A stretch of 64,000 bases of DNA, taken from positions 53,532,761 to 53,596,760 of the forward strand of contig OZ024869.1 of assembly GCA_964017185.1 (NCBI GenBank), given 5' to 3'. The notes beneath the pieces were generated by a model, which was not told the origin of the DNA, searched no databases, and was given only the letters and a program-made list of their open reading frames with translations. The stretch comes from Rugalucina vietnamica. Lineage: Eukaryota > Mollusca > Bivalvia > Lucinida > Lucinidae. Below are positions 1-64,000 of this stretch, piece after piece; position 1 is the first letter of the stretch; the number at the start of each line of letters is the position of its first letter. The translations under genes and the position numbers were made by a program.

Positions 1-1105
1 GAATTCAGTGTATGCATGTTTTTGATTAATTTGTGATTTACTTTTCGCGAGAGACAGACTGGGAAATGGTCACTTATTGATAGCTTAGATACATAGCAGT
101 TGGAGATATTTTCCGGGTTAGACACGTAAATGTGATCAATAATAGTCGCAGTCGTCTCTGTGACTCGCGTAGGTTCCGTAACTATTTGGGAGAGGTCAAA
201 CAGTTGTATCAATTGGAGCCATTTATTATTGGTGCACGGATTAAGATCAATGTTGAAGTCTCCCATCAAAATTGAGCCGCGACGCGAGAAAACCGGTCTT
301 CGGGGTTTCCGACCAGGTCTGACATAAATCGGCCTGTACACTTCCAGAAGCAGGCTAGAAGCTTGAAATTTCGGATTTAAGAAGAACAGAAATTGTACTA
401 TCCGTGTAGCGAAAACAAAGGCGCTGATCAGCTTCGCGGTTACCGCGAAGCTGATCTGCGCCTTTGTTTTCGCCTAGGCAAAAATCCCGTTTTCTCACGA
501 TGCGGCTCAATTAATTCAAGGCCCATCGTGTCCGCTATGGAAAGCTCTTCCTCAAAGAGATCAACCCAGTTGCATTTTTCACTGGGTGGGCGATATGCTG
601 AACATATTAGGACAGGTTTACTATTCGGCAGTTCAATTTCCATCCAGATGGTTTCAATTTTTGAAATTTCAAGATCAGGTCTACGTTTGCATGTCAAAGT
701 GTTCCTGAAATACAGTATGATGCCACCGCCGCTTTTGTCCTGAGTCTCAGCTCTATCTTTTCGACAAAAGTCAAATCCATCAATCGCTACCTGGCTGTCT
801 AGAACAGATTGATTCATAAATGTTTCAAAGAAACCAAATATGTCTGGACCATTTTCATTGGCCATGATTAGACGGACCTTGTCAGTTTTGGGAGGAAGAT
901 GATGAACATTAAGATTGCAGATATGCAATCCTTTTGTAGAGAAGATTAAATCATCATCTCTCATTGGCGTGTGTAGAAAAGCAAGTAGGATTATTGGACG
1001 ACAGATACAGATTTCTGTTATATGTAGGTTGGCTAACGAGGCTATCATTATCAATGGAAGAGTCACTGGTGTGTCGGGATTCTTCCAGATCAGTATTGTT
1101 GACAT
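1..1105 (-). pseudogene. LINE ORF2 fragment, APE-type endonuclease domain, interrupted by a MITE
   Basis: On the minus strand an open stretch runs from 1105 to 509, is broken by the 235-bp MITE at 274-508, and resumes in the same frame from 273 to the window edge. The first part has the N-terminal endonuclease/exonuclease/phosphatase pattern (LNVHHLPPK, PDIFGFFET, then SGGGI). After the MITE comes the MGDFNID block and then IIDHIYV, the later catalytic blocks of the same fold. This domain nicks target DNA in CR1/Jockey-like non-LTR retrotransposons. Removing the MITE and one copy of AATT restores a continuous frame (GLELI then LMGDFN). The reverse transcriptase would lie off the left edge. 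It belongs with the ORF1 remains at 2720-4640, from which it is separated by repeats at about 1140-2719. The element is dead or a fragment; its clade is uncertain. Confidence 0.85.
274..508 (+). mobile_element. MITE family A, copy 1 (235 bp)
   Basis: Non-autonomous DNA transposon. Its terminal inverted repeats read GAGCCGCGACGCGAGAAAAC at the left and the inverse, ending GCGGCTC, at the right. A strong internal hairpin lies near the right end (about 410-475). A perfect 4-bp target duplication, AATT, sits at 270-273 and 509-512. It lies inside a LINE endonuclease reading frame, so the pre-insertion site can be inferred exactly. No transposase is encoded. Confidence 0.9.
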
Positions 1106-1139
1106 TGACTGGTTGGTTTACGTGATTGAGTGATTGAAT

Positions 1140-2063
1140 AGGGTGTGTTTCGACTGGCGAAAAACGTTTTATACGCCCGGCGACTTCCTATCGGGGAGAA
1201 TGAGCCGGAACACCAGCGGTTCTTCCATTGTACTGTGACGGGATAGCCTCCCTTGGAAAAATACGTTGGTGTAACGTATTAGCGGCATAATGAGTGCTTG
1301 TAATATGCAAATTTCAAACTCGAAACTTTGTGAATCGAGTACGTGTAGAGTATATAGCGCAGTAAACCACCCTTGGTGGATGAGCATGCTTTTCCACTGA
1401 CGGGGTTTGCTGTGGCTCGGCTTGGTTACATGTTACATTTGGTGGCGGCAGCGGTGGGGTTGCCTTACCCATGTAGTCCCCAGGCCAAGACTTGGGACGA
1501 GTCTTCTCGGAGGGGAAGTAATGTGGCGGGATAGCCTCCCTTGGAAAAATACGTTGGTGTAACGTATTAGCGGCATAATGAGTGCTTGTAATATGCAAAT
1601 TCATACAATAACTTATATTCCCTCACTTATTGACCACCGCAAACACGTTTTCAAGCGATTAAACCTATTTTTACCACGTGCGACTTCAAACAAACCGTGG
1701 TAATTAAGTCATCAATAATGGGGTCACAATTTGGCCACGACATGTGTAAACGAATCAACAGACGATAAACTACTTGCCAAATACGTAACCCGCCGAAGTC
1801 TCTTTCGGAAGCTACTGTACAGTGAACGTGAATATTCGCACGCATTTTCTTAGTAAAATAGCAACGTACTTTTCAACAAATTTACGCCTTTGACGTTTGT
1901 CTGTCTGTTATTTCAGGTCTGAAGAGTTTTTGTTTACGGCTACATGGCTCCTTCTTCCCCGTGGAGCAGATACACGATTTAGTGTGATATGCCACATTTT
2001 TTCAAGGCCATGATGAAAAGGTTTTTCTGATTCTGCCTGTTTTGAAAAATGCCCATACATTAC
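1140..2063. repeat. Nested repeats between the LINE ORF1 and ORF2 remains
   Basis: This stretch has no supported gene. It contains a direct repeat of about 75 bp at about 1238-1313 and 1527-1602 (starting GGGATAGCCTCCCTTGG), which flanks a 126-bp unit at 1312-1437. The same 126-bp unit recurs at 2594-2719. The rest (about 1603-2063) shows nothing I recognise. These pieces interrupt what was one LINE. Confidence 0.7.
1312..1437 (+). repeat. 126-bp dispersed repeat, copy 1
   Basis: Nearly identical to 2594-2719 (a few substitutions), same orientation and same length. Key internal strings are CGAAACTTTGTGAATCGAG and GGATGAGCATGCTTTTCC. Its nature is unknown. It may be a short retroposon or the end of a larger element of which both copies are remnants. 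Confidence 0.75.
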
Positions 2064-2332
2064 GAAAACTTGCCCATGCAATATACAGAGATTTTTGAAG
2101 TTGTAAAAAATGAAAAATTTCAGTAGAAAATTTTCGATATTTTTTCTTATTTTTGCTCGGAACATGGATTGAGGGTGCACGTTAGAACCGCCTCGCCGAG
2201 GCGGTTCTAACGGGTACCCGCGGTCTGTGTTTTTGGGGCGGGAATGAGAAGGATAGGTATACCCCTGCATACCCCAGTTTTACTATGTAAAAGTGGGGTC
2301 TGAGGGGGTATACTTTACACGAACATGTTTTC
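2064..2332. mobile_element. MITE family B, copy 1 (about 269 bp), long foldback
   Basis: Ends are GAAAACTTGCCCATG at the left and the inverse of GAAAACATGTTCGTG at the right. The centre is a palindrome around GAACCGCCTCG/CGAGGCGGTTC (about 2188-2211), flanked by matching arms. Related copies are at 25248-25595, 27486-27742 and 61596-62100. No coding capacity. Confidence 0.75.
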
Positions 2333-2593
2333 CTGATGAATTTAAACTAACTACTACTTAAATATTCAAATTTTGTACTGCCTTTATGTAATTTCTAAAT
2401 CTGTATTTGAAGTAACATTACATATATCAAGTCATGGGTTTGAATTTTACACACTTTTGAACGATTGGGAAACGAATTACAAAAGTCGCAAGACTTCCTT
2501 CCGAATCTTCATTGTATATCTGTTATTGTCATTATGTACCATTGTCTATAATGTATATTGTATCTATACAATTGAAATAAAGTTTAAACCAAA

Positions 2594-2719
2594 TTTCAAA
2601 CTCGAAACGTTGTGAATCGAGTAAGTGTAGAGTATATAGCGCAGTAAACCACCCTTGGTGGATGAGCATGCTTTTCCACTGACGGGGTTTTCTGTGGCTC
2701 GGCTTGGTTACACGTTACA
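2594..2719 (+). repeat. 126-bp dispersed repeat, copy 2
   Basis: Second copy of the 1312-1437 unit in the same orientation. Its right edge (2719) abuts the CCHC-like zinc-knuckle end of the LINE ORF1 remains, so it marks an insertion boundary within that LINE. Confidence 0.75.
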
Positions 2720-4640
2720 GTACCAACATTCTTGTGTTGTGTGACCACCTTGCCTAAATATGTGACAGAATTTAGATGTTGGACGGGGCCCGCGACCTGA
2801 CTGCTGGGTTGCTTGACGGTTTCGTCTGCCAGGCTGAGAGTCAGGTCTGTAGCTAGAAGTCGGATTGTTTCTACTGGGCTGAGAAGTTTGACCATATTTA
2901 CCTGGTTTTGTAACTTTTATAGTTTTGTGAATATTTGTCAACAGTTTCTTAGTGCCGTGAAAGTTAAGATGAATTTTGACTCTTTTGAAATAAGAATCAG
3001 GCAAATACGAAATTGTCAAAGTGGTTAACATACTCAATGCCATTATCTTCACAGAGTGACTTAAGCTGTTCATTGTATGGTTCAAGGTTTGAGTCTTTCC
3101 GTGGTAAGAGTCCTGAGACTATAACTTGGCGGTCTTCGTGCGTTAGGGTATCTATCAATGAGCTATGATCATCACAGAAGTCATCTATGTCTTGACCATC
3201 ATCGGCATTGTTACTGCCGACATGAACAATCACAGTTTTACACTTGAGCCTGTGCGTGACAAAACCAACAATTTGGGTTTCTGACCAGGTCCGACACAAA
3301 CCGGCCTGTACTGTCACAGAAGCAGGCTAGAAACATGAAATTTCGGATTTACGAAGAAGAGGGATTGTACTATCCATGTAGCGAAAACAAAGGCGCTGAT
3401 CAGCTTCGCGGTTACCGCGAAGCTGGTCTGCGCCTTTGTTTTCGCATATGCAAATTGTTGGTTTTCTCATGCACAGGCTCACTTAGAAATGTCATAATTG
3501 CTTATTTTGGACTGAATTGTTTCTATTTTTTGCTCCTGGAAAAGATCATACAGTTGTGTTATGTTTCAGGTCACTGTTTTTTAGGATGGAGTCTCCAACA
3601 AGCAAAGTTGATTGGATGATACATCTTCTATCCGTCAAGTCAATTGGATCATTTTCGTCATTTGAGACCTGGTTTGATTTGGTGTTTTTGTTTTGCTGTC
3701 GCTCGCTTTGTAACTTTGCATTAATTGGCCCTTTTGTCAAACTTGGAGTTGTTTTTGAGTTTCGTGTTTTTCCGTTGCGAGATATTTACACTTTGTTTTG
3801 TTACTGTTTCCTGTGTTGAGTCTTTGACGGGTTTTTGGATATTTTGCTGACCTTGTGGATTGGGTTTTGAGAAAGTTTTGAGCTCCTCATTATGGGATTT
3901 GGCCTTTTCAAAGATTGCTGTGGTTTTATTTACAATCTGGCACGTTTTTTGGTCAAGCGTTGGCTTTAGAGTATCTGTTGTTGACTGAAGAGTTTCTATT
4001 GACTCTGAAATACACAATTCCTTGCTTTTATTTGTCTTGTCATTGAAGTTAATCGGTCACTTATTAAGCTCTGAAAATTGTTTTCAAGCTTAATTGATAG
4101 ACACTCAATTGCTTTAACTGCAGACTGGGTGAATGTTTTCATTTCTGCTACTTCTGTTTTGATACATGTCATTTCATTTTTCAACTCGGATGGCATAGCC
4201 CTGCAAGTTAAGCACACCCAAACGCCTATGGGGCCATTCGATGTTATACCATCACAGATTTCGTGATGTCATTCCATGCAGAATGTACATTGGATCATGT
4301 CGTATGTTTTCTTGGCTGTTGATTTTTTAACTTTACAGCTGTCACAGCATTTTGTGTTTTTCGTATGGGCTTTGACTTCAGATTTGTCTTTCACGGTTTG
4401 ACTCGAAGGATTTGTTTCAGAGTTAGCAACCTTTTTGAGCTTTGTTATAAGTTTTCATTGAGATTTTCAGGGGTTTGGGCATTGTCGTCAGTGCTTTGGT
4501 TCACGTCGGCTTCAACTTCGGACTCATCACTAATTGGCTGCATTGTTGTATCGAAAGCAGTCAGTACAGACTCAGATACCACATCTTCAGTACTATCCGG
4601 AGGTTCAGTGCTACCCGGAGGTTCAGTAAACATCATTTGT
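2720..4640 (-). pseudogene. LINE ORF1 remains: PHD finger, coiled region, SGNH-type esterase, zinc knuckle
   Basis: Degenerate minus-strand ORF1 of a CR1-like LINE, read in pieces from about 4640 down to 2720. In order: an acidic N-terminus; a PHD-like finger (CCDSC, then IQCTFC, then HHEIC, then VCLTC at about 4200-4350) in which the conserved Trp codon is now TGA; a helical region; an esterase block 1 (VGDSIL near 3580); the MITE insertion at 3246-3480; a further esterase block (HVGSNN near 3215); and a basic tail ending in a CCHC-like knuckle near 2730-2780. Nonsense codons and frame changes show it is dead. PHD plus esterase ORF1 proteins are known from CR1-type LINEs, where they act in RNP formation; the assignment rests on domain order. 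Confidence 0.8.
3246..3480 (+). mobile_element. MITE family A, copy 2 (235 bp)
   Basis: Same family and orientation as 274-508. Perfect 4-bp target duplication ACTT at 3242-3245 and 3481-3484. It lies between two esterase blocks of the LINE ORF1. Confidence 0.9.
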
Positions 4641-4886
4641 ATTAGCTATTTGCCTGTCTGTCAATAGCACATTTACCGAATATTTGCTATTGACAGATGT
4701 CTGTCAATAGACACTCCATTATATTTATTGACAGACAAAATCCATTTCAATATATCGATGATATAGAATGAATAAAATATACGTTTGTGCATCTAGTCCC
4801 GTGCACATTTCACACTTCAGAATTCATGAAAATATGAACGATTTTGTCTGTTTGTGGGTACAGTACCTCTTACGAAATAAGCATTT

Positions 4887-5122
4887 GAGCCGCTTCATGG
4901 GAAAACCAACAATCTGCATCTAGGCGAAAACAAAGGCGCAGATCAGCTTCGCAGTAGCCGCGAAGCTGATCAGCGCCTTTGTTTTCGCTACTCGGATAGT
5001 ACAATTCCTCTACTTTCTAAATCCAAAATTTCAAGCTTTTAACCATCTTCTATGCTTGTACAGCTCAGTTTGTGTCGGACCTGTTCGGAAACCACATTGT
5101 TAGTTTTCTCACGAGACGGCTC
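4887..5122 (-). mobile_element. MITE family A, copy 3 (236 bp)
   Basis: Inverted orientation relative to copies 1 and 2. The hairpin lies near the left end. Perfect 4-bp duplication ATTT at 4883-4886 and 5123-5126. Confidence 0.9.
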
Positions 5123-5126
5123 ATTT

Positions 5127-6990
5127 ATTAGCTGAGACAGCATTACCTATCACTGAAATTCGGACGTACAGTCACTTATTGCTAAAAATCTCGAAATCGG
5201 CAAATCACACCCGCATGCGATTTCTCATGTTGAAGGATCCGAAATATGCCGTACTTCTAAATGTATTTTTTTTTCTTCTTCAAAATACTTGATGGGATTT
5301 TAGCCTTTTTACATCTGCCAGTCAATCAAAATGCCTTCGGTATGCCCCCTCGTACACCTTTCGATGGTTGTTTGGGCCCATAAAATGACATGATGACGAT
5401 TGCATATGCCAAAACAATAAACTGAAAAATAATTTGTTACATAGAGAAAAATCTAATTAGATCTAGATCTACAAGAAAACATACAAAAATATAATCACTA
5501 CTGTCAAAATTGCGCCCATTTATTGGGTGTGTTCACATTTAATGATTCTATGGGGTACAGTGAATCTCTAGGATGGTTCAGTACGAGCTAAACATGAACA
5601 AACGGTTAATACGTTTGGGCGATTCGACAGATTGTGGTATAATTTTATTTTTCATTTTAAACTCCCACTTCTTTCCCAAAAAACAATCTGTAAACTAGAA
5701 CTGAAAAAAAGAACTCTGTCCTAAATGATTAATACTCAGTAGACACTCACAAGTTGCCTATAAAAACTCGAGTGATGACACAATTTTGTATTTATTTTCA
5801 AGATGACATTCAAGATGGAGGTAATAATATTGCTATAATACATGTAATTGATCTTTATCATGCAAAAGGTGTTTATCCCAATGCTAACTGACGAACATAT
5901 AAGTGAAGTGATGTATTAAAGGCGACTGTCCCTTAATTCAGTATAATTGGGATTGGTTACGTTAATTGTTTTCTTTGAGTGGACAAACTTTCAAAGATTG
6001 TAGTCGGGCACGACTTTGAGGACATGTTTATTGTGATAGCTTTTACTAAAATGTATCCAGCGAGCAAGACAAATGAAAGCGGAATCAAATCAGGAAGTAA
6101 CTTTCTCACTGCTGATCAGCGTGTTACATTTAATTGCCTACCCCTCCCAAGATGAGTATTTGGGCATAAAACAATATATATTCGATGTTTGAACGGCCCA
6201 TACAAAACAATGTCCATAAGAGCCAATCTTCTTAGTAAAAGTGCAATTTTTCTTTATACAGGTAAAAATGATACTAGTATTAGATTTTAACATTTAACAC
6301 CCCCTTATGTTACTTTCGTTCAATAAATGTTCAATTCTGGACTGTCCGCGCCTGTCTTTCAGTCAAAAGAGTAAACGCTATAGGAGAAACTCGAATTTCT
6401 CACCTCAACTTCGGCCAGAATTGCATTGTGGGTCATCCATTCCGTACCACGTGTTTCTCAGCTGTGTGAGAGGAACTAAAAAACTTATGTTATTCCCGTA
6501 TACAGAACATGTATGTTAAAAAGTCATAGACTTGTGTGTTAGTGATTTTATTTTTTTTTTTCGCATATACATGTAAACGAGAGCAATATTTGGTATACAT
6601 TATCCTTAAAATTGTGGATCTTACTTACAAAACCAAAACATTGCATATTGAGAGCAGAGATTATTTCATCAGTACTTAAACCTTAAACATAGTAATTGTG
6701 TTTCATTTTTGTTATATTTCATTTTAAATGTGACCAATGAACCATTTTGGAAGCCGGAAAAAAAACATTTTCTGGCTTATGAGAAGGAGCTAAATGAATT
6801 AGACGCCAATGTAGCAGTTTTAAATTTCACATGAATCTTTGTGATTACAATCTGATAAAAAATACTTCCGAAAATGTCAACTGGGATAACAAAGACGACA
6901 AAAACAATAACTTAAGAAACACAAAACGCTGCGTTCTTTTAGACGCCATTGTGGTGAAGACGTTGCCGTTGGACGCATGCTTTCATTAAC
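5127..6990. other. No recognisable gene
   Basis: AT-rich DNA with only short, compositionally unremarkable open frames, the longest about 70 codons at 6307-6519. I see no domain, splice pattern or repeat that I can name. It is the upstream flank of the minisatellite gene at 7062. Confidence 0.5.
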
Positions 6991-7004
6991 GTCCGCGCCG
7001 TTTC

Positions 7005-7048
7005 TATATAAACCGCGTACAAAACGTAAAACGGCATTCTTGTCAGTT
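7005..7048 (+). promoter_or_regulatory. Candidate core promoter of the 13-residue-repeat gene
   Basis: TATATAAA lies at 7005-7012 and an initiator-like TCAGTT at 7043-7048, followed 14 nt later by the ATG at 7062. The TATA-to-initiator distance is a few bases longer than the usual 30 or so, so the true start may lie slightly upstream of the TCAGTT. The truncated copy at 19397-20630 has lost this segment. Confidence 0.5.
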
Positions 7049-7061
7049 CTACTGCTCCAGA

Positions 7062-8510
7062 ATGCTAGTTCAACACACAACAACTTTCACCTTCGGTGAA
7101 AATTTCCAAGTCGAGGCGAGTGTAAGTGTATACAAGAAAACCTTATTTGCAAAGATAAGGGGCCACCATACTTATGGTGACCTCGATGTTTTTAAGGTTC
7201 AGGTGGTACAGGGGACTTGCAGTGGGATGCACTATGGGAGCGGGGCTCCCGAGTTCGTCAAACAGTCTGCAAGGTACTGGCTGGTGCAAGACGAGTTTGA
7301 GACGGAAAAAGTTAAACCGCTTTCAGAAGAAGAAGAATACGAAGAGGACCCAGCCAGTTTAATTGGCAATGCATTGTTCCAAGAAATTTTCGGGGAAGAT
7401 ATGGAAGAAGTGGTCGAAGACGCGGAGGCGATCAAAGAGGAGGTACGGAAAGATGTCGAGGAGGTGATCGAGGAAGAGGAGCTATGGAAAGATGCCGAGG
7501 AGGTGATCGAGGAAGAGGAGCTATGGAAAGATGCCGAGGAAGCGATCGAGGAAGAGGAGCTATGGAAAGATGTCGAGGAGGCGATCGAGGAAGAGGAGCT
7601 ATGGAAAGATGCCGAGGAAGCGATCGAGGAAGAGGAGCTATGGAAAGATGTCGAGGAGGTGATCGAGGAAGAGGAGCTATGGAAAGATGTCGAGGAGGTG
7701 ATCGAGGAAGAGGAGCTATGGAAAGATGTCGAGGAGGCGATCGAGGAAGAGGAGCTATGGAAAGATGTCGAGGAGGCGATCGAGGAAGAGGAGCTATGGA
7801 AAGATGCCGAGGAAGCGATCGAGGAAGAGGAGCTATGGAAAGATGCCGAGGAGGCGATCGAGGAAGAGGAGCTATGGAAAGATGCCGAGGAGGCGATCGA
7901 GGAAGAGGAGCTATGGAAAGATGCCGAGGAGGCGATCGAGGAAGAGGAGCTATGGAAAGATGCCGAGGAGGCGATCGAGGAAGAGGAGCTATGGAAAGAT
8001 GTCGAGGAGGCGATCGAGGAAGAGGAGCTATGGAAAGATGTCGAGGAGGCGATCGAGGAAGAAGAGCTATGGAAAGATGCCGAGGAGGTGATCGAGGAAG
8101 AGGAGCTATGGAAAGATGTCGAGGAGGCGATCGAGGAAGGGGAGCTATGGAAAGATGCCGAGGAAGCGATCGAGGAAGAGGAGCTATGGAAAGATGCCGA
8201 GGAGGCGATCGAGGAAGAAGAGCTATGGAAAGATGCCGAGGAAGCGATCGAGGAAGAGGAGCTATGGAAAGATGCCGAGGAAGCGATCGAGGAAGAGGAG
8301 CTATGGAAAGATGCCGAGGAGGCGATCGAAGAAGAGAAGGTATGGAAAGATGCCCAGGAGACGATTGAAGAGCATTCTGGTGATGTTACTGTCCAGCCTG
8401 ATTATCCTCGATGCCCACGTTCGAACCGCCTCCATGGCCTGCCGAGGAGGAAAGGAGGATGGAAGCTCCTGCTTCTTTGTAGCTATGGCCGCATTGTGGC
8501 TACTCCATAA
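7062..8510 (+). CDS. Acidic 13-residue-repeat protein (482 aa), function unknown
   Basis: Single open frame with an ATG at 7062. Residues 1-110 form a non-repeated, probably globular N-terminus (SVYKKTLFAKI, GTCSGMHYGSGAPEF). A Glu-rich stretch follows, then 23 exact 13-residue repeats of the type KDAEEAIEEEELW (7449-8345) and a partly degenerate unit. The C-terminus is a short basic/hydrophobic tail (LPRRKGGWKLLLLCSYGRI). The repeat should form a long, strongly acidic helix with regularly spaced Trp and Leu. I know no family with this architecture. No signal peptide or membrane segment is evident. A second, truncated copy lies inverted at 19397-20630, and a remnant of the 3' end at about 30578-31045, so the gene sits in a mobile or recombining unit. 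The N-terminus keeps its frame between copies, including an in-frame 27-bp difference, which argues that it is or was coding. Confidence 0.65.
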   Translation: MLVQHTTTFTFGENFQVEASVSVYKKTLFAKIRGHHTYGDLDVFKVQVVQGTCSGMHYGSGAPEFVKQSARYWLVQDEFETEKVKPLSEEEEYEEDPASLIGNALFQEIFGEDMEEVVEDAEAIKEEVRKDVEEVIEEEELWKDAEEVIEEEELWKDAEEAIEEEELWKDVEEAIEEEELWKDAEEAIEEEELWKDVEEVIEEEELWKDVEEVIEEEELWKDVEEAIEEEELWKDVEEAIEEEELWKDAEEAIEEEELWKDAEEAIEEEELWKDAEEAIEEEELWKDAEEAIEEEELWKDAEEAIEEEELWKDVEEAIEEEELWKDVEEAIEEEELWKDAEEVIEEEELWKDVEEAIEEGELWKDAEEAIEEEELWKDAEEAIEEEELWKDAEEAIEEEELWKDAEEAIEEEELWKDAEEAIEEEKVWKDAQETIEEHSGDVTVQPDYPRCPRSNRLHGLPRRKGGWKLLLLCSYGRIVATP

Positions 8511-9159
8511 GCCAAAAAACTGGCCCTTTTTAGGGCCGCCAAATCCCTAGAAAGAAACACCTTATAACGTCTATCAAACTAGATATCATTGTTGTATCAT
8601 TTCTTGTGTTCCCATTCTTCCATTATTTTATGTACAGCACCGTTAATTTAATCGTTTCTCAGTGGATGCATTGCCAGATACAGTAAACGTGCATGTTGTA
8701 TTTCATCATTAATTGTTCACTATATTCCTTGCTGCGTTATCTTATTACCGTATTCCTTATATTCAGTAGCGGCAAAATGCCATGCTGGTTCAAAGGCCCC
8801 CTCTGGGCACGTATAGAAAGAAACTATACTGATGTAAAAAAACATTTTATGAATTTCAAAATGCATTAAAGAATTGACTATAAATTTGTGGGCGCTGTTC
8901 AGTATTAATGTGGTCAATGGACCCATAATAAAAAGCGCTGTTGGCAAACCCATGTAGCCTAAATCAATGGAACGTGCCATGGTTCATTTTCGTCAAAAAT
9001 TTCGTGGGTTGTGAACATTCAGATTGCGCTAAACTACCGTTTTCAATTAACAAGTATGGGTTGTTTTCGTAATCTATTAGGAGATAGGCGAGCTTTCTTT
9101 CAAGTTTAGGCGAGTTTTCTTTCATTTTTTTATCAACTGCATTCCCGTCGTTAGTCCAT
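7100..9159 (+). repeat. Inverted duplication, arm 1
   Basis: This arm is inverted relative to 17898-20630. Homology begins at AAATTTCCAAG inside the gene's N-terminus and ends at CGTTAGTCCAT (9159). It covers the gene body, its 3' flank and about 600 bp beyond. The arms differ by a few percent, by repeat number, by a 27-bp in-frame difference, and by the 863-bp insertion at 18358-19220. Confidence 0.9.
7449..8345 (+). repeat. 39-bp minisatellite, 23 units
   Basis: Exactly 897 bp, 23 units of 39 bp, each around GATCGAGGAAGAGGAGCTA. Because 39 is divisible by three, all three forward frames stay open through the array. Only the acidic frame continues into unique sequence on both sides, so it is the likely coding frame. 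Units differ mainly at a few positions (GCC or GTC in the second codon pair, GCG or GTG before ATC). Confidence 0.95.
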
Positions 9160-9164
9160 ACAAG

Positions 9165-10490
9165 TTTTTCCCTTCAAATGACATTTTAACAGTTTACCCA
9201 TTCAAATACATAGGCAACCCATGTTGACCTTGCCTTAAAATAGGTCAAGGTCATCACAGGGTCATGATTTATATATACATTGTAGTACTTGAGTCATCGA
9301 TGCTTCATACCAAGTTTCTTCGAAATCGGTCCACCAGTTCCGGAGAAGATTTTTGAAGGGTTTATACCATATATTGGCATGGCGGCCATCTTGGTCATGT
9401 GACCTTGATTATTTATATACACATTGATTTCCCCATTCTATAGATGCTTCACATAAAATTTGGCTTTGATTGGCCAAGCGGTTTCAGAGGAGAAGATGTT
9501 TGAATATTATGGTAATATACATGTATAATGCCCCGGGGCTGGGGCAAATGAACCCCTTGGGTCCAATTTTTTTCAGAATCATTAATATTCAGTCCTACTG
9601 CCCGTTTCCTGCAAGACTTTCACTTTAAATGACATTTAAAAGTTTTCCCCATTCAAATGCATTGGCGACCTATGTTGACCTTGCTGTAAAATAGGTCAAG
9701 GTCATCCAAAGGTCATAATTTATAAACACATTGTAGTACTTCAGTCCCCGATGGTTCAGGCCAAGTTTTGTTGAAATCGGTCCAGTGGTTCAGGAGAAGA
9801 AGAATTTTGAAGTGTTTTTTACCATATATGGGCAAGGCGGCCATCTTGGTCATGTGACCTGGATTATTTATAAACACATTGATCCCCCTTTCCCATAGAT
9901 GCTTCCTATAAAATTTGGCTTTGATTTGCCAAGTGGTTTCAGAGAAGAAGAACTTTGAATATTTTTGTAATATACATGTATATTGCCCCGGGGTGGGGGG
10001 CAGACCAACCCCTGAATTTTTTTCAGAATTACCTACCTTCAGTCCATTTGCCCATTTCCTGCAAGATTTGCCTTTTAAATGACATTCTAACAATTTTCCC
10101 CATTCAAATGCATGGGCGACATATGTTGACCTTGCCGTAAAATAGGTCAAGGTCATCCAAAGTTCATAATTTATAAACACGTTGTAGTACTCTAGTCCCC
10201 GATGCTTCATGCCAAGTTTCGTTGAAATCGGTCCAGTGGTTCCGGAGAAGAAGATTTTTGAAGGGTTTTTACCATGTATGGGCATGGCGGCCATCTTGGT
10301 CATGTGACCTGGATTATTTATAATCACATTGGTTCCCCCTTCCTATAGATGCTTCATATAAAATTTGGCTTTGATTGGCCAAGCGGTTTCAGAGAAGAAG
10401 ATCTTTGAAAATGGTGGACGACGGACGGACGGACGACGGACGGATCATGGCCATCCTATAAGTTCACCTTGTGAGCCTAACGGCTCAGGT
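9165..10490. repeat. Tandem repeat, about 451-bp unit, roughly 2.7 copies
   Basis: The landmark GTTGACCTTGC recurs at about 9219, 9670 and 10122 (spacing about 451-452 bp), each followed by GGTCAAGGTCATC and GGCGGCCATCTTGGTCATG. The array ends near 10400-10490 with a (GACG)n run and a CTCAGGTGAGCTAAAA tail, an arrangement often seen in bivalve repeats. One minus-strand open frame at 9713-10327 is a by-product of the array. Confidence 0.85.
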
Positions 10491-11596
10491 GAGCTAAAAA
10501 AGCTTTTGCTGACAAAAAAAATGCAGAGTATGCGAAACGGGAATTCATTGAATGTCTCGAGTAGGCGAAACGGGAGTAGGCGAAACGGGACCAAATCATA
10601 TATCTACCGTCCGGGTCAAATATATTTATCGATTTTGAAGTAATTTTCAATCAACGGGCAATATTCAATGTTATTACGACGGGACTCGTATTTGTTATGC
10701 AAAACGGATTTAAAATACATTATATATGTGCAATATTATGGCGTCTAGGAAATTTAATATTTATTTTTTTAACATAATGATTGAATCTAACGATATAATT
10801 TCTAGCCTTGCTTTGTGTTGTGTTTTTCTGCGCCAGGTAAACTTACTTCTGCTTGTGCCTGTTCAGCTTTACTGGTCGGGGTGTGTCTGCTCTGCACAGA
10901 TCTGCAATGCGACAATGCAATGGTTTAACCCCTTGATTTATTACAAGGGGATTTGTGTTATGTCTTGGCATTTAAGTTTTCTGCTGTTTGCACCTTATGT
11001 GCGTTTTCATATTTTAGTTACACTGTACGTTTTGGCCTGGTAACTGAGTGGCCACCTATTGGGAAATTAGCTGCTCGCTCGGCTGACGATATGTTTACGT
11101 GATTGTTAATTTAGTTTTTCCAACCTCGGTTTTTGGAGTGGGAATTTCTTTCTGATTACGCCATTTCCTGATCATTGCCTACTTTTACCTCTCTCAGTGT
11201 GAAGACAGCTCGGCGGACTAGGCGGATGCAACATTGTTTGCTTTATTACAAGGAGCTCAGACTCTGGATGAAGACAGCTTCGAGAAATTGCGATGTATGC
11301 TTTATTACAACCGGGGTCACAATTAGTAGGCTCTTAAATGATAAAAACGAGTAATTTAATTTCGTTTTCTATTAAGCCAGCATTAAGACAACATTTATAT
11401 ATTTTGCAAAAACAAGCATTTTATTCTACTGAAACAATGTGTGCTATCAGGAAAACATGTCCGTGAAACAAGAACATCTAAAACAATTTTTTTTCAATGA
11501 AATTTTCAAGTTTTGCAGATGAAAACTATGTATTATATTGCAAAGGCAAGTTTTCGTAATGACACATGGTTACGTATTCTATACTGTTTAAATTTG

Positions 11597-11629
<33 letters not shown>

Positions 11630-11872
11630 ATGTATTTTCCGTATGTATTTCCAGAATAGGTTTTTCTGCTAAAATCTGTGTTTTGGATGAAACTATCTGC
11701 AGTGCTATAATACGGAATAAATGACAGAAACACTGTAATTAAATATTTAAAGAAAAAACATACATGATTAACGTCATCAATAAGATACATGGCCCCTACA
11801 CAGCCGAGCATCTCAACAATAAGAAACTGTACACCGTGTATCTTATACATTAAGCTAATCTGTAACATAATT
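10491..11872. repeat. Dispersed repeat family D remnants and a poly(A) run; no gene
   Basis: A short tandem of GTAGGCGAAACGGGA (about 10530-10595) is followed by unassigned sequence. At about 10920-11190 lies a copy of a dispersed repeat with landmarks GTAACTGAGTGGCCACCTA and CTCGGTTTTTGGAGTGGGAA. The same landmarks recur at about 29525-29600, 35400-35690 and 62850-62960. A run of about 31 A lies at about 11598-11628. No supported coding region. Confidence 0.6.
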
Positions 11873-11910
11873 GAGCCGGCGCCGCCTCGTGAGAAAACCA
11901 ACAATATGCA
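11873..11910 (+). mobile_element. MITE family A, 5'-end fragment
   Basis: Starts GAGCCGGCGCCGCCTCGTGA and continues into the AAAACCAACAAT stretch typical of family A, then switches to the foldback element at 11914. Only the first 30 or so bases of the MITE are present. Confidence 0.65.
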
Positions 11911-11913
11911 AAT

Positions 11914-12476
11914 GGCATGTAAGGACATTTGCCCCCTAACTCATCTAAGGGTTTGGACATTTGCCCCCTCATCAAATGTATAAAGGTGGACATTTGCCCC
12001 CCTCTCCCCAGCCAGGGGATGGGCACATAGACAGTAACATCCTCTTAGAGCTCAGCGTAGTTTTGTCACAGAATTGCAAGAGCAATTACAAAGTTTGAGA
12101 ACCAATCTGATTCGCTAACCTAATTAGGCTTAACATTGCCTATTGTCAATTTAGAACTATATTAAAATAATGTTTATACATGTAATTATTATTTTACAAT
12201 GAAGTTTAGTACTATACATGCTGATTAAAATTGTTTTGAAATTACAGAATATTATAATTATTAGGACTCACTATTATTAACATCACTCAATTGTATGATT
12301 TTAATTTGATAACTTGTCAGTGAAAATTGCACTTGCCCTAATAATTGTAAACCAAGCTTTAAATCCATTGATTAGGTGTAAACAAGGAGGGGGCAATTGT
12401 CCTAGGTATGCACATTGATGAGGGGGCAAATGTCCAACTCTGCCAATCAGTTAGGGGGCAAATGTCCTTACATGCC
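11914..12476. mobile_element. Foldback element with GGACATTTGCCCCC repeats (about 563 bp)
   Basis: The left end GGCATGTAAGGACATTTGCC is repeated inverted at the right end (12449-12476). Each arm carries three copies of GGACATTTGCCCCC, in opposite orientation in the two arms. The AT-rich centre (about 12050-12370) has no open frame. One more unit and a run of about 15 G follow at 12485-12516. Structure suggests a foldback or MITE-type element; no convincing target duplication was found. Confidence 0.65.
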
Positions 12477-12623
12477 ATATTTGGGCAGGGGGCAAATGTC
12501 CGGGGGGGGGGGGGGAACATGTCCTACACTCATTTCGATATACCTTGCAGCTCTAGTTCGACGGCTATTAATGATTTGTTTTGTTACTGAGCGAAGATAC
12601 TGACCGTCTAAGATGATTTTGCA

Positions 12624-15600
12624 GTAGTCCAGTTGCCAAACAAGGATTTGGCCTGTGACCTGGAAATGTGTGCCGCATAAAATGTTTTTATGGATTTCAC
12701 TTCTTGATACCTTTCAGATGAAGAATCCGAGTGATGCCACCTTGGCATCATTGAGCATTTTGAAATATTCAAAAATTCAAAATGGCCGACAAATGGCGGA
12801 AAATATTGCAAAAATCAACATAATACATGTATGTGAAGCAAAAAGCTCACTTCTCTCGTTGTCCTTACTGTCTTCTTCTGGTTCATCAGACCATGTCATT
12901 TCAAAAACTGCATCATGAATTGTTTGAAAAAATCAAAAATCAAGATGACCTCCAAGATGGTTTGCATAAACAAGAAAACAGCATCCCAGAGTTGCATATA
13001 CTCAATGTTTTTTGTTTAAAATGCTCATTTTATGTTCTTATTAACAAAAACACCATAATTTAATTTTGTGTATGTTTTGACGCTCCAGTCACAACAAAAA
13101 AGGCAAGATGGTGACCAAGATGGCCGCCGCAAAAATGATATAGAGAACTTGGTCTCTAATAAACTGTCTTAACTGTCTTGTTTTTGACTTTACTTTATTT
13201 TGTTAACAGTTCAAGTTTGAGTTAAGTTCTGACCCAACATCATAACAATGATGCAAGATGGTGGTCAAAATGGCCGCCTTAATCTTAGTACAAGGGTACA
13301 TGTAAATGGCCTCTGATTCAAAAAGCTTATCTAAACGTATATTTGTTAAGTTTTAAGTAAGCAGAATAAACGGAGGGATGCAAATCTTCATCATATAATG
13401 AAAGATAGAACAGGCACTTTATTCTAAAACCGAGATTAGGTATTCGTCTGTGTCATTACCATTGTATTACTTAGCAAAGTCATCAGCTATATTTTTCAAC
13501 TATTGCAACAATTGTTTCTTCAATTCAATTGCATTTGCAAAACACTATACAGGCTTATTGATTTATGAAACGCCTCTATTTCGATGATGAGCATGGTTGT
13601 TCAGAAGCATACCCACAGCAAATCTTTCTACTTGAAGTATACTATCTGTTGCTGGAGCCACACTGTCTACTGTTGTAATTGGCACACGCGCTCAGAACCC
13701 TTCAACATTATTTCGACCACCTGACTTAAGTTGGATATAAGACCAAGCGTGGATTGTCAAATGGATGTCTGGACATATATTGGTTTCTCATTATTTTGCG
13801 TATATGGTGATTATATGCATTAAGCTTTGGAGTGTTTATTAGCAATTGCTTACCAGTTTTACATTAAACCGTAATTATATCTTACAGAAATAATTCTACG
13901 TTGCTGCCATAACATCCTCCAAATGCGATAATTTCCCTGATATTATCTGGTAATGGCTTACTCAGTTTAAGCTTGTCATGTATGAAACCCTTTGACATTG
14001 ATTTCAAACTGGACTGCAAGAAGGAAGCAGACTACGGTCTGATGTTTTACCACTTAATCCAATATTTACGGTCCTTCAAATGTCCCTTTTATATGGCCCA
14101 TTCCCTTTCGCATTTAATGTTTTCTCTGTTCTTAAAGGGACTTGGTTTTACTTTTTATTATTTTCGGTTTACATTGATTGTAGATATTTAATCTTGAGCA
14201 ATACATAGACGTTTGAGTATGACGCTTACATATTTTCCTCAATGGTTCGCAACCATCTCACTTCTTGCCACTGTTACACTATGTCTACACTATGTCTCAC
14301 CTGAACTGCGTTAGCGTTAGGTTCGAACACGATCGGCGAGTGTGCTTTTGATCAGTCTGTGATATCACAGCCCTTTAATGTGAGAGTCACAGTTGCATGC
14401 ACAATCATGAAATACCTAAATCATCGGATCTTTTCAACATTGGTTTTAAAGATGTCATCCGCTGAGGAGTTCGAATAGTGTTGAGAGAATGCTAGTGCTT
14501 TTTGTCAAAACTCTTGTCTTGCTGGAGAAGTCACAAGTTTGGTTATGCTTTTAATGCTACAGTCAAAGTGACAATGGGTCGTCCACAGAATTGCACAGCC
14601 CATCGGTTATGACTGTATCAGGCCAGCGCAGTGTATGTGGATTTCTCAAATTGTACATTTTGCTTCCAAACATATTATGTGTTCGTAATCCTCTTGTCCC
14701 CGCTGTCCCCCAACATTGAAGAATGTTGGGATCCATCTCCTGAGGGTATACCATGGCAAGGTAAATCTACCTGGAAGTGACTTAAATAAATAATATTTGC
14801 TTCAAATGCGTTTGTGGCTTTTACTTTAATGAGTTTGCGTACCGCCATTGTAACAGCCATAGAAGTGATCAAGCGATCATCGTTTGGAAACTTTCCAGCC
14901 AACTTTTTCAAGTTCATCCATCAATATCAATCCATGCGCTTAGAAGACTGAGTCAAGGTATACACGTGTATTTATTTAAAATGTGACAACAGCAAAATGT
15001 ATATAAAGTTGTGATGTTGTATTTCCCAATATTCAGAGTTTCTATGCACGTTTTAAACTTTTTCTGTTCTTAGCATTAGCGTCAGTTCGACTCTTCCTTT
15101 CATCTTTGTGAACCAGCTTTATCTGCGTTTCTCAGTCTGTTACATTCTTTCCGAATATGCTTCAGACCAAGCGCCTAGCGTTTTATAGCTCTAATGAAGG
15201 ATTCACTAAATAATCTTCAAAAATGCAGTTCTCTTTTCTTCTTTATTATATTTAAACTGTAAATGTTACGAGTACTTCCCTCCCTTTATTCTGCTAAATC
15301 TATATGCAACACATTAAACTAATGTTTTCTTCAGTGAAGACGATCTCAGTCGTATTAAAATTACGTAGGACATATACGCCCCAGTATCATTTTGCGGTGT
15401 CAAAACATAACACGAATATGAAATTGCGATGTTTACACCATAAAATTATCATTTCAAATACAAGTCATTCAGTATTTGCATCACTGGAATACTGCTGTAG
15501 CCAGAGAACATTAAAACATGAATATGATGGTCCTCTTGGTCACCATCTTCTTTTATTGTTATCAAGTTGGGTCAAGTAATCAAAAACAGTTCATTTGTCA

Positions 15601-16350
15601 ACATAATTTGAACATTGAATTACAAAACATTGAGCAAATGCAGCACTGGAATGCTGATTCAATCTGAAATTATGTACTCATATATTATGATTATGGCTGT
15701 CGTCTTGGCCACCATCTTGGCTCATTTTTATAATGTGGGAATAAACAATAAACCTTGCTGCTCACAACATTATATGAGCATTTCAAACGCGTTACATTTA
15801 GTATATTCTGCACAGGATTGGATTTTTAATCAGAGAACACAACCTTTTAAATTATAATTATGGCGGCCATTTTGGTCGCCATCTTTTTTTGCTGTTATAA
15901 TGTGGGGTCATAATCGAAAACCAAACACTTACGTATTATGTGTACAACAAAAATGGACTTCGAAGCACAATACACTGTTTTATGCAACACTTGAATGCCG
16001 TTTTATTAAGAAAATATTGCTTTTAGTATTATTGTGGCAGCCATCTTGTCCGCCATCTTGCCTAATAATAATGACATGGGGGTCAAATCTTAGAGTTATC
16101 TTTTTTATATTGTTTACAGCGTAAATTGAGCATTTTAAACACAGAGAAATGAGTTTATTAAACCCTGGGGTGCCGTTTTCTTGTTTATGGCGACCATCTT
16201 GGACGCAATCTTGATTTTTTTTAAAAACGCTCAATGATGCCAAGGTGGCATCATGCAGTTTCTCAACTAGCATGGCCCAGTGAACTGGAAACCACAATAA
16301 AATTTCATGCGGCACCATCTTCAAGGTTATGCTGATGGCTACTGGACTAC
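12624..16350. mobile_element. Large non-autonomous element with long, repeat-built inverted arms (about 3.7 kb)
   Basis: Outer ends match as inverted repeats (GTAGTCCAGTTGCC at 12624 and the inverse of GTAGTCCAGTAGCC at 16350). Both arms carry GATGCCACCTTGGCATCATTG (12731 region and 16230 region, inverted), then repeats at about 170-bp spacing built around CAAGATGGCCGCC or its inverse. These occur at about 12945, 13103 and 13255 in the left arm, and at about 15530, 15695, 15862, 16037 and 16187 in the right arm. The centre (about 13400-15250) has no recognisable gene. A clear target duplication was not found, so the outer limits are approximate. Confidence 0.65.
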
Positions 16351-17897
16351 AGGGGAAAATGCATTATTATTGTGAAATTAATTACATATTTTCTATTCCA
16401 ACGAAACGGACACCGAGGCCAGAAGCCTACAACGACCAAACAACGAGCACATTTTATTTTTGGTAAAATAAATTTTATCACGATAATACAAGTGGGTTAG
16501 CGTTTTGGGTAACCATCACGATCTATTTCATCCTCTTGATTGATACGATCGCTTTGTGTAATATAAGCATTTCATATCTATCTCAGAGAACTTTGACAAG
16601 AATGACAGGGTATGATTTTGGACCCCGCCCATTGGTACTGTGTGAGAAATAGATGGACTGCTTGTGTCGCCAGACTCATGATTGACTGACCGACAGTCTG
16701 TTTACCGGTTTACCGCTTGAAGGTCTGGGCCTGGCTGCCTAGGAAAACTAGTTAAGCCAAACCAGTCTTGACGGAATATTGCAATCGGTGTTCCGTTTAT
16801 AGACCTCTCCACTCCTGTCATGGAAGTGGAGTGCAGGTTAGCCAGAGGATCAAAACCAGCCTTGCATATAAACGTACTTGTTTGCTTGATTGGGATATAC
16901 ATTAAAAGCATATTTCACATGCATGCCATTTCACCCCAATCTTGGGTAGGAGGCATCATCGTTTCGTGCTATTTCGTGCTTATAATTGGCCGACTCACAC
17001 CTTATATACTAAAAGCTAAGCCTCTCTATTTTGAAGTTAAGACTAGCTTTGAAAGTGTATCTGTTATTACTTTGAATGTTTAAAAATTGCACATTTCACT
17101 TTTATTATACATTTGTCGGGACACTCATAAAAAGGACTAAGTGTAACTGAAACAAAACGCTTCATTTTGGTGAATTTGGTGGGCATATTCTATAATACAT
17201 GAAGATGGCGTAGAGGATATTTACTTTTTTGAGGTGAATACCAAATACATTTCATGGAGTGAGATGAAAATTTAGATGTTTTCAAGTCACGAGATGAAAT
17301 ATATTTGGTATTTACCGATAAAAAGTAAATTCTTTTTATTTTATACAATACACGGGCATTTTCCTATTCACAAAGCAGGCGGTGAAAAAGCAAAAACCAA
17401 AAATTTTTGAAAACACAAATAATTTTGGCACCACATTGTTCCTAACGTTCAAACTAAGAAAATGAAGACCCACACTTTATGTTTTCGTTCGTAAATAACA
17501 GAGTTATAGGCATTTGAATTTCTGAAGTGAGGCCAAGTGAATGGAAACGTCAGAAGTAAAACAAACTCTGCAGTGAAAATATCGGCTGATATCAATCACT
17601 AGTGAAAATATCAATATCAATTCTTTAGTGAAAATATCACTTTTATCCACTTTTGAGATACATTAATTTCACTGCTAAGTATAAAATAAATTATGTTATC
17701 AGGTAGTATAAATGATCTTGCACTTGAAATACTTTCATAAACTAGTCTTGTCAGGAAAATGTTTGGCAATACAGGTACAGTTAGAAAAATAATCATATGA
17801 AGAGGTCGTTTTTGAGCAATTTTTCTGAAATTGGACTTATTGAAATACCCAATATTACACAGATATTAAACATGACTACAGTGATCTGGTGATATGA
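16351..17897. other. No recognisable gene
   Basis: AT-rich sequence with short open frames only. About 17570-17650 has a few near repeats of AGTGAAAATATCA. Nothing else could be named before the second arm of the inverted duplication begins at 17898. Confidence 0.45.
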
Positions 17898-18357
17898 ATG
17901 GACTAACGACGGGAATGCAGTTGATAAAAAAATGAAAGAAAACTCGCCTAAACTTGAAAGAAAGCTCGCCTATCTCCTAATAGATTACGAAAACAACCCA
18001 TACTTGTTAATTGAAAACGGTAGTTTAGCGCAATCTGAATGTCCACAACCCACAAAATTTTTGACGAAAATGAACCATGGCACGTTCCATTGATTTAGGC
18101 TACATAGGTTTGCCAACAGCGCTTTTTATTATGGGTCCATTGACCACATTAATACTGAACAGCGCCCACAAATTTATAGTCAAATGTTTAATGCATTTTG
18201 AAATTCATAAAATGTTTTTTTACATCAGTATAGTTTCTTTCTATACGTGCCCAGAGGGGCCCTTTGAACCAGCATGGCATTTTGCCGCTACTGAATATAA
18301 GGAATACGGTAATAAGATAACGCAGCAAGGAATAGTGAACAATTAATGATGAAATAA

Positions 18358-19220
18358 GGACAATCTGACAAATAAGGAACGGCTGTGCTGCGTCATCATG
18401 GACTGTACGATTCTGTCAGATGCGGTCAGTGGTGACCTTTGGGAGGGGCTTATTAATGATATGGAAGTTGTGAGCAGAAACCTTTGTTTTGCTCTCCATT
18501 TGAAGAGAACCACATTATTGAGTGAACATAATTAGGAAGTACCATTTTTTCTCCTTTTCAGTAGGTTGCAGTGTTTCTAGTAGTAAGCATTAATTATCTT
18601 AAGGGCCTTTTATATTAAAGATCTAAATTGCATTCATAGGTTAAAGTAATGTAAGCATTAATTAAGTTTTCTATAAAGTAGGTTTTTATGTACATTTTTT
18701 TATGCTGTAGTTGAGCAATGTCTCTTTAGTTGACATGGTTTAATGTGCATATTGTAAATATGTTAAGACTTAGGTGGAGGGTAACCCGTCTTCTGAGAGG
18801 CCATTGTCCAAGTCGGCATACTGCATGGTGGAAATAGAGTATTCTCGACCGAGGATCCAGCATTAATTGTGTCCCCACGTCCTAGAGTGTATACGTGGAT
18901 GTCACTGGGAGGAATTGTTGGTTTATGAAGATTCCTTAGCCTACTCTGTGAAATAGCGGGGTTGGACTTGAAGTTATTTGAACATTATTTTTGAAAGGCA
19001 CCTGTAAACAGGATATTATTCTGTAGCCGCGAGGTCTTGCCCTTAGTTGTTGCCCTGAGAGAATCCTAATGCGTCTAAAGTGCTGAACTATAAACGCTGC
19101 CTCGTAAATGTAATGTTAAAAAAGTATAAAGTTAGAAAAAACTCAAGAAGATACGTATATACTACGGTGACCCTATCAAGGGTGGAACCCCTTTATACAG
19201 ATACAGATACAGATGAAATA
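18358..19220 (+). mobile_element. Retrotransposon-like insertion (863 bp) with 9-bp target duplication
   Basis: In arm 1 the corresponding site is uninterrupted (inverse of 8700 region). Here GATGAAATA occurs at 18349-18357 and again at 19212-19220, flanking the insert. The insert ends in a short ATACAG repeat, a common kind of LINE or SINE 3' terminus. No long open frame remains, so it is either a 5'-truncated LINE or a non-coding retroposon. Confidence 0.7.
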
Positions 19221-19396
19221 CAACATGCACGTTTACTGTATCTGGCAATGCATCCACTGAGAAACGATTAAATTAACGGTGCTGTACATAAAATAATGGT
19301 AGAATGGGAACACAAGAAATGATACAACAATGATATCAAGTTTGATAGACATGATAAGGTTTTTCTTTCTAGGGATTTGGCGGCCCTAAAGAGAGC

Positions 19397-20630
19397 TTAT
19401 GGAGTAGCCACAATGCGGCCATAGCTACAAAGAAGCAGGAGCTTCCATCCGCCTTTCCTCCTCGGCAGGTCATGGAGGCGGTTCGAACGTGGGCATCGAG
19501 GATAATCAGGCTCCTGGGCATCTTTCCATACCTCCTCTTCTTCGATCGACTCCTCGGCATCTTTCCACACCTCCTCTTCTTCGATCGCCTCCTCGGCATC
19601 TTTCCATAGCTCCTCTTCCTCGATCGCTTCCTCGGCATCTTTCCATAGCTCCTCTTCCTCGATCGCTTCCTCGGCATCTTTCCATAGCTCCTCTTCCTCG
19701 ATCGCCTCCTCGGCATCTTTCCATAGCTCCTCTTCCTCGATCGCCTCCTCGACATCTTTCCATAGCTCTTCTTCCTCGATCGCCTCCTCGACATCTTTCC
19801 ATAGCTTCTCTTCCTCGATCACCTCGGCATCTTTCCATAGCTCCTCTTCCTCGATCGCCTCCTCGGCATCTTTCCATAGCTCCTCTTCCTCGATCGCCTC
19901 CTCAGCATCTTTCCATAGCTCCTCTTCCTCGATCGCCTCCTCGGCATCTTTCCATAGCTCCTCTTCCTCGATCGCCTCCTCGACATCTTTCCATAGCTCT
20001 TCTTCCTCGATCGCCTCCTCGGCATCTTTCCATAGCTCCTCTTCCTCGATCGCCTCCTCGGCATCTTTCCATAGCTCCTCTTCCTCGATCGCCTCCTCGA
20101 CATCTTTCCATAACTCCTCTTCCTCGATCGCCTCCTCGACATCTTTCCATAGCTCCTCTTCCTCGATCGCCTCCTCGGCATCTTTCCATAGCTCCTCTTC
20201 CTCGATCACCTCCTCGACATCTTTCCATAGCTCTTCTTCCTCGATCGCTTCCTCGGCATCTTTCCATAGCTCCTCTTCCTCGATCACCTCCTCGACATCT
20301 TTCCATACCTCCTCTTCTTTGATCTCCTCCTCCGCGTCTTCGACCACTTCTTCCACATCTTCCCCGAAAATTTCTTGGAAAAAGGCATTGCCAATTAATT
20401 TGGCTGGGTCCTCTTCGTATTCTTCTTCTTCTGAACGCGGTTTTACTTTTTCTGTCTCAAACTCTTCTTGCACCAGCCAGTACCTTGCAGACTGTTTGAC
20501 GAACTCGGGAGCCCCGCTCCCATAGTGCATCCCACTGCAAGTCCCCTCCACCACCTGAACCTTAAAAACATATATCTTTGCAAATAAGGTTTTCGTGTAT
20601 AAACTTACACTCGCCTCGACTTGGAAATTT
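19397..20630 (-). pseudogene. Second copy of the 13-residue-repeat gene, 5'-truncated
   Basis: The open frame matches the gene at 7062-8510 from residue 14 or so onward: FQVEASVSLY, then an in-frame loss of nine residues after FAKI, the YGSGAPEF block, the acidic stretch, 20 repeats, and the tail ending LLLCSYGRI. Upstream of FQVEAS there is no ATG: a TTG and then an in-frame TGA (20642-20644) lie just outside the homology. Without an upstream exon this copy cannot start normally. The frame is otherwise intact, so decay is recent, or an unseen 5' exon supplies the start. Confidence 0.75.
19526..20302 (-). repeat. 39-bp minisatellite, 20 units
   Basis: 777 bp: nineteen 39-bp units and one 36-bp unit. 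It has fewer units than the inverted copy (23), which shows unit gain or loss since duplication. The 36-bp unit keeps the frame. Confidence 0.95.
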
Positions 20631-20641
20631 GATGAGGACAA

Positions 20642-21776
20642 TCAGGCTTAAATGTCGTCTGGTAAACTGCTAGTCCATGAGCTCATATGTATCCCTTGTG
20701 GATTTTGGAATCTAGAATCGGCAGACAAAGTAGGAATTCCTACTTTGAGCAGGTGCTATTCTGGAATTAACTCTTTCTATGTGCCTAACATATATACTAT
20801 ACTGAGCCAAACTCATAACGCAACATCAGTTTAGTTTTAATGTTATACTCCAGAACGCTATTTAAGTAACTTTGCTCTACTGAATTAGATTGCCGGACGA
20901 TCGACAAGTCTCAGAACAACTTGGTTGTAACATTCTGTCTTATGCGTCTCAAGAAATTAATCATTTTTCAGAGGTAGGATATTGGCAAAAAATGAATTGC
21001 ACTGTGATTTTCCAGACAGCAACGTGACGTGAATTCGTACCCTAGAAATTAATTCCGGATTTCAGGATTATCCCTGCTCCACTTTAGACAATGAATAATT
21101 TTACTGTCAAAAGATCAGTTTTGCTCTATCTATCTTCAGTTTTTAGCAGAGTTCAAGACTCATTTTTGCCCCCAACCGTTCAAGTTAACTCACATTTTTA
21201 CATTTGTTACAGAGGTTCCTGACCCAACAATTTGATGTTTTTGTGTTTTGTAACAATGCTGAATAATGGAATGAAGATGTTTCCACAATGGTTTCATTAC
21301 AAACATTCGCCATTAGAATTTTTCACCAATTCCACGAGGTCCACACCATCCGCGACAAGTGCGATGTTGATGCCCAGTTACATTACGAGAACCTGCAGTG
21401 GGACCAAAAGAAAGAAGTTGTGGAGACCGTCTTCTTCCATGATGAAGACGCCTCTTCCCGACTTACTCTGATCGAGGTTTGCTACTCCTACCAGACTGGC
21501 GTCGGTGGACTTCCCTGTTCAATGGAGGGACCAACTGAATGGGGATTTTGAGACAGGTCACCGGAGGATCGGACCGAGATTTCGGTCCGTGATTCGGTTC
21601 CCGACGTACCCACAGAGGAACCGTGCGTGCTGCTGTCTGGGCCACCGTAGGATGGAACTGTTTTCTCGGGTCGAGACTCCGAGCCGTGTCCAGGTTACCT
21701 GGCTGAAGACGTCCCAGACTGGACCTCTCCATTAGCCAGTAAGGACCGATCCTGGATGGTGGTGAAGGAAACATGC
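20642..21776. other. No supported gene; one open frame of unknown meaning
   Basis: Mostly AT-rich. At 21288-21551 an 87-codon plus-strand frame with ordinary composition (QLHYENLQWDQKKEV) is open, but no family is recognised and no clear splice partners are seen. About 21560-21770 is GC-richer and abuts the 3' end of the LINE on the opposite strand. Confidence 0.35.
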
Positions 21777-22277
21777 CTTTATCTATCTATCTTCTGATAC
21801 CTGAGTCGATCAATTTCTGATCATCACCTCAGGTGTGGGGTGGGTGGCTAAATTTAGAATTTAGTCAAGGGAGAAAAAAACATTTGGGGTGGGCCATTAA
21901 AACTATTTACAAGATATAGATAGAGGCATGCTAAAACGCATGCCTCTGGGCCTATGATTAAATAGAAGCCTTAAATTCCTCAATGGTCTTAGATGAGACC
22001 ACTGAAGAAGGGAGACTATTCCAAACCGAAATAGTTCTGGGGAAAAATGAGTTTTTCAGGGCATCACTATAGGCAAATTTTCTTGTATACTGTAATTCAT
22101 GCGATGCCCGAGTTCGCCTTAGGTTGGGTGCCGAGGTCAGGTATTTGTCTTTATCAAGAGACACTGTACCGGAGTGTATCTTGTAGAAGAAGGTTAAGGA
22201 GGACCGCTCTCTGCGGGACTGCAGGGATGGCCACTCAAGCTCGTCAAGCATATCACCGACGCTACTGGAGTTCCTCC
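21777..22277 (-). pseudogene. CR1-like LINE, 3' part: end of the reverse transcriptase ORF and 3' UTR
   Basis: Minus strand from 22277: residues NSSSVGDMLDELEW, then FFPRTISVWNSLP and the ORF end near 21958, typical of the extreme C-terminus of CR1/Jockey-like ORF2 proteins. A 3' UTR follows with the hairpin AGAGGCATGC/GCATGCCTCT and a terminal AGATAGATAGATA run near 21777-21790, a usual LINE 3' end. It continues in frame from the fragment at 30116-30358 once the 22278-30115 insertion and one copy of CTCC are removed. Confidence 0.85.
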
Positions 22278-22389
22278 ATAGCGAAAAGGAGTTGATATAT
22301 ATCATTTTACCCTAAAATGAGAAAAGGTCTGATGTTTGTAGAAAAGGACTTTACTATAGCGAAAAGGAGTTGATATTTGTGCTATTGCT

Positions 22390-23108
22390 TCTCATTTCAA
22401 CAGAATGTGTTACGAAATTTAGATATTAGACTAAAGTAGCGGCGTAAAGAGGTGTAAAATGGCATTAAAGCTATGAGGTGGATGATACATGCAATACACA
22501 AGTATGTGTGGGGAGAGAGAGGGGTTGAGTGCAAAGAGTTTCCTTGATCTGACGGACAGAAACTTTGGTGCAGTATTTTGGCAATGTTTTTGTGTTTTTT
22601 TTTTCTTAAGAAGACAATATTTTTCAAATGAAAATGATTCTTCTCTAGTTCTTCGGTCCTAGCTTACAGTTTCCATGTGAGAGTAATTTTCCGCTACACA
22701 GAGTGATGGTGTGGGATTCAGATTTTGCGCAAAATTTTACTGAAAGAAACATTGTGCAAAATAATGACCTTCATGTGTGATGGAAGGTAAAGAGGCATTT
22801 GTTTTATGAAGTGTGGCTCTTTCTTATACGTGGTGTGCAATAATTTAGAGATAGGCAATGTCAACTGCAAAGTGTCACGCATGTGGTGAAATATGTCAAA
22901 TATTGTTTGGAAACTGGTCGCTGTTGTCTCTTTGCCTAAGAATTCTATAGCTGTATCTTATTACACGGAGAGAAAGAAGAAAGAAACAATTTCAGTGTGT
23001 ATTGAGAATCGTTTGTATATTAAGATCATGTAACTAAGCAACAAAAGGTGTGAAAACGTGTGTCAAGTTACCGTGCGGTAAACAAATTATCAGTCACGTG
23101 TCTGTTTG
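22390..23108. other. No recognisable gene
   Basis: AT-rich sequence inside the 7.84-kb insertion. Short open frames only; nothing that I can name. Confidence 0.45.
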
Positions 23109-23400
23109 CGAGTGTTAAATAGCGCGTGTCATTAATTAGATTACCAAGTATTGGAATGTTTCCTAATTTGAAATTTATTAGAATGTTTCATATCGGCCGC
23201 GGAAGTCTTATGGATAGCGTTAACTTTTAATACTTTTATTCTCGAAAAGGGAATCTGTTATAAACAAATAATTTTAAAACATGTTAGCTTTTGCAACTAA
23301 CATGTTTGCGCAATGCTAAATTTCATTAATTTAAGGAAGTTTTACGATCGTGCGGCTATGATACTTTCAAGTACAAACTTTTTTTTTTGTCTTTTTTTTT
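23109..23400 (+). repeat. Direct repeat flanking a LINE fragment, copy 1
   Basis: Starts GCGAGTGTTAAATAGCGCGT and ends in T-runs. The same sequence recurs at about 24838-25085, shorter by about 50 bp after ATCTCGAAAAGGG. The pair brackets the LINE piece at 23474-24371, so it arose by tandem duplication or by insertion into one of two neighbouring copies. Confidence 0.8.
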
Positions 23401-23473
23401 TCAACCACAGTTAGTACCAAAATTAGTTTGCGCTAATTGATAGTTCGTCTCTCACTAATGAGAAAGACCATCA

Positions 23474-24371
23474 TTATTTCTTGAATAGTGCTGATGTGTG
23501 TTGGTGAGTTCTTTGATGGCTGACTAGGCCAATTCTGGCTCTAAACTGTCGGTTGCAAGTAGAGCAAGTCAATGTCATAGAGTCTGATGGTGGCACATTT
23601 GTTTTGGCTTTGCGCTCTCTTCGCTTTCTTTCAGCTTCACAGATTCTCTTCTTTTCATAAAGAGCTGCCCCTTTGTTGATGAGACCTCGCCACTTTGATC
23701 GCTCCTGTGCAGTCTGCTCCCAGGACCCCATTGGTATTTCGAAATCCTTAGAGAGGCTTTGAGGGTGTCTTTGTAGCGTTTCTTCTGGCCACCTTGAGAG
23801 CGCTTTCCCTCCTGTAGTTCTCCATAGAAAACTTTCTTTGGAAGTCGCGCATCAGGCATTCTTATAACATGGCCAGTCCATCTTAGCTGTGCTAGCTTTA
23901 AGACTGTATGCATGCTTTGCATCCCTGCTTTCGTCAGGACCTCTGTGTCTGGAATCTTGTCCTGCCACTTGATTTTTAACAACTTTCTCAAACAGCTTAA
24001 GTGGAAATGGTTAAGTCTCTTTGCATGGCGTTGGTATACTGTCCAGGTCTCACATGCATACAAGAGGGTTGGCAGTACCACAGCCTTGTAGACTTTCAGC
24101 TTGGTGTCAAGCTTGATTCCATTTCGCTCCCAGACATTTGCACGGAGTCGTCCGAATGCCACACTAGCCTTTGCAATTCTGGCAGTGATCTCATCATCAA
24201 TATGTATGTGGGTGCAAGTGTGATGAAATTGTTGTGTATGCAAGTGCTTGTGTGTTGAGAAATAAGATGACATGCGCTATGAAATTGGATTATAGTGAGG
24301 AAGAGGTGCGCAACGTCAACCTCACTCTCTAGTCCTCGCCCAGCTGCGCCCAGAGGCAAGACACAGGTCAA
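23474..24371 (-). pseudogene. LINE ORF2 C-terminal fragment with zinc finger
   Basis: The minus strand encodes the end of a reverse transcriptase (KLKVYKAVVLPTLLYACETW, then LAQLRWTGHVIRM). After a frameshift near 23740-23760 comes a lysine/arginine-rich stretch and a C2H2-like finger (CSTCNRQF, then HQRTH). This C-terminal pattern is widespread in invertebrate RTE/CR1-type LINEs. The 5' part is missing and the frame is broken, so it is dead. Confidence 0.8.
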
Positions 24372-24837
24372 GACGTCTGCAGTTGGGTTTGGATGCAGTG
24401 GATGACCGTAACATCTTTAGTGCCTTCTCACGCTCTGCATGTTCCACAACATGTTGCTGTATCGCTTTCTGAACCGTTGAATCAGGTGATTTCCGCTCCA
24501 TCTACCGAAACAGTCTTTGCATATCTGGACTAGGCATATCCAGACACACAGGTTTGATTTTGGAGTTTCCTTCTCCTAGATGAATTGCTGGCCACAGCTG
24601 AAGAGCTCCATCTACCCTTTCTTAGGTTTTGTTTAGAGACCTGTAAACTCCTAGGAGGACTGTCAACCAAGACTAATGAGTTCCCCCTGCCAGCTAGATT
24701 TTTGTGTAGAGAACTAGCTTAACTCCTAGATGAGTTGCCTTCCAAGGCTAACGAGCCCCATCTGTACCGCATGACAACAGGTAGTACTGATTACATGTTA
24801 CAGTAGCAGTTAAACTGACCTGACCTGCGCTAATTAC
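24372..24837. other. No recognisable gene
   Basis: Unassigned sequence between the LINE fragment and the second direct repeat. It has internal similarity between TAGAGACCTGTAAACTCCTAGG and TAGAGAACTAGCTTAACTCC. It may be the 5' continuation of the LINE insertion, too decayed to read. Confidence 0.4.
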
Positions 24838-25085
24838 GCGAGTGTTAAATAGCGCGTGTCATTAATTAGATTACCAAGTATTGGAATGTTTCCTAATTTG
24901 AAATTTATTAGAATGTTTATATCGGCCGCGGAAGTCTTATGGATAGCGTTAACTTTTAATATCTCGAAAAGGGAGAACATGTTTGCGCAATGCTAAATTT
25001 CATTGATTTAAGGAAGTATTACGATCGCGCGGCTATGATACTTTCAAGAGCAAACTTTTTTTTTTTTGTCTTTTTTTTTTTTTAA
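24838..25085 (+). repeat. Direct repeat flanking a LINE fragment, copy 2
   Basis: Shorter copy of 23109-23400 in the same orientation, also ending in T-runs (TTTTTTTTTGTCTTTTTTT). Confidence 0.8.
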
Positions 25086-25247
25086 ACCATTGTGTATTAC
25101 ATTGCGACCAAAAATCCCATTTTAATCGGGCATTGCTGATAAATAATTGTTAGAATTGTATTTCCAGTATGCAATCGCTAAGCAAGGATTTGTCAGTTGA
25201 CAATGTATGCTAAGTGTGTGAACAAAGTGCAGAAAAATTGTTAGAAC

Positions 25248-25300
25248 AAAACATCGGGAAAAGTGACATGTCTGTGAAGTTTATACCCCCTTAACCCCAC

Positions 25301-25344
<44 letters not shown>

Positions 25345-25595
25345 GGTTTGCAGTTGTATATCTATTTTTCTTTCTTATTTTTGTTCCAAAACAGATTCTC
25401 GGCGAGACGGTTCTAACGTGTACCCACAATCAATGTTTTGAGCAAACATATTAAAATTAACCTGAGATAAAGATAGAATTAACCAAATTTTGCCAATGAA
25501 ATTTTCAATTTTCAATGCTGAAAAAGTTCTCTGAATATTATATTACATGGGCATGTTTTCGTAATTATATTGCATGGGCCGGGCATGTTTTCGTA
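25248..25595. mobile_element. MITE family B, degenerate copy
   Basis: Shares the GACATGTCYGTGAA start, the GGCGAGACGGTTCTAACGTG half of the central palindrome, and the GGGCATGTTTTCGTAAT end with family B. A run of about 38 A at 25304-25341 is inserted or expanded in it. The end sequence is duplicated (25545-25565 and 25580-25600). Confidence 0.6.
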
Positions 25596-25629
25596 ATGAT
25601 GTGTCTGAGTACCTTCTGGTTAACTGAAA

Positions 25630-27346
25630 GGAAGTGTCTCCACGTCCGGTACCGGAAGAATTAGGCTAAAGTCTCCGTGTCCGGCAATGCCGGACGCCGA
25701 GCCTATCCTCACTGGAATGGCTCCGTGTCCGGCACTACAATTTTCTTACAAGTTTCTTGGTTGTAAGTAGTAAAAGTTACAAATAAATTGATTACTATCA
25801 ATAGAGTTTGGAGAATAAATAATTTTTTCATTCATGTTCCGCCATTTTGAAAAGGGGATGTAACTCTTAATTTGTTTATGTCTTGTGTATAGATGAAACT
25901 GTAGCGAATTCAATATCATATTGCATTTTGGTTGTTGAATAAAAATATTGTAATATCTTGTATTTTCAGTTCTATGAAATATAAAGATAATTATCTATGG
26001 AATAAGTTCTTTAAGCCCATGTATTTAACATTGCGTTAAATGATGCCAATTAGCCTCTTCTCATCTTTAAGGCAGCCAGCAAACCGCGAATTGCGCGCCT
26101 CTTTTGTTCCTTTTGATGTCTGCTAATTGATCTCCGACAACAAACGACCATTCTCAAATAAAGTATGCAGATGCAACTTATATGAACGTACGGCCTATGA
26201 TTAAAAGTAAACATAAGCTTCTCATGTAAAAATGATTTACTTTGCGTCCAGATCAGACACAAACCGGTGATCGTGCAGATGCAATTTATATGATATGCGT
26301 TATAAGAACGTAAGATCTATTTTCCGCACATGTATATAACTAACCTTGTTTTATCATGTTGAATTTCGAGCAGATCAGACACTAACCGGCTAGTATGCAT
26401 AGGCAACATAGAGCATTCCGTTAACCGGTTATATGACCTACGTGATACGACGATCTATGTCTAAATTATGCATATAACGTTTAAATAATTTTGTTATCAT
26501 AAAAAGTTTTATTTGATTTTCCGGCAACCAGATCAGACACAAACCGGCTAGCATGCATAGGCAAAATATAAATATTCCTTTTGCCGGTTATATGACATAC
26601 GTTATAAGAACGTACGATCTATGTCTAACCCATGTATATAATGTTTAAATAATGTTGTTATCATAAAAATGAAAAAAAAAATGTTTTATTTGATTTTCCG
26701 GCGACCAGATCAGACACAAACCGGCTAGCATGCATAGGCAAAATAGAAGCATTCTTTTTGCCGGTTATATGACTTACGTTATAGGAACATACGATATATG
26801 TCTAACCCATGTATATAAAGTTTAATAACGTTGTTATGATAAAATAGTCAGTCACGCTTAACTTTGATCAAATCCGGTATGAAAAACAAGCTTTAGGCTT
26901 TTAGGCGAATAACTTTAATTTAGTAATCATAAACAATTGTGATTAAATCAAATATTTACTGTATCTATTGCTTTTTGCTGATTAAAAAAAAAAATATCAG
27001 CCTTTACCATTTAGCATATACGGAGCGAACAAAAAAAGTACCTTATATTTCTGTGTCACTAGCACTTATATCAAACGGTATACGGCGATTTGACAAATAT
27101 TCACTGTAAAATCCAATATGGCGGCGTTCGAAGTGAAAAATATCTAGCGAATTTATTTTGTGACACATTAGCCAGTATTAATCTGATTTATGTTTCTTTT
27201 GTTATCATTTACAACCAACAAACTGGTAGGAAAAAATGTAGTGCCGGACACGGAGTCATTCCAATGAGGATAGGCTCGGCGTCCGGCATTGCCGGACACG
27301 GAGACTTTAGCCTAATTCTTCCGGTACCGGACGGGGAGACACTTCC
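25630..27346. mobile_element. MULE-like non-autonomous transposon (1717 bp), 110-bp TIRs, 9-bp target duplication
   Basis: TIRs at 25630-25739 and 27237-27346 match over 110 bp with three substitutions. They begin GGAAGTGTCTCC and contain the palindromes GGTACC and GTCCGGCAATGCCGGAC. The 9-bp duplication TAACTGAAA is perfect (25621-25629 and 27347-27355). Long TIRs with 9-bp duplications fit the Mutator/MULE superfamily. No transposase is present. Inside lies a tandem array with period about 160-175 bp. Confidence 0.85.
26250..26860 (+). repeat. Tandem repeats inside the MULE-like element, about 160-175-bp period
   Basis: AGATCAGACACAAACCGG recurs at about 26252, 26372, 26531 and 26706 with small changes, each followed by GCATAGGCAA, GGTTATATGAC and GTACGATCTATGTCTAA motifs. 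The first unit is the most diverged and the shortest. Confidence 0.85.
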
Positions 27347-27485
27347 TAACTGAAAAGATTCCAACCGCCCAATTACCGTAGACGAGAACAAGAAAAGCGA
27401 TGCAAAACTTACGTTAATTTATCAATGAATCCCCAATCTGATTTTAATTTTAATTTTTCTTGAGCACATTTCGACCCCACATCAG

Positions 27486-27742
27486 GAAAACATGTCCGTG
27501 AAATGTGTACCCCCTCAAACCCCAATTTTTATATAACAAAACTGGGGTATTCAGGGGTATACCTATTTTTCTAATTTTTGATCCAAAACATAGATTGTGG
27601 GTACTCGGCGAGGCGGTTCTAACGTGTACCCATAATCTATGTTTTGAAACAGAAAATAAGAAAAATATCATTTTTTTTTCTACTGAAAATTTTCTATTTT
27701 TACAACTTTAAAAATCTCTGTATATTGCATGGGCATGTTTTC
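27486..27742. mobile_element. MITE family B, copy (257 bp)
   Basis: Starts GAAAACATGTCCGTG and ends with the inverse of GAAAACATGCCCATG. The central palindrome is ACATAGATTGTGGGTAC ... GTACCCATAATCTATGT. Best-preserved member of this family in the window. Confidence 0.85.
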
Positions 27743-27910
27743 TAAACGAGTTTCAAATGCTATATGCAGTTGCATCGGCGAGTAATATATCTTTGAAAAA
27801 AAGATCTTTATGAAAGTGTCTCATCAATTGTGACCTTTTTGAAACATTGAGAACAGCCGGCCAAGAAAAATCAAGACTAACACATACATGTATGGGTGAT
27901 AGGCTTGATA

Positions 27911-28270
27911 TGCAGGAAAGAGGTTTTCGTTTATCACCACGAAATATAACGTTACAAATATAAAAATAAAACTAAAAAAATATTCAACTTAAAGAAATGG
28001 CTGGTAAATGGTCTTCAGGCAACAGCACAGCCTATAATAGATTTTATGTAGTCTTGTCCTAGTCACACCTCCCCTTGTCGAAGACAATACTATGCAGGAA
28101 AGAGGTTTTCGTTCATCACCACGAAATATATCGTTACAAATATAAAAATAAAATTAAAAAATATTCAACAAAAAAAAAATGGCTGGTAAATGGTCTTCAG
28201 GAAACAGCACAGCCTATAATAGTTTTTATGTAGTCTTGTCCTAGTCACACCTCCCCTTGTCGAAGACAAT
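27911..28270 (+). repeat. Tandem duplication, 181-bp unit, two copies
   Basis: ATGCAGGAAAGAGGTTTTCG begins both units (27911 and 28092), each ending in CACCTCCCCTTGTCGAAGAC. The copies differ by few substitutions, so the duplication is fairly recent. Confidence 0.9.
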
Positions 28271-28276
28271 ATACTA

Positions 28277-28338
28277 CACTGCACGTTGCCAGCTAGAAAC
28301 AAAGGATACAATTTTATCCTTTGGCTAACGTGGCAGTG
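28277..28338. repeat. Hairpin (inverted repeat)
   Basis: CACTGC(A)CGTTGCCA at the left pairs with TGGCTAACGTGGCAGTG at the right, around an inner AAAGGATA/TATCCTTT stem. Length is about 62 nt. It could be a foldback remnant or an RNA hairpin; nothing supports a function. Confidence 0.6.
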
Positions 28339-28461
28339 CAAAAATCAAGTTTATACATGTAGCTATGTCCCTTTTTCCTAATACAGTTATATTTCTCACA
28401 TTACATTAAAGTCCTTTTCGCGAAAAGAAGTCCTTTTCTTATTTTAGGGTCAGTTGATATA

Positions 28462-30039
28462 GCCCCAAACAAAAATATTCTGAAATGGATCACATCTTAA
28501 TCATATCAAGATCATGTTTGAATCACTTTTTGTGATCCGTTAATAGTATTTATTTGTGATCCGTTAAATAAATAACTAATAGATCACAAACACATTTTAA
28601 AAGTGATCCGTTAATGATTAATTTGAATGATCTGTTTGGTATCCGTTTAAGCTTTATTCTCTGGGCCATGGAAAAGTGATCTGATAATGATTTGTTACAT
28701 CTTAGGTTTGTCTTTATGTGATATGTTGTATAACTGATATTTTCGAAGTGATCGGTTAGTGATCTGTTATAAGATTTTTCCCACAGAAAGAATGACCGGA
28801 AATATTCTCTTTGTCTAACTTACATCCGACGGTGTCGATTGGTACTAAGTGTTAAATGCTTTTGTCTTGTTTTATACGTTACTTATTGCGGCATGCCTCT
28901 TAGTTTTTGGACTTCATAACTGTAAGTGAATATTTCATAATGTACAAACATGTAAGGAATAGCCGCTGTAATATTTTGTGTCACCTGACTCAACGAATTG
29001 TAAATTGTAACAGCCAAATGCGCGCGCCATTCAAACTCTAGTAGGTTGAAAGTCAGTGTGTGAAACATCCAGGGAGAATGCTTAAAGAATACATTTGCCT
29101 GATTGTTAAAGTGAATTATATGTTGGAATAAAGCTTGGCTGGTAAGTTCATATACTTTACCACGTTTATGAATGCAGACACCTCCAGATAGATTTTCATA
29201 GATTTATGTATACCTTTTTACTGGGAGGTTTTGAACAAATGATTGTAACTTCTTCCACAAAAACAGTCTTCTGAATCTGAATCAACATTTGGTTATAGTT
29301 GGAATGTACGTTTATACCATGCGATGAATATGTATTCTAAACCTAAAGAGATTTCGATTTTTCTGCAGACATTGATACGTCTTTACACATTTTTATAATC
29401 CTATATGCATGCTGCCCAATTATATGTTTCTCTAATGGACAGAATTAGGAGAAAGTATTTGGTTTTCTCAGCAAAGCTCAGTAACTCGGCTCTATATTTT
29501 AGAACTAGACACAAAAGATTGTTCCCACCTCGGTTTTTGGAGTGGGAATCTTTTTCTGATTGCGCCTTTTCCTGATCTTTGCCTACTTGTACCTTTTTAA
29601 ATAGTTGAACTTAGAGGTGTAGACTAACGAATGTGTGTACTATGTATGTCCTTGACCTGGCAATAAAAGTGTTCTTTGTTCCAAGTGATTTAATAATGAT
29701 CCATTTGTGACCCTGTAGTGCACGATTATGCATTAATCTTATGCTGAAAGTTAGTGATCCGGTAATGATTGGTTACAATGTGATTCAAAGGTGATCCGTT
29801 AGTATGATCTGTTGGTGATTCATTTGTGTTTCATTAATGATCCGTTTGTGATTTTTTAGTGTGTTGTTAGTGATTATGAGATGATCCGTTGCCCAAAACG
29901 ACCGCCCCAATATATTTAAATAAGTGATCCGTTAGCTCATTTGCATGGCAAATTTGATCACTAACAGATCATTAACGAATTATGATTCAAGTATGATTCA
30001 TTGGGGTGATCTTAGGTCCATTTATTTTTGTTTGGGCGC
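28462..30039. mobile_element. Non-autonomous element with subterminal GTGATCCGTTA repeats (about 1.58 kb)
   Basis: Short inverted ends (GCCCCAAACAAAAATA at the left, inverse GCGCCCAAACAAAAATA at the right). Many copies of GTGATCCGTTA(A/G)TGAT and variants cluster within about 330 bp of each end, in both orientations, and are absent from the middle. A copy of repeat family D (CTCGGTTTTTGGAGTGGGAA) sits at about 29525-29600. Clustered subterminal repeats are typical transposase binding arrays of DNA transposons; the superfamily is unknown. Confidence 0.65.
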
Positions 30040-30115
30040 GAAAATGACTCCTTTTCGCTATTTGAAGTCCTTTTCGCGAAAAGGACTCCTTTGCGCTATT
30101 TAGGGTAACCCTGAT

Positions 30116-30358
30116 CTCCTGCAGGTCCACCTGGCTGCAGTCTTCTGCACCTTCTCCACCTTCTCAGTCTGAGTTTCATGATAGGGATGCCAAATAGGAG
30201 CTGCATACTCAAGTTGAGGACGAACCAATGTTTTGTATGCAACTTCTTTTGTATGCCTAGGTGCCAATGCCAAATTGCGCCGAAGAAAGCCCAAAGTCTT
30301 AGTTGCCTTGCATGTAATTTCCGAAATATGTTGACCCCAATCAAGGTTGTCTGAATGC
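30116..30358 (-). pseudogene. CR1-like LINE, reverse transcriptase fragment (5' piece of a split LINE)
   Basis: Minus strand: a frame reading DNLDWGQHISEIT, then TLGFLRRNLALAP, LVRPQLEYAAPIW and VEKVQKTAARW. This is the conserved thumb/C-terminal region of CR1/Jockey-like reverse transcriptases. It stops at the CTCC insertion site and continues at 22277. Its 5' edge at about 30358 is the truncation point of the original LINE. Confidence 0.85.
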
Positions 30359-30577
30359 CTTGTTCGGAGAAGTCATGTGTGGAAGAGGAGCGCTCCGCAA
30401 ATAGGACGTGGGCATCGTGGTTTGTCACCCTAATTCTCCAGCTGCTGTTCCGGGGATTTGACGTTTATCTCGGTGACGTCCAACACGGCCTCGGAGGAGA
30501 AAAGTCTACCAGCTGGACAGACGGTTCACCAGATTGCTCACCATCTCCCGACCTCATTTTCAGTCAACAAGGAAAGT

Positions 30578-31045
30578 CGGGTGGAAGATGCTACTGCTTC
30601 GCAGCTATGGCCGCATAGTGGCAACTTATATAGGCCAACCAAACTGGCCCTCTTGCCTTAGGGTCATCAAATTCCTAGAAAGGAAAACCTTAAAATGTCT
30701 ATCAATCTTAATGGTCTCATTTCTTTATATGTTCCCATTCTTCCATAATATGAACCTTGCACAGTACCATTCAATCTGTGGCATGCTGTGTCAAAGGGGA
30801 TGGGGACAAATCTAGAAAATACAAAAAACAACTATAATACTGTGAAAAACATGGGCACAATGCAAACATTTCTTTGAAAACAAAATTTCAAAATGCAAAA
30901 CAATTGACTATATATTTGTGGACATGTTTAGTACGGACCATATTAATTTGCTTGAAAAGTGCTGTTGACAAACCCATGTAGCTTAAATCAATCGAAAGTG
31001 CCATGGTTCATTTTTGCCAGAACTTGGGTGGGTTGTAAAAATATT
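30578..31045 (+). pseudogene. Diverged remnant of the 13-residue-repeat gene 3' end
   Basis: Matches the last codons and 3' flank of the gene at 7062-8510 (GTGGAAGATGCTACTGCTTC region, SYGRIVAT, then CCCATTCTTCCAT and the sequence around GTGCCATGGTTCATTTT). Much more diverged than the other two copies, with no repeat array. About 30380-30577 is unassigned upstream sequence. Confidence 0.7.
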
Positions 31046-31543
31046 AAGTTGTTTTATTGGAAAAGGTCCCTCAGGACCTTTTCCACAATGTTTACTTTGA
31101 ATATGAAGAAAATTTTACCCATGATCGACTGCTCTCTCTCAATTACGCGTTTTGTCACATAGCGCTTAATAAAAACTAGTGAACCCGTCTATACTGACTA
31201 GACAGTTAACCGCAATCAATTAAATTTATCCATTGTTGACACTCCCCCGTCAAATAGCGGTAAAATCTAGCAAGCAGTCTCGATCGTGGTGACTGCTTAT
31301 CATAGCGCATCTAGGTTTAGATCGTAGATACCCTGACGAGGGGTACAGAAACTATAGGAACTCTATATGGCTGACTTTTAGTCCATCACATCGGTCCCAT
31401 GGGTCTGTTTCTGGTAGTGTGGCTGCAGGTCAAAATTCAAAACTCTGTCACAAATTGACTGCACTGCAAAATGGTTTTCTACACATCAACATATTGATTG
31501 TAATTGTGTTCCCTTAAGTTTAGTATTGGCTTTGATTCCATAA
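31046..31543. other. Left flank of the Polinton; no recognisable gene
   Basis: Contains a small inverted repeat around GGTCCCTCAGGACC (31065-31078). No open frame or repeat I can name. The last six bases before the Polinton (31544-31549) are its target duplication. Confidence 0.5.
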
Positions 31544-31549
31544 CATCAG

Positions 31550-31795
31550 ACTACTAAGGGGGGTACATAAGCCTCAAGGGGTCACTATGGCCTCAATGAG
31601 GCCATAACCAAGGTCACTATAGCCTCAGTGAGGCCATAACCGAAAATGCCTGTCTAGGGTCTCTATGGCCTCATGGAGTCACTATGGCCTCAGTGAGGCT
31701 GTAATCAAATATGGTCACCTAGGGTCTCTATGGCCTCATCAGGTCGGCAAGGTAAAAAAAAATCCTCAAAATATGGCCTCACTGAGGCTATTACC
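31550..31795 (+). repeat. Polinton left TIR
   Basis: 246 bp starting ACTACTAAGGGGGG. Aligns inverted with 51690-51941, differing at two or three positions and by about 6 bp of length next to the A-run. It contains repeated small palindromes of the form GGCCTCANTGAGGCC and half-sites. Related half-sites continue inward to about 32085. Confidence 0.95.
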
Positions 31796-31890
31796 TGTGT
31801 TTGAAGTCATACCGACTTTTTCCTTCTAATGTGCGGCTACACTAACATCAGATCGTGCAAGAATTTCATGAAATGAAGGGATGTTCAGCG

Positions 31891-32370
31891 GTAAGTGTTT
31901 TGAGTCTCAGGTTTAGACAATATATGAAATTAGTTTCATACTATTATATATTTAATTAACTTCCTATTGTTATGAAGCTAAAACTCTAATGTGATATCAA
32001 GAGTGCATATGGCTTCTTTGTTGCCAAATATTTAGGCCTCATTTTATTCCTTTGGCCTCTGTGCATAATAATTTTATAGCCTCAAATGACTGACTATAAA
32101 AAGCCAGCCCCACATTCAGTGGCATGATTTCTATTTTGCTTCATTTCGAAGATAGTACGTTTTTTTCTGTAAAAAAAAAAGGTTAAATACTTTGCCAAAA
32201 AGGTAAATATTTGTTATTTATTTTATTTTTTTATTTTTATTTATGTATTTTTATTATTATTTTTTTTTTTTTTTGGAAACATTATAATGTTGTTTGATGG
32301 TTGTTTGTAAATCTGAAATTAAAATTGCTACTGAATATTACTAAAGGTTTATACTTATTTTTATTTTCAG
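31891..32370 (+). promoter_or_regulatory. Predicted 5'-leader intron of the PC4-like gene
   Basis: A near-consensus donor (AGCG then GTAAGTG at 31891) pairs with a T-rich acceptor (TTATTTTCAG ending 32370) placed one base before the ATG at 32372. No coding exon precedes it in frame, so the intron would lie in the 5' UTR. The leader exon would lie just inside the TIR, which suggests that the TIR or its border supplies the promoter. RNA evidence is lacking. Confidence 0.45.
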
Positions 32371-32371
32371 C

Positions 32372-32983
32372 ATGGCATCGCAAAGAAAAAGGAAATCGAC
32401 GTCCAAAGATCCTAACGAACGAAAACAACCAAAGTTGTCAACTTCTGCTTCGGTTTCCGAAGAAGAGATTTTGTACAAGAAAGAAATAGGAAACGGCGTC
32501 TTCGTGTCTGTGACGAGACGTCGTGGTGTCACCAATGTTCATATAAGAAAATTCCTCCTGGTTGAAGGTAAACAATCTCCTTCCAAGTCTGGTGCCATAC
32601 TTAAACCTATACGCTGGAAAACATTCACCAGCCGGCTTGACCTTATCAAGAAGAGCGTGGATGACCTTGACACTGATCAAGACGTTGACGTGAGGCAGCA
32701 CCTTGGTGGCAATTGGTACGTGTCTGTGACAGAAGGGTTTAACTGTGTGGATTTTCGACAGTTTTGGTTGCCACCGGGAGAAGACGCAGTCGTCGGAACG
32801 AAAAGGGGGATAGCCCTTAAAATCAGCGAATTTAAGAGATTAGTGGATCTGACCGACGAGATCAACTCTGCCGTGCCTGGTTTCGAACAGATCGAGCTTT
32901 GCATAGAAAGGAATGACCATCTCAATCAAGAAGGTGCGCTGAGATGCAGTGAGTGCAACCCAAATGACTTCCAAAATTGGTAG
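32372..32983 (+). CDS. Double PC4-like (SUB1/p15 coactivator) protein, 203 aa
   Basis: ATG at 32372, directly after a predicted acceptor. A basic Ser/Thr-rich N-terminus (1-30) precedes two copies of the PC4 single-stranded-DNA-binding fold. The first is at about 36-96 (VFVSVTRRRGVTNVHIRKF); the second, more typical, is at about 108-168 (WYVSVTEGF, VDFRQFWLP, TKRGIALK). A C-terminal CxxC (residues 192 and 195) ends the protein. Cellular PC4 binds melted promoter DNA and helps RNA polymerase II initiation; viral and phage relatives act in transcription or as ssDNA-binding proteins. The partner gene, a TBP homologue, follows in the same frame after one UAG and 15 nt, which favours a transcription role. 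An ssDNA-binding role in replication is an alternative. Intact frame. Confidence 0.85.
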   Translation: MASQRKRKSTSKDPNERKQPKLSTSASVSEEEILYKKEIGNGVFVSVTRRRGVTNVHIRKFLLVEGKQSPSKSGAILKPIRWKTFTSRLDLIKKSVDDLDTDQDVDVRQHLGGNWYVSVTEGFNCVDFRQFWLPPGEDAVVGTKRGIALKISEFKRLVDLTDEINSAVPGFEQIELCIERNDHLNQEGALRCSECNPNDFQNW

Positions 32984-32998
32984 AGAAAAACCAAAAGT

Positions 32999-33508
32999 AT
33001 GATTACCAACGTTGTCGCATGTACAGATTTGCAGTGTAAAATTGATTTGAAAGCCCTTACACTAAGTGCTTATAATATAATCTATAACCCAAAACACTTT
33101 TCGGGCGCTATGTGGAGAAATAAAAAGATTGGAGGACTGTGCATGGTGTTTTCAAACTCAAAACTTATGGTTAATGGAAAAGCCAAATCGGTGAAGGAGT
33201 GTAAACGTCGCGTGAGAAAATATACCAGACTTCTTCAGCGATATGGTTGGCACGTTCATCTGTCAACAATTAGAATATGCACGATTTCAGCTTTCTTTAA
33301 ACTAGATTTCAGTCCTAATTTGTCCGAAGTTAAAAAATATTTCAATGGAACATACGAACCTGAGATCTTTCCAGCCTTAATGTTTGATAATAAAGGAGTT
33401 CATTTTACGGTGTTCTGTTCAGGAGCTGTGCTAATGACTGGATTAAAAAGGGAAAGTCAGGTGAAAGAAATTTGTATGCCAACGCTTTTAGAGATAAGCT
33501 TGTTGTAA
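32999..33508 (+). CDS. TATA-binding-protein (TBP) homologue, 169 aa
   Basis: The protein is almost exactly a TBP core: two imperfect repeats (about 1-83 and 87-169). Repeat 1 has CKIDLKALTLSA, YNPKHF and RRVRKYTRLLQRYGW. Repeat 2 has YEPEIFPALMF, FCSGAVLMTG and a terminal helix. The four phenylalanines that kink TATA DNA in TBP (human 193, 210, 284 and 301) correspond to Phe34, Phe51, Phe124 and Phe139. The repeat-1 central Asn is kept (Asn3); its repeat-2 counterpart appears to be Ile. The repeat-2 turn is two residues shorter. The ORF begins at the first strand, with no N-terminal extension. The ATG at 32999 is in frame with the upstream PC4-like ORF, separated only by its UAG and five codons. 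ATTAAA near 33549 could serve polyadenylation. I infer a promoter-binding role for the element's own genes; a decoy for host TFIID is possible. Confidence 0.9.
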   Translation: MITNVVACTDLQCKIDLKALTLSAYNIIYNPKHFSGAMWRNKKIGGLCMVFSNSKLMVNGKAKSVKECKRRVRKYTRLLQRYGWHVHLSTIRICTISAFFKLDFSPNLSEVKKYFNGTYEPEIFPALMFDNKGVHFTVFCSGAVLMTGLKRESQVKEICMPTLLEISLL

Positions 33509-35859
33509 TATACATTTCATTTCATGTTATTGCAAATGGTTACGGGTATTAAAATTTAAAAAAAAATCAATTTATGTTTTGTCATTTTTTTAGACATATA
33601 ACGCTGCAAGATGAAAATGCAATAGTTTTAGCAAGTAGAATCGAAGCTTGTATTTGAAGGCCTGTTCGATTGAAATAGTTAAACCAAAGTCAGAAAATAA
33701 CAAACAAAAACAGTATAAATTTCACCCTGCAGTGTTTAGACGTCTGCAATTGACCAAACCCCACCTGTCACTCAAAATATACACTGACCAGCAAGTATGT
33801 GACAAAAACCTAGGACAAACAAATGCACGTGGCTAATTGTGATTACATGTTACAGTAAATCACATGTAAATGAATGCAGCTTAATCTTTGTTTGTCCTGG
33901 ATTTGAATGACAGGCGGAGCGATAAAACGAATCGTGTTTGGTCAATTGGCTGAGTGTGCTGATCGGACTTGTTAGATATAAAAATGGGAAAAAGGCGCAA
34001 TCAGGAAAGAAATTCTCCCTCTAAAAACCGAGATGGGAAAAACTAAATAGACAGGTAGGTACTTTATACATGGAAAACCCGAGAACAGAAAAAAAATAAT
34101 AAAAATCAAAACTGTAATCCTTTAAGAGCAGTGAACACATTAATGAGAAAGTGGATGGGCTATACCGCGGTTTCGACTATTAAAAGCCCAGATATGAGAA
34201 CACAAATCCCAAAAGACTTAAAGAGACTTAACAAGATAATAAACATGTATGACTAGTTTTTTTCTGGGCATATAACCATCCAGTCTGGGTGCTGAATATC
34301 AGTGCACGCTTAGACTGTCAGGAATTGGAACAATCAGAACAAACTTCCCGCTCTAAAAACGAGTCGACTTAAATTTCATAAATTGATATGAATTTTGCAA
34401 GTGGTCTTATTTCAAGGAGTGCTAGAACTTGAGCATTTATAAAAATGTAGCTTGTTCTCTTTTTTTGTGAAAACTGGCCAACTCTTCACGGCGTTGTCAG
34501 CCCTACTAAAACGACACGAACCAGCGCGATGAACATAAAAGAGAGAAAGAAAAGATCATCAACAGGTTTGCACAGTAAAGGAGCCATTAAGCCCATGTGG
34601 CTTGTTGCTGGCAGTTCCAAGGCGGTGATTTAGAATAAATTCTTACTTAATCCTTTTTTTCTTAGTAAATACTATATGCTGGTTTGGCAAAGTGTGTTGA
34701 GTTAATAACCTAGGTCGAGAAAAAAGAGTAGATAATTTTTCTATCCTGTGTCTCTGATCCTCTTGGACGGGCTATGTTACTTTATAGTGGCACTTCCTGA
34801 GTATTCTATTCAATGCACAAATCATTTATTACTCATCCCTCCTTGACACTACTCTCTGTCATGGGTTCTTTTGTCAAGATATATTATTAAACGTTGTCAA
34901 TGGTCCATTGTTAGGAAAGAGCTGTTACATTGACTTTACCTTGTAAATGTCTCGTTCTTGTATATTTTCTAGTTGTGACAAACAAACTGTTGCAACAGTT
35001 TATGATATTGCTCATTTTGTTTTCGGAAGAAGGGTGGCCACATAATTGGTCATTTTTGTTTTCGCAGTTTTCTTCTGGAGATATTTAATCGCTTGAAGTA
35101 AAATTATTTTGACCTTGCCAGTTGACTCATGTATTCGTTGATCTCGCTGCCTCAAACAGGTAATGGCGGAACATCTTAGTCAGTAAACAAGACATGTACT
35201 TGTGCTTCAAATATCTTTTAATCAATCCCACTATCAATATATGCAATGCGTAATCACTCGAGATCAACTAGCAGGTTCAAACTAATTTTACTGTACTGGG
35301 AACAGAGCTGTAGTGTGCCAACCGGTGATTTTTAGTCTTTTAGGCTATGTGAAATGCACACCAAGTACACAGACTGCAACCTTAACTTCTCGATACTTCT
35401 GTGGTGGTTCTTTTTGTTTTATGTCTTGGTGTTTAAATTTTTTTTGTGCTGTTGGCGCCTTATGTATGTTTTCATATTTTTAGTTAAGTTAAGGTAACTG
35501 AGTGGCCACCTATTGGGAAAATAGCTGCTCATTCGGCTTACGACATGTTTCATGGTATAAGTACCTGATTGTTAGTTTGGTTTTTTCCCACCTCGGTTTT
35601 TGGTGTGGGAATCTTTTTCTGATTGCGCCTTTTCCTGATCTTTGCCTACTTGTACCTTTTTTCTGTCTTTCCAGCGACTTTACAGAGGTGCTAAGACATA
35701 ATGTAGATCAGAGGGCACTTGCGTGCACATCAGAAAACGCAGTAAACGATAAAATGCATTTTGATGTACACAAGAGTACGTACTACACTTAGTCTCAGCA
35801 CTGCTGCAAAAATATCAAAGAAAACAAGAGGATTTTGATTTTCGAAAACTATAATATTT
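33509..35859. other. Non-coding part of the Polinton with inserted repeats
   Basis: No supported gene. A foldback of about 200 bp lies at 33747-33953 (CAATTGACCAAAC at both ends, inner arms with CAGGACAAACAAA). Pieces of dispersed family D lie at about 33990-34190 (inverted GGAAAAAGGCGCAATCAGG, then the string around ATACCGCGGTTTCGACTATT, shared with 63070-63140) and at 35400-35690. These look like later insertions into the element between its convergent left and right gene blocks. Confidence 0.6.
33747..33953. mobile_element. Small foldback/MITE inside the Polinton (about 207 bp)
   Basis: Inverted ends CAATTGACCAAAC, with paired inner segments CCTGTCA(C/T)TCAAA and AGGACAAACAAA in inverse order in the right half. 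No coding capacity and no clear target duplication. Confidence 0.6.
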
Positions 35860-36321
35860 TTACATTTGTAACATATTTACAAAGTTAGTAACCTTTAGTT
35901 CATTTGCGTGTAAATTCAGTTTATTGAATGAATTAATAATACTATTCATTTGCAATCCACGACAACGAAAATATAAGTAATATATACAAAAGTGTGCACA
36001 AGTAAAAGTTCCAGATTGTTGTATCTGAACATTATTGTATCCGAAACGTCGACTCCTAGTCAACAATACACGTCTAAACCTTCTCGTGTAGAAAGATGGC
36101 TCACGTCCGAAAGAATCAAAAAACTCAGGGTATCCAGTTTTTGGAAAGTACATAAGCACCCAGTGCTTCCCGGGTTGGTCGTGCTTATCAGTGTTGATGA
36201 CAAAAAACACTGGTCTTCTACTGAACGTTTCTGGTGCTGTGTCCGCTGCATATATTCCACCAAACTGGCGCCTGACCACATGATCATTTAGTAAGATGTT
36301 TTTAATTTCCCAGCTATACAT
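35860..36321 (-). CDS. Polinton cysteine protease (adenain/Ulp1-like), 153 aa
   Basis: Capsid-maturation protease of the C5/C48 type. Visible catalytic residues are His53 in GKHWVLMYF, Asp69 in EFFDSFG, Gln102 in QQSGTFTC and Cys108 in CAHFC, in the order used by adenovirus protease. The length is typical for Polintons. Its ATG overlaps the stop of the major capsid gene (TAATG at 36319-36323), the last junction of the minus-strand cassette. It would cleave capsid precursors during virion assembly if the element forms particles, which is inferred for Polintons generally. Confidence 0.92.
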   Translation of the reverse strand: MYSWEIKNILLNDHVVRRQFGGIYAADTAPETFSRRPVFFVINTDKHDQPGKHWVLMYFPKTGYPEFFDSFGREPSFYTRRFRRVLLTRSRRFGYNNVQIQQSGTFTCAHFCIYYLYFRCRGLQMNSIINSFNKLNLHANELKVTNFVNMLQM

Positions 36322-37577
36322 TATTCCAGGGTCACGCTTCTACTGGCATCAATCCTCATCAAAGCCACGAACTTAGCATAAACAATAACCGTACAGGTTT
36401 CTGGTAGAGCCTCTTTGAACTTAAGCTCTAATCTTGTATGAGCTCTTTCGGACAGCCGATGCTTATCATCTCCCTCTGGTTTGAATGTATACAAACATGA
36501 ACCGGCTTTAAAATCCGCTCTCGAGATGAAAATTGCACTGTCTTTGCTGCGACTTTCATGAAGCCTGTGGTAAGTATGAACAAACAATTCGTTCTTATAG
36601 TCTGGTTGTAGTGGCTGTGTCGGCACCGATTGACCATCCACGTAGAATCCAATGAAATTGCAGTTAAATGTTTGGAAATTGTAGGGGTTTTTGACGAGGC
36701 TACCATGGTGGGCTGCCGATGATACTAGACCTACTGTTAGTTTCTCAGGCACTTCTCCCTGGAACAAGTCATCGGTCGTGAAGCTATACTGACCTCTTGG
36801 TACGGCGTATGTCTTTATGACAGAACGCGTATACGGATACATTGCATCGGATGACTTGAGGGCATCTGAGTGGCCTATGATAACGCTTGGATTTACTTTC
36901 ACGGTTGCTATCTGTAGAGCTGCTTCTACGATTTTCACCCTGTATGCCTCTGCATCAGATTCTGCGCTCAGTCTGAATGCATTGGAGCTTTGCCACAATT
37001 TTATATTCAGAGGAACACCGTTCACTAACAACCTGTCTTGCTGACATAGGTCAACATGAAGCTTCCCAATGATATCAATGGTTTTCCCACCACTTGTGAC
37101 CTTAGCTCTGTCGAACAATCCCTTGTTGGATCCTGACGGGTCCGTGATATCAAACCTGCCAGCCGTGTCCATAATAAATAGTTGAGATGACAATTCATGT
37201 TCATCCGTAGCGTCTAGAAGTATGTCAAGATAAGCTTTGTATGGATAGTTTGTACCCGTTTCTGTTGTAGGCTGTTGTTGTAAATTGAAATCCACCTGAG
37301 AAAACATGCTGTGCAACGGCGCATTGGTCAAGCCCACTTTCTCTGCCTCAGCAATGTCCTCGCCATTTGCCTTCACTATTTTTAGCTTTAGCAGAAGCAA
37401 AGTTTTCTTCAAGTTCATGTACGTCGTGGAAGTACCAGGCACGTGAAATTCTATGGCAGAACCATCGGTCAATTGATTAATTGGTCTAAAAGTGATCCAT
37501 TCCGTTTTCTTTGTTCCAACCTCCAGCTCCGGCTGTTGGAACAGGGCGATATCCTTATCATGAACTTCGTGAAACAT
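36321..37577 (-). CDS. Polinton major capsid protein (double jelly roll), 418 aa
   Basis: Recognised from overall pattern and position next to the protease. It has a short N-terminus (ITFRPINQL), β-rich core segments (VDFNLQQQP, VPLNIKLWQS, TYAVPRGQYSF, NCNFIGFYVDG) and a C-terminal hydrophobic strand (VIVYAKFVALMRIDASRSV). Family members fold as double jelly rolls and form the icosahedral shell. The ATG follows the stop of the small upstream gene by one base (TAACATG). The frame is intact and of usual length for the animal Polinton family. Confidence 0.9.
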   Translation of the reverse strand: MFHEVHDKDIALFQQPELEVGTKKTEWITFRPINQLTDGSAIEFHVPGTSTTYMNLKKTLLLLKLKIVKANGEDIAEAEKVGLTNAPLHSMFSQVDFNLQQQPTTETGTNYPYKAYLDILLDATDEHELSSQLFIMDTAGRFDITDPSGSNKGLFDRAKVTSGGKTIDIIGKLHVDLCQQDRLLVNGVPLNIKLWQSSNAFRLSAESDAEAYRVKIVEAALQIATVKVNPSVIIGHSDALKSSDAMYPYTRSVIKTYAVPRGQYSFTTDDLFQGEVPEKLTVGLVSSAAHHGSLVKNPYNFQTFNCNFIGFYVDGQSVPTQPLQPDYKNELFVHTYHRLHESRSKDSAIFISRADFKAGSCLYTFKPEGDDKHRLSERAHTRLELKFKEALPETCTVIVYAKFVALMRIDASRSVTLE

Positions 37578-37578
37578 G

Positions 37579-37869
37579 TTAAGACAAGGTGTCTGTCACT
37601 CGCAATTTCTTATGTGGAACAGTAGGCCTGGACTTGGATTTGCGTTTTCTTGATACCCCCTTATAGTCTTTGGAAAGTGGAGGACTGTCTTTTAGTTCTG
37701 ATTTGGCCAGCTCTACAGCTTGTGCAACGGGGGTCACAAATTTAACGTTAGGCTCATTGGATTTTCCTCCTGATTGTTCAGCGGATACCAGGTACTTTCC
37801 TAAAAATGCCGGTTGTAATTTTCCTTCAGCCATATCACGAAAATGTCTTTTCCACCTTTCTATATCCAT
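37579..37869 (-). CDS. Small basic-tailed Polinton protein, 96 aa, function unknown
   Basis: Lies between the minor and major capsid genes, overlapping the former by 10 bp and ending one base before the latter. The N-terminus is amphipathic (WKRHFRDMAEGKLQPAFLGKY); the C-terminus is strongly basic (RKRKSKSRPTVPHKKLR). The position suggests a minor virion or DNA-condensing component, but I do not recognise a domain. Confidence 0.75.
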   Translation of the reverse strand: MDIERWKRHFRDMAEGKLQPAFLGKYLVSAEQSGGKSNEPNVKFVTPVAQAVELAKSELKDSPPLSKDYKGVSRKRKSKSRPTVPHKKLRVTDTLS

Positions 37870-38351
37870 GATTTTCTCAAATGCAGAGTGCAGCGTACAA
37901 TGCCATTCGACCCCTTAGGTGGCTTAAGCTCAGGCCCCCTTATGAACAATGTCAATCTGTTCATTACATCGATCTTCACTTTGACGTAAAAGGGATCAGC
38001 GAATGTAAAATTTGTCATACCCGCCCTTTTTCTTGTTTTTGAATTGTCAATAGCTCTTAACACGGGATACAATGTATTTTCTACGTATGATTCCTGACAA
38101 ATATTAGTGCACACATAAATGAGGTCCTCAGTTAAAGTTGTCGAAAACTCTTTTAAACTGCATTCCCATGTTCCGTCCAGCAAATATGTTCGGGGCAATT
38201 CCACGGTAAATTCTGTTGACGTGTTGTCTGGACGCTGAATTCTGGAATCCTCACTACTTATGTATAGGTAGTGCTCCTTTTCCGTCATGTTCGAAAATGT
38301 AAGGGGCGAGTATATGTTTCTCCCCTTTATATTCAATTGTCTCTCACTCAT
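37860..38351 (-). CDS. Polinton minor capsid (penton-like) protein, 163 aa
   Basis: The N-terminal pattern (HYLYISSEDS, NTSTEFTVELP, LDGTWECSLKEF) is that of the short single-jelly-roll minor capsid protein that occupies fivefold vertices in Polinton-type viruses. Position directly upstream of the major capsid gene agrees. It ends 10 bp inside the next ORF. Intact. Confidence 0.85.
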   Translation of the reverse strand: MSERQLNIKGRNIYSPLTFSNMTEKEHYLYISSEDSRIQRPDNTSTEFTVELPRTYLLDGTWECSLKEFSTTLTEDLIYVCTNICQESYVENTLYPVLRAIDNSKTRKRAGMTNFTFADPFYVKVKIDVMNRLTLFIRGPELKPPKGSNGIVRCTLHLRKSWI

Positions 38352-38394
38352 CCATCTGTCACTGTCTACAGTTGACCACTATGTTTGTTAAGCT

Positions 38395-38877
38395 CTAGAT
38401 CCCACTATCTGAATAATTCTTTCTAAGGAATAAAGAACGTTTTTCTTTATTCATCCTTTTGATTACCTTCCAGTATGTTCTTGCTTCGTTTATTGCGATG
38501 TCAATAATACGAGAGAGTTGTTTAATTGTTAGCCACTGTTGAATATCAATTCGAATGCCCTTTTCGGTCATTGTGTCATTCTTAGAACGTCTGATGTCTA
38601 AAACTATCGTGTGGTTTGCATTGCAGACCGTGAGCCAAAGATCTTTGCTCAGATTGAATTGTTTCACGTACGCGCAAGAGAGTCTGTCGTCAACATCTTG
38701 TTTTACTTCATAATCAAGGGGTTGTGTCCTTTTAGCCTGTGACCGGCCTATGAGAATAAGACTGGGCAATATGCATACAAGGATGACAAGCGATATAGCG
38801 CCCACTTTCTTGATGACTGTAAAATGTCTTCTGAGAATCTCTGCTTCTCTAAGTAGAACGGAATCTGACGCAGACAT
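38395..38877 (-). CDS. Single-pass membrane protein of the Polinton, 160 aa, function unknown
   Basis: Residues about 24-43 (VGAISLVILVCILPSLILIG) form one clear membrane segment after a charged N-terminus, with a 115-residue soluble domain behind it. The lack of a cleavable signal suggests type II topology (inference). It lies between integrase and minor capsid genes, on the same strand. A TATA-like TATAAGG lies just upstream on the minus strand (about 38916-38922). It could be a virion membrane or assembly protein; no family recognised. Confidence 0.75.
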   Translation of the reverse strand: MSASDSVLLREAEILRRHFTVIKKVGAISLVILVCILPSLILIGRSQAKRTQPLDYEVKQDVDDRLSCAYVKQFNLSKDLWLTVCNANHTIVLDIRRSKNDTMTEKGIRIDIQQWLTIKQLSRIIDIAINEARTYWKVIKRMNKEKRSLFLRKNYSDSGI

Positions 38878-38932
38878 GATGCTCTATTGACTTACAAGTC
38901 GATGCTTACTGGGTCCTTATACTTTATGTATT

Positions 38933-40048
38933 TCAAGAGTAGTCTTTAACATCCTCAGCCGGTATCCAGGAATCATATTTCTTAGGCCAGTGCAACCAGC
39001 GCACAAGTACCTCTTTTACATTATTTCTAGTGCGTCGTCTCAAGATTTTTTCAATCGAGAATTCGGTGAGAGCATCAACGTTGACAGGTTGAATCTCTGA
39101 AGAATAGAAGCTACCCTTGATCACGAAACCACCTGAATATTCTTCCAGTTTATACATATCCGTGCCATCCCTCCAAAACCTCGATTTGATTCTAAATAGT
39201 TCTCCAGTCCATTTTTGTGAATACTGCCTATCAAATATGTGCCTTATATGGGACAACCTTACAGTTTGCCCTATGGTGAACTTGAACCTCTTACGTTTTC
39301 CTTTTGTTTGCTTGTTTCCTTTCTTTCTTAGCAGATATTGCTCAAATCTACTCTCGCTTTCGTTTTCCTTATTAACAGAAGCAGGAGGCCTCCCAAGGCT
39401 CTGGTGAACAGTGTGACTGTAACTGCTTATGATGTCATCGAGTACATCCACGTACCTCTGCGTTCTTTGTTTCATTAAATATCTGAAAATCTTGTGCTTG
39501 ATAGTTTTAATGAACCGTTCAGCATAGTTTGCCTTGGTCTCTGTGTTTTGTGAAACAAAATGATGTATTTCCAGTTTCTGCAGGTAGTGGTTAACCGCTG
39601 TGTTTTGAAATTCTTTCCCTTTGTCTGTTCTGATGAGTTTTGGGCGCCTCGGGCCTTTAAGAAGCTTTTGGAAAGCATGCACCGTTTCAGAACTCGTTTT
39701 ATTTTTCATAGGTATGCACCATCCAAATCTCGAGAAGATATCGATAGCAACCATTTGATATTTGATGCCATCATTTTTGTCGCTCAAAGAAGCCATATCC
39801 ATGATATCAACATCCCAGAGGCTGTCTAAACCTTCTACAACAACACGTGCTCGTTGAAATTTCCTCCTGATATCTTTGGTAAGAGAGTATGACTCTTGGT
39901 CCTGTAACCATTTCTTTATTCTGTATCTTCCTATTTTGAATTTTCCTTCAGCCTTAACCACTTTATAAAGCTTGTCTGGACCTGTGAAGCTGCCAGGATG
40001 TTTAGGATCAAAATAAATTGCCTCTAAATAGTCCTTCCAAGTTTTCAT
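38933..40048 (-). CDS. Polinton integrase (DDE, retroviral type) with chromodomain, 371 aa
   Basis: Catalytic core: Asp81 (VDIMDM), Asp142 (RTDKGKEF) and Glu177 (NYAERFIK); the last two are separated by 34 residues, the classical D,D35E spacing. An HTH-like N-terminal segment (1-70) precedes it. A chromodomain closes the protein (about 318-371: VLVRWLHWPKKYDSWIP), probably guiding insertion to marked chromatin. The enzyme would join the TIR ends to 6-bp staggered target sites, as seen in CATCAG. It starts 3 bp after the preceding ORF ends. Intact. Confidence 0.95.
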   Translation of the reverse strand: MKTWKDYLEAIYFDPKHPGSFTGPDKLYKVVKAEGKFKIGRYRIKKWLQDQESYSLTKDIRRKFQRARVVVEGLDSLWDVDIMDMASLSDKNDGIKYQMVAIDIFSRFGWCIPMKNKTSSETVHAFQKLLKGPRRPKLIRTDKGKEFQNTAVNHYLQKLEIHHFVSQNTETKANYAERFIKTIKHKIFRYLMKQRTQRYVDVLDDIISSYSHTVHQSLGRPPASVNKENESESRFEQYLLRKKGNKQTKGKRKRFKFTIGQTVRLSHIRHIFDRQYSQKWTGELFRIKSRFWRDGTDMYKLEEYSGGFVIKGSFYSSEIQPVNVDALTEFSIEKILRRRTRNNVKEVLVRWLHWPKKYDSWIPAEDVKDYS

Positions 40049-40051
40049 GTT

Positions 40052-40705
40052 TTAATTCTTAAGTGTAATCCACTTTTTAATAACTGATTGACGGGGAATT
40101 CCAGGTGGCCTCAGATGGCTTTTCACAGTGCCACCTCCCTTCATCCCAGGCGTTGTCTTTATAGTGGCTGAGGGCTTTGACCCACTTTTCTTTTCCTTTT
40201 TTTGCTTCAATTTCTTTGTATCAGTCACTTTTCTGTGAGATGATCCGCGAACTGCTTTGCGCCTCTTAGCTTTGATAAGACTGTTTGGAAGGTGTATTTT
40301 TTTCACTCCTTTATAGAATTCCTTCAACCCAGTAGGGTATCGCGGTGCCTGTTCCCTCAGGCTCTGTAGAAGTATATCAGCAATATGCGAATCTCTAATG
40401 ACTTTCCCATCATAAATGAGCTCTCCTTCTGTGTTCCATGACAAAGTTTTATTCGGCTCTTTTAAAATGAAAGTTATAATGGATGAAGCCCTCTCTTTAA
40501 ATCGACCTGGAATTGCTAGTAGTATGTCTTTCTCTGTCATCACTTCGCCGGTGTTCGTTGAAGGGCTAGTCTCTTTGCAGACATCTGAGGTATTGATTAT
40601 ATGTGTTTTACCCTCAGGGTTAACAGGCATGGCCTTATTTTCGTTGTCCAATAAGCGCTTATACTTTTCGTATGACAGAACAACTGACTTTTGAACGTCT
40701 TTCAT
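40052..40705 (-). CDS. Conserved Polinton protein with basic C-terminus, 217 aa
   Basis: The middle (about 66-140: LSWNTEGELIYDGKVI, then YPTGLKEFYKGV) has a pattern I associate with a family common in animal Polintons and related elements. The last 70 residues are very basic (KRRKAVRGSSHRK, KKLKQKKEKK). Function is not established; a DNA-bound virion or packaging role is possible. Its ATG overlaps the stop of the upstream gene (ATGA at 40702-40705). Confidence 0.8.
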   Translation of the reverse strand: MKDVQKSVVLSYEKYKRLLDNENKAMPVNPEGKTHIINTSDVCKETSPSTNTGEVMTEKDILLAIPGRFKERASSIITFILKEPNKTLSWNTEGELIYDGKVIRDSHIADILLQSLREQAPRYPTGLKEFYKGVKKIHLPNSLIKAKRRKAVRGSSHRKVTDTKKLKQKKEKKSGSKPSATIKTTPGMKGGGTVKSHLRPPGIPRQSVIKKWITLKN

Positions 40706-41070
40706 GATAAACGTTGCCTCAGTGACCTTTTAACTGAATGCAGAACAAGGGTAAATAATCTCTGATGATGAAACAAAAGCTTTTTCTTTTTCCGAAGAGT
40801 AATTCTTGTGTCAGCTATTTGCCTTATAAGCTGTCTGCGTTTCTTCAGTTTGTATTTATCTTTTGGATTGATTGATAATGTTCCACTTAAAAGATTCACT
40901 ACAATTTCTACCAAGGCTTTGAGCTGATCGGTTGTAATACTTTTTATCAGCAATTTTTTCTGCACACTCGATGTCGTGTCTAGCAGAAGCCGGAAATAGG
41001 CCGCGTTCCTACTGATGAGTTTGCTCATCGTGTACAGGCATTTTTTTTTTTGCTTCCTTCCCTTATGCAT
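40702..41070 (-). CDS. Small basic Polinton protein, 122 aa
   Basis: Lys/Arg-rich throughout, with a helical middle (LLIKSITTDQLKALVEIVVN) and KKRRQLIRQIADTRITLRKK. It resembles the small helical basic proteins found beside the ATPase in many animal Polintons; function unknown. It overlaps the ATPase gene by 8 bp upstream and the next gene by 4 bp downstream. Confidence 0.75.
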   Translation of the reverse strand: MHKGRKQKKKCLYTMSKLISRNAAYFRLLLDTTSSVQKKLLIKSITTDQLKALVEIVVNLLSGTLSINPKDKYKLKKRRQLIRQIADTRITLRKKKKLLFHHQRLFTLVLHSVKRSLRQRLS

Positions 41071-41716
41071 TTTTGCCTATGTAAATGATGGTATCCTCAC
41101 CCGGAAAAATGTTTGTTCTAAGTCTTTCGCTGTCTTTACCATATGGAGAAGTGTCCACGATTAAATAGCCGAAGACTTCCTGTGTGGCATCTTGATAGGC
41201 TTCCATCAGGGTGTTTGATTTTCCTGCATACAGCTGGCGACTTAGGGTAACAATCTGTGAAATTCCTCTCATGGTTCGAAAGAGTACCATGTACCAACAG
41301 TTCAAGGCTATAGTCCTGGCCGCCTTCCCTTGTCCATAAAGGTTCTGACTGATGAAAAGAACGCTGAGACGTCTGTGATGACAGCCCTGTACGAACAGTA
41401 GTTCCATATCATTACTTTCCAGCACTTGCTGCATTAAGTCATCCAAGATAATGAGGCGGTGATCTCCGGTGGCAAACTGGTCGATGTCACACTGTGATGG
41501 TAACCCTTGATGAAAGATAAGGTTAGAAATGCGTTCTTGCATGTCATCATACAAAGGTTGGTGAATGCCATAGCAGTACATAATGGCTGTTGGTGGCTCT
41601 GGGTCGTACATTTGATCCAAACAGCACAAAAATTTATACACCCATGACGTTTTCCCACAGCCTGTTGGTCCAATGATGGCCATGCTTGAATTGGCTTTGA
41701 ACGGAATTTGCGCCAT
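41063..41716 (-). CDS. Polinton packaging ATPase (FtsK/HerA superfamily), 217 aa
   Basis: Walker A GPTGCGKTS at residues 16-24 and Walker B LIILDD at 88-93, with a following arginine/glutamine region (LSVLFISQNLYG). The family is the A32-like genome-packaging ATPase that pumps DNA into capsids. Size typical. It starts 42 bp after the polymerase stop codon on the same strand and is the first gene of the compact morphogenesis cassette. Confidence 0.92.
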   Translation of the reverse strand: MAQIPFKANSSMAIIGPTGCGKTSWVYKFLCCLDQMYDPEPPTAIMYCYGIHQPLYDDMQERISNLIFHQGLPSQCDIDQFATGDHRLIILDDLMQQVLESNDMELLFVQGCHHRRLSVLFISQNLYGQGKAARTIALNCWYMVLFRTMRGISQIVTLSRQLYAGKSNTLMEAYQDATQEVFGYLIVDTSPYGKDSERLRTNIFPGEDTIIYIGKNA

Positions 41717-41758
41717 TATGAAGAGCCAATCAACAGGTGTGTATGATCCTCCTCTTAT

Positions 41759-44700
41759 TTACTGTTTTGAAAAGCCATATGGAACCGTGTCGAGATCCTC
41801 CTTCAGTACTCTCTTATCATATATGATTTGATATTTTTTCTTTTCTTCTGTGTTGTAGATGTTGAGAGAATATTTGTCACGTGTTATTGCTGTTGGATTA
41901 ACTGTCACAATTTGCTTTTTCAGTGGTGTTGTTATACATCCCTTATCTTCGTTATGTCGTTTTCGCTTGTTGGTGTCGCCTGCCACTTTGGCATTACTTG
42001 ACGTAGACGAGTTAGGATTTATGACCATGTCTTTAACAGTCTGAAAGTTCAGAATTTGTGCATTTTCATAATTCAGACTGAAACCCCTTATCTTGCACAC
42101 TTGCTTGCCTTTTGCTGTTGTAAATGTGTAATTCTTTGGTCCACCACTGACAAACTCTGTAATATGGTCACCATTTTCGAGTTCGTCCGTCAAGTCACCC
42201 AGGTAATCGCCAAGTGGTGGGTCAGTGTTTTTGTCTTTGCTGATATAGATGACAGAGTCGGTGTCGTAGTACAGTGTTCTTTCTCCCAGATCATCCAGTA
42301 GCTCATACAATTTCAGTCTAGCCCAGCATGTAGTGAATGATGCCAAAAATATATTTGTTCTCATATCTTCAGGGATGAAACCTTCATTGTGTTCCCATTC
42401 TACGACAATGTTCTCGTCATTTATGATATGGAAATCGATCAGGTGCTTCCTGGGATCCAATACCAACTGGTAGAATAGGTCAATCTCTAGCTCGTGGAAG
42501 AATCTGCATTGTTTTTTGTTTAATCTTTCTCCGAACTTTCCCCAAAACGAATTAAGGCAAAGCTTGGACAGCGTGCGGAGGCCCGAATTCTTCTTAACTT
42601 TATCGCTATCTAGGCGTATGCCTTCTCTGCTGAAATAGTCCTGAATGTACTTGTTCTTCTCTTCCTCTGTTTCACACCACTGGGGCCAGTCAGAGGATTC
42701 CTGCTTGTATTTCAAAAACGTGTCCACGTAAGAAGCAAACAGCCCACCATCTCGAGTGTTTGCATCATACTGTGTGGTCTTGGGAAAGTGATAGATTTCA
42801 TATATTTTCAGCAGCTTGTATCCTTTCTTTAAAGCCATGTGTATTTCGGGTGTACACCAAGTGCCAAGCAATGCTCTTTCCTCGTTACTGTGACTGCATA
42901 CTGCGGAATACCCTCTGGCACAAGCAGCGCATAAAGGAAACATTAGCTTTCCATTAACCCTTAATGGCAGCACAGGGTGGTAGAGTCCTGAAGGCGGTAG
43001 GATCCTCACCTTGGCGATCCCGAAGTAGCTTTCAATGGGCTGGAACTTTGTCGTTATTATCTCCGGATGACCGACGGGGTACTTGCCATATTTATTGCAC
43101 CAAGGATACAAACTGGTAAAGTCGCAATACCGGATCTTTTCGCCTTCTTCTGCTTTATAATACAACTTGCAAGCATTAGTTCTCCCTCCAAAGAATGACT
43201 CGCGGGGGTCTAACCTTTCTTCAACATCAAGCTCGTCAATGAGCTGTCGTATGTCCTCATTTTCTCTAACTTTCCTCAGCCATTCGTGTTCCCATATGCT
43301 TACATAATTGTATCCCAGCTCTTTTAATTTCTTCTTTTTTATCATGGCTAAGGAATGAAGTTCCTCGAAAGTTTGACCTGTTTTGGGGTTCTTGGTTGTA
43401 AAACGATTATCGGGGAAGCAATCTTTGCAGCCATGCCACAAACAACCTTGATATTCAAATACCGAGTTTGTCTCGGCAGCATATCCATCTACTCTGTATG
43501 CTGTGTTTGGAATTCTTTTCTCTCCGCCATTCAATGCGTGCTGTATGTTCTTATGTTCAGAAGTTGCTCTTAAGTATTCAAGCCAGTGTATAGAAGCTTT
43601 GCTGTAGTTGTCGGTTTGTACATATCCCCCACTTGGAACTTGTCCTATAAGTGAGTGTTCTCTCTTCTTTTCTTTGATACTGTAAGCTGTGTCTTTCATG
43701 TGTTGCCACTGACCTTCATAGAATATCTCCCAATTTTGATTTTTCAAGCGTAAAGGAACCCATCCTGTTTCTTTTAATTCGGCTGTCGTTAAAATTGCTT
43801 GGTAGTGTTCTTCCAGAAACAAAGATTTGTATACACCCATACAGACACTTGCAATCGTGACATAACTGAAAGGGTCTATTGCAGTTGCATCCAACAGCAG
43901 TTGTCGAAACTGTAAGGAAGCCCTTCGAAGAATATCCACATCAGATCGACAGTATTTTTCTATTTCTTGTTGAAAATCAAATATCTCGGCTGTGAGGATT
44001 TTTTCTTGATGCCATTTCATGAAGGCCTCCCTCTCATCCTTTTTCATCCGATTATGGCCATAAAAACTAGCGTCTGGATAGGGGCCAGTGTACGTTTGGT
44101 TCTCTTTGACGTTGAAAAAGTGAGGAAACCATCCCTTGCTTAGTTCATCAAACCCAAAGGTTTTTGGCAACAAAGAGAGCTTCATTGGTAGAAAGTTAAT
44201 CGAATCCAAAATTTTCATGTGGAGCCCTCTTTCTATCTGCATGTACATTATTTTTGTACCATCGTAAAGAATCCTGTCTGGCCTAATGCTGTTTCTGAGC
44301 AAATAATCTAGCAAGAAATAGCCATCATAACTTCTGAGGTTATGAGCCAACACAATGGTATTTCGATGATTATCTTGAAAAAGCCACTTCCCAAAATCAT
44401 CAATAGTATTGTCACCTTTAAACAGGACTTCTCGGAATCCGCATGTTCCTGGACAAGGTTCCTGGAGATACGTTTTGCTCTTTTGGTCGTATGGTGAACA
44501 TTTCTTACAGCGACTGCCACAAACATTGCATGTCGACAATCTGGTCATTGGTGCATCTAAGCAAACCTGGCAGGCGGTCTGTGCAATAACAAAATTTGGT
44601 ACATGCCTTTGCCGTCCACACCAAGCCTTTTTACAATGTACACAGCGTTGATCCTGTTTGTCATTAGACGGATTACTGCTGCGGCAATATCCCTTTTCAC

Positions 44701-46987
44701 ACTGAGCTATAGTGTCTTGAGTGGCTTCAAAGTCAAAAAAGATATAGGACGATTCCGTGCTAGGAGGCTCTGATGCATACAAATAACATAAGTGCTCACG
44801 TGTAACCCATTCTTTGCAAGATCCACACAGCCATTCTCCACACTCGTGATGTCTTTCAGGCAATCTTCGTTTCGTTTTGTCAATGATCTTTTTGCAAACT
44901 GGGCAGCACCAATACCTTTCACAAGGTGACAGTGATGTGTGCTGATCTTCTCCTTCCGCCCTGTTTCTCTTGGTATTATTGGGTTTCTTAATGTGCCTCA
45001 AATAACATTCCATAGACCTGCAATTCATATTGCAAGATGAACAATTGACGATCTCTTCTGTGCTGCGACATGTTACAGAGTGACACACTATGCAGAGTTT
45101 CTCACAGCGATGACCAGTAGAACTTTTGTAGGGTTGTAAACACCTTTCGCAGAACTGTTTCCCAAAAAAACCTTTAGGATTTATCAAACTGTGAAAATGT
45201 GCATGGTTTCCTTCTCCGACCATGTACAGATAAAGTATTGGTTTTGAGTCTACTCCAGAGCTTGGAACTCTGATGAATTTATTTCCAGTAGCAGAGGCAA
45301 CTATGGCAATGTTGACATCTAATGCCTCTTCAAATCTACTGATATCAGCCAGAGAAGCAGGAGTTTCTTCCGAAATACCTGCGAGCTTGCACAAAGCTAG
45401 TGCAAGATTTTTTTGATCATTTCTAACATTTTTGTTTTTCGTTTGATTAGACTTATTTCCGGGGCAAGAAATGTTTTTGTATGTTCTTCTTGATGTTTTC
45501 TTTTCATCAAGTAAGATGCTCAAATTGTTTTTGTGTTTATTAACCGGGAAGTCTTTCAGTGCTTGCCATTCGTCATCGGGAACAATACAGTTATTAGCAA
45601 AGCACACGCCTATAGCCCTTGCCATGCACATGTTGTCTTCATTTGTAATAGTGACGACAGAGTGTTTCTTGTATAGTGAGTTATCTTCTCCGTCAACTGT
45701 CGTTATCCTCCGTCTGCCAGATGCTTGTGGTATATGCAGAGCCCCAATAATAACTGAAAAAAAGTAAAAGAGAAACGTTTATATTTATCTGACTTTCGTT
45801 GCCGGTTTACAAAGGGTCACTGATTAGGGTTCATTATCCGAAATTGCTCTCTCCCTTTGAACGTTTTCACTGCTTCCAATAGAACTGACTTTTATATTTT
45901 ATTTCTAAAAGGTCATATTGTATACCTTAATGCAATTTCTTTCATCCAGCTAAACTGCGTTTTAAAGTGACTTGAAATATCTGAATTCAGTTAAATAGGC
46001 GTTATTCACTTAAAAAAAATACCTTCGAATGAATCATCCAGTGTTAGGTTTTCCTCAGACTGCAAAACGTTCTCAACTTTCTGCATAATCATTTCCGCAT
46101 TCAATAATTGGGCAGCCTGCAGTGCAATGACGATTGGATGGTGCAGATCGCTGTGTCTTATGATGATCCTCATTAAATCATTATCATTGAGACCCTGTCG
46201 CCCCTGGTTGACAACCTCGTCAAACATATCGTATAACTGCCGTCTGAGTTCTCTTAATCTCTCCCCTCGCCACTGAGTATTAAAGCGCACTCGATATGTT
46301 TTTTCGATTGCTGTGGCCTTAGCAAATCTTCTTTCCCCAGTTTTTTCAATCAAATATGGTAGGTCTGCACCGCCAATTTGACACTCTCTGAAAAGGGTAA
46401 AATAAAATGTATTAGATTCTTGGGTTAAACTCTGACGTTTTCGCCCTGAGACACAAAGCATTCTTTTCAGTGCTGCATAACTTTAATTCATTTTAAAAAT
46501 CGATCGATTATTATTGAGTACTGAAGCATATCTATACTTACTTGGTGGATAAAATTGGCGATGATGAACATGGTTGATAATGTTGTACAGACGTTGTTGG
46601 TATGGGCTCTTGAAATGAAGTAGACGGTAGTGGTTCCTGCCCAGATGTGGACGGAGGCTCTTGTGGGTTTCGGTTTTGCAACCATCCAAAAAGTGACCTG
46701 AAATCATTGTCAAAGACATAATAGATATATCTGTAAAATAATATTTTCTCTGTTTTCAGCGACAAAATTGTGAAACATGTGCGTTTTCCATTTCATTTTT
46801 AGACGTGATTTTACTAAGTCTTAAATATTCCTTACCTAGGACCGTGTGGTGTTGCTTGTGTATCTCTCAGCTCCCGAAGACGTCTTTGTACTCGTGGATC
46901 GTTCAAGCAGTTAGCAGCAATGGCATAGTCCTCAATTATTTGAGGATCTTGACAATTAGACAAGAGGTCTGATACTAGTTCATCCAT
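41759..46987 (-). CDS. Protein-primed family B DNA polymerase, four coding exons
   Basis: Predicted exons (minus): 46987-46836, 46697-46542, 46387-46023 and 45753-41759. All junctions obey GT-AG and keep phase, giving about 1555 codons. The N-terminal exons encode an acidic/helical region of unknown role. The main exon has Cys/His clusters (about 44820-45130), exonuclease motifs (FFDFEATQD near 44711-44740; AHNLRSYDG; YCRSDVDIL), an inserted nuclease-like segment (VDGYAAETNS, YQGCLWHGC) and polymerase motifs A (DFTSLYP, 43101-43125), B (NSFWGKFG, 42528-42551) and C (DTDS, 42252-42267). Such enzymes prime on a terminal protein and copy the element end to end. The start at 46987 is chosen for context; an ATG at 47023 is an alternative. 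Most Polinton polymerase genes are drawn as one exon, so the introns deserve note. Confidence 0.92.
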
Positions 46988-47182
46988 GATTTCAACTGAA
47001 ACAGTCAGTGTAATATTATACAACTATGAACGCCATATATTAATTCATGGACAGTTTGTTATAGGCCGAGTAGTTGTTATGGGCCGAGTTGTCCAACTAC
47101 CTCATTACCGGTTGAACCGATTTTATAAACGGCTTATAACTATGCAAACAAAACAAGCGTGTCATGAAAATGCGCAATAAAA
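46988..47182. promoter_or_regulatory. Divergent intergenic region between polymerase and membrane-protein genes
   Basis: Only about 195 bp separate the divergent start codons, so both promoters must lie here or overlap. TTTATAAACGG and CTTATAAC are TATA-like on the plus strand (about 47122-47140). GGCCGAGT appears twice (about 47063 and 47083). An acceptor-like TGTTTCAG just upstream of the polymerase ATG leaves room for a leader intron. Confidence 0.5.
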
Positions 47183-49684
47183 ATGGATCTCGCCATATTG
47201 CTCGGTGTCTTTTCAATTTTTGTAGTCGTAAATGGAGAATTTCTTGACATTTTGTCAGTATGTGACAGGGAGCCTTTCATTTGGAGATGTTCATTTATGA
47301 AAGAAGGGATTTACACATCCGAAAATGCAGTGAAGGTTAAAAAATTGGAGTGGGACAGACTTCAAAATTCGGCCATAGACCTGAAGAAATTCCCAAACCT
47401 TATTGGATTGAAATATGGCAACTCACCATTTGATCATTTCAGTCCCTGTGATCACATAATCAACATTCGTCAGACTGTTACAGTGGAAGAGGAAAGAGAT
47501 GGGCAGATTGTTGAATCAGTCTGTGTGAGTATCACCTCTCTTGTGAATCTAAATAGTTTACTAGCCATGCAAAATCTTCAGTGCGATCTAGAGATTGATC
47601 TTTCCAGGGTCAGGTGGAAACAATGTCTGTCGAAAAAAATGTGACCTGAAAATAACAGAGTAAAGCTTCAAACTTTTTTTTGAATGTCTCTGCACTGCAG
47701 GGTAAATGCACTGTATTGTCTCTCGGTAAATTCTTGTCGTTTTCTTTTTTCCTGGCAAATTTAATTAGAAATTAAAACCTCAGCAGATCTGTGACACTAC
47801 CGACACTGATCAGAGGTATTGTTTCAGTTATACTGTCTGTCTTGTCACAAACCATAAATACATATGTATTGTAAGTATAAAAATGTTACTTACCCCTGAT
47901 TATCCTGTGTAGGCTTTTAGCTTGACCTACAGAGAGAAAGACAATGTGATCAAGTTCGAGTGTGCGAGTAGCGCCTCCCTTGTGAATCTAAATAGTTTAC
48001 TAGTCACACCAAATCACCAGTGAGATCGAGAGATTGGTCTTTCCAGGATCAGGTGGAAACAATGTCTGTCGAAAAAAATGTGACCTGAAAATAACAAGCT
48101 TTTTTGAATGTCACTGCACTGCAGGGTAAATGCATTGTATTGGCATTCGGTAAATTCTTGTCGTTTTCTTTTTTTTCCTGGCTGATTTATTTAGAAATTA
48201 AAATCTCAGCAGATCTTTGTCTGCCGAAACAGATCAGAGGAATAGTTTATGCACTTAAAGCGTTCATAGGTTCCCGTGACCAGGTAGGGATCATAGGTAC
48301 AGATAAGCGAGTTGAGACATGACAATGCCTAAATCGAACTAATTCATTTATTTAATTCTCTTAACAGCAGTCAGGCAGCAGTTCAACTACTACTACTACT
48401 ATGGGTCCCTCGACTGTCAGCAAATCAACACAAGCTGTAGTATCCAGTCATGAAGAGCTGGTACGTATGGATTAGCATGTTGTTGTTGTTACATGTAGTT
48501 CTTAGAGTTCCCTTGCTTATTTATTAGGGGCACATGTCTTTAGACTTGGGAAAGTTAAGAGCTCAATTTAATTATTTCAACGTTCCCATGTTCACGACTT
48601 GTGACTTATTATATACATGATATACACAATACTGTCTCTTGACAACTACACAATGTTTTTTCATTGTATTGTAATCATCCTCAAAGTGTAATTATGTTTT
48701 TTCTGCTTTTAAATGATACTTTTGGTAATCAGAAATGACAGATGATCAGAAAAGAGAGAATAATTGTATGTTATGCATTAAAAGCACCAATTGGAGAATT
48801 GTGACAATTATTAAGTCCGACTGTAAATAATTATATTTTTTTCTTCATTACAGTTTCCAGTTAGTGATACAGCCAGAACCATTCTGACCATGATTGATGA
48901 TACAGTAAGTTTTTGCTCAAAACTACATTTGTTTTACAATAATGTTACATCTCAAAAAGATATTCAAAGTCACAAATAATACACTGTTGGTCTCAAATTA
49001 CTTTAAAATAGCATTTACTTAGAATCATTGAATATGATTAATGAGTTGTATGCCATTAAGTTTAGTTTTGTATATTTACTTATTGTCAGTTGTTGTTTTT
49101 TTTTTAAATGAAACCATGCCTATGCTTCTCGTTTTCTTTTTTCAGCTAAATTCTTCAAAGCCTGATGACTGGCCTACCAACTTGCCACTGGAGCTCCTTA
49201 TACGTAAGTTGACATTTAACTCACAGTCATTGTAAACTGTGACCAGAAAATCAAGAAACTGAACCAAATATATTTTGTACATGCATGAACACAAAAAAGG
49301 CAATGTTCAAATGCACATAAGAGTTAAATGAAATGTTACTGACAATATGCTGTCTACTTTATATAGCCAGAAATAAATTCATTTTTTTTCCCCTTGTCTT
49401 TGATCTCCAATTCTATTAATCGGAATACATTATAAAGTACACTTTTTAATCATTTGAGAATCCTTGCTGTTTTTCAAAGTACTTGTCTTAAGTATCTGTT
49501 TTGTCTTTGTTACCTTACAGCCGTTATTGTTTTGTCTGCAACGACAATAATGGGTTGCCTATGTTGCTGTTACTGTTGGCGCTGCAGAAAGACCAAACCC
49601 CGCATGGATTTATTGCCTACACACTATGATAGAAAATCTTCAAATGAATCCATTGAACTGTTTACTGCCCCCAAAAGGGATTGA
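47183..49684 (+). CDS. Type I membrane protein of the Polinton, five exons, about 235 aa
   Basis: Predicted exons: 47183-47524, 48368-48460, 48854-48904, 49146-49203 and 49521-49684. Every junction is GT-AG and phases join to an open frame of 708 nt. Exon 1 has a signal peptide (ILLGVFSIFVVVNG) and a Cys-containing ectodomain. Exon 2 is a Ser/Thr-rich stalk (SSSTTTTT), suited to O-glycosylation. The end of exon 4 and exon 5 form one membrane segment (LLI then PVIVLSATTIMG) followed by a Cys-rich stretch (CLCCCYCWRC) likely to be palmitoylated, and a short tail. Without the first splice the reading frame ends at 47644, giving a possible secreted 153-residue form. Role unknown: virion envelope, host-surface or receptor-like protein are all open. 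No family recognised. Confidence 0.75.
47535..48248 (+). repeat. Imperfect tandem duplication in intron 1 of the membrane-protein gene
   Basis: About 47535-47826 and 47972-48248 are similar throughout (shared CTTGTGAATCTAAATAGTTT, GGTGGAAACAATGTCTGTCG, GGTAAATTCTTGTCGTTTTC). The first copy begins just after the predicted exon 1 donor and includes the alternative C-terminus of the unspliced form. The spacer between them (about 47829-47960) recurs at 51095-51240 near the right TIR. Confidence 0.8.
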
Positions 49685-49727
49685 ATTTAACTAAAGCCTA
49701 TTTATTTTTTGTTTATTCCCAGTTGTC

Positions 49728-49907
49728 ATGGGTCAATGTCTATTTTTGTACAAACTCATGCTATGGTACATGCATAACAGACAGCTTAACAGACAGCAAG
49801 CAGTAAGAATACCAAGACAGCCACCAAGGAGAAGGGACCCGCTCAGAAGGCGATATCCAGTAAGACAGCGGAGACCACCAGAGAGATACGGTTATGACGG
49901 GGAATAA
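49728..49907 (+). CDS. Small arginine-rich protein, 59 aa, possible N-myristoylation
   Basis: Begins MGQC, a context compatible with N-myristoylation plus palmitoylation. A short hydrophobic stretch (LFLYKLMLWYM) precedes an Arg/Pro/Gln-rich tail (PRQPPRRRDPLRRRYPVRQR). It lies 43 bp after the membrane-protein stop, and TTTATTCCCAG ending at 49722 could be an acceptor, so it may be an alternative last exon or have a spliced leader. Too short for certainty. A membrane-anchored, nucleic-acid or virion-binding role is guessed only. Confidence 0.5.
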   Translation: MGQCLFLYKLMLWYMHNRQLNRQQAVRIPRQPPRRRDPLRRRYPVRQRRPPERYGYDGE

Positions 49908-51566
49908 TTTTAGATATATTGTGCGTTTAGTCATGTCGACTGTACATCAGTATTTGTGGCTTTCATTTAGACTCGCATACAATTTGAATATTTGATTTCT
50001 GTAACCGGGGAATTTTTCATGATGCGAAGAATTGGAACCGACTTGTGATATTGGAAAGTGCTAGTTTTTTTGTTGTCGTTTTATTTTTTTTTTTTTAGTT
50101 TTTGTTTTTTGTAAATATGTTATGTTTTGATTTTACTTTACATTTTACATACTGTAATGAACCTTGATATGGGTAGAGTGTGTACAAGGCAAATTAATAG
50201 TTGAAAAAGAGCATTCAGATCATAATCAGCAATGATTGTCATTTAATTTGATTCAGAGAAAAGTTGTCATGCTCATTATTTTCACATGTATTGACTTATG
50301 AAGAAGGTCTCAAGAGCTCTGTTAGTAATGATTAATGTCTTATGTGGCCATTAGTATGTAATGTTTATCGGTTGAGTTGTTTTGGTCATCAGAAAAACCA
50401 ACATTCTGCAGTTCCTTACCAGGCTGTAAAACAAAACAATCAGAGACTTAAAGTTTTGATTCGCATATTCAGGTTTCTCCTGATGGGACTCTTTTATTTG
50501 TATTGATTTCCATTTTTACTAACATTTTTTTTGTAGTATACATTTGTCTTTGTAACTCAGGGATCATTAGATAATATAGATTTTTATGTCATCATGTCCA
50601 GTCTCAGTATGTGTTGATATTACATTTTTTTCCTTTTAGTTTTTAAACATGTAGCAACTTTTCATTGATGCTGATTTAGCTGTATGTTAATTAATGCATG
50701 TTTTTTTTTTTGTTGTTGTTTTGTTGTTGTTTTTAAATCATTCCATTGTTGATGTCATTGTGTAGCTATTTACCATGATTTACAACCCTTTTTCACAATT
50801 CCTCCAAATAGCAACAAACTGTGTGCCTTACACATGGTGCTACTTTTCTAGTCTGTCATTTATGCATAATATATTTGCCTCATTTTCCATCAGCCATTGA
50901 AGTATGCAATACTGTAGTTCACAGATCATAGTGTAGAGAGAAAAAACAATGTCTTCGTTGAATATAGTATTGGAATAGCTATATTCGAAGAATATGTGTT
51001 CATATATTGTTGCTCAAGTTTTTTTGTATTTTTTTAACATACATGTAGTTTTGAAGTTATTTTTGTTTTTTGAAATAAATTTTTGTTTTTATAGTTATAC
51101 TGTCTGTCTTGTTCTTTTTCTCAAACCATAAATACATATTAATTGAAAGTATAAAATGTTACTTACCCCCAGATTATCCTGTAAAGGCTTTTAGCTTGAC
51201 CTACTGATAATCACAGAGAGAAAGACAATGTGACCAGGTTCGAGTTGCATTTATATAGTTTTTGGCCTCAAAAAGTAACATATTGTGACATATTATTACA
51301 TTAAGTTCGTGATGTATGTACATATGTAATTACCTAATTGAAGCTGAATTGACGTAATTAAACATTCTAAACATTTTTGTTCAGTGAGGCCAAAGTGACC
51401 TTTTGAAGCTATAATATAACTTGAGAGAGACCAGACAAAATACATTAATCCAGCACAACTATCTGTACATTTCATAAAGATTGTGACTTCTGCGGTCAGA
51501 AATGATGCTGCACTGGCTTCTGGAATCCCAGCTTTGTGAGGCCACTCTGTAAGAAGGTAAAAAAAA

Positions 51567-51600
<34 letters not shown>

Positions 51601-51689
51601 CACCTTGATACAGCTTCAGTGAAGCCAAGGTGGACATTGTAAAGATATATTCAATTATAGCCTCAATAAGGCCAGGATCTTATTTGAGG
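49908..51689. other. Non-coding right part of the Polinton
   Basis: AT-rich, no supported gene. AATAAA near 51074 could end the plus-strand transcripts. About 51095-51240 repeats part of the 47829-47970 region. A long A-run lies at about 51559-51597. Scattered GGCCTCA/TGAGGCC half-sites (about 51260, 51540 and 51665) announce the TIR. Confidence 0.6.
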
Positions 51690-51941
51690 GGTTATAGCCT
51701 CAGTGAGGCCATATTTTGAGGATTTTTTTTTTACGAGACCTTGCCGACCTGATGAGGCCATAGAGACCCTAGGTGATCATATTTGATTACAGCCTCACTG
51801 AGGCCATAGTGACTCCATGAGGCCATAGAGACCCTAGACAGGCATTTTCGGTTATGGCCTCACTGAGGCTATAGTGACCTTGGTTATGGCCTCATTGAGG
51901 CCATAGTGACCCCTTGAGGCTTATGTACCCCCCTTAGTAGT
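51690..51941 (-). repeat. Polinton right TIR
   Basis: Inverse of 31550-31795, ending CCCCCCTTAGTAGT. Followed directly by CATCAG (51942-51947), the same six bases that precede the left TIR. Confidence 0.95.
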
Positions 51942-51947
51942 CATCAG

Positions 51948-53591
51948 AAATTTTGGTCAATGCCTTGAGTGACAGATACACACACTGGTCAAGCGTTCAT
52001 AACAAGAAACGACATTCATGTATAGGAAACGAAACTGAAATATATATATGAGAATCGAAATTAATGACAAACCAGAGAATCAACAACACTGAAATCTAGA
52101 GCAAAAGGAATCTCTTATAACAAACGGCTGCTGACCTTTTCATTGGTTTCTTTTTAAAGAAGCCAACTTGTAAATATCTATTGTTTTCAATCAACCAGAT
52201 TGTTTTTTTAAACAAAATCATAAGCTCTTCTCCTATCATGCCTATGTAAGGTTCTAACCTCTTCGCTGACACCCAGGTATGGATGGGAGACAATACAATG
52301 AGGTGACTACAGTAGCTTTTCGCACTTCCAGCAGTCAAGCTAAATATAAAACAAAAATGACTGCTAAAATAACAAATTTGTTTCAAAATAATGGTTTATG
52401 TCCATGGTCAACAACTTAGTTCATGTCGGGACGGACAAGTTTCAGTCACAGTGTTCCTGAGCAAACCTCTGCGCAGCAGAACATGGGCGCTTTGTTCTTT
52501 CAACATCCACTGACAAAGACTTGTTATGAATAAGTAGATGAATGAAAGAACAGTTTTTCATAACCACAAACCTCCTAGAAACAGGTAAACAGTCCTTTAT
52601 GTATCTTTCAATGGTCGATGAAATATTTTGAGAATAACATGAAAGAAATGTGCTAAACAGTGGAGGTGGTGGGCAAGATCAGCTGGCTAACCTGCACTCT
52701 GATACACTTTGTGACCTCGCTTCACTTCCGTGACGGCGAGGTCTAACGGAGCACCTATGGAAATATTCCGTCTAGTGGATGGGCATGCTACCGAAAATGT
52801 AAATTGATAAAGTCTGTCACAACTGCATGACCTAGCTATATACATGTTCAAAATTAAATATAGTGTCAGAACATACATCTAGCTAGCAGATGTGGGCAGA
52901 ATGTTGTACCAGTGTATTGTGACAGACATTTGCTTGACAGTTTTAGGCAGACTTTTGGTAGTCTTTGCATCCAAAGGATCTTACCAAATATATTTAATTT
53001 AATTTGATATTTCGTGTCCCAGTCAATAATTTTTCAGTCTTGTCAAGATAGAATCAATGCTTTCTTGTACTATGGGGAGTAAGTGTATGTGTTTTGTTCA
53101 AGGAATTGACACTCAGTACCTTGCTGGTAGGATTTGAACCACGGATTTCTAAATCTTTAGTCTAATCCTACCACTGGGCCTATAAGTTAAACAGACAGAT
53201 AAATAAAATACATGCTCAGTACTGATTATAGTCTGAATTCTTGGAAAATTATTACACCAATGAACTACAACAATTATTTCTTCAAAATCATCTTATTTAT
53301 GTCATTTTTATTAAAACATACATGAACTGGTACATATTTTTTGCATTTTCTTCCAGGTTGACCTGTATTTGAAAATAGAGCGAGTTGGGAACCATTATAT
53401 ACATGTATGAACACTCAGGTCAACCTCATAACACTATCTTTGGGGTCCATGACATGTAAACAAACCATGTTGTAAGTGAAACTGTAAAATAATGAGCTTG
53501 TTTACTATAGACACATAGCAAAATTATAATTTTGGGAGCCATGACATGGCCATGTTATACTGAATACCTCACTATATTAAATTAGGCATAT
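51948..53591. other. Right flank of the Polinton; no supported gene
   Basis: AT-rich with short open frames on both strands (for example about 63 codons at 52687-52878, minus). No domain, repeat or convincing splice pair could be named. The missing last exon of the SLX4-like gene was sought here and not found. Confidence 0.45.
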
Positions 53592-53798
53592 GAGCCGCCT
53601 CGTGGGAAAACCAACAATGTGGTTTCTGAACGGGTCTGACACAAATCAGGCTGTACAATCACAGAAGATGGCTAGAAGCTTGAAATTTTGGAGTTAAGTA
53701 GAGGAGGAATTGTACTATCCGAGTAGCGAAAACAAAGGCGCTGATCTGCGTCTTTGTTTTCGCCTAAGCAGATTGTTGGTTTTCCCATGGGGCGGCTC
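53592..53798 (+). mobile_element. MITE family A, copy 4 (207 bp, internally deleted)
   Basis: Same ends as other copies; perfect 4-bp duplication ATAT (53588-53591 and 53799-53802). It lacks half of the internal hairpin: the GCTGATC step jumps directly to TGCGTC, which accounts for its shorter length. Confidence 0.9.
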
Positions 53799-53802
53799 AT
53801 AT

Positions 53803-54610
53803 TATAATGAGGTTGAACTGTTATTTCACATAAGCCAACACAAATAATTAACCATATGGAGACTGGGGCACACTTGATGCTTTGAGAGTCAATACTATTT
53901 GCTGTATTGAAATAACCAACATCAAATTTGCTTTTATACTGTGAAACATGCACTTGGTCAACTAAAACACTCTAGCAAGAACTTTAAAAACAACTCAAAC
54001 AACAATTATTATTTATAGAAAAGCAAATATACATGATTGAAGCGGTCATAAATTTGGTTATCATGTAATGTCTGATTAACCTGTACATGCATTGTTAAGA
54101 TAACAATTTTTATCAACTGACTGCAACCATTACACGAATGAAAATTATTACTCTAAGTTCGGAAATGTTCGTGTGACATTGCATGATTTTTCTATTTCTG
54201 AATTATTAGCAAATTCTAGTTCTCTTGCAGTTTATAAAGCTTATGATAACTCCTTATTAGTGAGCACTTAAAATTCGGGAGATACAAAATTCACAAAATT
54301 TAATTATAGCAAAAATTAATTTCTCACAAATAAAAATTTACAGTAAAAAATCTTAAGTTAATGTCCATCCTGCAGAATCAATCCAAACAACATACCCATA
54401 CTGGTCTGCTCCGTGCTGTCCATAAGTTGTTATGCCCGTAAAGTGAAGATTAGACTTGTATTTATCAGTCAATGTCTTTTTGAAATATAATATCTCCTGG
54501 GTACCTAGTCCATGGCATGAGGATTAAGTGGACACTCAAGGACACTTTATGGCAGCAGTAAGATTCAAACCACACACTGTTTACTTCAGCATCAGATGCT
54601 CGTCCAAGAC
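53803..54610. other. Intergenic; no recognisable gene
   Basis: AT-rich. Contains a weak copy of a GTTCGGAAATGTTCGTGTGAC-type repeat (about 54158-54180) that recurs at about 56412-56625 as TTCGGAAATTTTCGCGTGAC with TTCGCGAAT motifs. No coding region seen. Confidence 0.45.
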
Positions 54611-54844
54611 GAGTCATGTCATAGGAAAACCAATGATGTGGTTTCCGAACAGGTCTGACACAAACTGGCCTGTACAGTCACAGGAGCAAGCTAGAAGCTT
54701 GAAATTTTGGATTTAGAAAGAAAAGAAATTGTACTATCCATGTATCGAAAACAAAGGCACTGATCAGCTTCGCAGTTACTACGAAACTGATCTGCGCCTT
54801 TGGTTTCGCATATGCACATTGTTGGTTTTCTCAAGAGGCAGCTC
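54611..54844 (+). mobile_element. MITE family A, copy 5 (about 234 bp)
   Basis: Typical internal hairpin and ends, but more diverged TIRs (GAGTCATGTCATAGG). Flanking 4-mers (AGAC and GGCT) do not match, so it is older or its flank has changed. Confidence 0.85.
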
Positions 54845-54848
54845 GGCT

Positions 54849-56161
54849 ATATTTCATAATGCCAGTTGAAGTGTTGATTGTCCATAAAACAAACTCCACA
54901 AACACTTGGCCAGAATGTTTTGGTGTCATCTTTCTTCCAACAGAATTAAGTTATGCCTATTGCTAATCCAACTGTTGAATGGCCATAAAATAATAGCTCT
55001 GCAATCCCTTGGTCAGGATTTGTTTGGTTGTTTTGAAGTTTTCTTTCTGCCTCTGGTGGGCCTTTTCCTTTGGTTCTTTGTTGTGAAGGCTAAACACTAG
55101 AATTATAAACATAGGTTTTTCATCTTTTACTGTTACTTTGCTTATGTAATTATGAACTCGATATTGCTATTTTACATTCCTAGTATAAAAGAAAAATTTT
55201 TAACTATTAATTTGGAATTCGTACCCTTATCTTGCAGTCCTATCATGTAGCTCAATAATTATTGCACTTGGTTGGTGAACCAACAAGGTCTGTGAGGGTG
55301 CTGACGTTTGAACCCGGGTCCCATATGTCTTCCCTTTGATACCAAGATGCCAAAATTAAAATCATGCCTTGGAAATTAAATTATGCTCATCTTGTTTATT
55401 ATAGATATACAACTTACACTGAGTACATAATTTGTTTGGAAGTGTTATGGCCTATTATTAATTAACTTATTAGTTTATAGTACTTATACAGAGAATTTGG
55501 TCTGTGTCATACTGGTGATGTTTCTCTTTTCGTATAGTCTATACTGGATTTCACCTCGACCTAATACAGCTGACCTCGCACTAATACGGTTGACCTCGTA
55601 TCTATATGGATTGACCTGCTATCTATATGGAAATCCCTACACCTGATTGGTCAAAATTCACGTGCAAGGTCACGCGCCGCGTTGAATGTGTTGAAACAAA
55701 AACAATGGCGGCGATTCAGTCGATCGAGTGAAATAGTGAACAAACAAGCAAAAATCATGTCAGCATCTTTGAAAAGAATGTCAGACATGGGCGCTAAGAA
55801 TGGCGAAGGTATGCTTTAGGTGCTAGCGGATGATATGGACTTTTGACAGTTCATTAATAAAAATCTCATTAATCAAGTTATTTCTTATTGGACCAGTCAC
55901 AGATCCTCGGTCAGCTGTATTGGAACTCGGCCTTCGGCCTCGGTATAGTTGTTAGAGTGTCAGACTCCCGATTTAAAGGTCTGAATGGGGTTTGATCCCC
56001 AAAGGCACTGGGTTGTGTCCTTGAGCAAGGCAAACAAATCCCAATAATAGTAGTTAGTACCCAGGAAGCTGTGTCTCTGTTCCTCTATGACTAAAATTGT
56101 TAACTGGGACAATAAACCACAATACAAACAAGCAACTAAAATTTGTCAGTTATCGTCTTAC
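54849..56161. other. Intergenic, with a possible first exon at 55757-55808 (+)
   Basis: About 55560-55620 has a short repeat of TGACCTCG(C/T)A with ATCTATATGG. Downstream, an ATG at 55757 opens 17 codons ending in GGCGAAG followed by GTATGC, a plausible donor. A second ATG-like GC-richer stretch with CAATGGCGGCG lies just upstream (55703). This could be the start of a plus-strand host gene, but no second exon could be matched. No other support. Confidence 0.3.
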
Positions 56162-59100
56162 CCTCTCATCTAAGAATTCCATGACTTTATCCATACTGCA
56201 TTTGATCCCTGCCTCTTTCAAGTCCTTTTTGAACACATCTAACTCTATTGGCTGAATCAAAAGATACACATTTGATTATTTTAATAAGATATGGAGAGGG
56301 CGCTCTGTAAATCAAGAACAGTGTGTTTATGATAAGAAACAAAATTTCTCACTATATCCTTAAGCTTCCTAAACAGTGAAGCATTTTAAAGCAAATACTT
56401 TTAGCACCTGAATACTGTAAGTTCGGAAATTTTCGCGTGACTTTTATTTCGCGAATTTTCTATTTACGAATTATAAGCGAGTTCTTGAATTCGCGAATGA
56501 GTGTCCATGTATTCTATAATGTTTATAGTGACTCTTTATTAGCGAGAACTTTGAATTCGCGAGGCAACTAATTCGCGAATATTAGCGAAAATAAAGTTCT
56601 CGCGAATATTTCCGGATCTACAGTATTAAAGGATTTACAAGATATGCAATCTACAAATTACTAAATGAGCCTGTGCATGACAAAACCAACAATTTGGGTT
56701 TCTGACCAGGTCCGACACAAACCGGGCTGTACAAGCACAGAAGATGGCTAGAGGCTTGAAATTTTGGATTTAAGAAGATGAGGTACTGTACTATCCGTGT
56801 AGCGAAAACAAAGGCGCTGATCAGCTTCGCGGTTACCGCGAAGCTGATCTGCGTCTTTGTTTTCGCATAGGCAAAAATCCGGTTTTCTCACGATGCGGCT
56901 CAAAAATATTGTAACAACTGACCTCATACATGAGCATTTTTATCTTCAGTTCTCTATTACGATGGATATAGTCTGTCAGTTGCTTTGTCAAGTCTACTCC
57001 TTTCTGAAATAGGTTGTACAATAGGTGAGTTAGGCCTTTTTGAAAACACACCAAACTTGTTTGTTGGTTGATAGTGGGTTAAACGTTCCTCCAACAGCTA
57101 TGGTCATACAGAGACGGGACCTCAGTTTAACTCATTTAAGCCTGGCGTCCCTTTTATGGGACATAGGCAAACAGAATAGCCCCAGATGTGACGCCGCAGA
57201 ACGCGGCGTCCCATCTGGGGCTATTCTGTTTACTTAGAGAATTTTCATCGAAAAATTGAAAAAAATTTAAAAATCACTCCTGATGCCCTTAAAAATGAAA
57301 GTGGACTCACCCAAATGATAATGATGGGAAAACCCATTCGTCAAATATGGGTTAAAGTCTCATCTGACAGACTGGAGACACCAAGAATCAAACCTGTGAC
57401 TCCTGGCATAAAAAGCGAGTGACTGAACCACAGAGGCTTTTATACACCAAACTTGTAAACTAACAAACAGTAGAATGGCTTCAAAAATATTCATTAGAAA
57501 GTCTACACCAAGAGTGTGCAGTATAATTTGGCACTGATTTTAAAATAAGCTGTCAAGAAAAAAGTGAGCCAAGATGCGAGAAAACCGGTCTTCTTGGGTT
57601 TTCGACAAGGTCTGACAAACCGGTCTGTGCCAAAGAGGAAATATACTATCCTTGTAGTGGAAACAAAGGCGCTGATCAGCTTCACAGTAACCTTCGCAGT
57701 TACTGCGAAGCTGATCTGCGCATTTGTTTTCGCCTAGGCAAAATCCAATTTTCTCATGACATGGCCCAAGTATAGACTCAAGTTAGCATGCTCTTTGATG
57801 TACAATTCAAATGGTCTTTTCCTTGTAACAAAATTCTGTAAATTTCAGAAATTTTTTGCATGACTTATATTGCAATTTTTCTATTTTCAAATTATATGCA
57901 TATAAGCAAGTTTTGAATCCATGCATTCTTAAAAAGCATACAGTACATGAACATTTCCGAACTTACAGTGTTACATTTTAAGTATTAACAGAAATTAGGT
58001 ATTTCCAAAAGTTAAAGAGAAGTACAAAACGAGATTCAGCCAAGCATTGTGCTAACAGGCGAATCTTTGACAAATGTTTTCTGCATGTTATACCCAAATT
58101 AAATATGTACCTGTGGAGAGCTTGACACATCACTGTCATCAGAGGGTGGATGAATACACGTCTCTTCTAACAGGTCACTGAAATTTCAAGGAAAACCATT
58201 TAATAGTAGATCTCAAGAGCAAATGATCATTTTTATACTGCTCTTCTTGGTTAAGAACTTTCTATATAAACAGTACAACTAACATTTGGAAACATTGAAA
58301 TTAGTCCAAAATCTCATGAAGAGGGTCCCAGAAAGACAAAACTTGTGGATTCTTTTACAAATATAATGAACCCTTACCAAAGAAGGTTGCTACATGAAGT
58401 TTTGTTATAGGCTTTTATTTTTAGATTTAATACCCCTATGCATGCAATGCTCTGCTATGTATATGTCTAAGTAAAGAAATTCATAGAGAAATAAATTTGA
58501 CCCTGCCAGTTTTCACTGATGGGGTATCTAGTATATATGCTTAGAAATGTTATAATATTACTTATCTGAATCTTTATAATATGTGTATATATGTTGTCAT
58601 GAAATTTCTAATAAATAAATAAAAAAAAAAAAAAAATGGGGTATCTAGTTACTTCAGACATTTTTCAATTGTCGTATAAAGCACATACACATGTCTTGTT
58701 AACCTAGTTAGAATTACATTACCTACATGAACAGTTATATTAATGAATGCATATTTTAAATTAAGTTCAACCTGCAACTTCAAATTATTTCAACAAATAT
58801 ATGTACCTGACATCTGACTCCTGAGATGACGAAATATCTGTCTGACTGGATGGAAAATCATCCATCTCTGCAGAATCAGCTGTTTCCATGGCAACCCTCT
58901 CACCGACTGTCCTAACAGTTGTTGTCGTGGTAACAGTGCAGTTTCTAGGTGCCTTGACAACCGTTGTCGTGGTTACTGTGTTACTATTTTTGTCACTATC
59001 ATCCTCATAGTCACTGTCAGTCTCATCTATAAACATTAATTTTATAAAGTTTAATCTTTATTTTTTATTATTTTTCATTTTTACCACTCATTCTCATTAA

Positions 59101-60201
59101 GATTTTCTTAAAATTTTCACTGGAATTTTCCCTCGTATGTTCCTAGCCTGAATGACTGTAAGTTTAGAAAATTGTTTGAATTCAGCTATTACGATCCTAA
59201 CTTAGGAGAGACAAGAATACTGATTCCAAAATATTGAGCAATGTTTTCGAAGAGACTCATTTCAGCTCAAGTAAATGTTCACAAGTGAGGTCAAATTAGA
59301 TGCTTTTTGCATGCATTTTCTTTTTCTGTGAATTATTAAACACAGTTCCATTTCTATTAGGTTTTAAGGAGAAAGCAATTATTTTGTGACAGAATAAATG
59401 ATAGTCTCTAAGTCTCTAAAAGTGAGTTTTACACTGGTGAGTTTGCTGGTAGATGTCCTTCAGAACTTTCACCATTCTCTTCTTACCCACGGGCTTCACA
59501 CCAAACTTCTGAACTGCTTTCTACAATAGATTAAAAATAATGTTAATCATCATGATATGAGCCATGTCATGAGAAAACCAGATTTTTCCTATGCGAAAAG
59601 AAAGGCGCAGATCTGCTGTGCAGTAGCTGCACAGCTGATCAGCGCTTTTGTTTTCGCTACACAGATAGTACAATTCCTCTTCTTCCTAAATCCCAAATTT
59701 CAAGCTTCTAGCCATTTTCTGTAGCTGCACAGACCGATTTGTCGGACCTGGTCCGAAACTCCTTAGACCAATTTTCTCGCCTCGCACCTCATATCATTAT
59801 GTAAACCCATTTTCTATAAATTCTTTTGACAAAACACATATAAGTGATTTCCTAATCAATCTATGACAGTGAACGACTGTTTTGAAATCTAAACTGCAAA
59901 CTCCCATGGGCTATGCTTGATGCAATACAAACTGCGCTTTCTGGGTTGGCAAGAACACACACTTTAATACCTGATTACCACAGTTATCTGATCTTTATTT
60001 GCATTGTCAATAACTAACTGTCAGACCAAAGACTTAATCTTTATCAGACATTGTTCTTCTTTTGGAGGGAGAAAATGTACCAACCTTGAGCATGGGTGTG
60101 TTCATGTTATCATAGCTAGGCATTGGTGTGAATGGTGATGGTACTGCCCAGGGCTTCTTCCCCTGTCCCTGGCTCACTGATGGGGTCTTAAAACTGGCTT
60201 T
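56162..60201 (-). CDS. SLX4: SLX4-like structure-specific endonuclease scaffold, C-terminal exons (partial)
   Basis: Six minus-strand exons join in frame with GT-AG borders: 60201-60085, 59520-59433, 59026-58807, 58177-58111, 57003-56923 and 56251-56162. Exons 1-2 give TPMPSYDNMNTP and KFGVKPVGKKRMVKVL, the SAP-like helix-turn motif before the C-terminal domain. Exons 3-4 are an acidic Ser/Thr linker (SDYEDDSD). Exons 5-6 give LTDYIHRN and PIELDVFKKDLKEAGIKC with MEFLDER, the conserved C-terminal domain by which SLX4 binds the SLX1 nuclease. SLX4 organises nucleases that cut Holliday junctions and interstrand crosslinks in the nucleus. The last exon (expected to start after DER) was not found between 52 kb and 56 kb, and the large N-terminal part is not visible up to 64 kb. 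The gene may extend beyond the window or be a partial copy. MITEs at 56667, 57566 and 59559 and a retroposed insert at 58533 sit in or beside its introns. Confidence 0.8.
56667..56901 (+). mobile_element. MITE family A, copy 6 (235 bp)
   Basis: Well-preserved hairpin and ends; lies in the SLX4-like intron just downstream of exon 5. Flanking 4-mers AAAT and AAAA differ by one base. Confidence 0.88.
57169..57231. repeat. Near-perfect hairpin, about 63 nt
   Basis: AAACAGAATAGCCCCAGATG pairs with CATCTGGGGCTATTCTGTTT, and inside it ACGCCGC pairs with GCGGCGT around a short loop. Located in an SLX4-like intron. GC-rich compared with surroundings. Could be the core of a MITE or a miRNA-like precursor; only structure supports it. 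Confidence 0.7.
57566..57767 (+). mobile_element. MITE family A, copy 7 (about 202 bp)
   Basis: 4-bp duplication AAGT (57562-57565 and 57768-57771). Shorter than other copies in the segment before the hairpin. In the SLX4-like intron between exons 4 and 5. Confidence 0.88.
58533..58635 (+). mobile_element. Short poly(A)-tailed retroposed insert with 14-bp target duplication
   Basis: ATGGGGTATCTAGT occurs at 58519-58532 and 58636-58649. The 103 bp between them end in overlapping AATAAATAAATAAA signals and about 17 A. This is the hallmark of target-primed reverse transcription by LINE machinery acting on a polyadenylated RNA, here only its last 80-90 nt. The source gene is not identified. Lies in the SLX4-like intron between exons 3 and 4. 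Confidence 0.85.
59559..59790 (-). mobile_element. MITE family A, copy 8 (232 bp)
   Basis: Inverse orientation; perfect duplication ATAT (59555-59558 and 59791-59794). The hairpin stem reads CAGATCTGCTGTGCAGTAGC with compensating changes on the other arm (GCTGCACAGCTGATC). In the first visible SLX4-like intron. Confidence 0.9.
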
Positions 60202-61595
60202 CTGAATGAAAAAAAGTATATTTACATGTTGTTGATTGTATCTTGTAAAATAATCAGAACATGTTCAAAGGACGCACACTTGCAAGACTTATGCTCTATT
60301 TAATATAGAATTGATAAGAAAAGATAGACAAGATTTATTTTGAGTTGGCAAGTATCATAACAGTACAACATAAGCTCTGGTGAGCTTTTTAAGACCAATT
60401 GAGAGATCAATCAATTTCAAATGTCATCGTATGTTTTTCTTACAGTATAGACACCGCGAAGGTTCGATATTCCCTGTCCCCGCGCGATGCGGGGAATAGT
60501 CGGGAAAGGATTAAAATTCACGTAAAATCCACGCAAAATTCATGCGAAATCCGCGCGAGTTTCTCGCAGCTCCCCTGCATCGGTAAAATCCGCGCGGGGA
60601 ATTTCCACACATGAAGCGTGAAGCACGGGGAATTTCCTCGCATGAATTAAGCGTGTGACGTGTACTGTATTTAGGATCGGTCCTAGTGAGATACATGTTA
60701 ACGGTAAAGTGCAATACAAATGACAAAGTATAGATGCGCCCCTCATCACTGTTTTCTTTGCCACTGCTAGATAAGACTGAATTTTCTTGCCTTGATGTTT
60801 CCAAAATAGACAAAGTGTTTCAACAGGTGCAAGTCCTTAACATTCTGGGATTCTTGCGAATACAACGCTACGTCTGACTGAACGACGCCAGGAAGGCTTT
60901 GTAAACATCGTAGTTTATCAGTGAAGGTCACTGACAATGTCGACGTCCGGTGGAAAATTAGGATATTTGTGGTGTTTTAAAAGAAAAAAACGTTGCTGCA
61001 GAATGAGAATAGTGAAGATGCATATCGTCTATATACGGGCCTGAATGTTTTATGGTTTCGCTACGCGTCACCGTAAAACGAATTTTCGGCCGCTATTATA
61101 TCCGACGATCTGTGCTCCGTAGCATAGAATATGTAGACATGTAGAATATGATCGGACCTGCACTAGTCAGCACCACGAGTAGCACGTGTATTGCTACATG
61201 CACATGCTTTTGCAATCCGCTTGCTACATGTATGTATTGCAACATCGGCTATTTTATTTAGACTTACTTCACGTGCTACTTTGTGTAAACTTGTTGCCAC
61301 GCGAACTACAGTGAATGGCCAATAACATATTCTACTTACTACCCATATACATGTGCACGTGTACATTCTTATTCACTGAGTGCTGCTATTTTGCATGGAA
61401 TATTGCATATGCTTTCTCTTAAATCAAAGATCGCAGATTAAAGCTTGAAGTCCTTTGCTTGATGATCAAATGAGAAATGAGCAAATTTAGTGTAACCCAT
61501 ATCTTTTCTACAACAAATTTGGCCATCTACTGTATGCCTCTCAGATAGCAGAAATCCCCTTTAACAAAGTTCGTTTATAAAGACGTTGCATAACG
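60202..61595. other. Upstream of the visible SLX4-like exons; CpG-rich patch at about 60440-60660
   Basis: The patch has several near repeats of AAAATCCGCGCG and GGGGAATTTCC in otherwise AT-rich DNA. An open minus-strand frame (60511-60813) crosses it but has no family or splice support. About 60840-61160 contains CpG-containing unique sequence. Could be a promoter region or a decayed repeat; I cannot decide. Confidence 0.35.
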
Positions 61596-62100
61596 GAAAC
61601 TTGCCCATGTAATTTACAGATTTTTTCAGCTGTAAAAATTAGAAGAAAAAAAAATCATTGGAAAATATTTTGCGATTTTTTTTTTATTTTTGTTCAAAAC
61701 ATAGATTGTGGGTACACGTTAGAACCGCCTCGGCGATGCGGTTCTTTGCCGAGCCGGTTCTAACGAGTACCCACAACCTATGTTGTGGATCAAAAATAAG
61801 AAAAATAGGTATACCCCTGTAGACCACAGTTTTTGCTATATGTAAAAGGTATATACATTACACGGTTTTCGTGATGGTATACAATACACGGTTTTCGTGA
61901 TGGTATACAAGACAGGATACTCCCGTCAGCATTCCATGATACATGTACAATTCTCGGCGGAACCGCCTCGGGGAGGCGGTTCTATGCCGAGGTGGTTCGC
62001 GGTTCTAATTCGAGGCGGTTCTAACGAGTACCCACAATCTATGTTTTGGAGCAAAAATAAGAAAAATAGGTATACCCCTACATATGGAACATATCATACG
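61596..62100. mobile_element. MITE family B, rearranged double copy
   Basis: Starts GGAAACTTGCCCATG, has the central GTTAGAACCGCCTCG palindrome (about 61718-61765), and then a second partial palindrome at about 61958-62027. ACACGGTTTTCGTGATGGTA is present twice (about 61860 and 61887). It looks like a tandem or nested pair of family B elements. Confidence 0.7.
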
Positions 62101-62572
62101 CACTTGTACGATATTCTGAAATCCTGTCTATAGTGACTTGTTTAATGTTGAAATGTGTGGAAAAGTTCGCAATAATAACAACTGTTTACCATGCACTCTG
62201 TTTTATGTTGTAGCTTCTAACCAGGGTCATCTCTCCTATAGCCGCAGGTAGGTATGGGAACCATCAGCCACCTGGAACTACTGCTCACCAACAGAAACGA
62301 AGCAAGACACAAAAAGAAGATCGTGACCTGATGAAGACGTGATCTGCATCTGCACATACTGACGGACACTAAATTTAGCTATTGAACGAGCGCTCTGACC
62401 TAACTTAAACTTGTGAACCACTGCAGCAGCTGAGTCCTAGTCCTTAGTCCTGTAAAACTAGTTTACGCCCGCCAGTAATTTACATTACTGATTGTTCCAA
62501 GGCGATACTTCAGTGTAGGTTCTAATTGTTTTACGTTTTGGTGTTGAATTTTTGTGTTGTACGTTTACTTAT
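62101..62572. other. No recognisable gene
   Basis: Unassigned sequence between MITE copies. GCCGCAG followed by GTAGGTATGG (about 62240) resembles a donor site but no coding exon could be supported. The last 80 bp resemble the start of repeat family D. Confidence 0.4.
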
Positions 62573-62809
62573 GAGCCGCCTCGTGGGAAAACCAACAATG
62601 TGGTTTCCGAACAGGTCTGACACAAACCGGCTTGTACAGCTACAGAAGCAGGCTAGAAGCTTGAAATCAGTTTGGAGTTAAGTAGAGGACGAATTTTACT
62701 ATCCGAGTAGCAAAAACAAAGGCGCTGATCAGCTTCGCGGTTACCGCGAAGCTGATCTGTGCCTTTGTTTTCGCCTATGCAGATTGTTGGTTTTCCCATG
62801 GGGCGGCTC
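62573..62809 (+). mobile_element. MITE family A, copy 9 (237 bp)
   Basis: Well-preserved; the TIR reads GAGCCGCCTCGTGGGAAAAC. Flanks TTAT and ATAT differ at one base. Inserted within a copy of repeat family D. Confidence 0.9.
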
Positions 62810-63145
62810 ATATTTTAGTTAAGTTTGGGTAACATGCTCACTCAACTTAGCACGATATGTTTTCTTTTTATAAGTCTAGGTTTTCCATCCTCTGGTTTTA
62901 GAGTGGGAATTTCTTTCTGATTGTGCCATTTCCTGATCATTGCCTACCTTTACCATTATTTCGCAGATCTATTGCATGTACTTGTTTGATTGGGATGAAC
63001 CATTTCGAAATGTTCTTTTTGGAGACATGTTGTCGTACTAAAATTGTCAGAAATAAAAATTAAAACTGAGATCCTTTAAGAGCAGTGAACGCATTAATGA
63101 GAAAGATGATGGGCCATACCGCGGTTTCGACTATTAAATCCTGCT
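62810..63145 (+). repeat. Repeat family D copy
   Basis: Landmarks GAGTGGGAATTTCTTTCTGA and CATTTCCTGATCATTGCC are followed by the string around ATACCGCGGTTTCGACTATT (about 63115-63135). The same two landmarks occur in the Polinton at 33990-34190, the first one inverted there. Element boundaries are unclear. Confidence 0.6.
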
Positions 63146-63268
63146 TTACGAAGACGATGACAAAATGTTTGAACGTATATATGACAACACCCGCCTGGTG
63201 CGCCTGTTTGGAATTTTAACATCAATTTTAAACCATGTGTTGGCCACACACTGTTTGTATTTAAATTT

Positions 63269-63490
63269 GCGACCCCGGTGGCCGAGCGGTTAGGAGCGCT
63301 GTTTCTTAATCTCTCGATCATCTCACCGCTGGGTTCGAGCCTCGCACTGGCCACATGTGAGACAAGACAAGTTCTGCTTGTGGGTGTGCCAGGTGTTTTT
63401 CTCGGGGTCCTCCCGTTTGCGCCAACCTACTGATCGGCCCGTCTCATACGAGCTGAAATAATCTTGAAAGGGACGTAAAACTGAATTCTA
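63269..63490 (+). mobile_element. tRNA-derived SINE with Meta-domain-like tail
   Basis: The head (63269-63355) has tRNA-like A box (GTGGCCGAGCGGTTAGGAGC) and B box (GGGTTCGAGCCTCG) and resembles a Ser/Leu tRNA. The tail has TCGGGGTCCTCCCG, then TACGAGCTGAAATAATCTTG and GACGTAAAACT. This agrees with the conserved 'Meta' domain of bivalve and other metazoan SINEs. It ends in AT-rich repeats. RNA polymerase III transcription is implied by the boxes. It abuts a MITE insertion at 63515. Confidence 0.75.
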
Positions 63491-63514
63491 TATTATTAAA
63501 AAAAATCTTTATTT

Positions 63515-63749
63515 GAACCGCGACGCGAGAAAATCGGGATTTCCAACCAGGTCCGACACAAACCGGTCTGTGAAGTCACTGAGGATGCTTCAAAGATTGA
63601 TATTCCGGATGGAAGAAGAAGAATTGTACTATCCGTTTAGCGAAAACAAAGACGCTGATCAGCTGTGCACTGTGCTGATTACTACACAGCTGATCTGCGC
63701 CTTTGTTTTCGCATGGGCAAAAATCGTGAGTTTCTCAAGACGCGGTTCA
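63515..63749 (+). mobile_element. MITE family A, copy 10 (235 bp)
   Basis: TIRs start GAACCGCGACGCGAGAAAA. Perfect 4-bp duplication ATTT (63511-63514 and 63750-63753). The hairpin carries paired substitutions (CAGCTGTGCA with CACAGCTG) compared with other copies. Confidence 0.9.
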
Positions 63750-63753
63750 TTTC

Positions 63754-64000
63754 TAAAGCCACAGTAATTTAAACGCCACCATGCTACTAAAAGGGTAATG
63801 GGCAACCAATAGTGATTGCTCCGAATGCTACAACTTCTGTTTATTCTGCCTGCCTCTCTGTTGCGCTCGTTGTCTTTGGTTTTGATTGAGACTATCCGAA
63901 TGGCTACCTTGTTGGGAAAGAGCTAGTCATCATGCTCTACCTGTGTCTTGTTGGGGAAATATGGTTTGTGATGTGTTATATTTTTCCTTTCCAGTCTAGT
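63754..64000. other. Window end; possible repeat family D fragment
   Basis: CCGAATGGCTACCTTGTTGGGAAAGAGCTAG-like sequence (about 63896-63926) matches the GTGGCCACCTATTGGGAAA region of family D loosely. No gene. Confidence 0.4.

Follow-up and report, generated by a model that had tools for sequence, protein, structure and literature searches.

The Polinton that lies within the window (by which we mean the whole 64-kb stretch of DNA analysed) encodes a homologue of the TATA-binding protein (TBP). In the genome from which the window comes, TBP is a feature of one Polinton clade, and the PC4-like coactivator gene next to it is somewhat more widely distributed. Sequence and predicted fold together identify the gene as a TBP, one whose family has diverged in the residues that read DNA and has retained the wedge phenylalanines and the stirrup that contacts TFIIB.

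The TBP Gene and Its Element

The open reading frame (ORF) at 32999-33508 on the plus strand runs from ATG to stop and codes for 169 amino acids that make up a two-repeat core with no N-terminal domain. The earlier note had recognized this intact frame, its two-repeat core and counterparts of the four DNA-intercalating phenylalanines, and all three were borne out. PF00352 matches the ORF in two stretches (92.4 bits vs. a cut-off of 22.9), 35 of the 39 sequences listed in a search of solved structures are TBPs (E 2e-22 to 9e-15), and the four phenylalanines with which cellular TBP intercalates into DNA have aligned counterparts in Phe34, Phe51, Phe124, and Phe139. The note had proposed a profile search and a structure prediction, and had said that it would give up its reading if no TBP profile matched; the match to PF00352 was strong, and the predicted fold is the saddle of TBPs. 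Identity with eukaryotic TBPs is 27-30% in the structural alignment. The protein, in which the contact residues are kept, is predicted to bind and bend DNA and to recruit TFIIB.

The element measures 20,392 bp and, as supposed in the note, is complete at its ends, since its terminal inverted repeats (TIRs), which start at 31550 and 51941, match each other and are flanked on both sides by CATCAG, a 6-bp target-site duplication (TSD; 31544-31549 and 51942-51947). The left TIR lies at 31550-31795 (plus strand) and the right one at 51690-51941 (minus strand). They are ca. 245 nt long, have a single mismatch in their outer 204 nt and contain repeated palindromic GCCTCAnTGAGGC units. Of the features that define a Polinton, the element thus has the TIRs, the TSD, a viral-type DNA polymerase B (PolB) and a retroviral-type integrase.

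At the left end, on the plus strand, the PC4-like gene (32372-32983) comes first and the TBP start codon follows 15 nt on. The PC4-like ORF has two PC4 stretches (PF02229, E 6.3e-9), a family match that is only moderate, and its matches to PC4 in the PDB are weak (E 0.03); the bases just before its start codon end in TTTTATTTTCAGC, which by eye resembles a 3' splice site. The note had put the next known Polinton gene 3.5 kb from TBP; this distance needs correction, as the protease-like gene is 2.35 kb away and the PC4-like ORF nearer still.

On the minus strand lie a protease-like gene of adenain type (35860-36321), named after what we take to be an adenain-type motif, and a gene for a capsid-type protein of 418 amino acids (36321-37577), both conserved in related elements and both without a Pfam, PHROG or PDB match. 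Among the matches listed, some relatives of the capsid-type protein, in bivalves, are named F54H12.2-like, a family that we take to be the Polinton major capsid protein; the fold model of this protein was poor (pLDDT 43) and was set aside. The remaining genes are on the minus strand as well. Further ORFs conserved in related elements are p111 (37579-37914, small and with a provisional start codon), p163 (37860-38351), p160 (38395-38877, with a hydrophobic stretch), and the pair p217 and p122 (40052-41070). The integrase (38933-40048) combines an rve domain (PF00665, E 9.2e-11) with a chromodomain (PF00385, E 1.4e-8). The packaging-type, A32-like ATPase (41063-41716) is conserved in related elements and scores 21.7 bits on PF04665 (E 1.5e-4), just under the cut-off of 22.8. 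PolB itself (41759-45778; PF03175, E 1e-45) is preceded by an ORF at 46006-46482, also conserved in related elements, which is possibly its N-terminal exon.

Two kinds of repeat were observed as well. An 80-nt repeat occurs, with 98% identity, at 29519-29598 outside the Polinton and at 35582-35661 inside it, between TBP and the protease-like gene, where it is probably an interspersed repeat that inserted into the element. A 39-nt repeat forms long inverted arrays at 7435-8372 and 19394-20470 and codes for EEEELWKDAEEAI-type repeats.

Occurrence of TBP-Bearing Polintons

A whole-genome search with the TBP gave 12 matches: one is the window itself, one is a host exon, and the other ten are further Polinton copies. 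A genome scan with PF00352 added no Polinton copy, as its 24 matches belong to these 11 and to two host genes, a canonical TBP on C4 with its core split over several exons and a TRF2-like gene on C5 that is also split. Full-length, open TBP frames are present in eight of the 11 copies (the window, L002, and L004-L009); those of L003 and L011 are truncated, and that of L010 is broken and lies within a decayed element. Around the ten other copies, a piecewise search found homologues of PC4, integrase, capsid-type protein, protease, ATPase, and PolB with varying completeness: only PC4 and a PolB stretch were found around the TBP at C11:33.27, and the copy on C14 is without PC4 and integrase in the DNA pieces searched. 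Profile, fold, element boundaries, recurrence in other Polintons of this genome and the breadth of the family thus all back the central proposal of the note, that of a Polinton-encoded TBP.

The TBP-bearing Polintons of this genome belong to at least three families. The window's own family consists of the window and two elements on C11, at 34.49 Mb (L014) and 33.27 Mb (L016). L014, whose TBP is 63% identical to that of the window, carries TBP, PC4, integrase, ATPase, and PolB, with a stop in the integrase and PC4 frames and PolB in two frames; the capsid-type gene, p163, p111, and the protease were not found between its TBP and p160. The TBP of L016 is cut near residue 79 and runs in frame into the PolB stretch, and the resulting TBP-PolB protein is database entry P0005; L016 is probably a recombinant between Polintons. 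Family B comprises seven near-identical copies with a TBP that is 41% identical and is located between integrase and p163, and the third family is a decayed element at C1:92.24. Since the position of TBP differs between families, the gene has either moved within the element or been gained more than once; the phylogenetic tree (see below) is compatible with a single origin of the Polinton type of TBP. The note had suggested looking in other Polintons for the same gene at the same position: the gene was indeed found in ten further copies, its position varies.

A search of this genome with the capsid-type protein gave 134 candidates, 100 of which were scored. When the match lists are compared, nine of the 11 capsid places with at least 41% identity have TBP, the exceptions being C11:10.10 Mb and C13:44.57 Mb; in the 8 kb covered of the C11:10.10 element PC4 is present and TBP is not. 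The other 89 capsid rows include a second piece of the C1:92.23 gene; none of the remaining 88 has, as judged by eye, a TBP match less than 200 kb away. As most capsid-bearing places of this genome are without TBP, Polintons in general do not need it. For PC4 there are 27 matches in this genome, some of them pieces of one gene. PC4 homologues were also seen in L048, a related Polinton without detectable TBP, and at further places in the genome.

Outside this genome, a database of 5.8 billion proteins holds 333 relatives of the Polinton TBP at E 0.001 (own copies included), the best 120 of which were listed. Named relatives among these come from Mercenaria mercenaria, one of them annotated as TATA-box-binding protein-like 1, and from metagenome-assembled genomes (MAGs) of symbionts. 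TBP or capsid-type proteins P0101, P0104, P0117, P0132, P0151, P0166, and P0229 are filed under Thiodiazotropha, Sedimenticola, and Solemya symbiont; family proteins in such bacterial symbiont MAGs and genomes probably represent animal host DNA in the bins. The family also suggests that some bivalve annotations as TBP-like 1 (e.g., P0047 of Mercenaria) may be Polinton genes. Contigs of five sizes (4308, 4455, 9321, 9776, and 50412 bp) occur in both the TBP list and the capsid-type list, with source labels that agree. Based on 119 of the 120 listed rows per list (the window's own contig excluded; sizes entered by hand), these five shared sizes between 4 and 60 kb compare with 0.11 expected and with at most 3 in 20,000 trials; over the whole range 0.9 are expected, with at most 6 in 5,000 trials. 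The two proteins on the 9776-bp contigs moreover have close locus tags (ABW072_02025 and ABW072_02035). Shared contig sizes and close locus tags indicate that TBP probably accompanies Polinton genes in other genomes too. When IMG/VR was scanned for related Polintons, the TBP, PolB, and capsid queries all came back without a relative, and no member of the TBP family was found in GTDB contigs.

Conserved and Diverged Residues

Residues were tallied over 122 family proteins, including the partial or chimeric P0003, P0005, and P0006. The four wedge phenylalanines are kept in 113, 121, 118, and 105 of these. At the places of yeast E186, E188, and L189, which we take to be TFIIB-contact residues, the family has Glu in 108, Glu in 114, and Leu or Ile in 115 proteins, respectively. 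The base-reading residues of cellular TBP are presumably those of yeast N69, T124, N159, and T215 (Asn-Thr-Asn-Thr). This combination occurs in none of the 122 proteins; Asn-Asn-Thr-Thr, also found in the window copy, occurs in 91 and Asn-Gln-Thr-Thr in 15, and the third of these places is Asn in all 18 comparison sequences. The N-terminal stirrup has residues specific to the Polinton family (W39, I44, G45, G46, and C48), and the C-terminal stirrup falls two residues short of its counterpart in cellular TBP, which may alter the contact with TFIIB. Residues of eukaryotic type are R73, Y75, and R77, within an R-[RK]-Y-x-R helix, and Leu or Ile at 123. The retention of the TFIIB contact together with the change in base reading would favour recruitment of TFIIB and RNA polymerase II (Pol II) to a promoter class of the element's own, the first two of the mechanisms proposed in the note, which had also named competition with host TFIID.

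Origin and Selection

For the phylogenetic analysis, the 118 of 122 family rows within 150-210 amino acids were reduced to 43 by a 65% identity filter, L005_B was added, and vir_L044 was excluded for its stop codon. The first tree contained 62 rows, i.e., these 44 family sequences, 4 eukaryotic TBPs, 3 archaeal TBPs, and 11 TBPs from IMG/VR contigs; the second included the host TRF2-like sequence and every second family row and excluded the TBP-PolB chimera P0005. A branch with 100/100 support sets the 44 family sequences apart from all other rows; it measures ca. 1.65 changes per site (1.29 and 0.36 on either side of the root as drawn), and the same separation is found with the TRF2-like sequence included (100/100). 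The 11 IMG/VR-contig TBPs fall with the archaeal ones, and a further branch has archaea and IMG/VR contigs on one side and eukaryotes and Polintons on the other (98/84 in the first tree, 93/87 in the second). This branch and the eukaryote-type residues mentioned above tentatively favour an old capture of TBP from a eukaryote.

Other sources were considered and set aside. An origin from archaea or from the IMG/VR-contig type was tentatively rejected, as the family stands on the eukaryotic side with the archaea as outgroup, albeit with long branches. An origin from TRF2 (TBPL1) is at odds with the Asn that the TRF2-like pieces of the host have retained at a place occupied by Thr in the family, and there was no grouping with this partial, long-branch row. 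A host retrocopy or single capture does not fit 11 copies and a deep, separate family; the note's own counter-explanation, a host exon caught in one copy, is ruled out by the number of copies, by the introns of the host TBP and TRF2-like genes and by the length of the branch.

Between the window and L002, dN is 0.32 and dS ca. 2.1, i.e., near saturation, and the copies of family B differ by too few changes for dN/dS. Conservation of residues across the whole family is a better sign of long-term constraint than dN/dS.

Promoter Motifs and Possible Function

Seven TATA-like patterns were counted in the stretches upstream of 25 element genes, and none showed enrichment. TATAWA is in excess on the gene strand in the late cluster of the window (8 vs. 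3.7 expected) and in the ATPase-PolB region of family B (11 vs. 4.6); an equal excess in an element without detectable TBP (9 vs. 3.6) means that it is not specific to TBP. For TATTWA the late cluster of the window has 8 vs. 4.2, and TATAWAWR is absent from the gene strand of both the late cluster and PolB, where shuffles gave only 1.3 and 0.7. The motif ATAAGG, noticed post hoc, occurs 4 times in the 25 upstream stretches (0.8 expected; 6 of 500 shuffles) and 9 times on the minus strand of 35860-41720 in the window, the late strand (2.1 expected; 0 of 300 shuffles), and two of its sites precede the start codons of p160 and of the gene for the capsid-type protein by 43 and 87 nt. It recurs weakly in L014 (3 vs. 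1.1, 24 of 300 shuffles; 4 sites at L014 2001-6000). In a scan of all 6-mers its excess stays within what shuffles yield, and family B does not show it.

We consider it probable that the TBP with which this clade of animal Polintons is equipped marks the promoters of the element and recruits host TFIIB, TFIIA, and Pol II. Either by itself or together with the PC4-like protein encoded next to it, this TBP would bind element promoters at a box that is probably a TATA variant, since two of the four central minor-groove residues have changed, and would bend the DNA there as TBP does. The conserved YEPE[LI]F stirrup and the R[RK]YxR helix would then recruit host TFIIB and TFIIA and Pol II, so that the tightly packed genes of the element would be transcribed independently of TFIID. 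An intact, strongly diverged TBP suggests that such elements may themselves determine where their genes start to be read and need not depend on the host for this. That TBP and PC4 form a minimal private initiation system, with a core-promoter code read by the Asn-Asn-Thr-Thr saddle, is a more tentative extension, whose chances we put at a little short of even.

Several other roles deserve consideration. The protein could act on the host, competing with TFIID for TFIIB and TFIIA or for host promoters and so dampening or redirecting transcription. Such competition is possible because the factor-contact residues are kept, and the motif tests established no promoter class of the element; but base-reading residues that have changed in a conserved way point to a particular DNA target, and a pure decoy would not need its wedge phenylalanines, which makes this role unlikely. 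TBP is also a strong DNA bender, and the palindromic units repeated in the TIRs may be bound by something, as would suit an architectural protein that bends DNA for replication, packaging or integration at the TIRs or origin. We regard this as quite improbable: surfaces for TFIIB and TFIIA would not need conserving, a related Polinton without detectable TBP still has integrase and ATPase, and the neighbouring gene is a homologue of a transcription coactivator. Service in a Brf/Pol III-type complex instead of one with TFIIB and Pol II seems very improbable for an element with protein-coding genes and a TBP with its TFIIB-contact stirrup kept, even though the convex helix with R73, Y75, and R77, which in TBP serves both Brf1 and TFIIA, has been conserved.

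It is hardly credible that the gene goes back to a chance acquisition of host TBP and is now decaying without a function. The window and the truncated L003 differ by six nonsynonymous changes and one synonymous change, which would suit the broken state of L003, and the broken or truncated frames of L010, L003, and L011 fit decay as well. Against this stand the eight own-genome copies that are full-length and open, the 333 relatives, the single deep clade formed by the 44 in the tree, and the presence of the functional residues in most of the 122 proteins tallied; conservation throughout the family speaks against decay, and the window copy by itself may be a silent one.

If the Polinton TBP does select the promoters of its own element, a 20-kb mobile virus would control gene expression apart from host TFIID, and we know of no smaller DNA element with its own TBP-type promoter-selection factor. 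How Polintons, with genes that are packed and even overlap, express them in a eukaryotic nucleus becomes testable now. Few eukaryotic proteins are as strongly conserved as TBP, and a mobile-element TBP family of several hundred database sequences with the wedge and TFIIB surface kept and the base-reading residues changed offers a natural experiment in DNA recognition by TBP.

Comparison With Known Systems

The element shares PolB, a chromodomain integrase, an A32-like ATPase, protease-like and capsid-type genes, TIRs, and a TSD with Polinton/Maverick elements and adintoviruses, the latter reportedly described by Starrett et al. It differs from these elements, as far as the accessible parts of their descriptions go, in its TBP next to PC4. 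Within the accessible portions of the literature searched (on Polintons/Mavericks, adintoviruses, virophages, and molluscs, with subscription journals and most preprints outside its range), there is no report of a Polinton TBP. With cellular TBP, the protein has in common the two-repeat saddle, the four intercalating phenylalanines, the TFIIB-contact stirrup, and the R-[RK]-Y-x-R helix; unlike cellular TBP, it has Asn-Asn-Thr-Thr in place of Asn-Thr-Asn-Thr, a remodelled N-terminal stirrup (W39, IGG, C48) and no N-terminal domain, and is encoded by an intronless gene inside a mobile element.

Judging from excerpts of the respective papers, TBP genes occur in Mimiviridae and their relatives (PMC3620924, PMC11464507, PMC12085832) and in mirusviruses (PMC10132985), and some of these large DNA viruses carry TBP beside a TFIIB of their own (PMC3620924, PMC11464507, PMC12085832, PMC10132985). 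This Polinton resembles them in being a DNA virus with a TBP gene, but their genomes are far larger. The best 50 rows of fold matches in BFVD, several of which are giant-virus TBPs, are 6-21% identical to the Polinton protein, and the Polinton family is separated from the 11 IMG/VR-contig TBPs with 100/100 support in a tree that is without a named giant-virus or mirusvirus TBP.

The nearest functional model that has been tested, by analogy and as far as the available excerpts describe it, would be the TATT-binding protein of herpesviruses (KSHV ORF24/EBV BcRF1), which has a TBP fold, recognizes a TATA box of non-canonical type and brings host Pol II to late genes (PMC7498053, PMC4893493). In the fold search, herpesvirus proteins come only far down, with ORF75 of ranid herpesvirus at E 6e-5 and U58 of elephant herpesvirus at E 2e-3. 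According to the same excerpts, the herpesvirus proteins have an N-terminal domain that binds the C-terminal domain (CTD) of Pol II and ca. 10% identity to TBP, whereas the Polinton TBP is a bare core of 169 amino acids.
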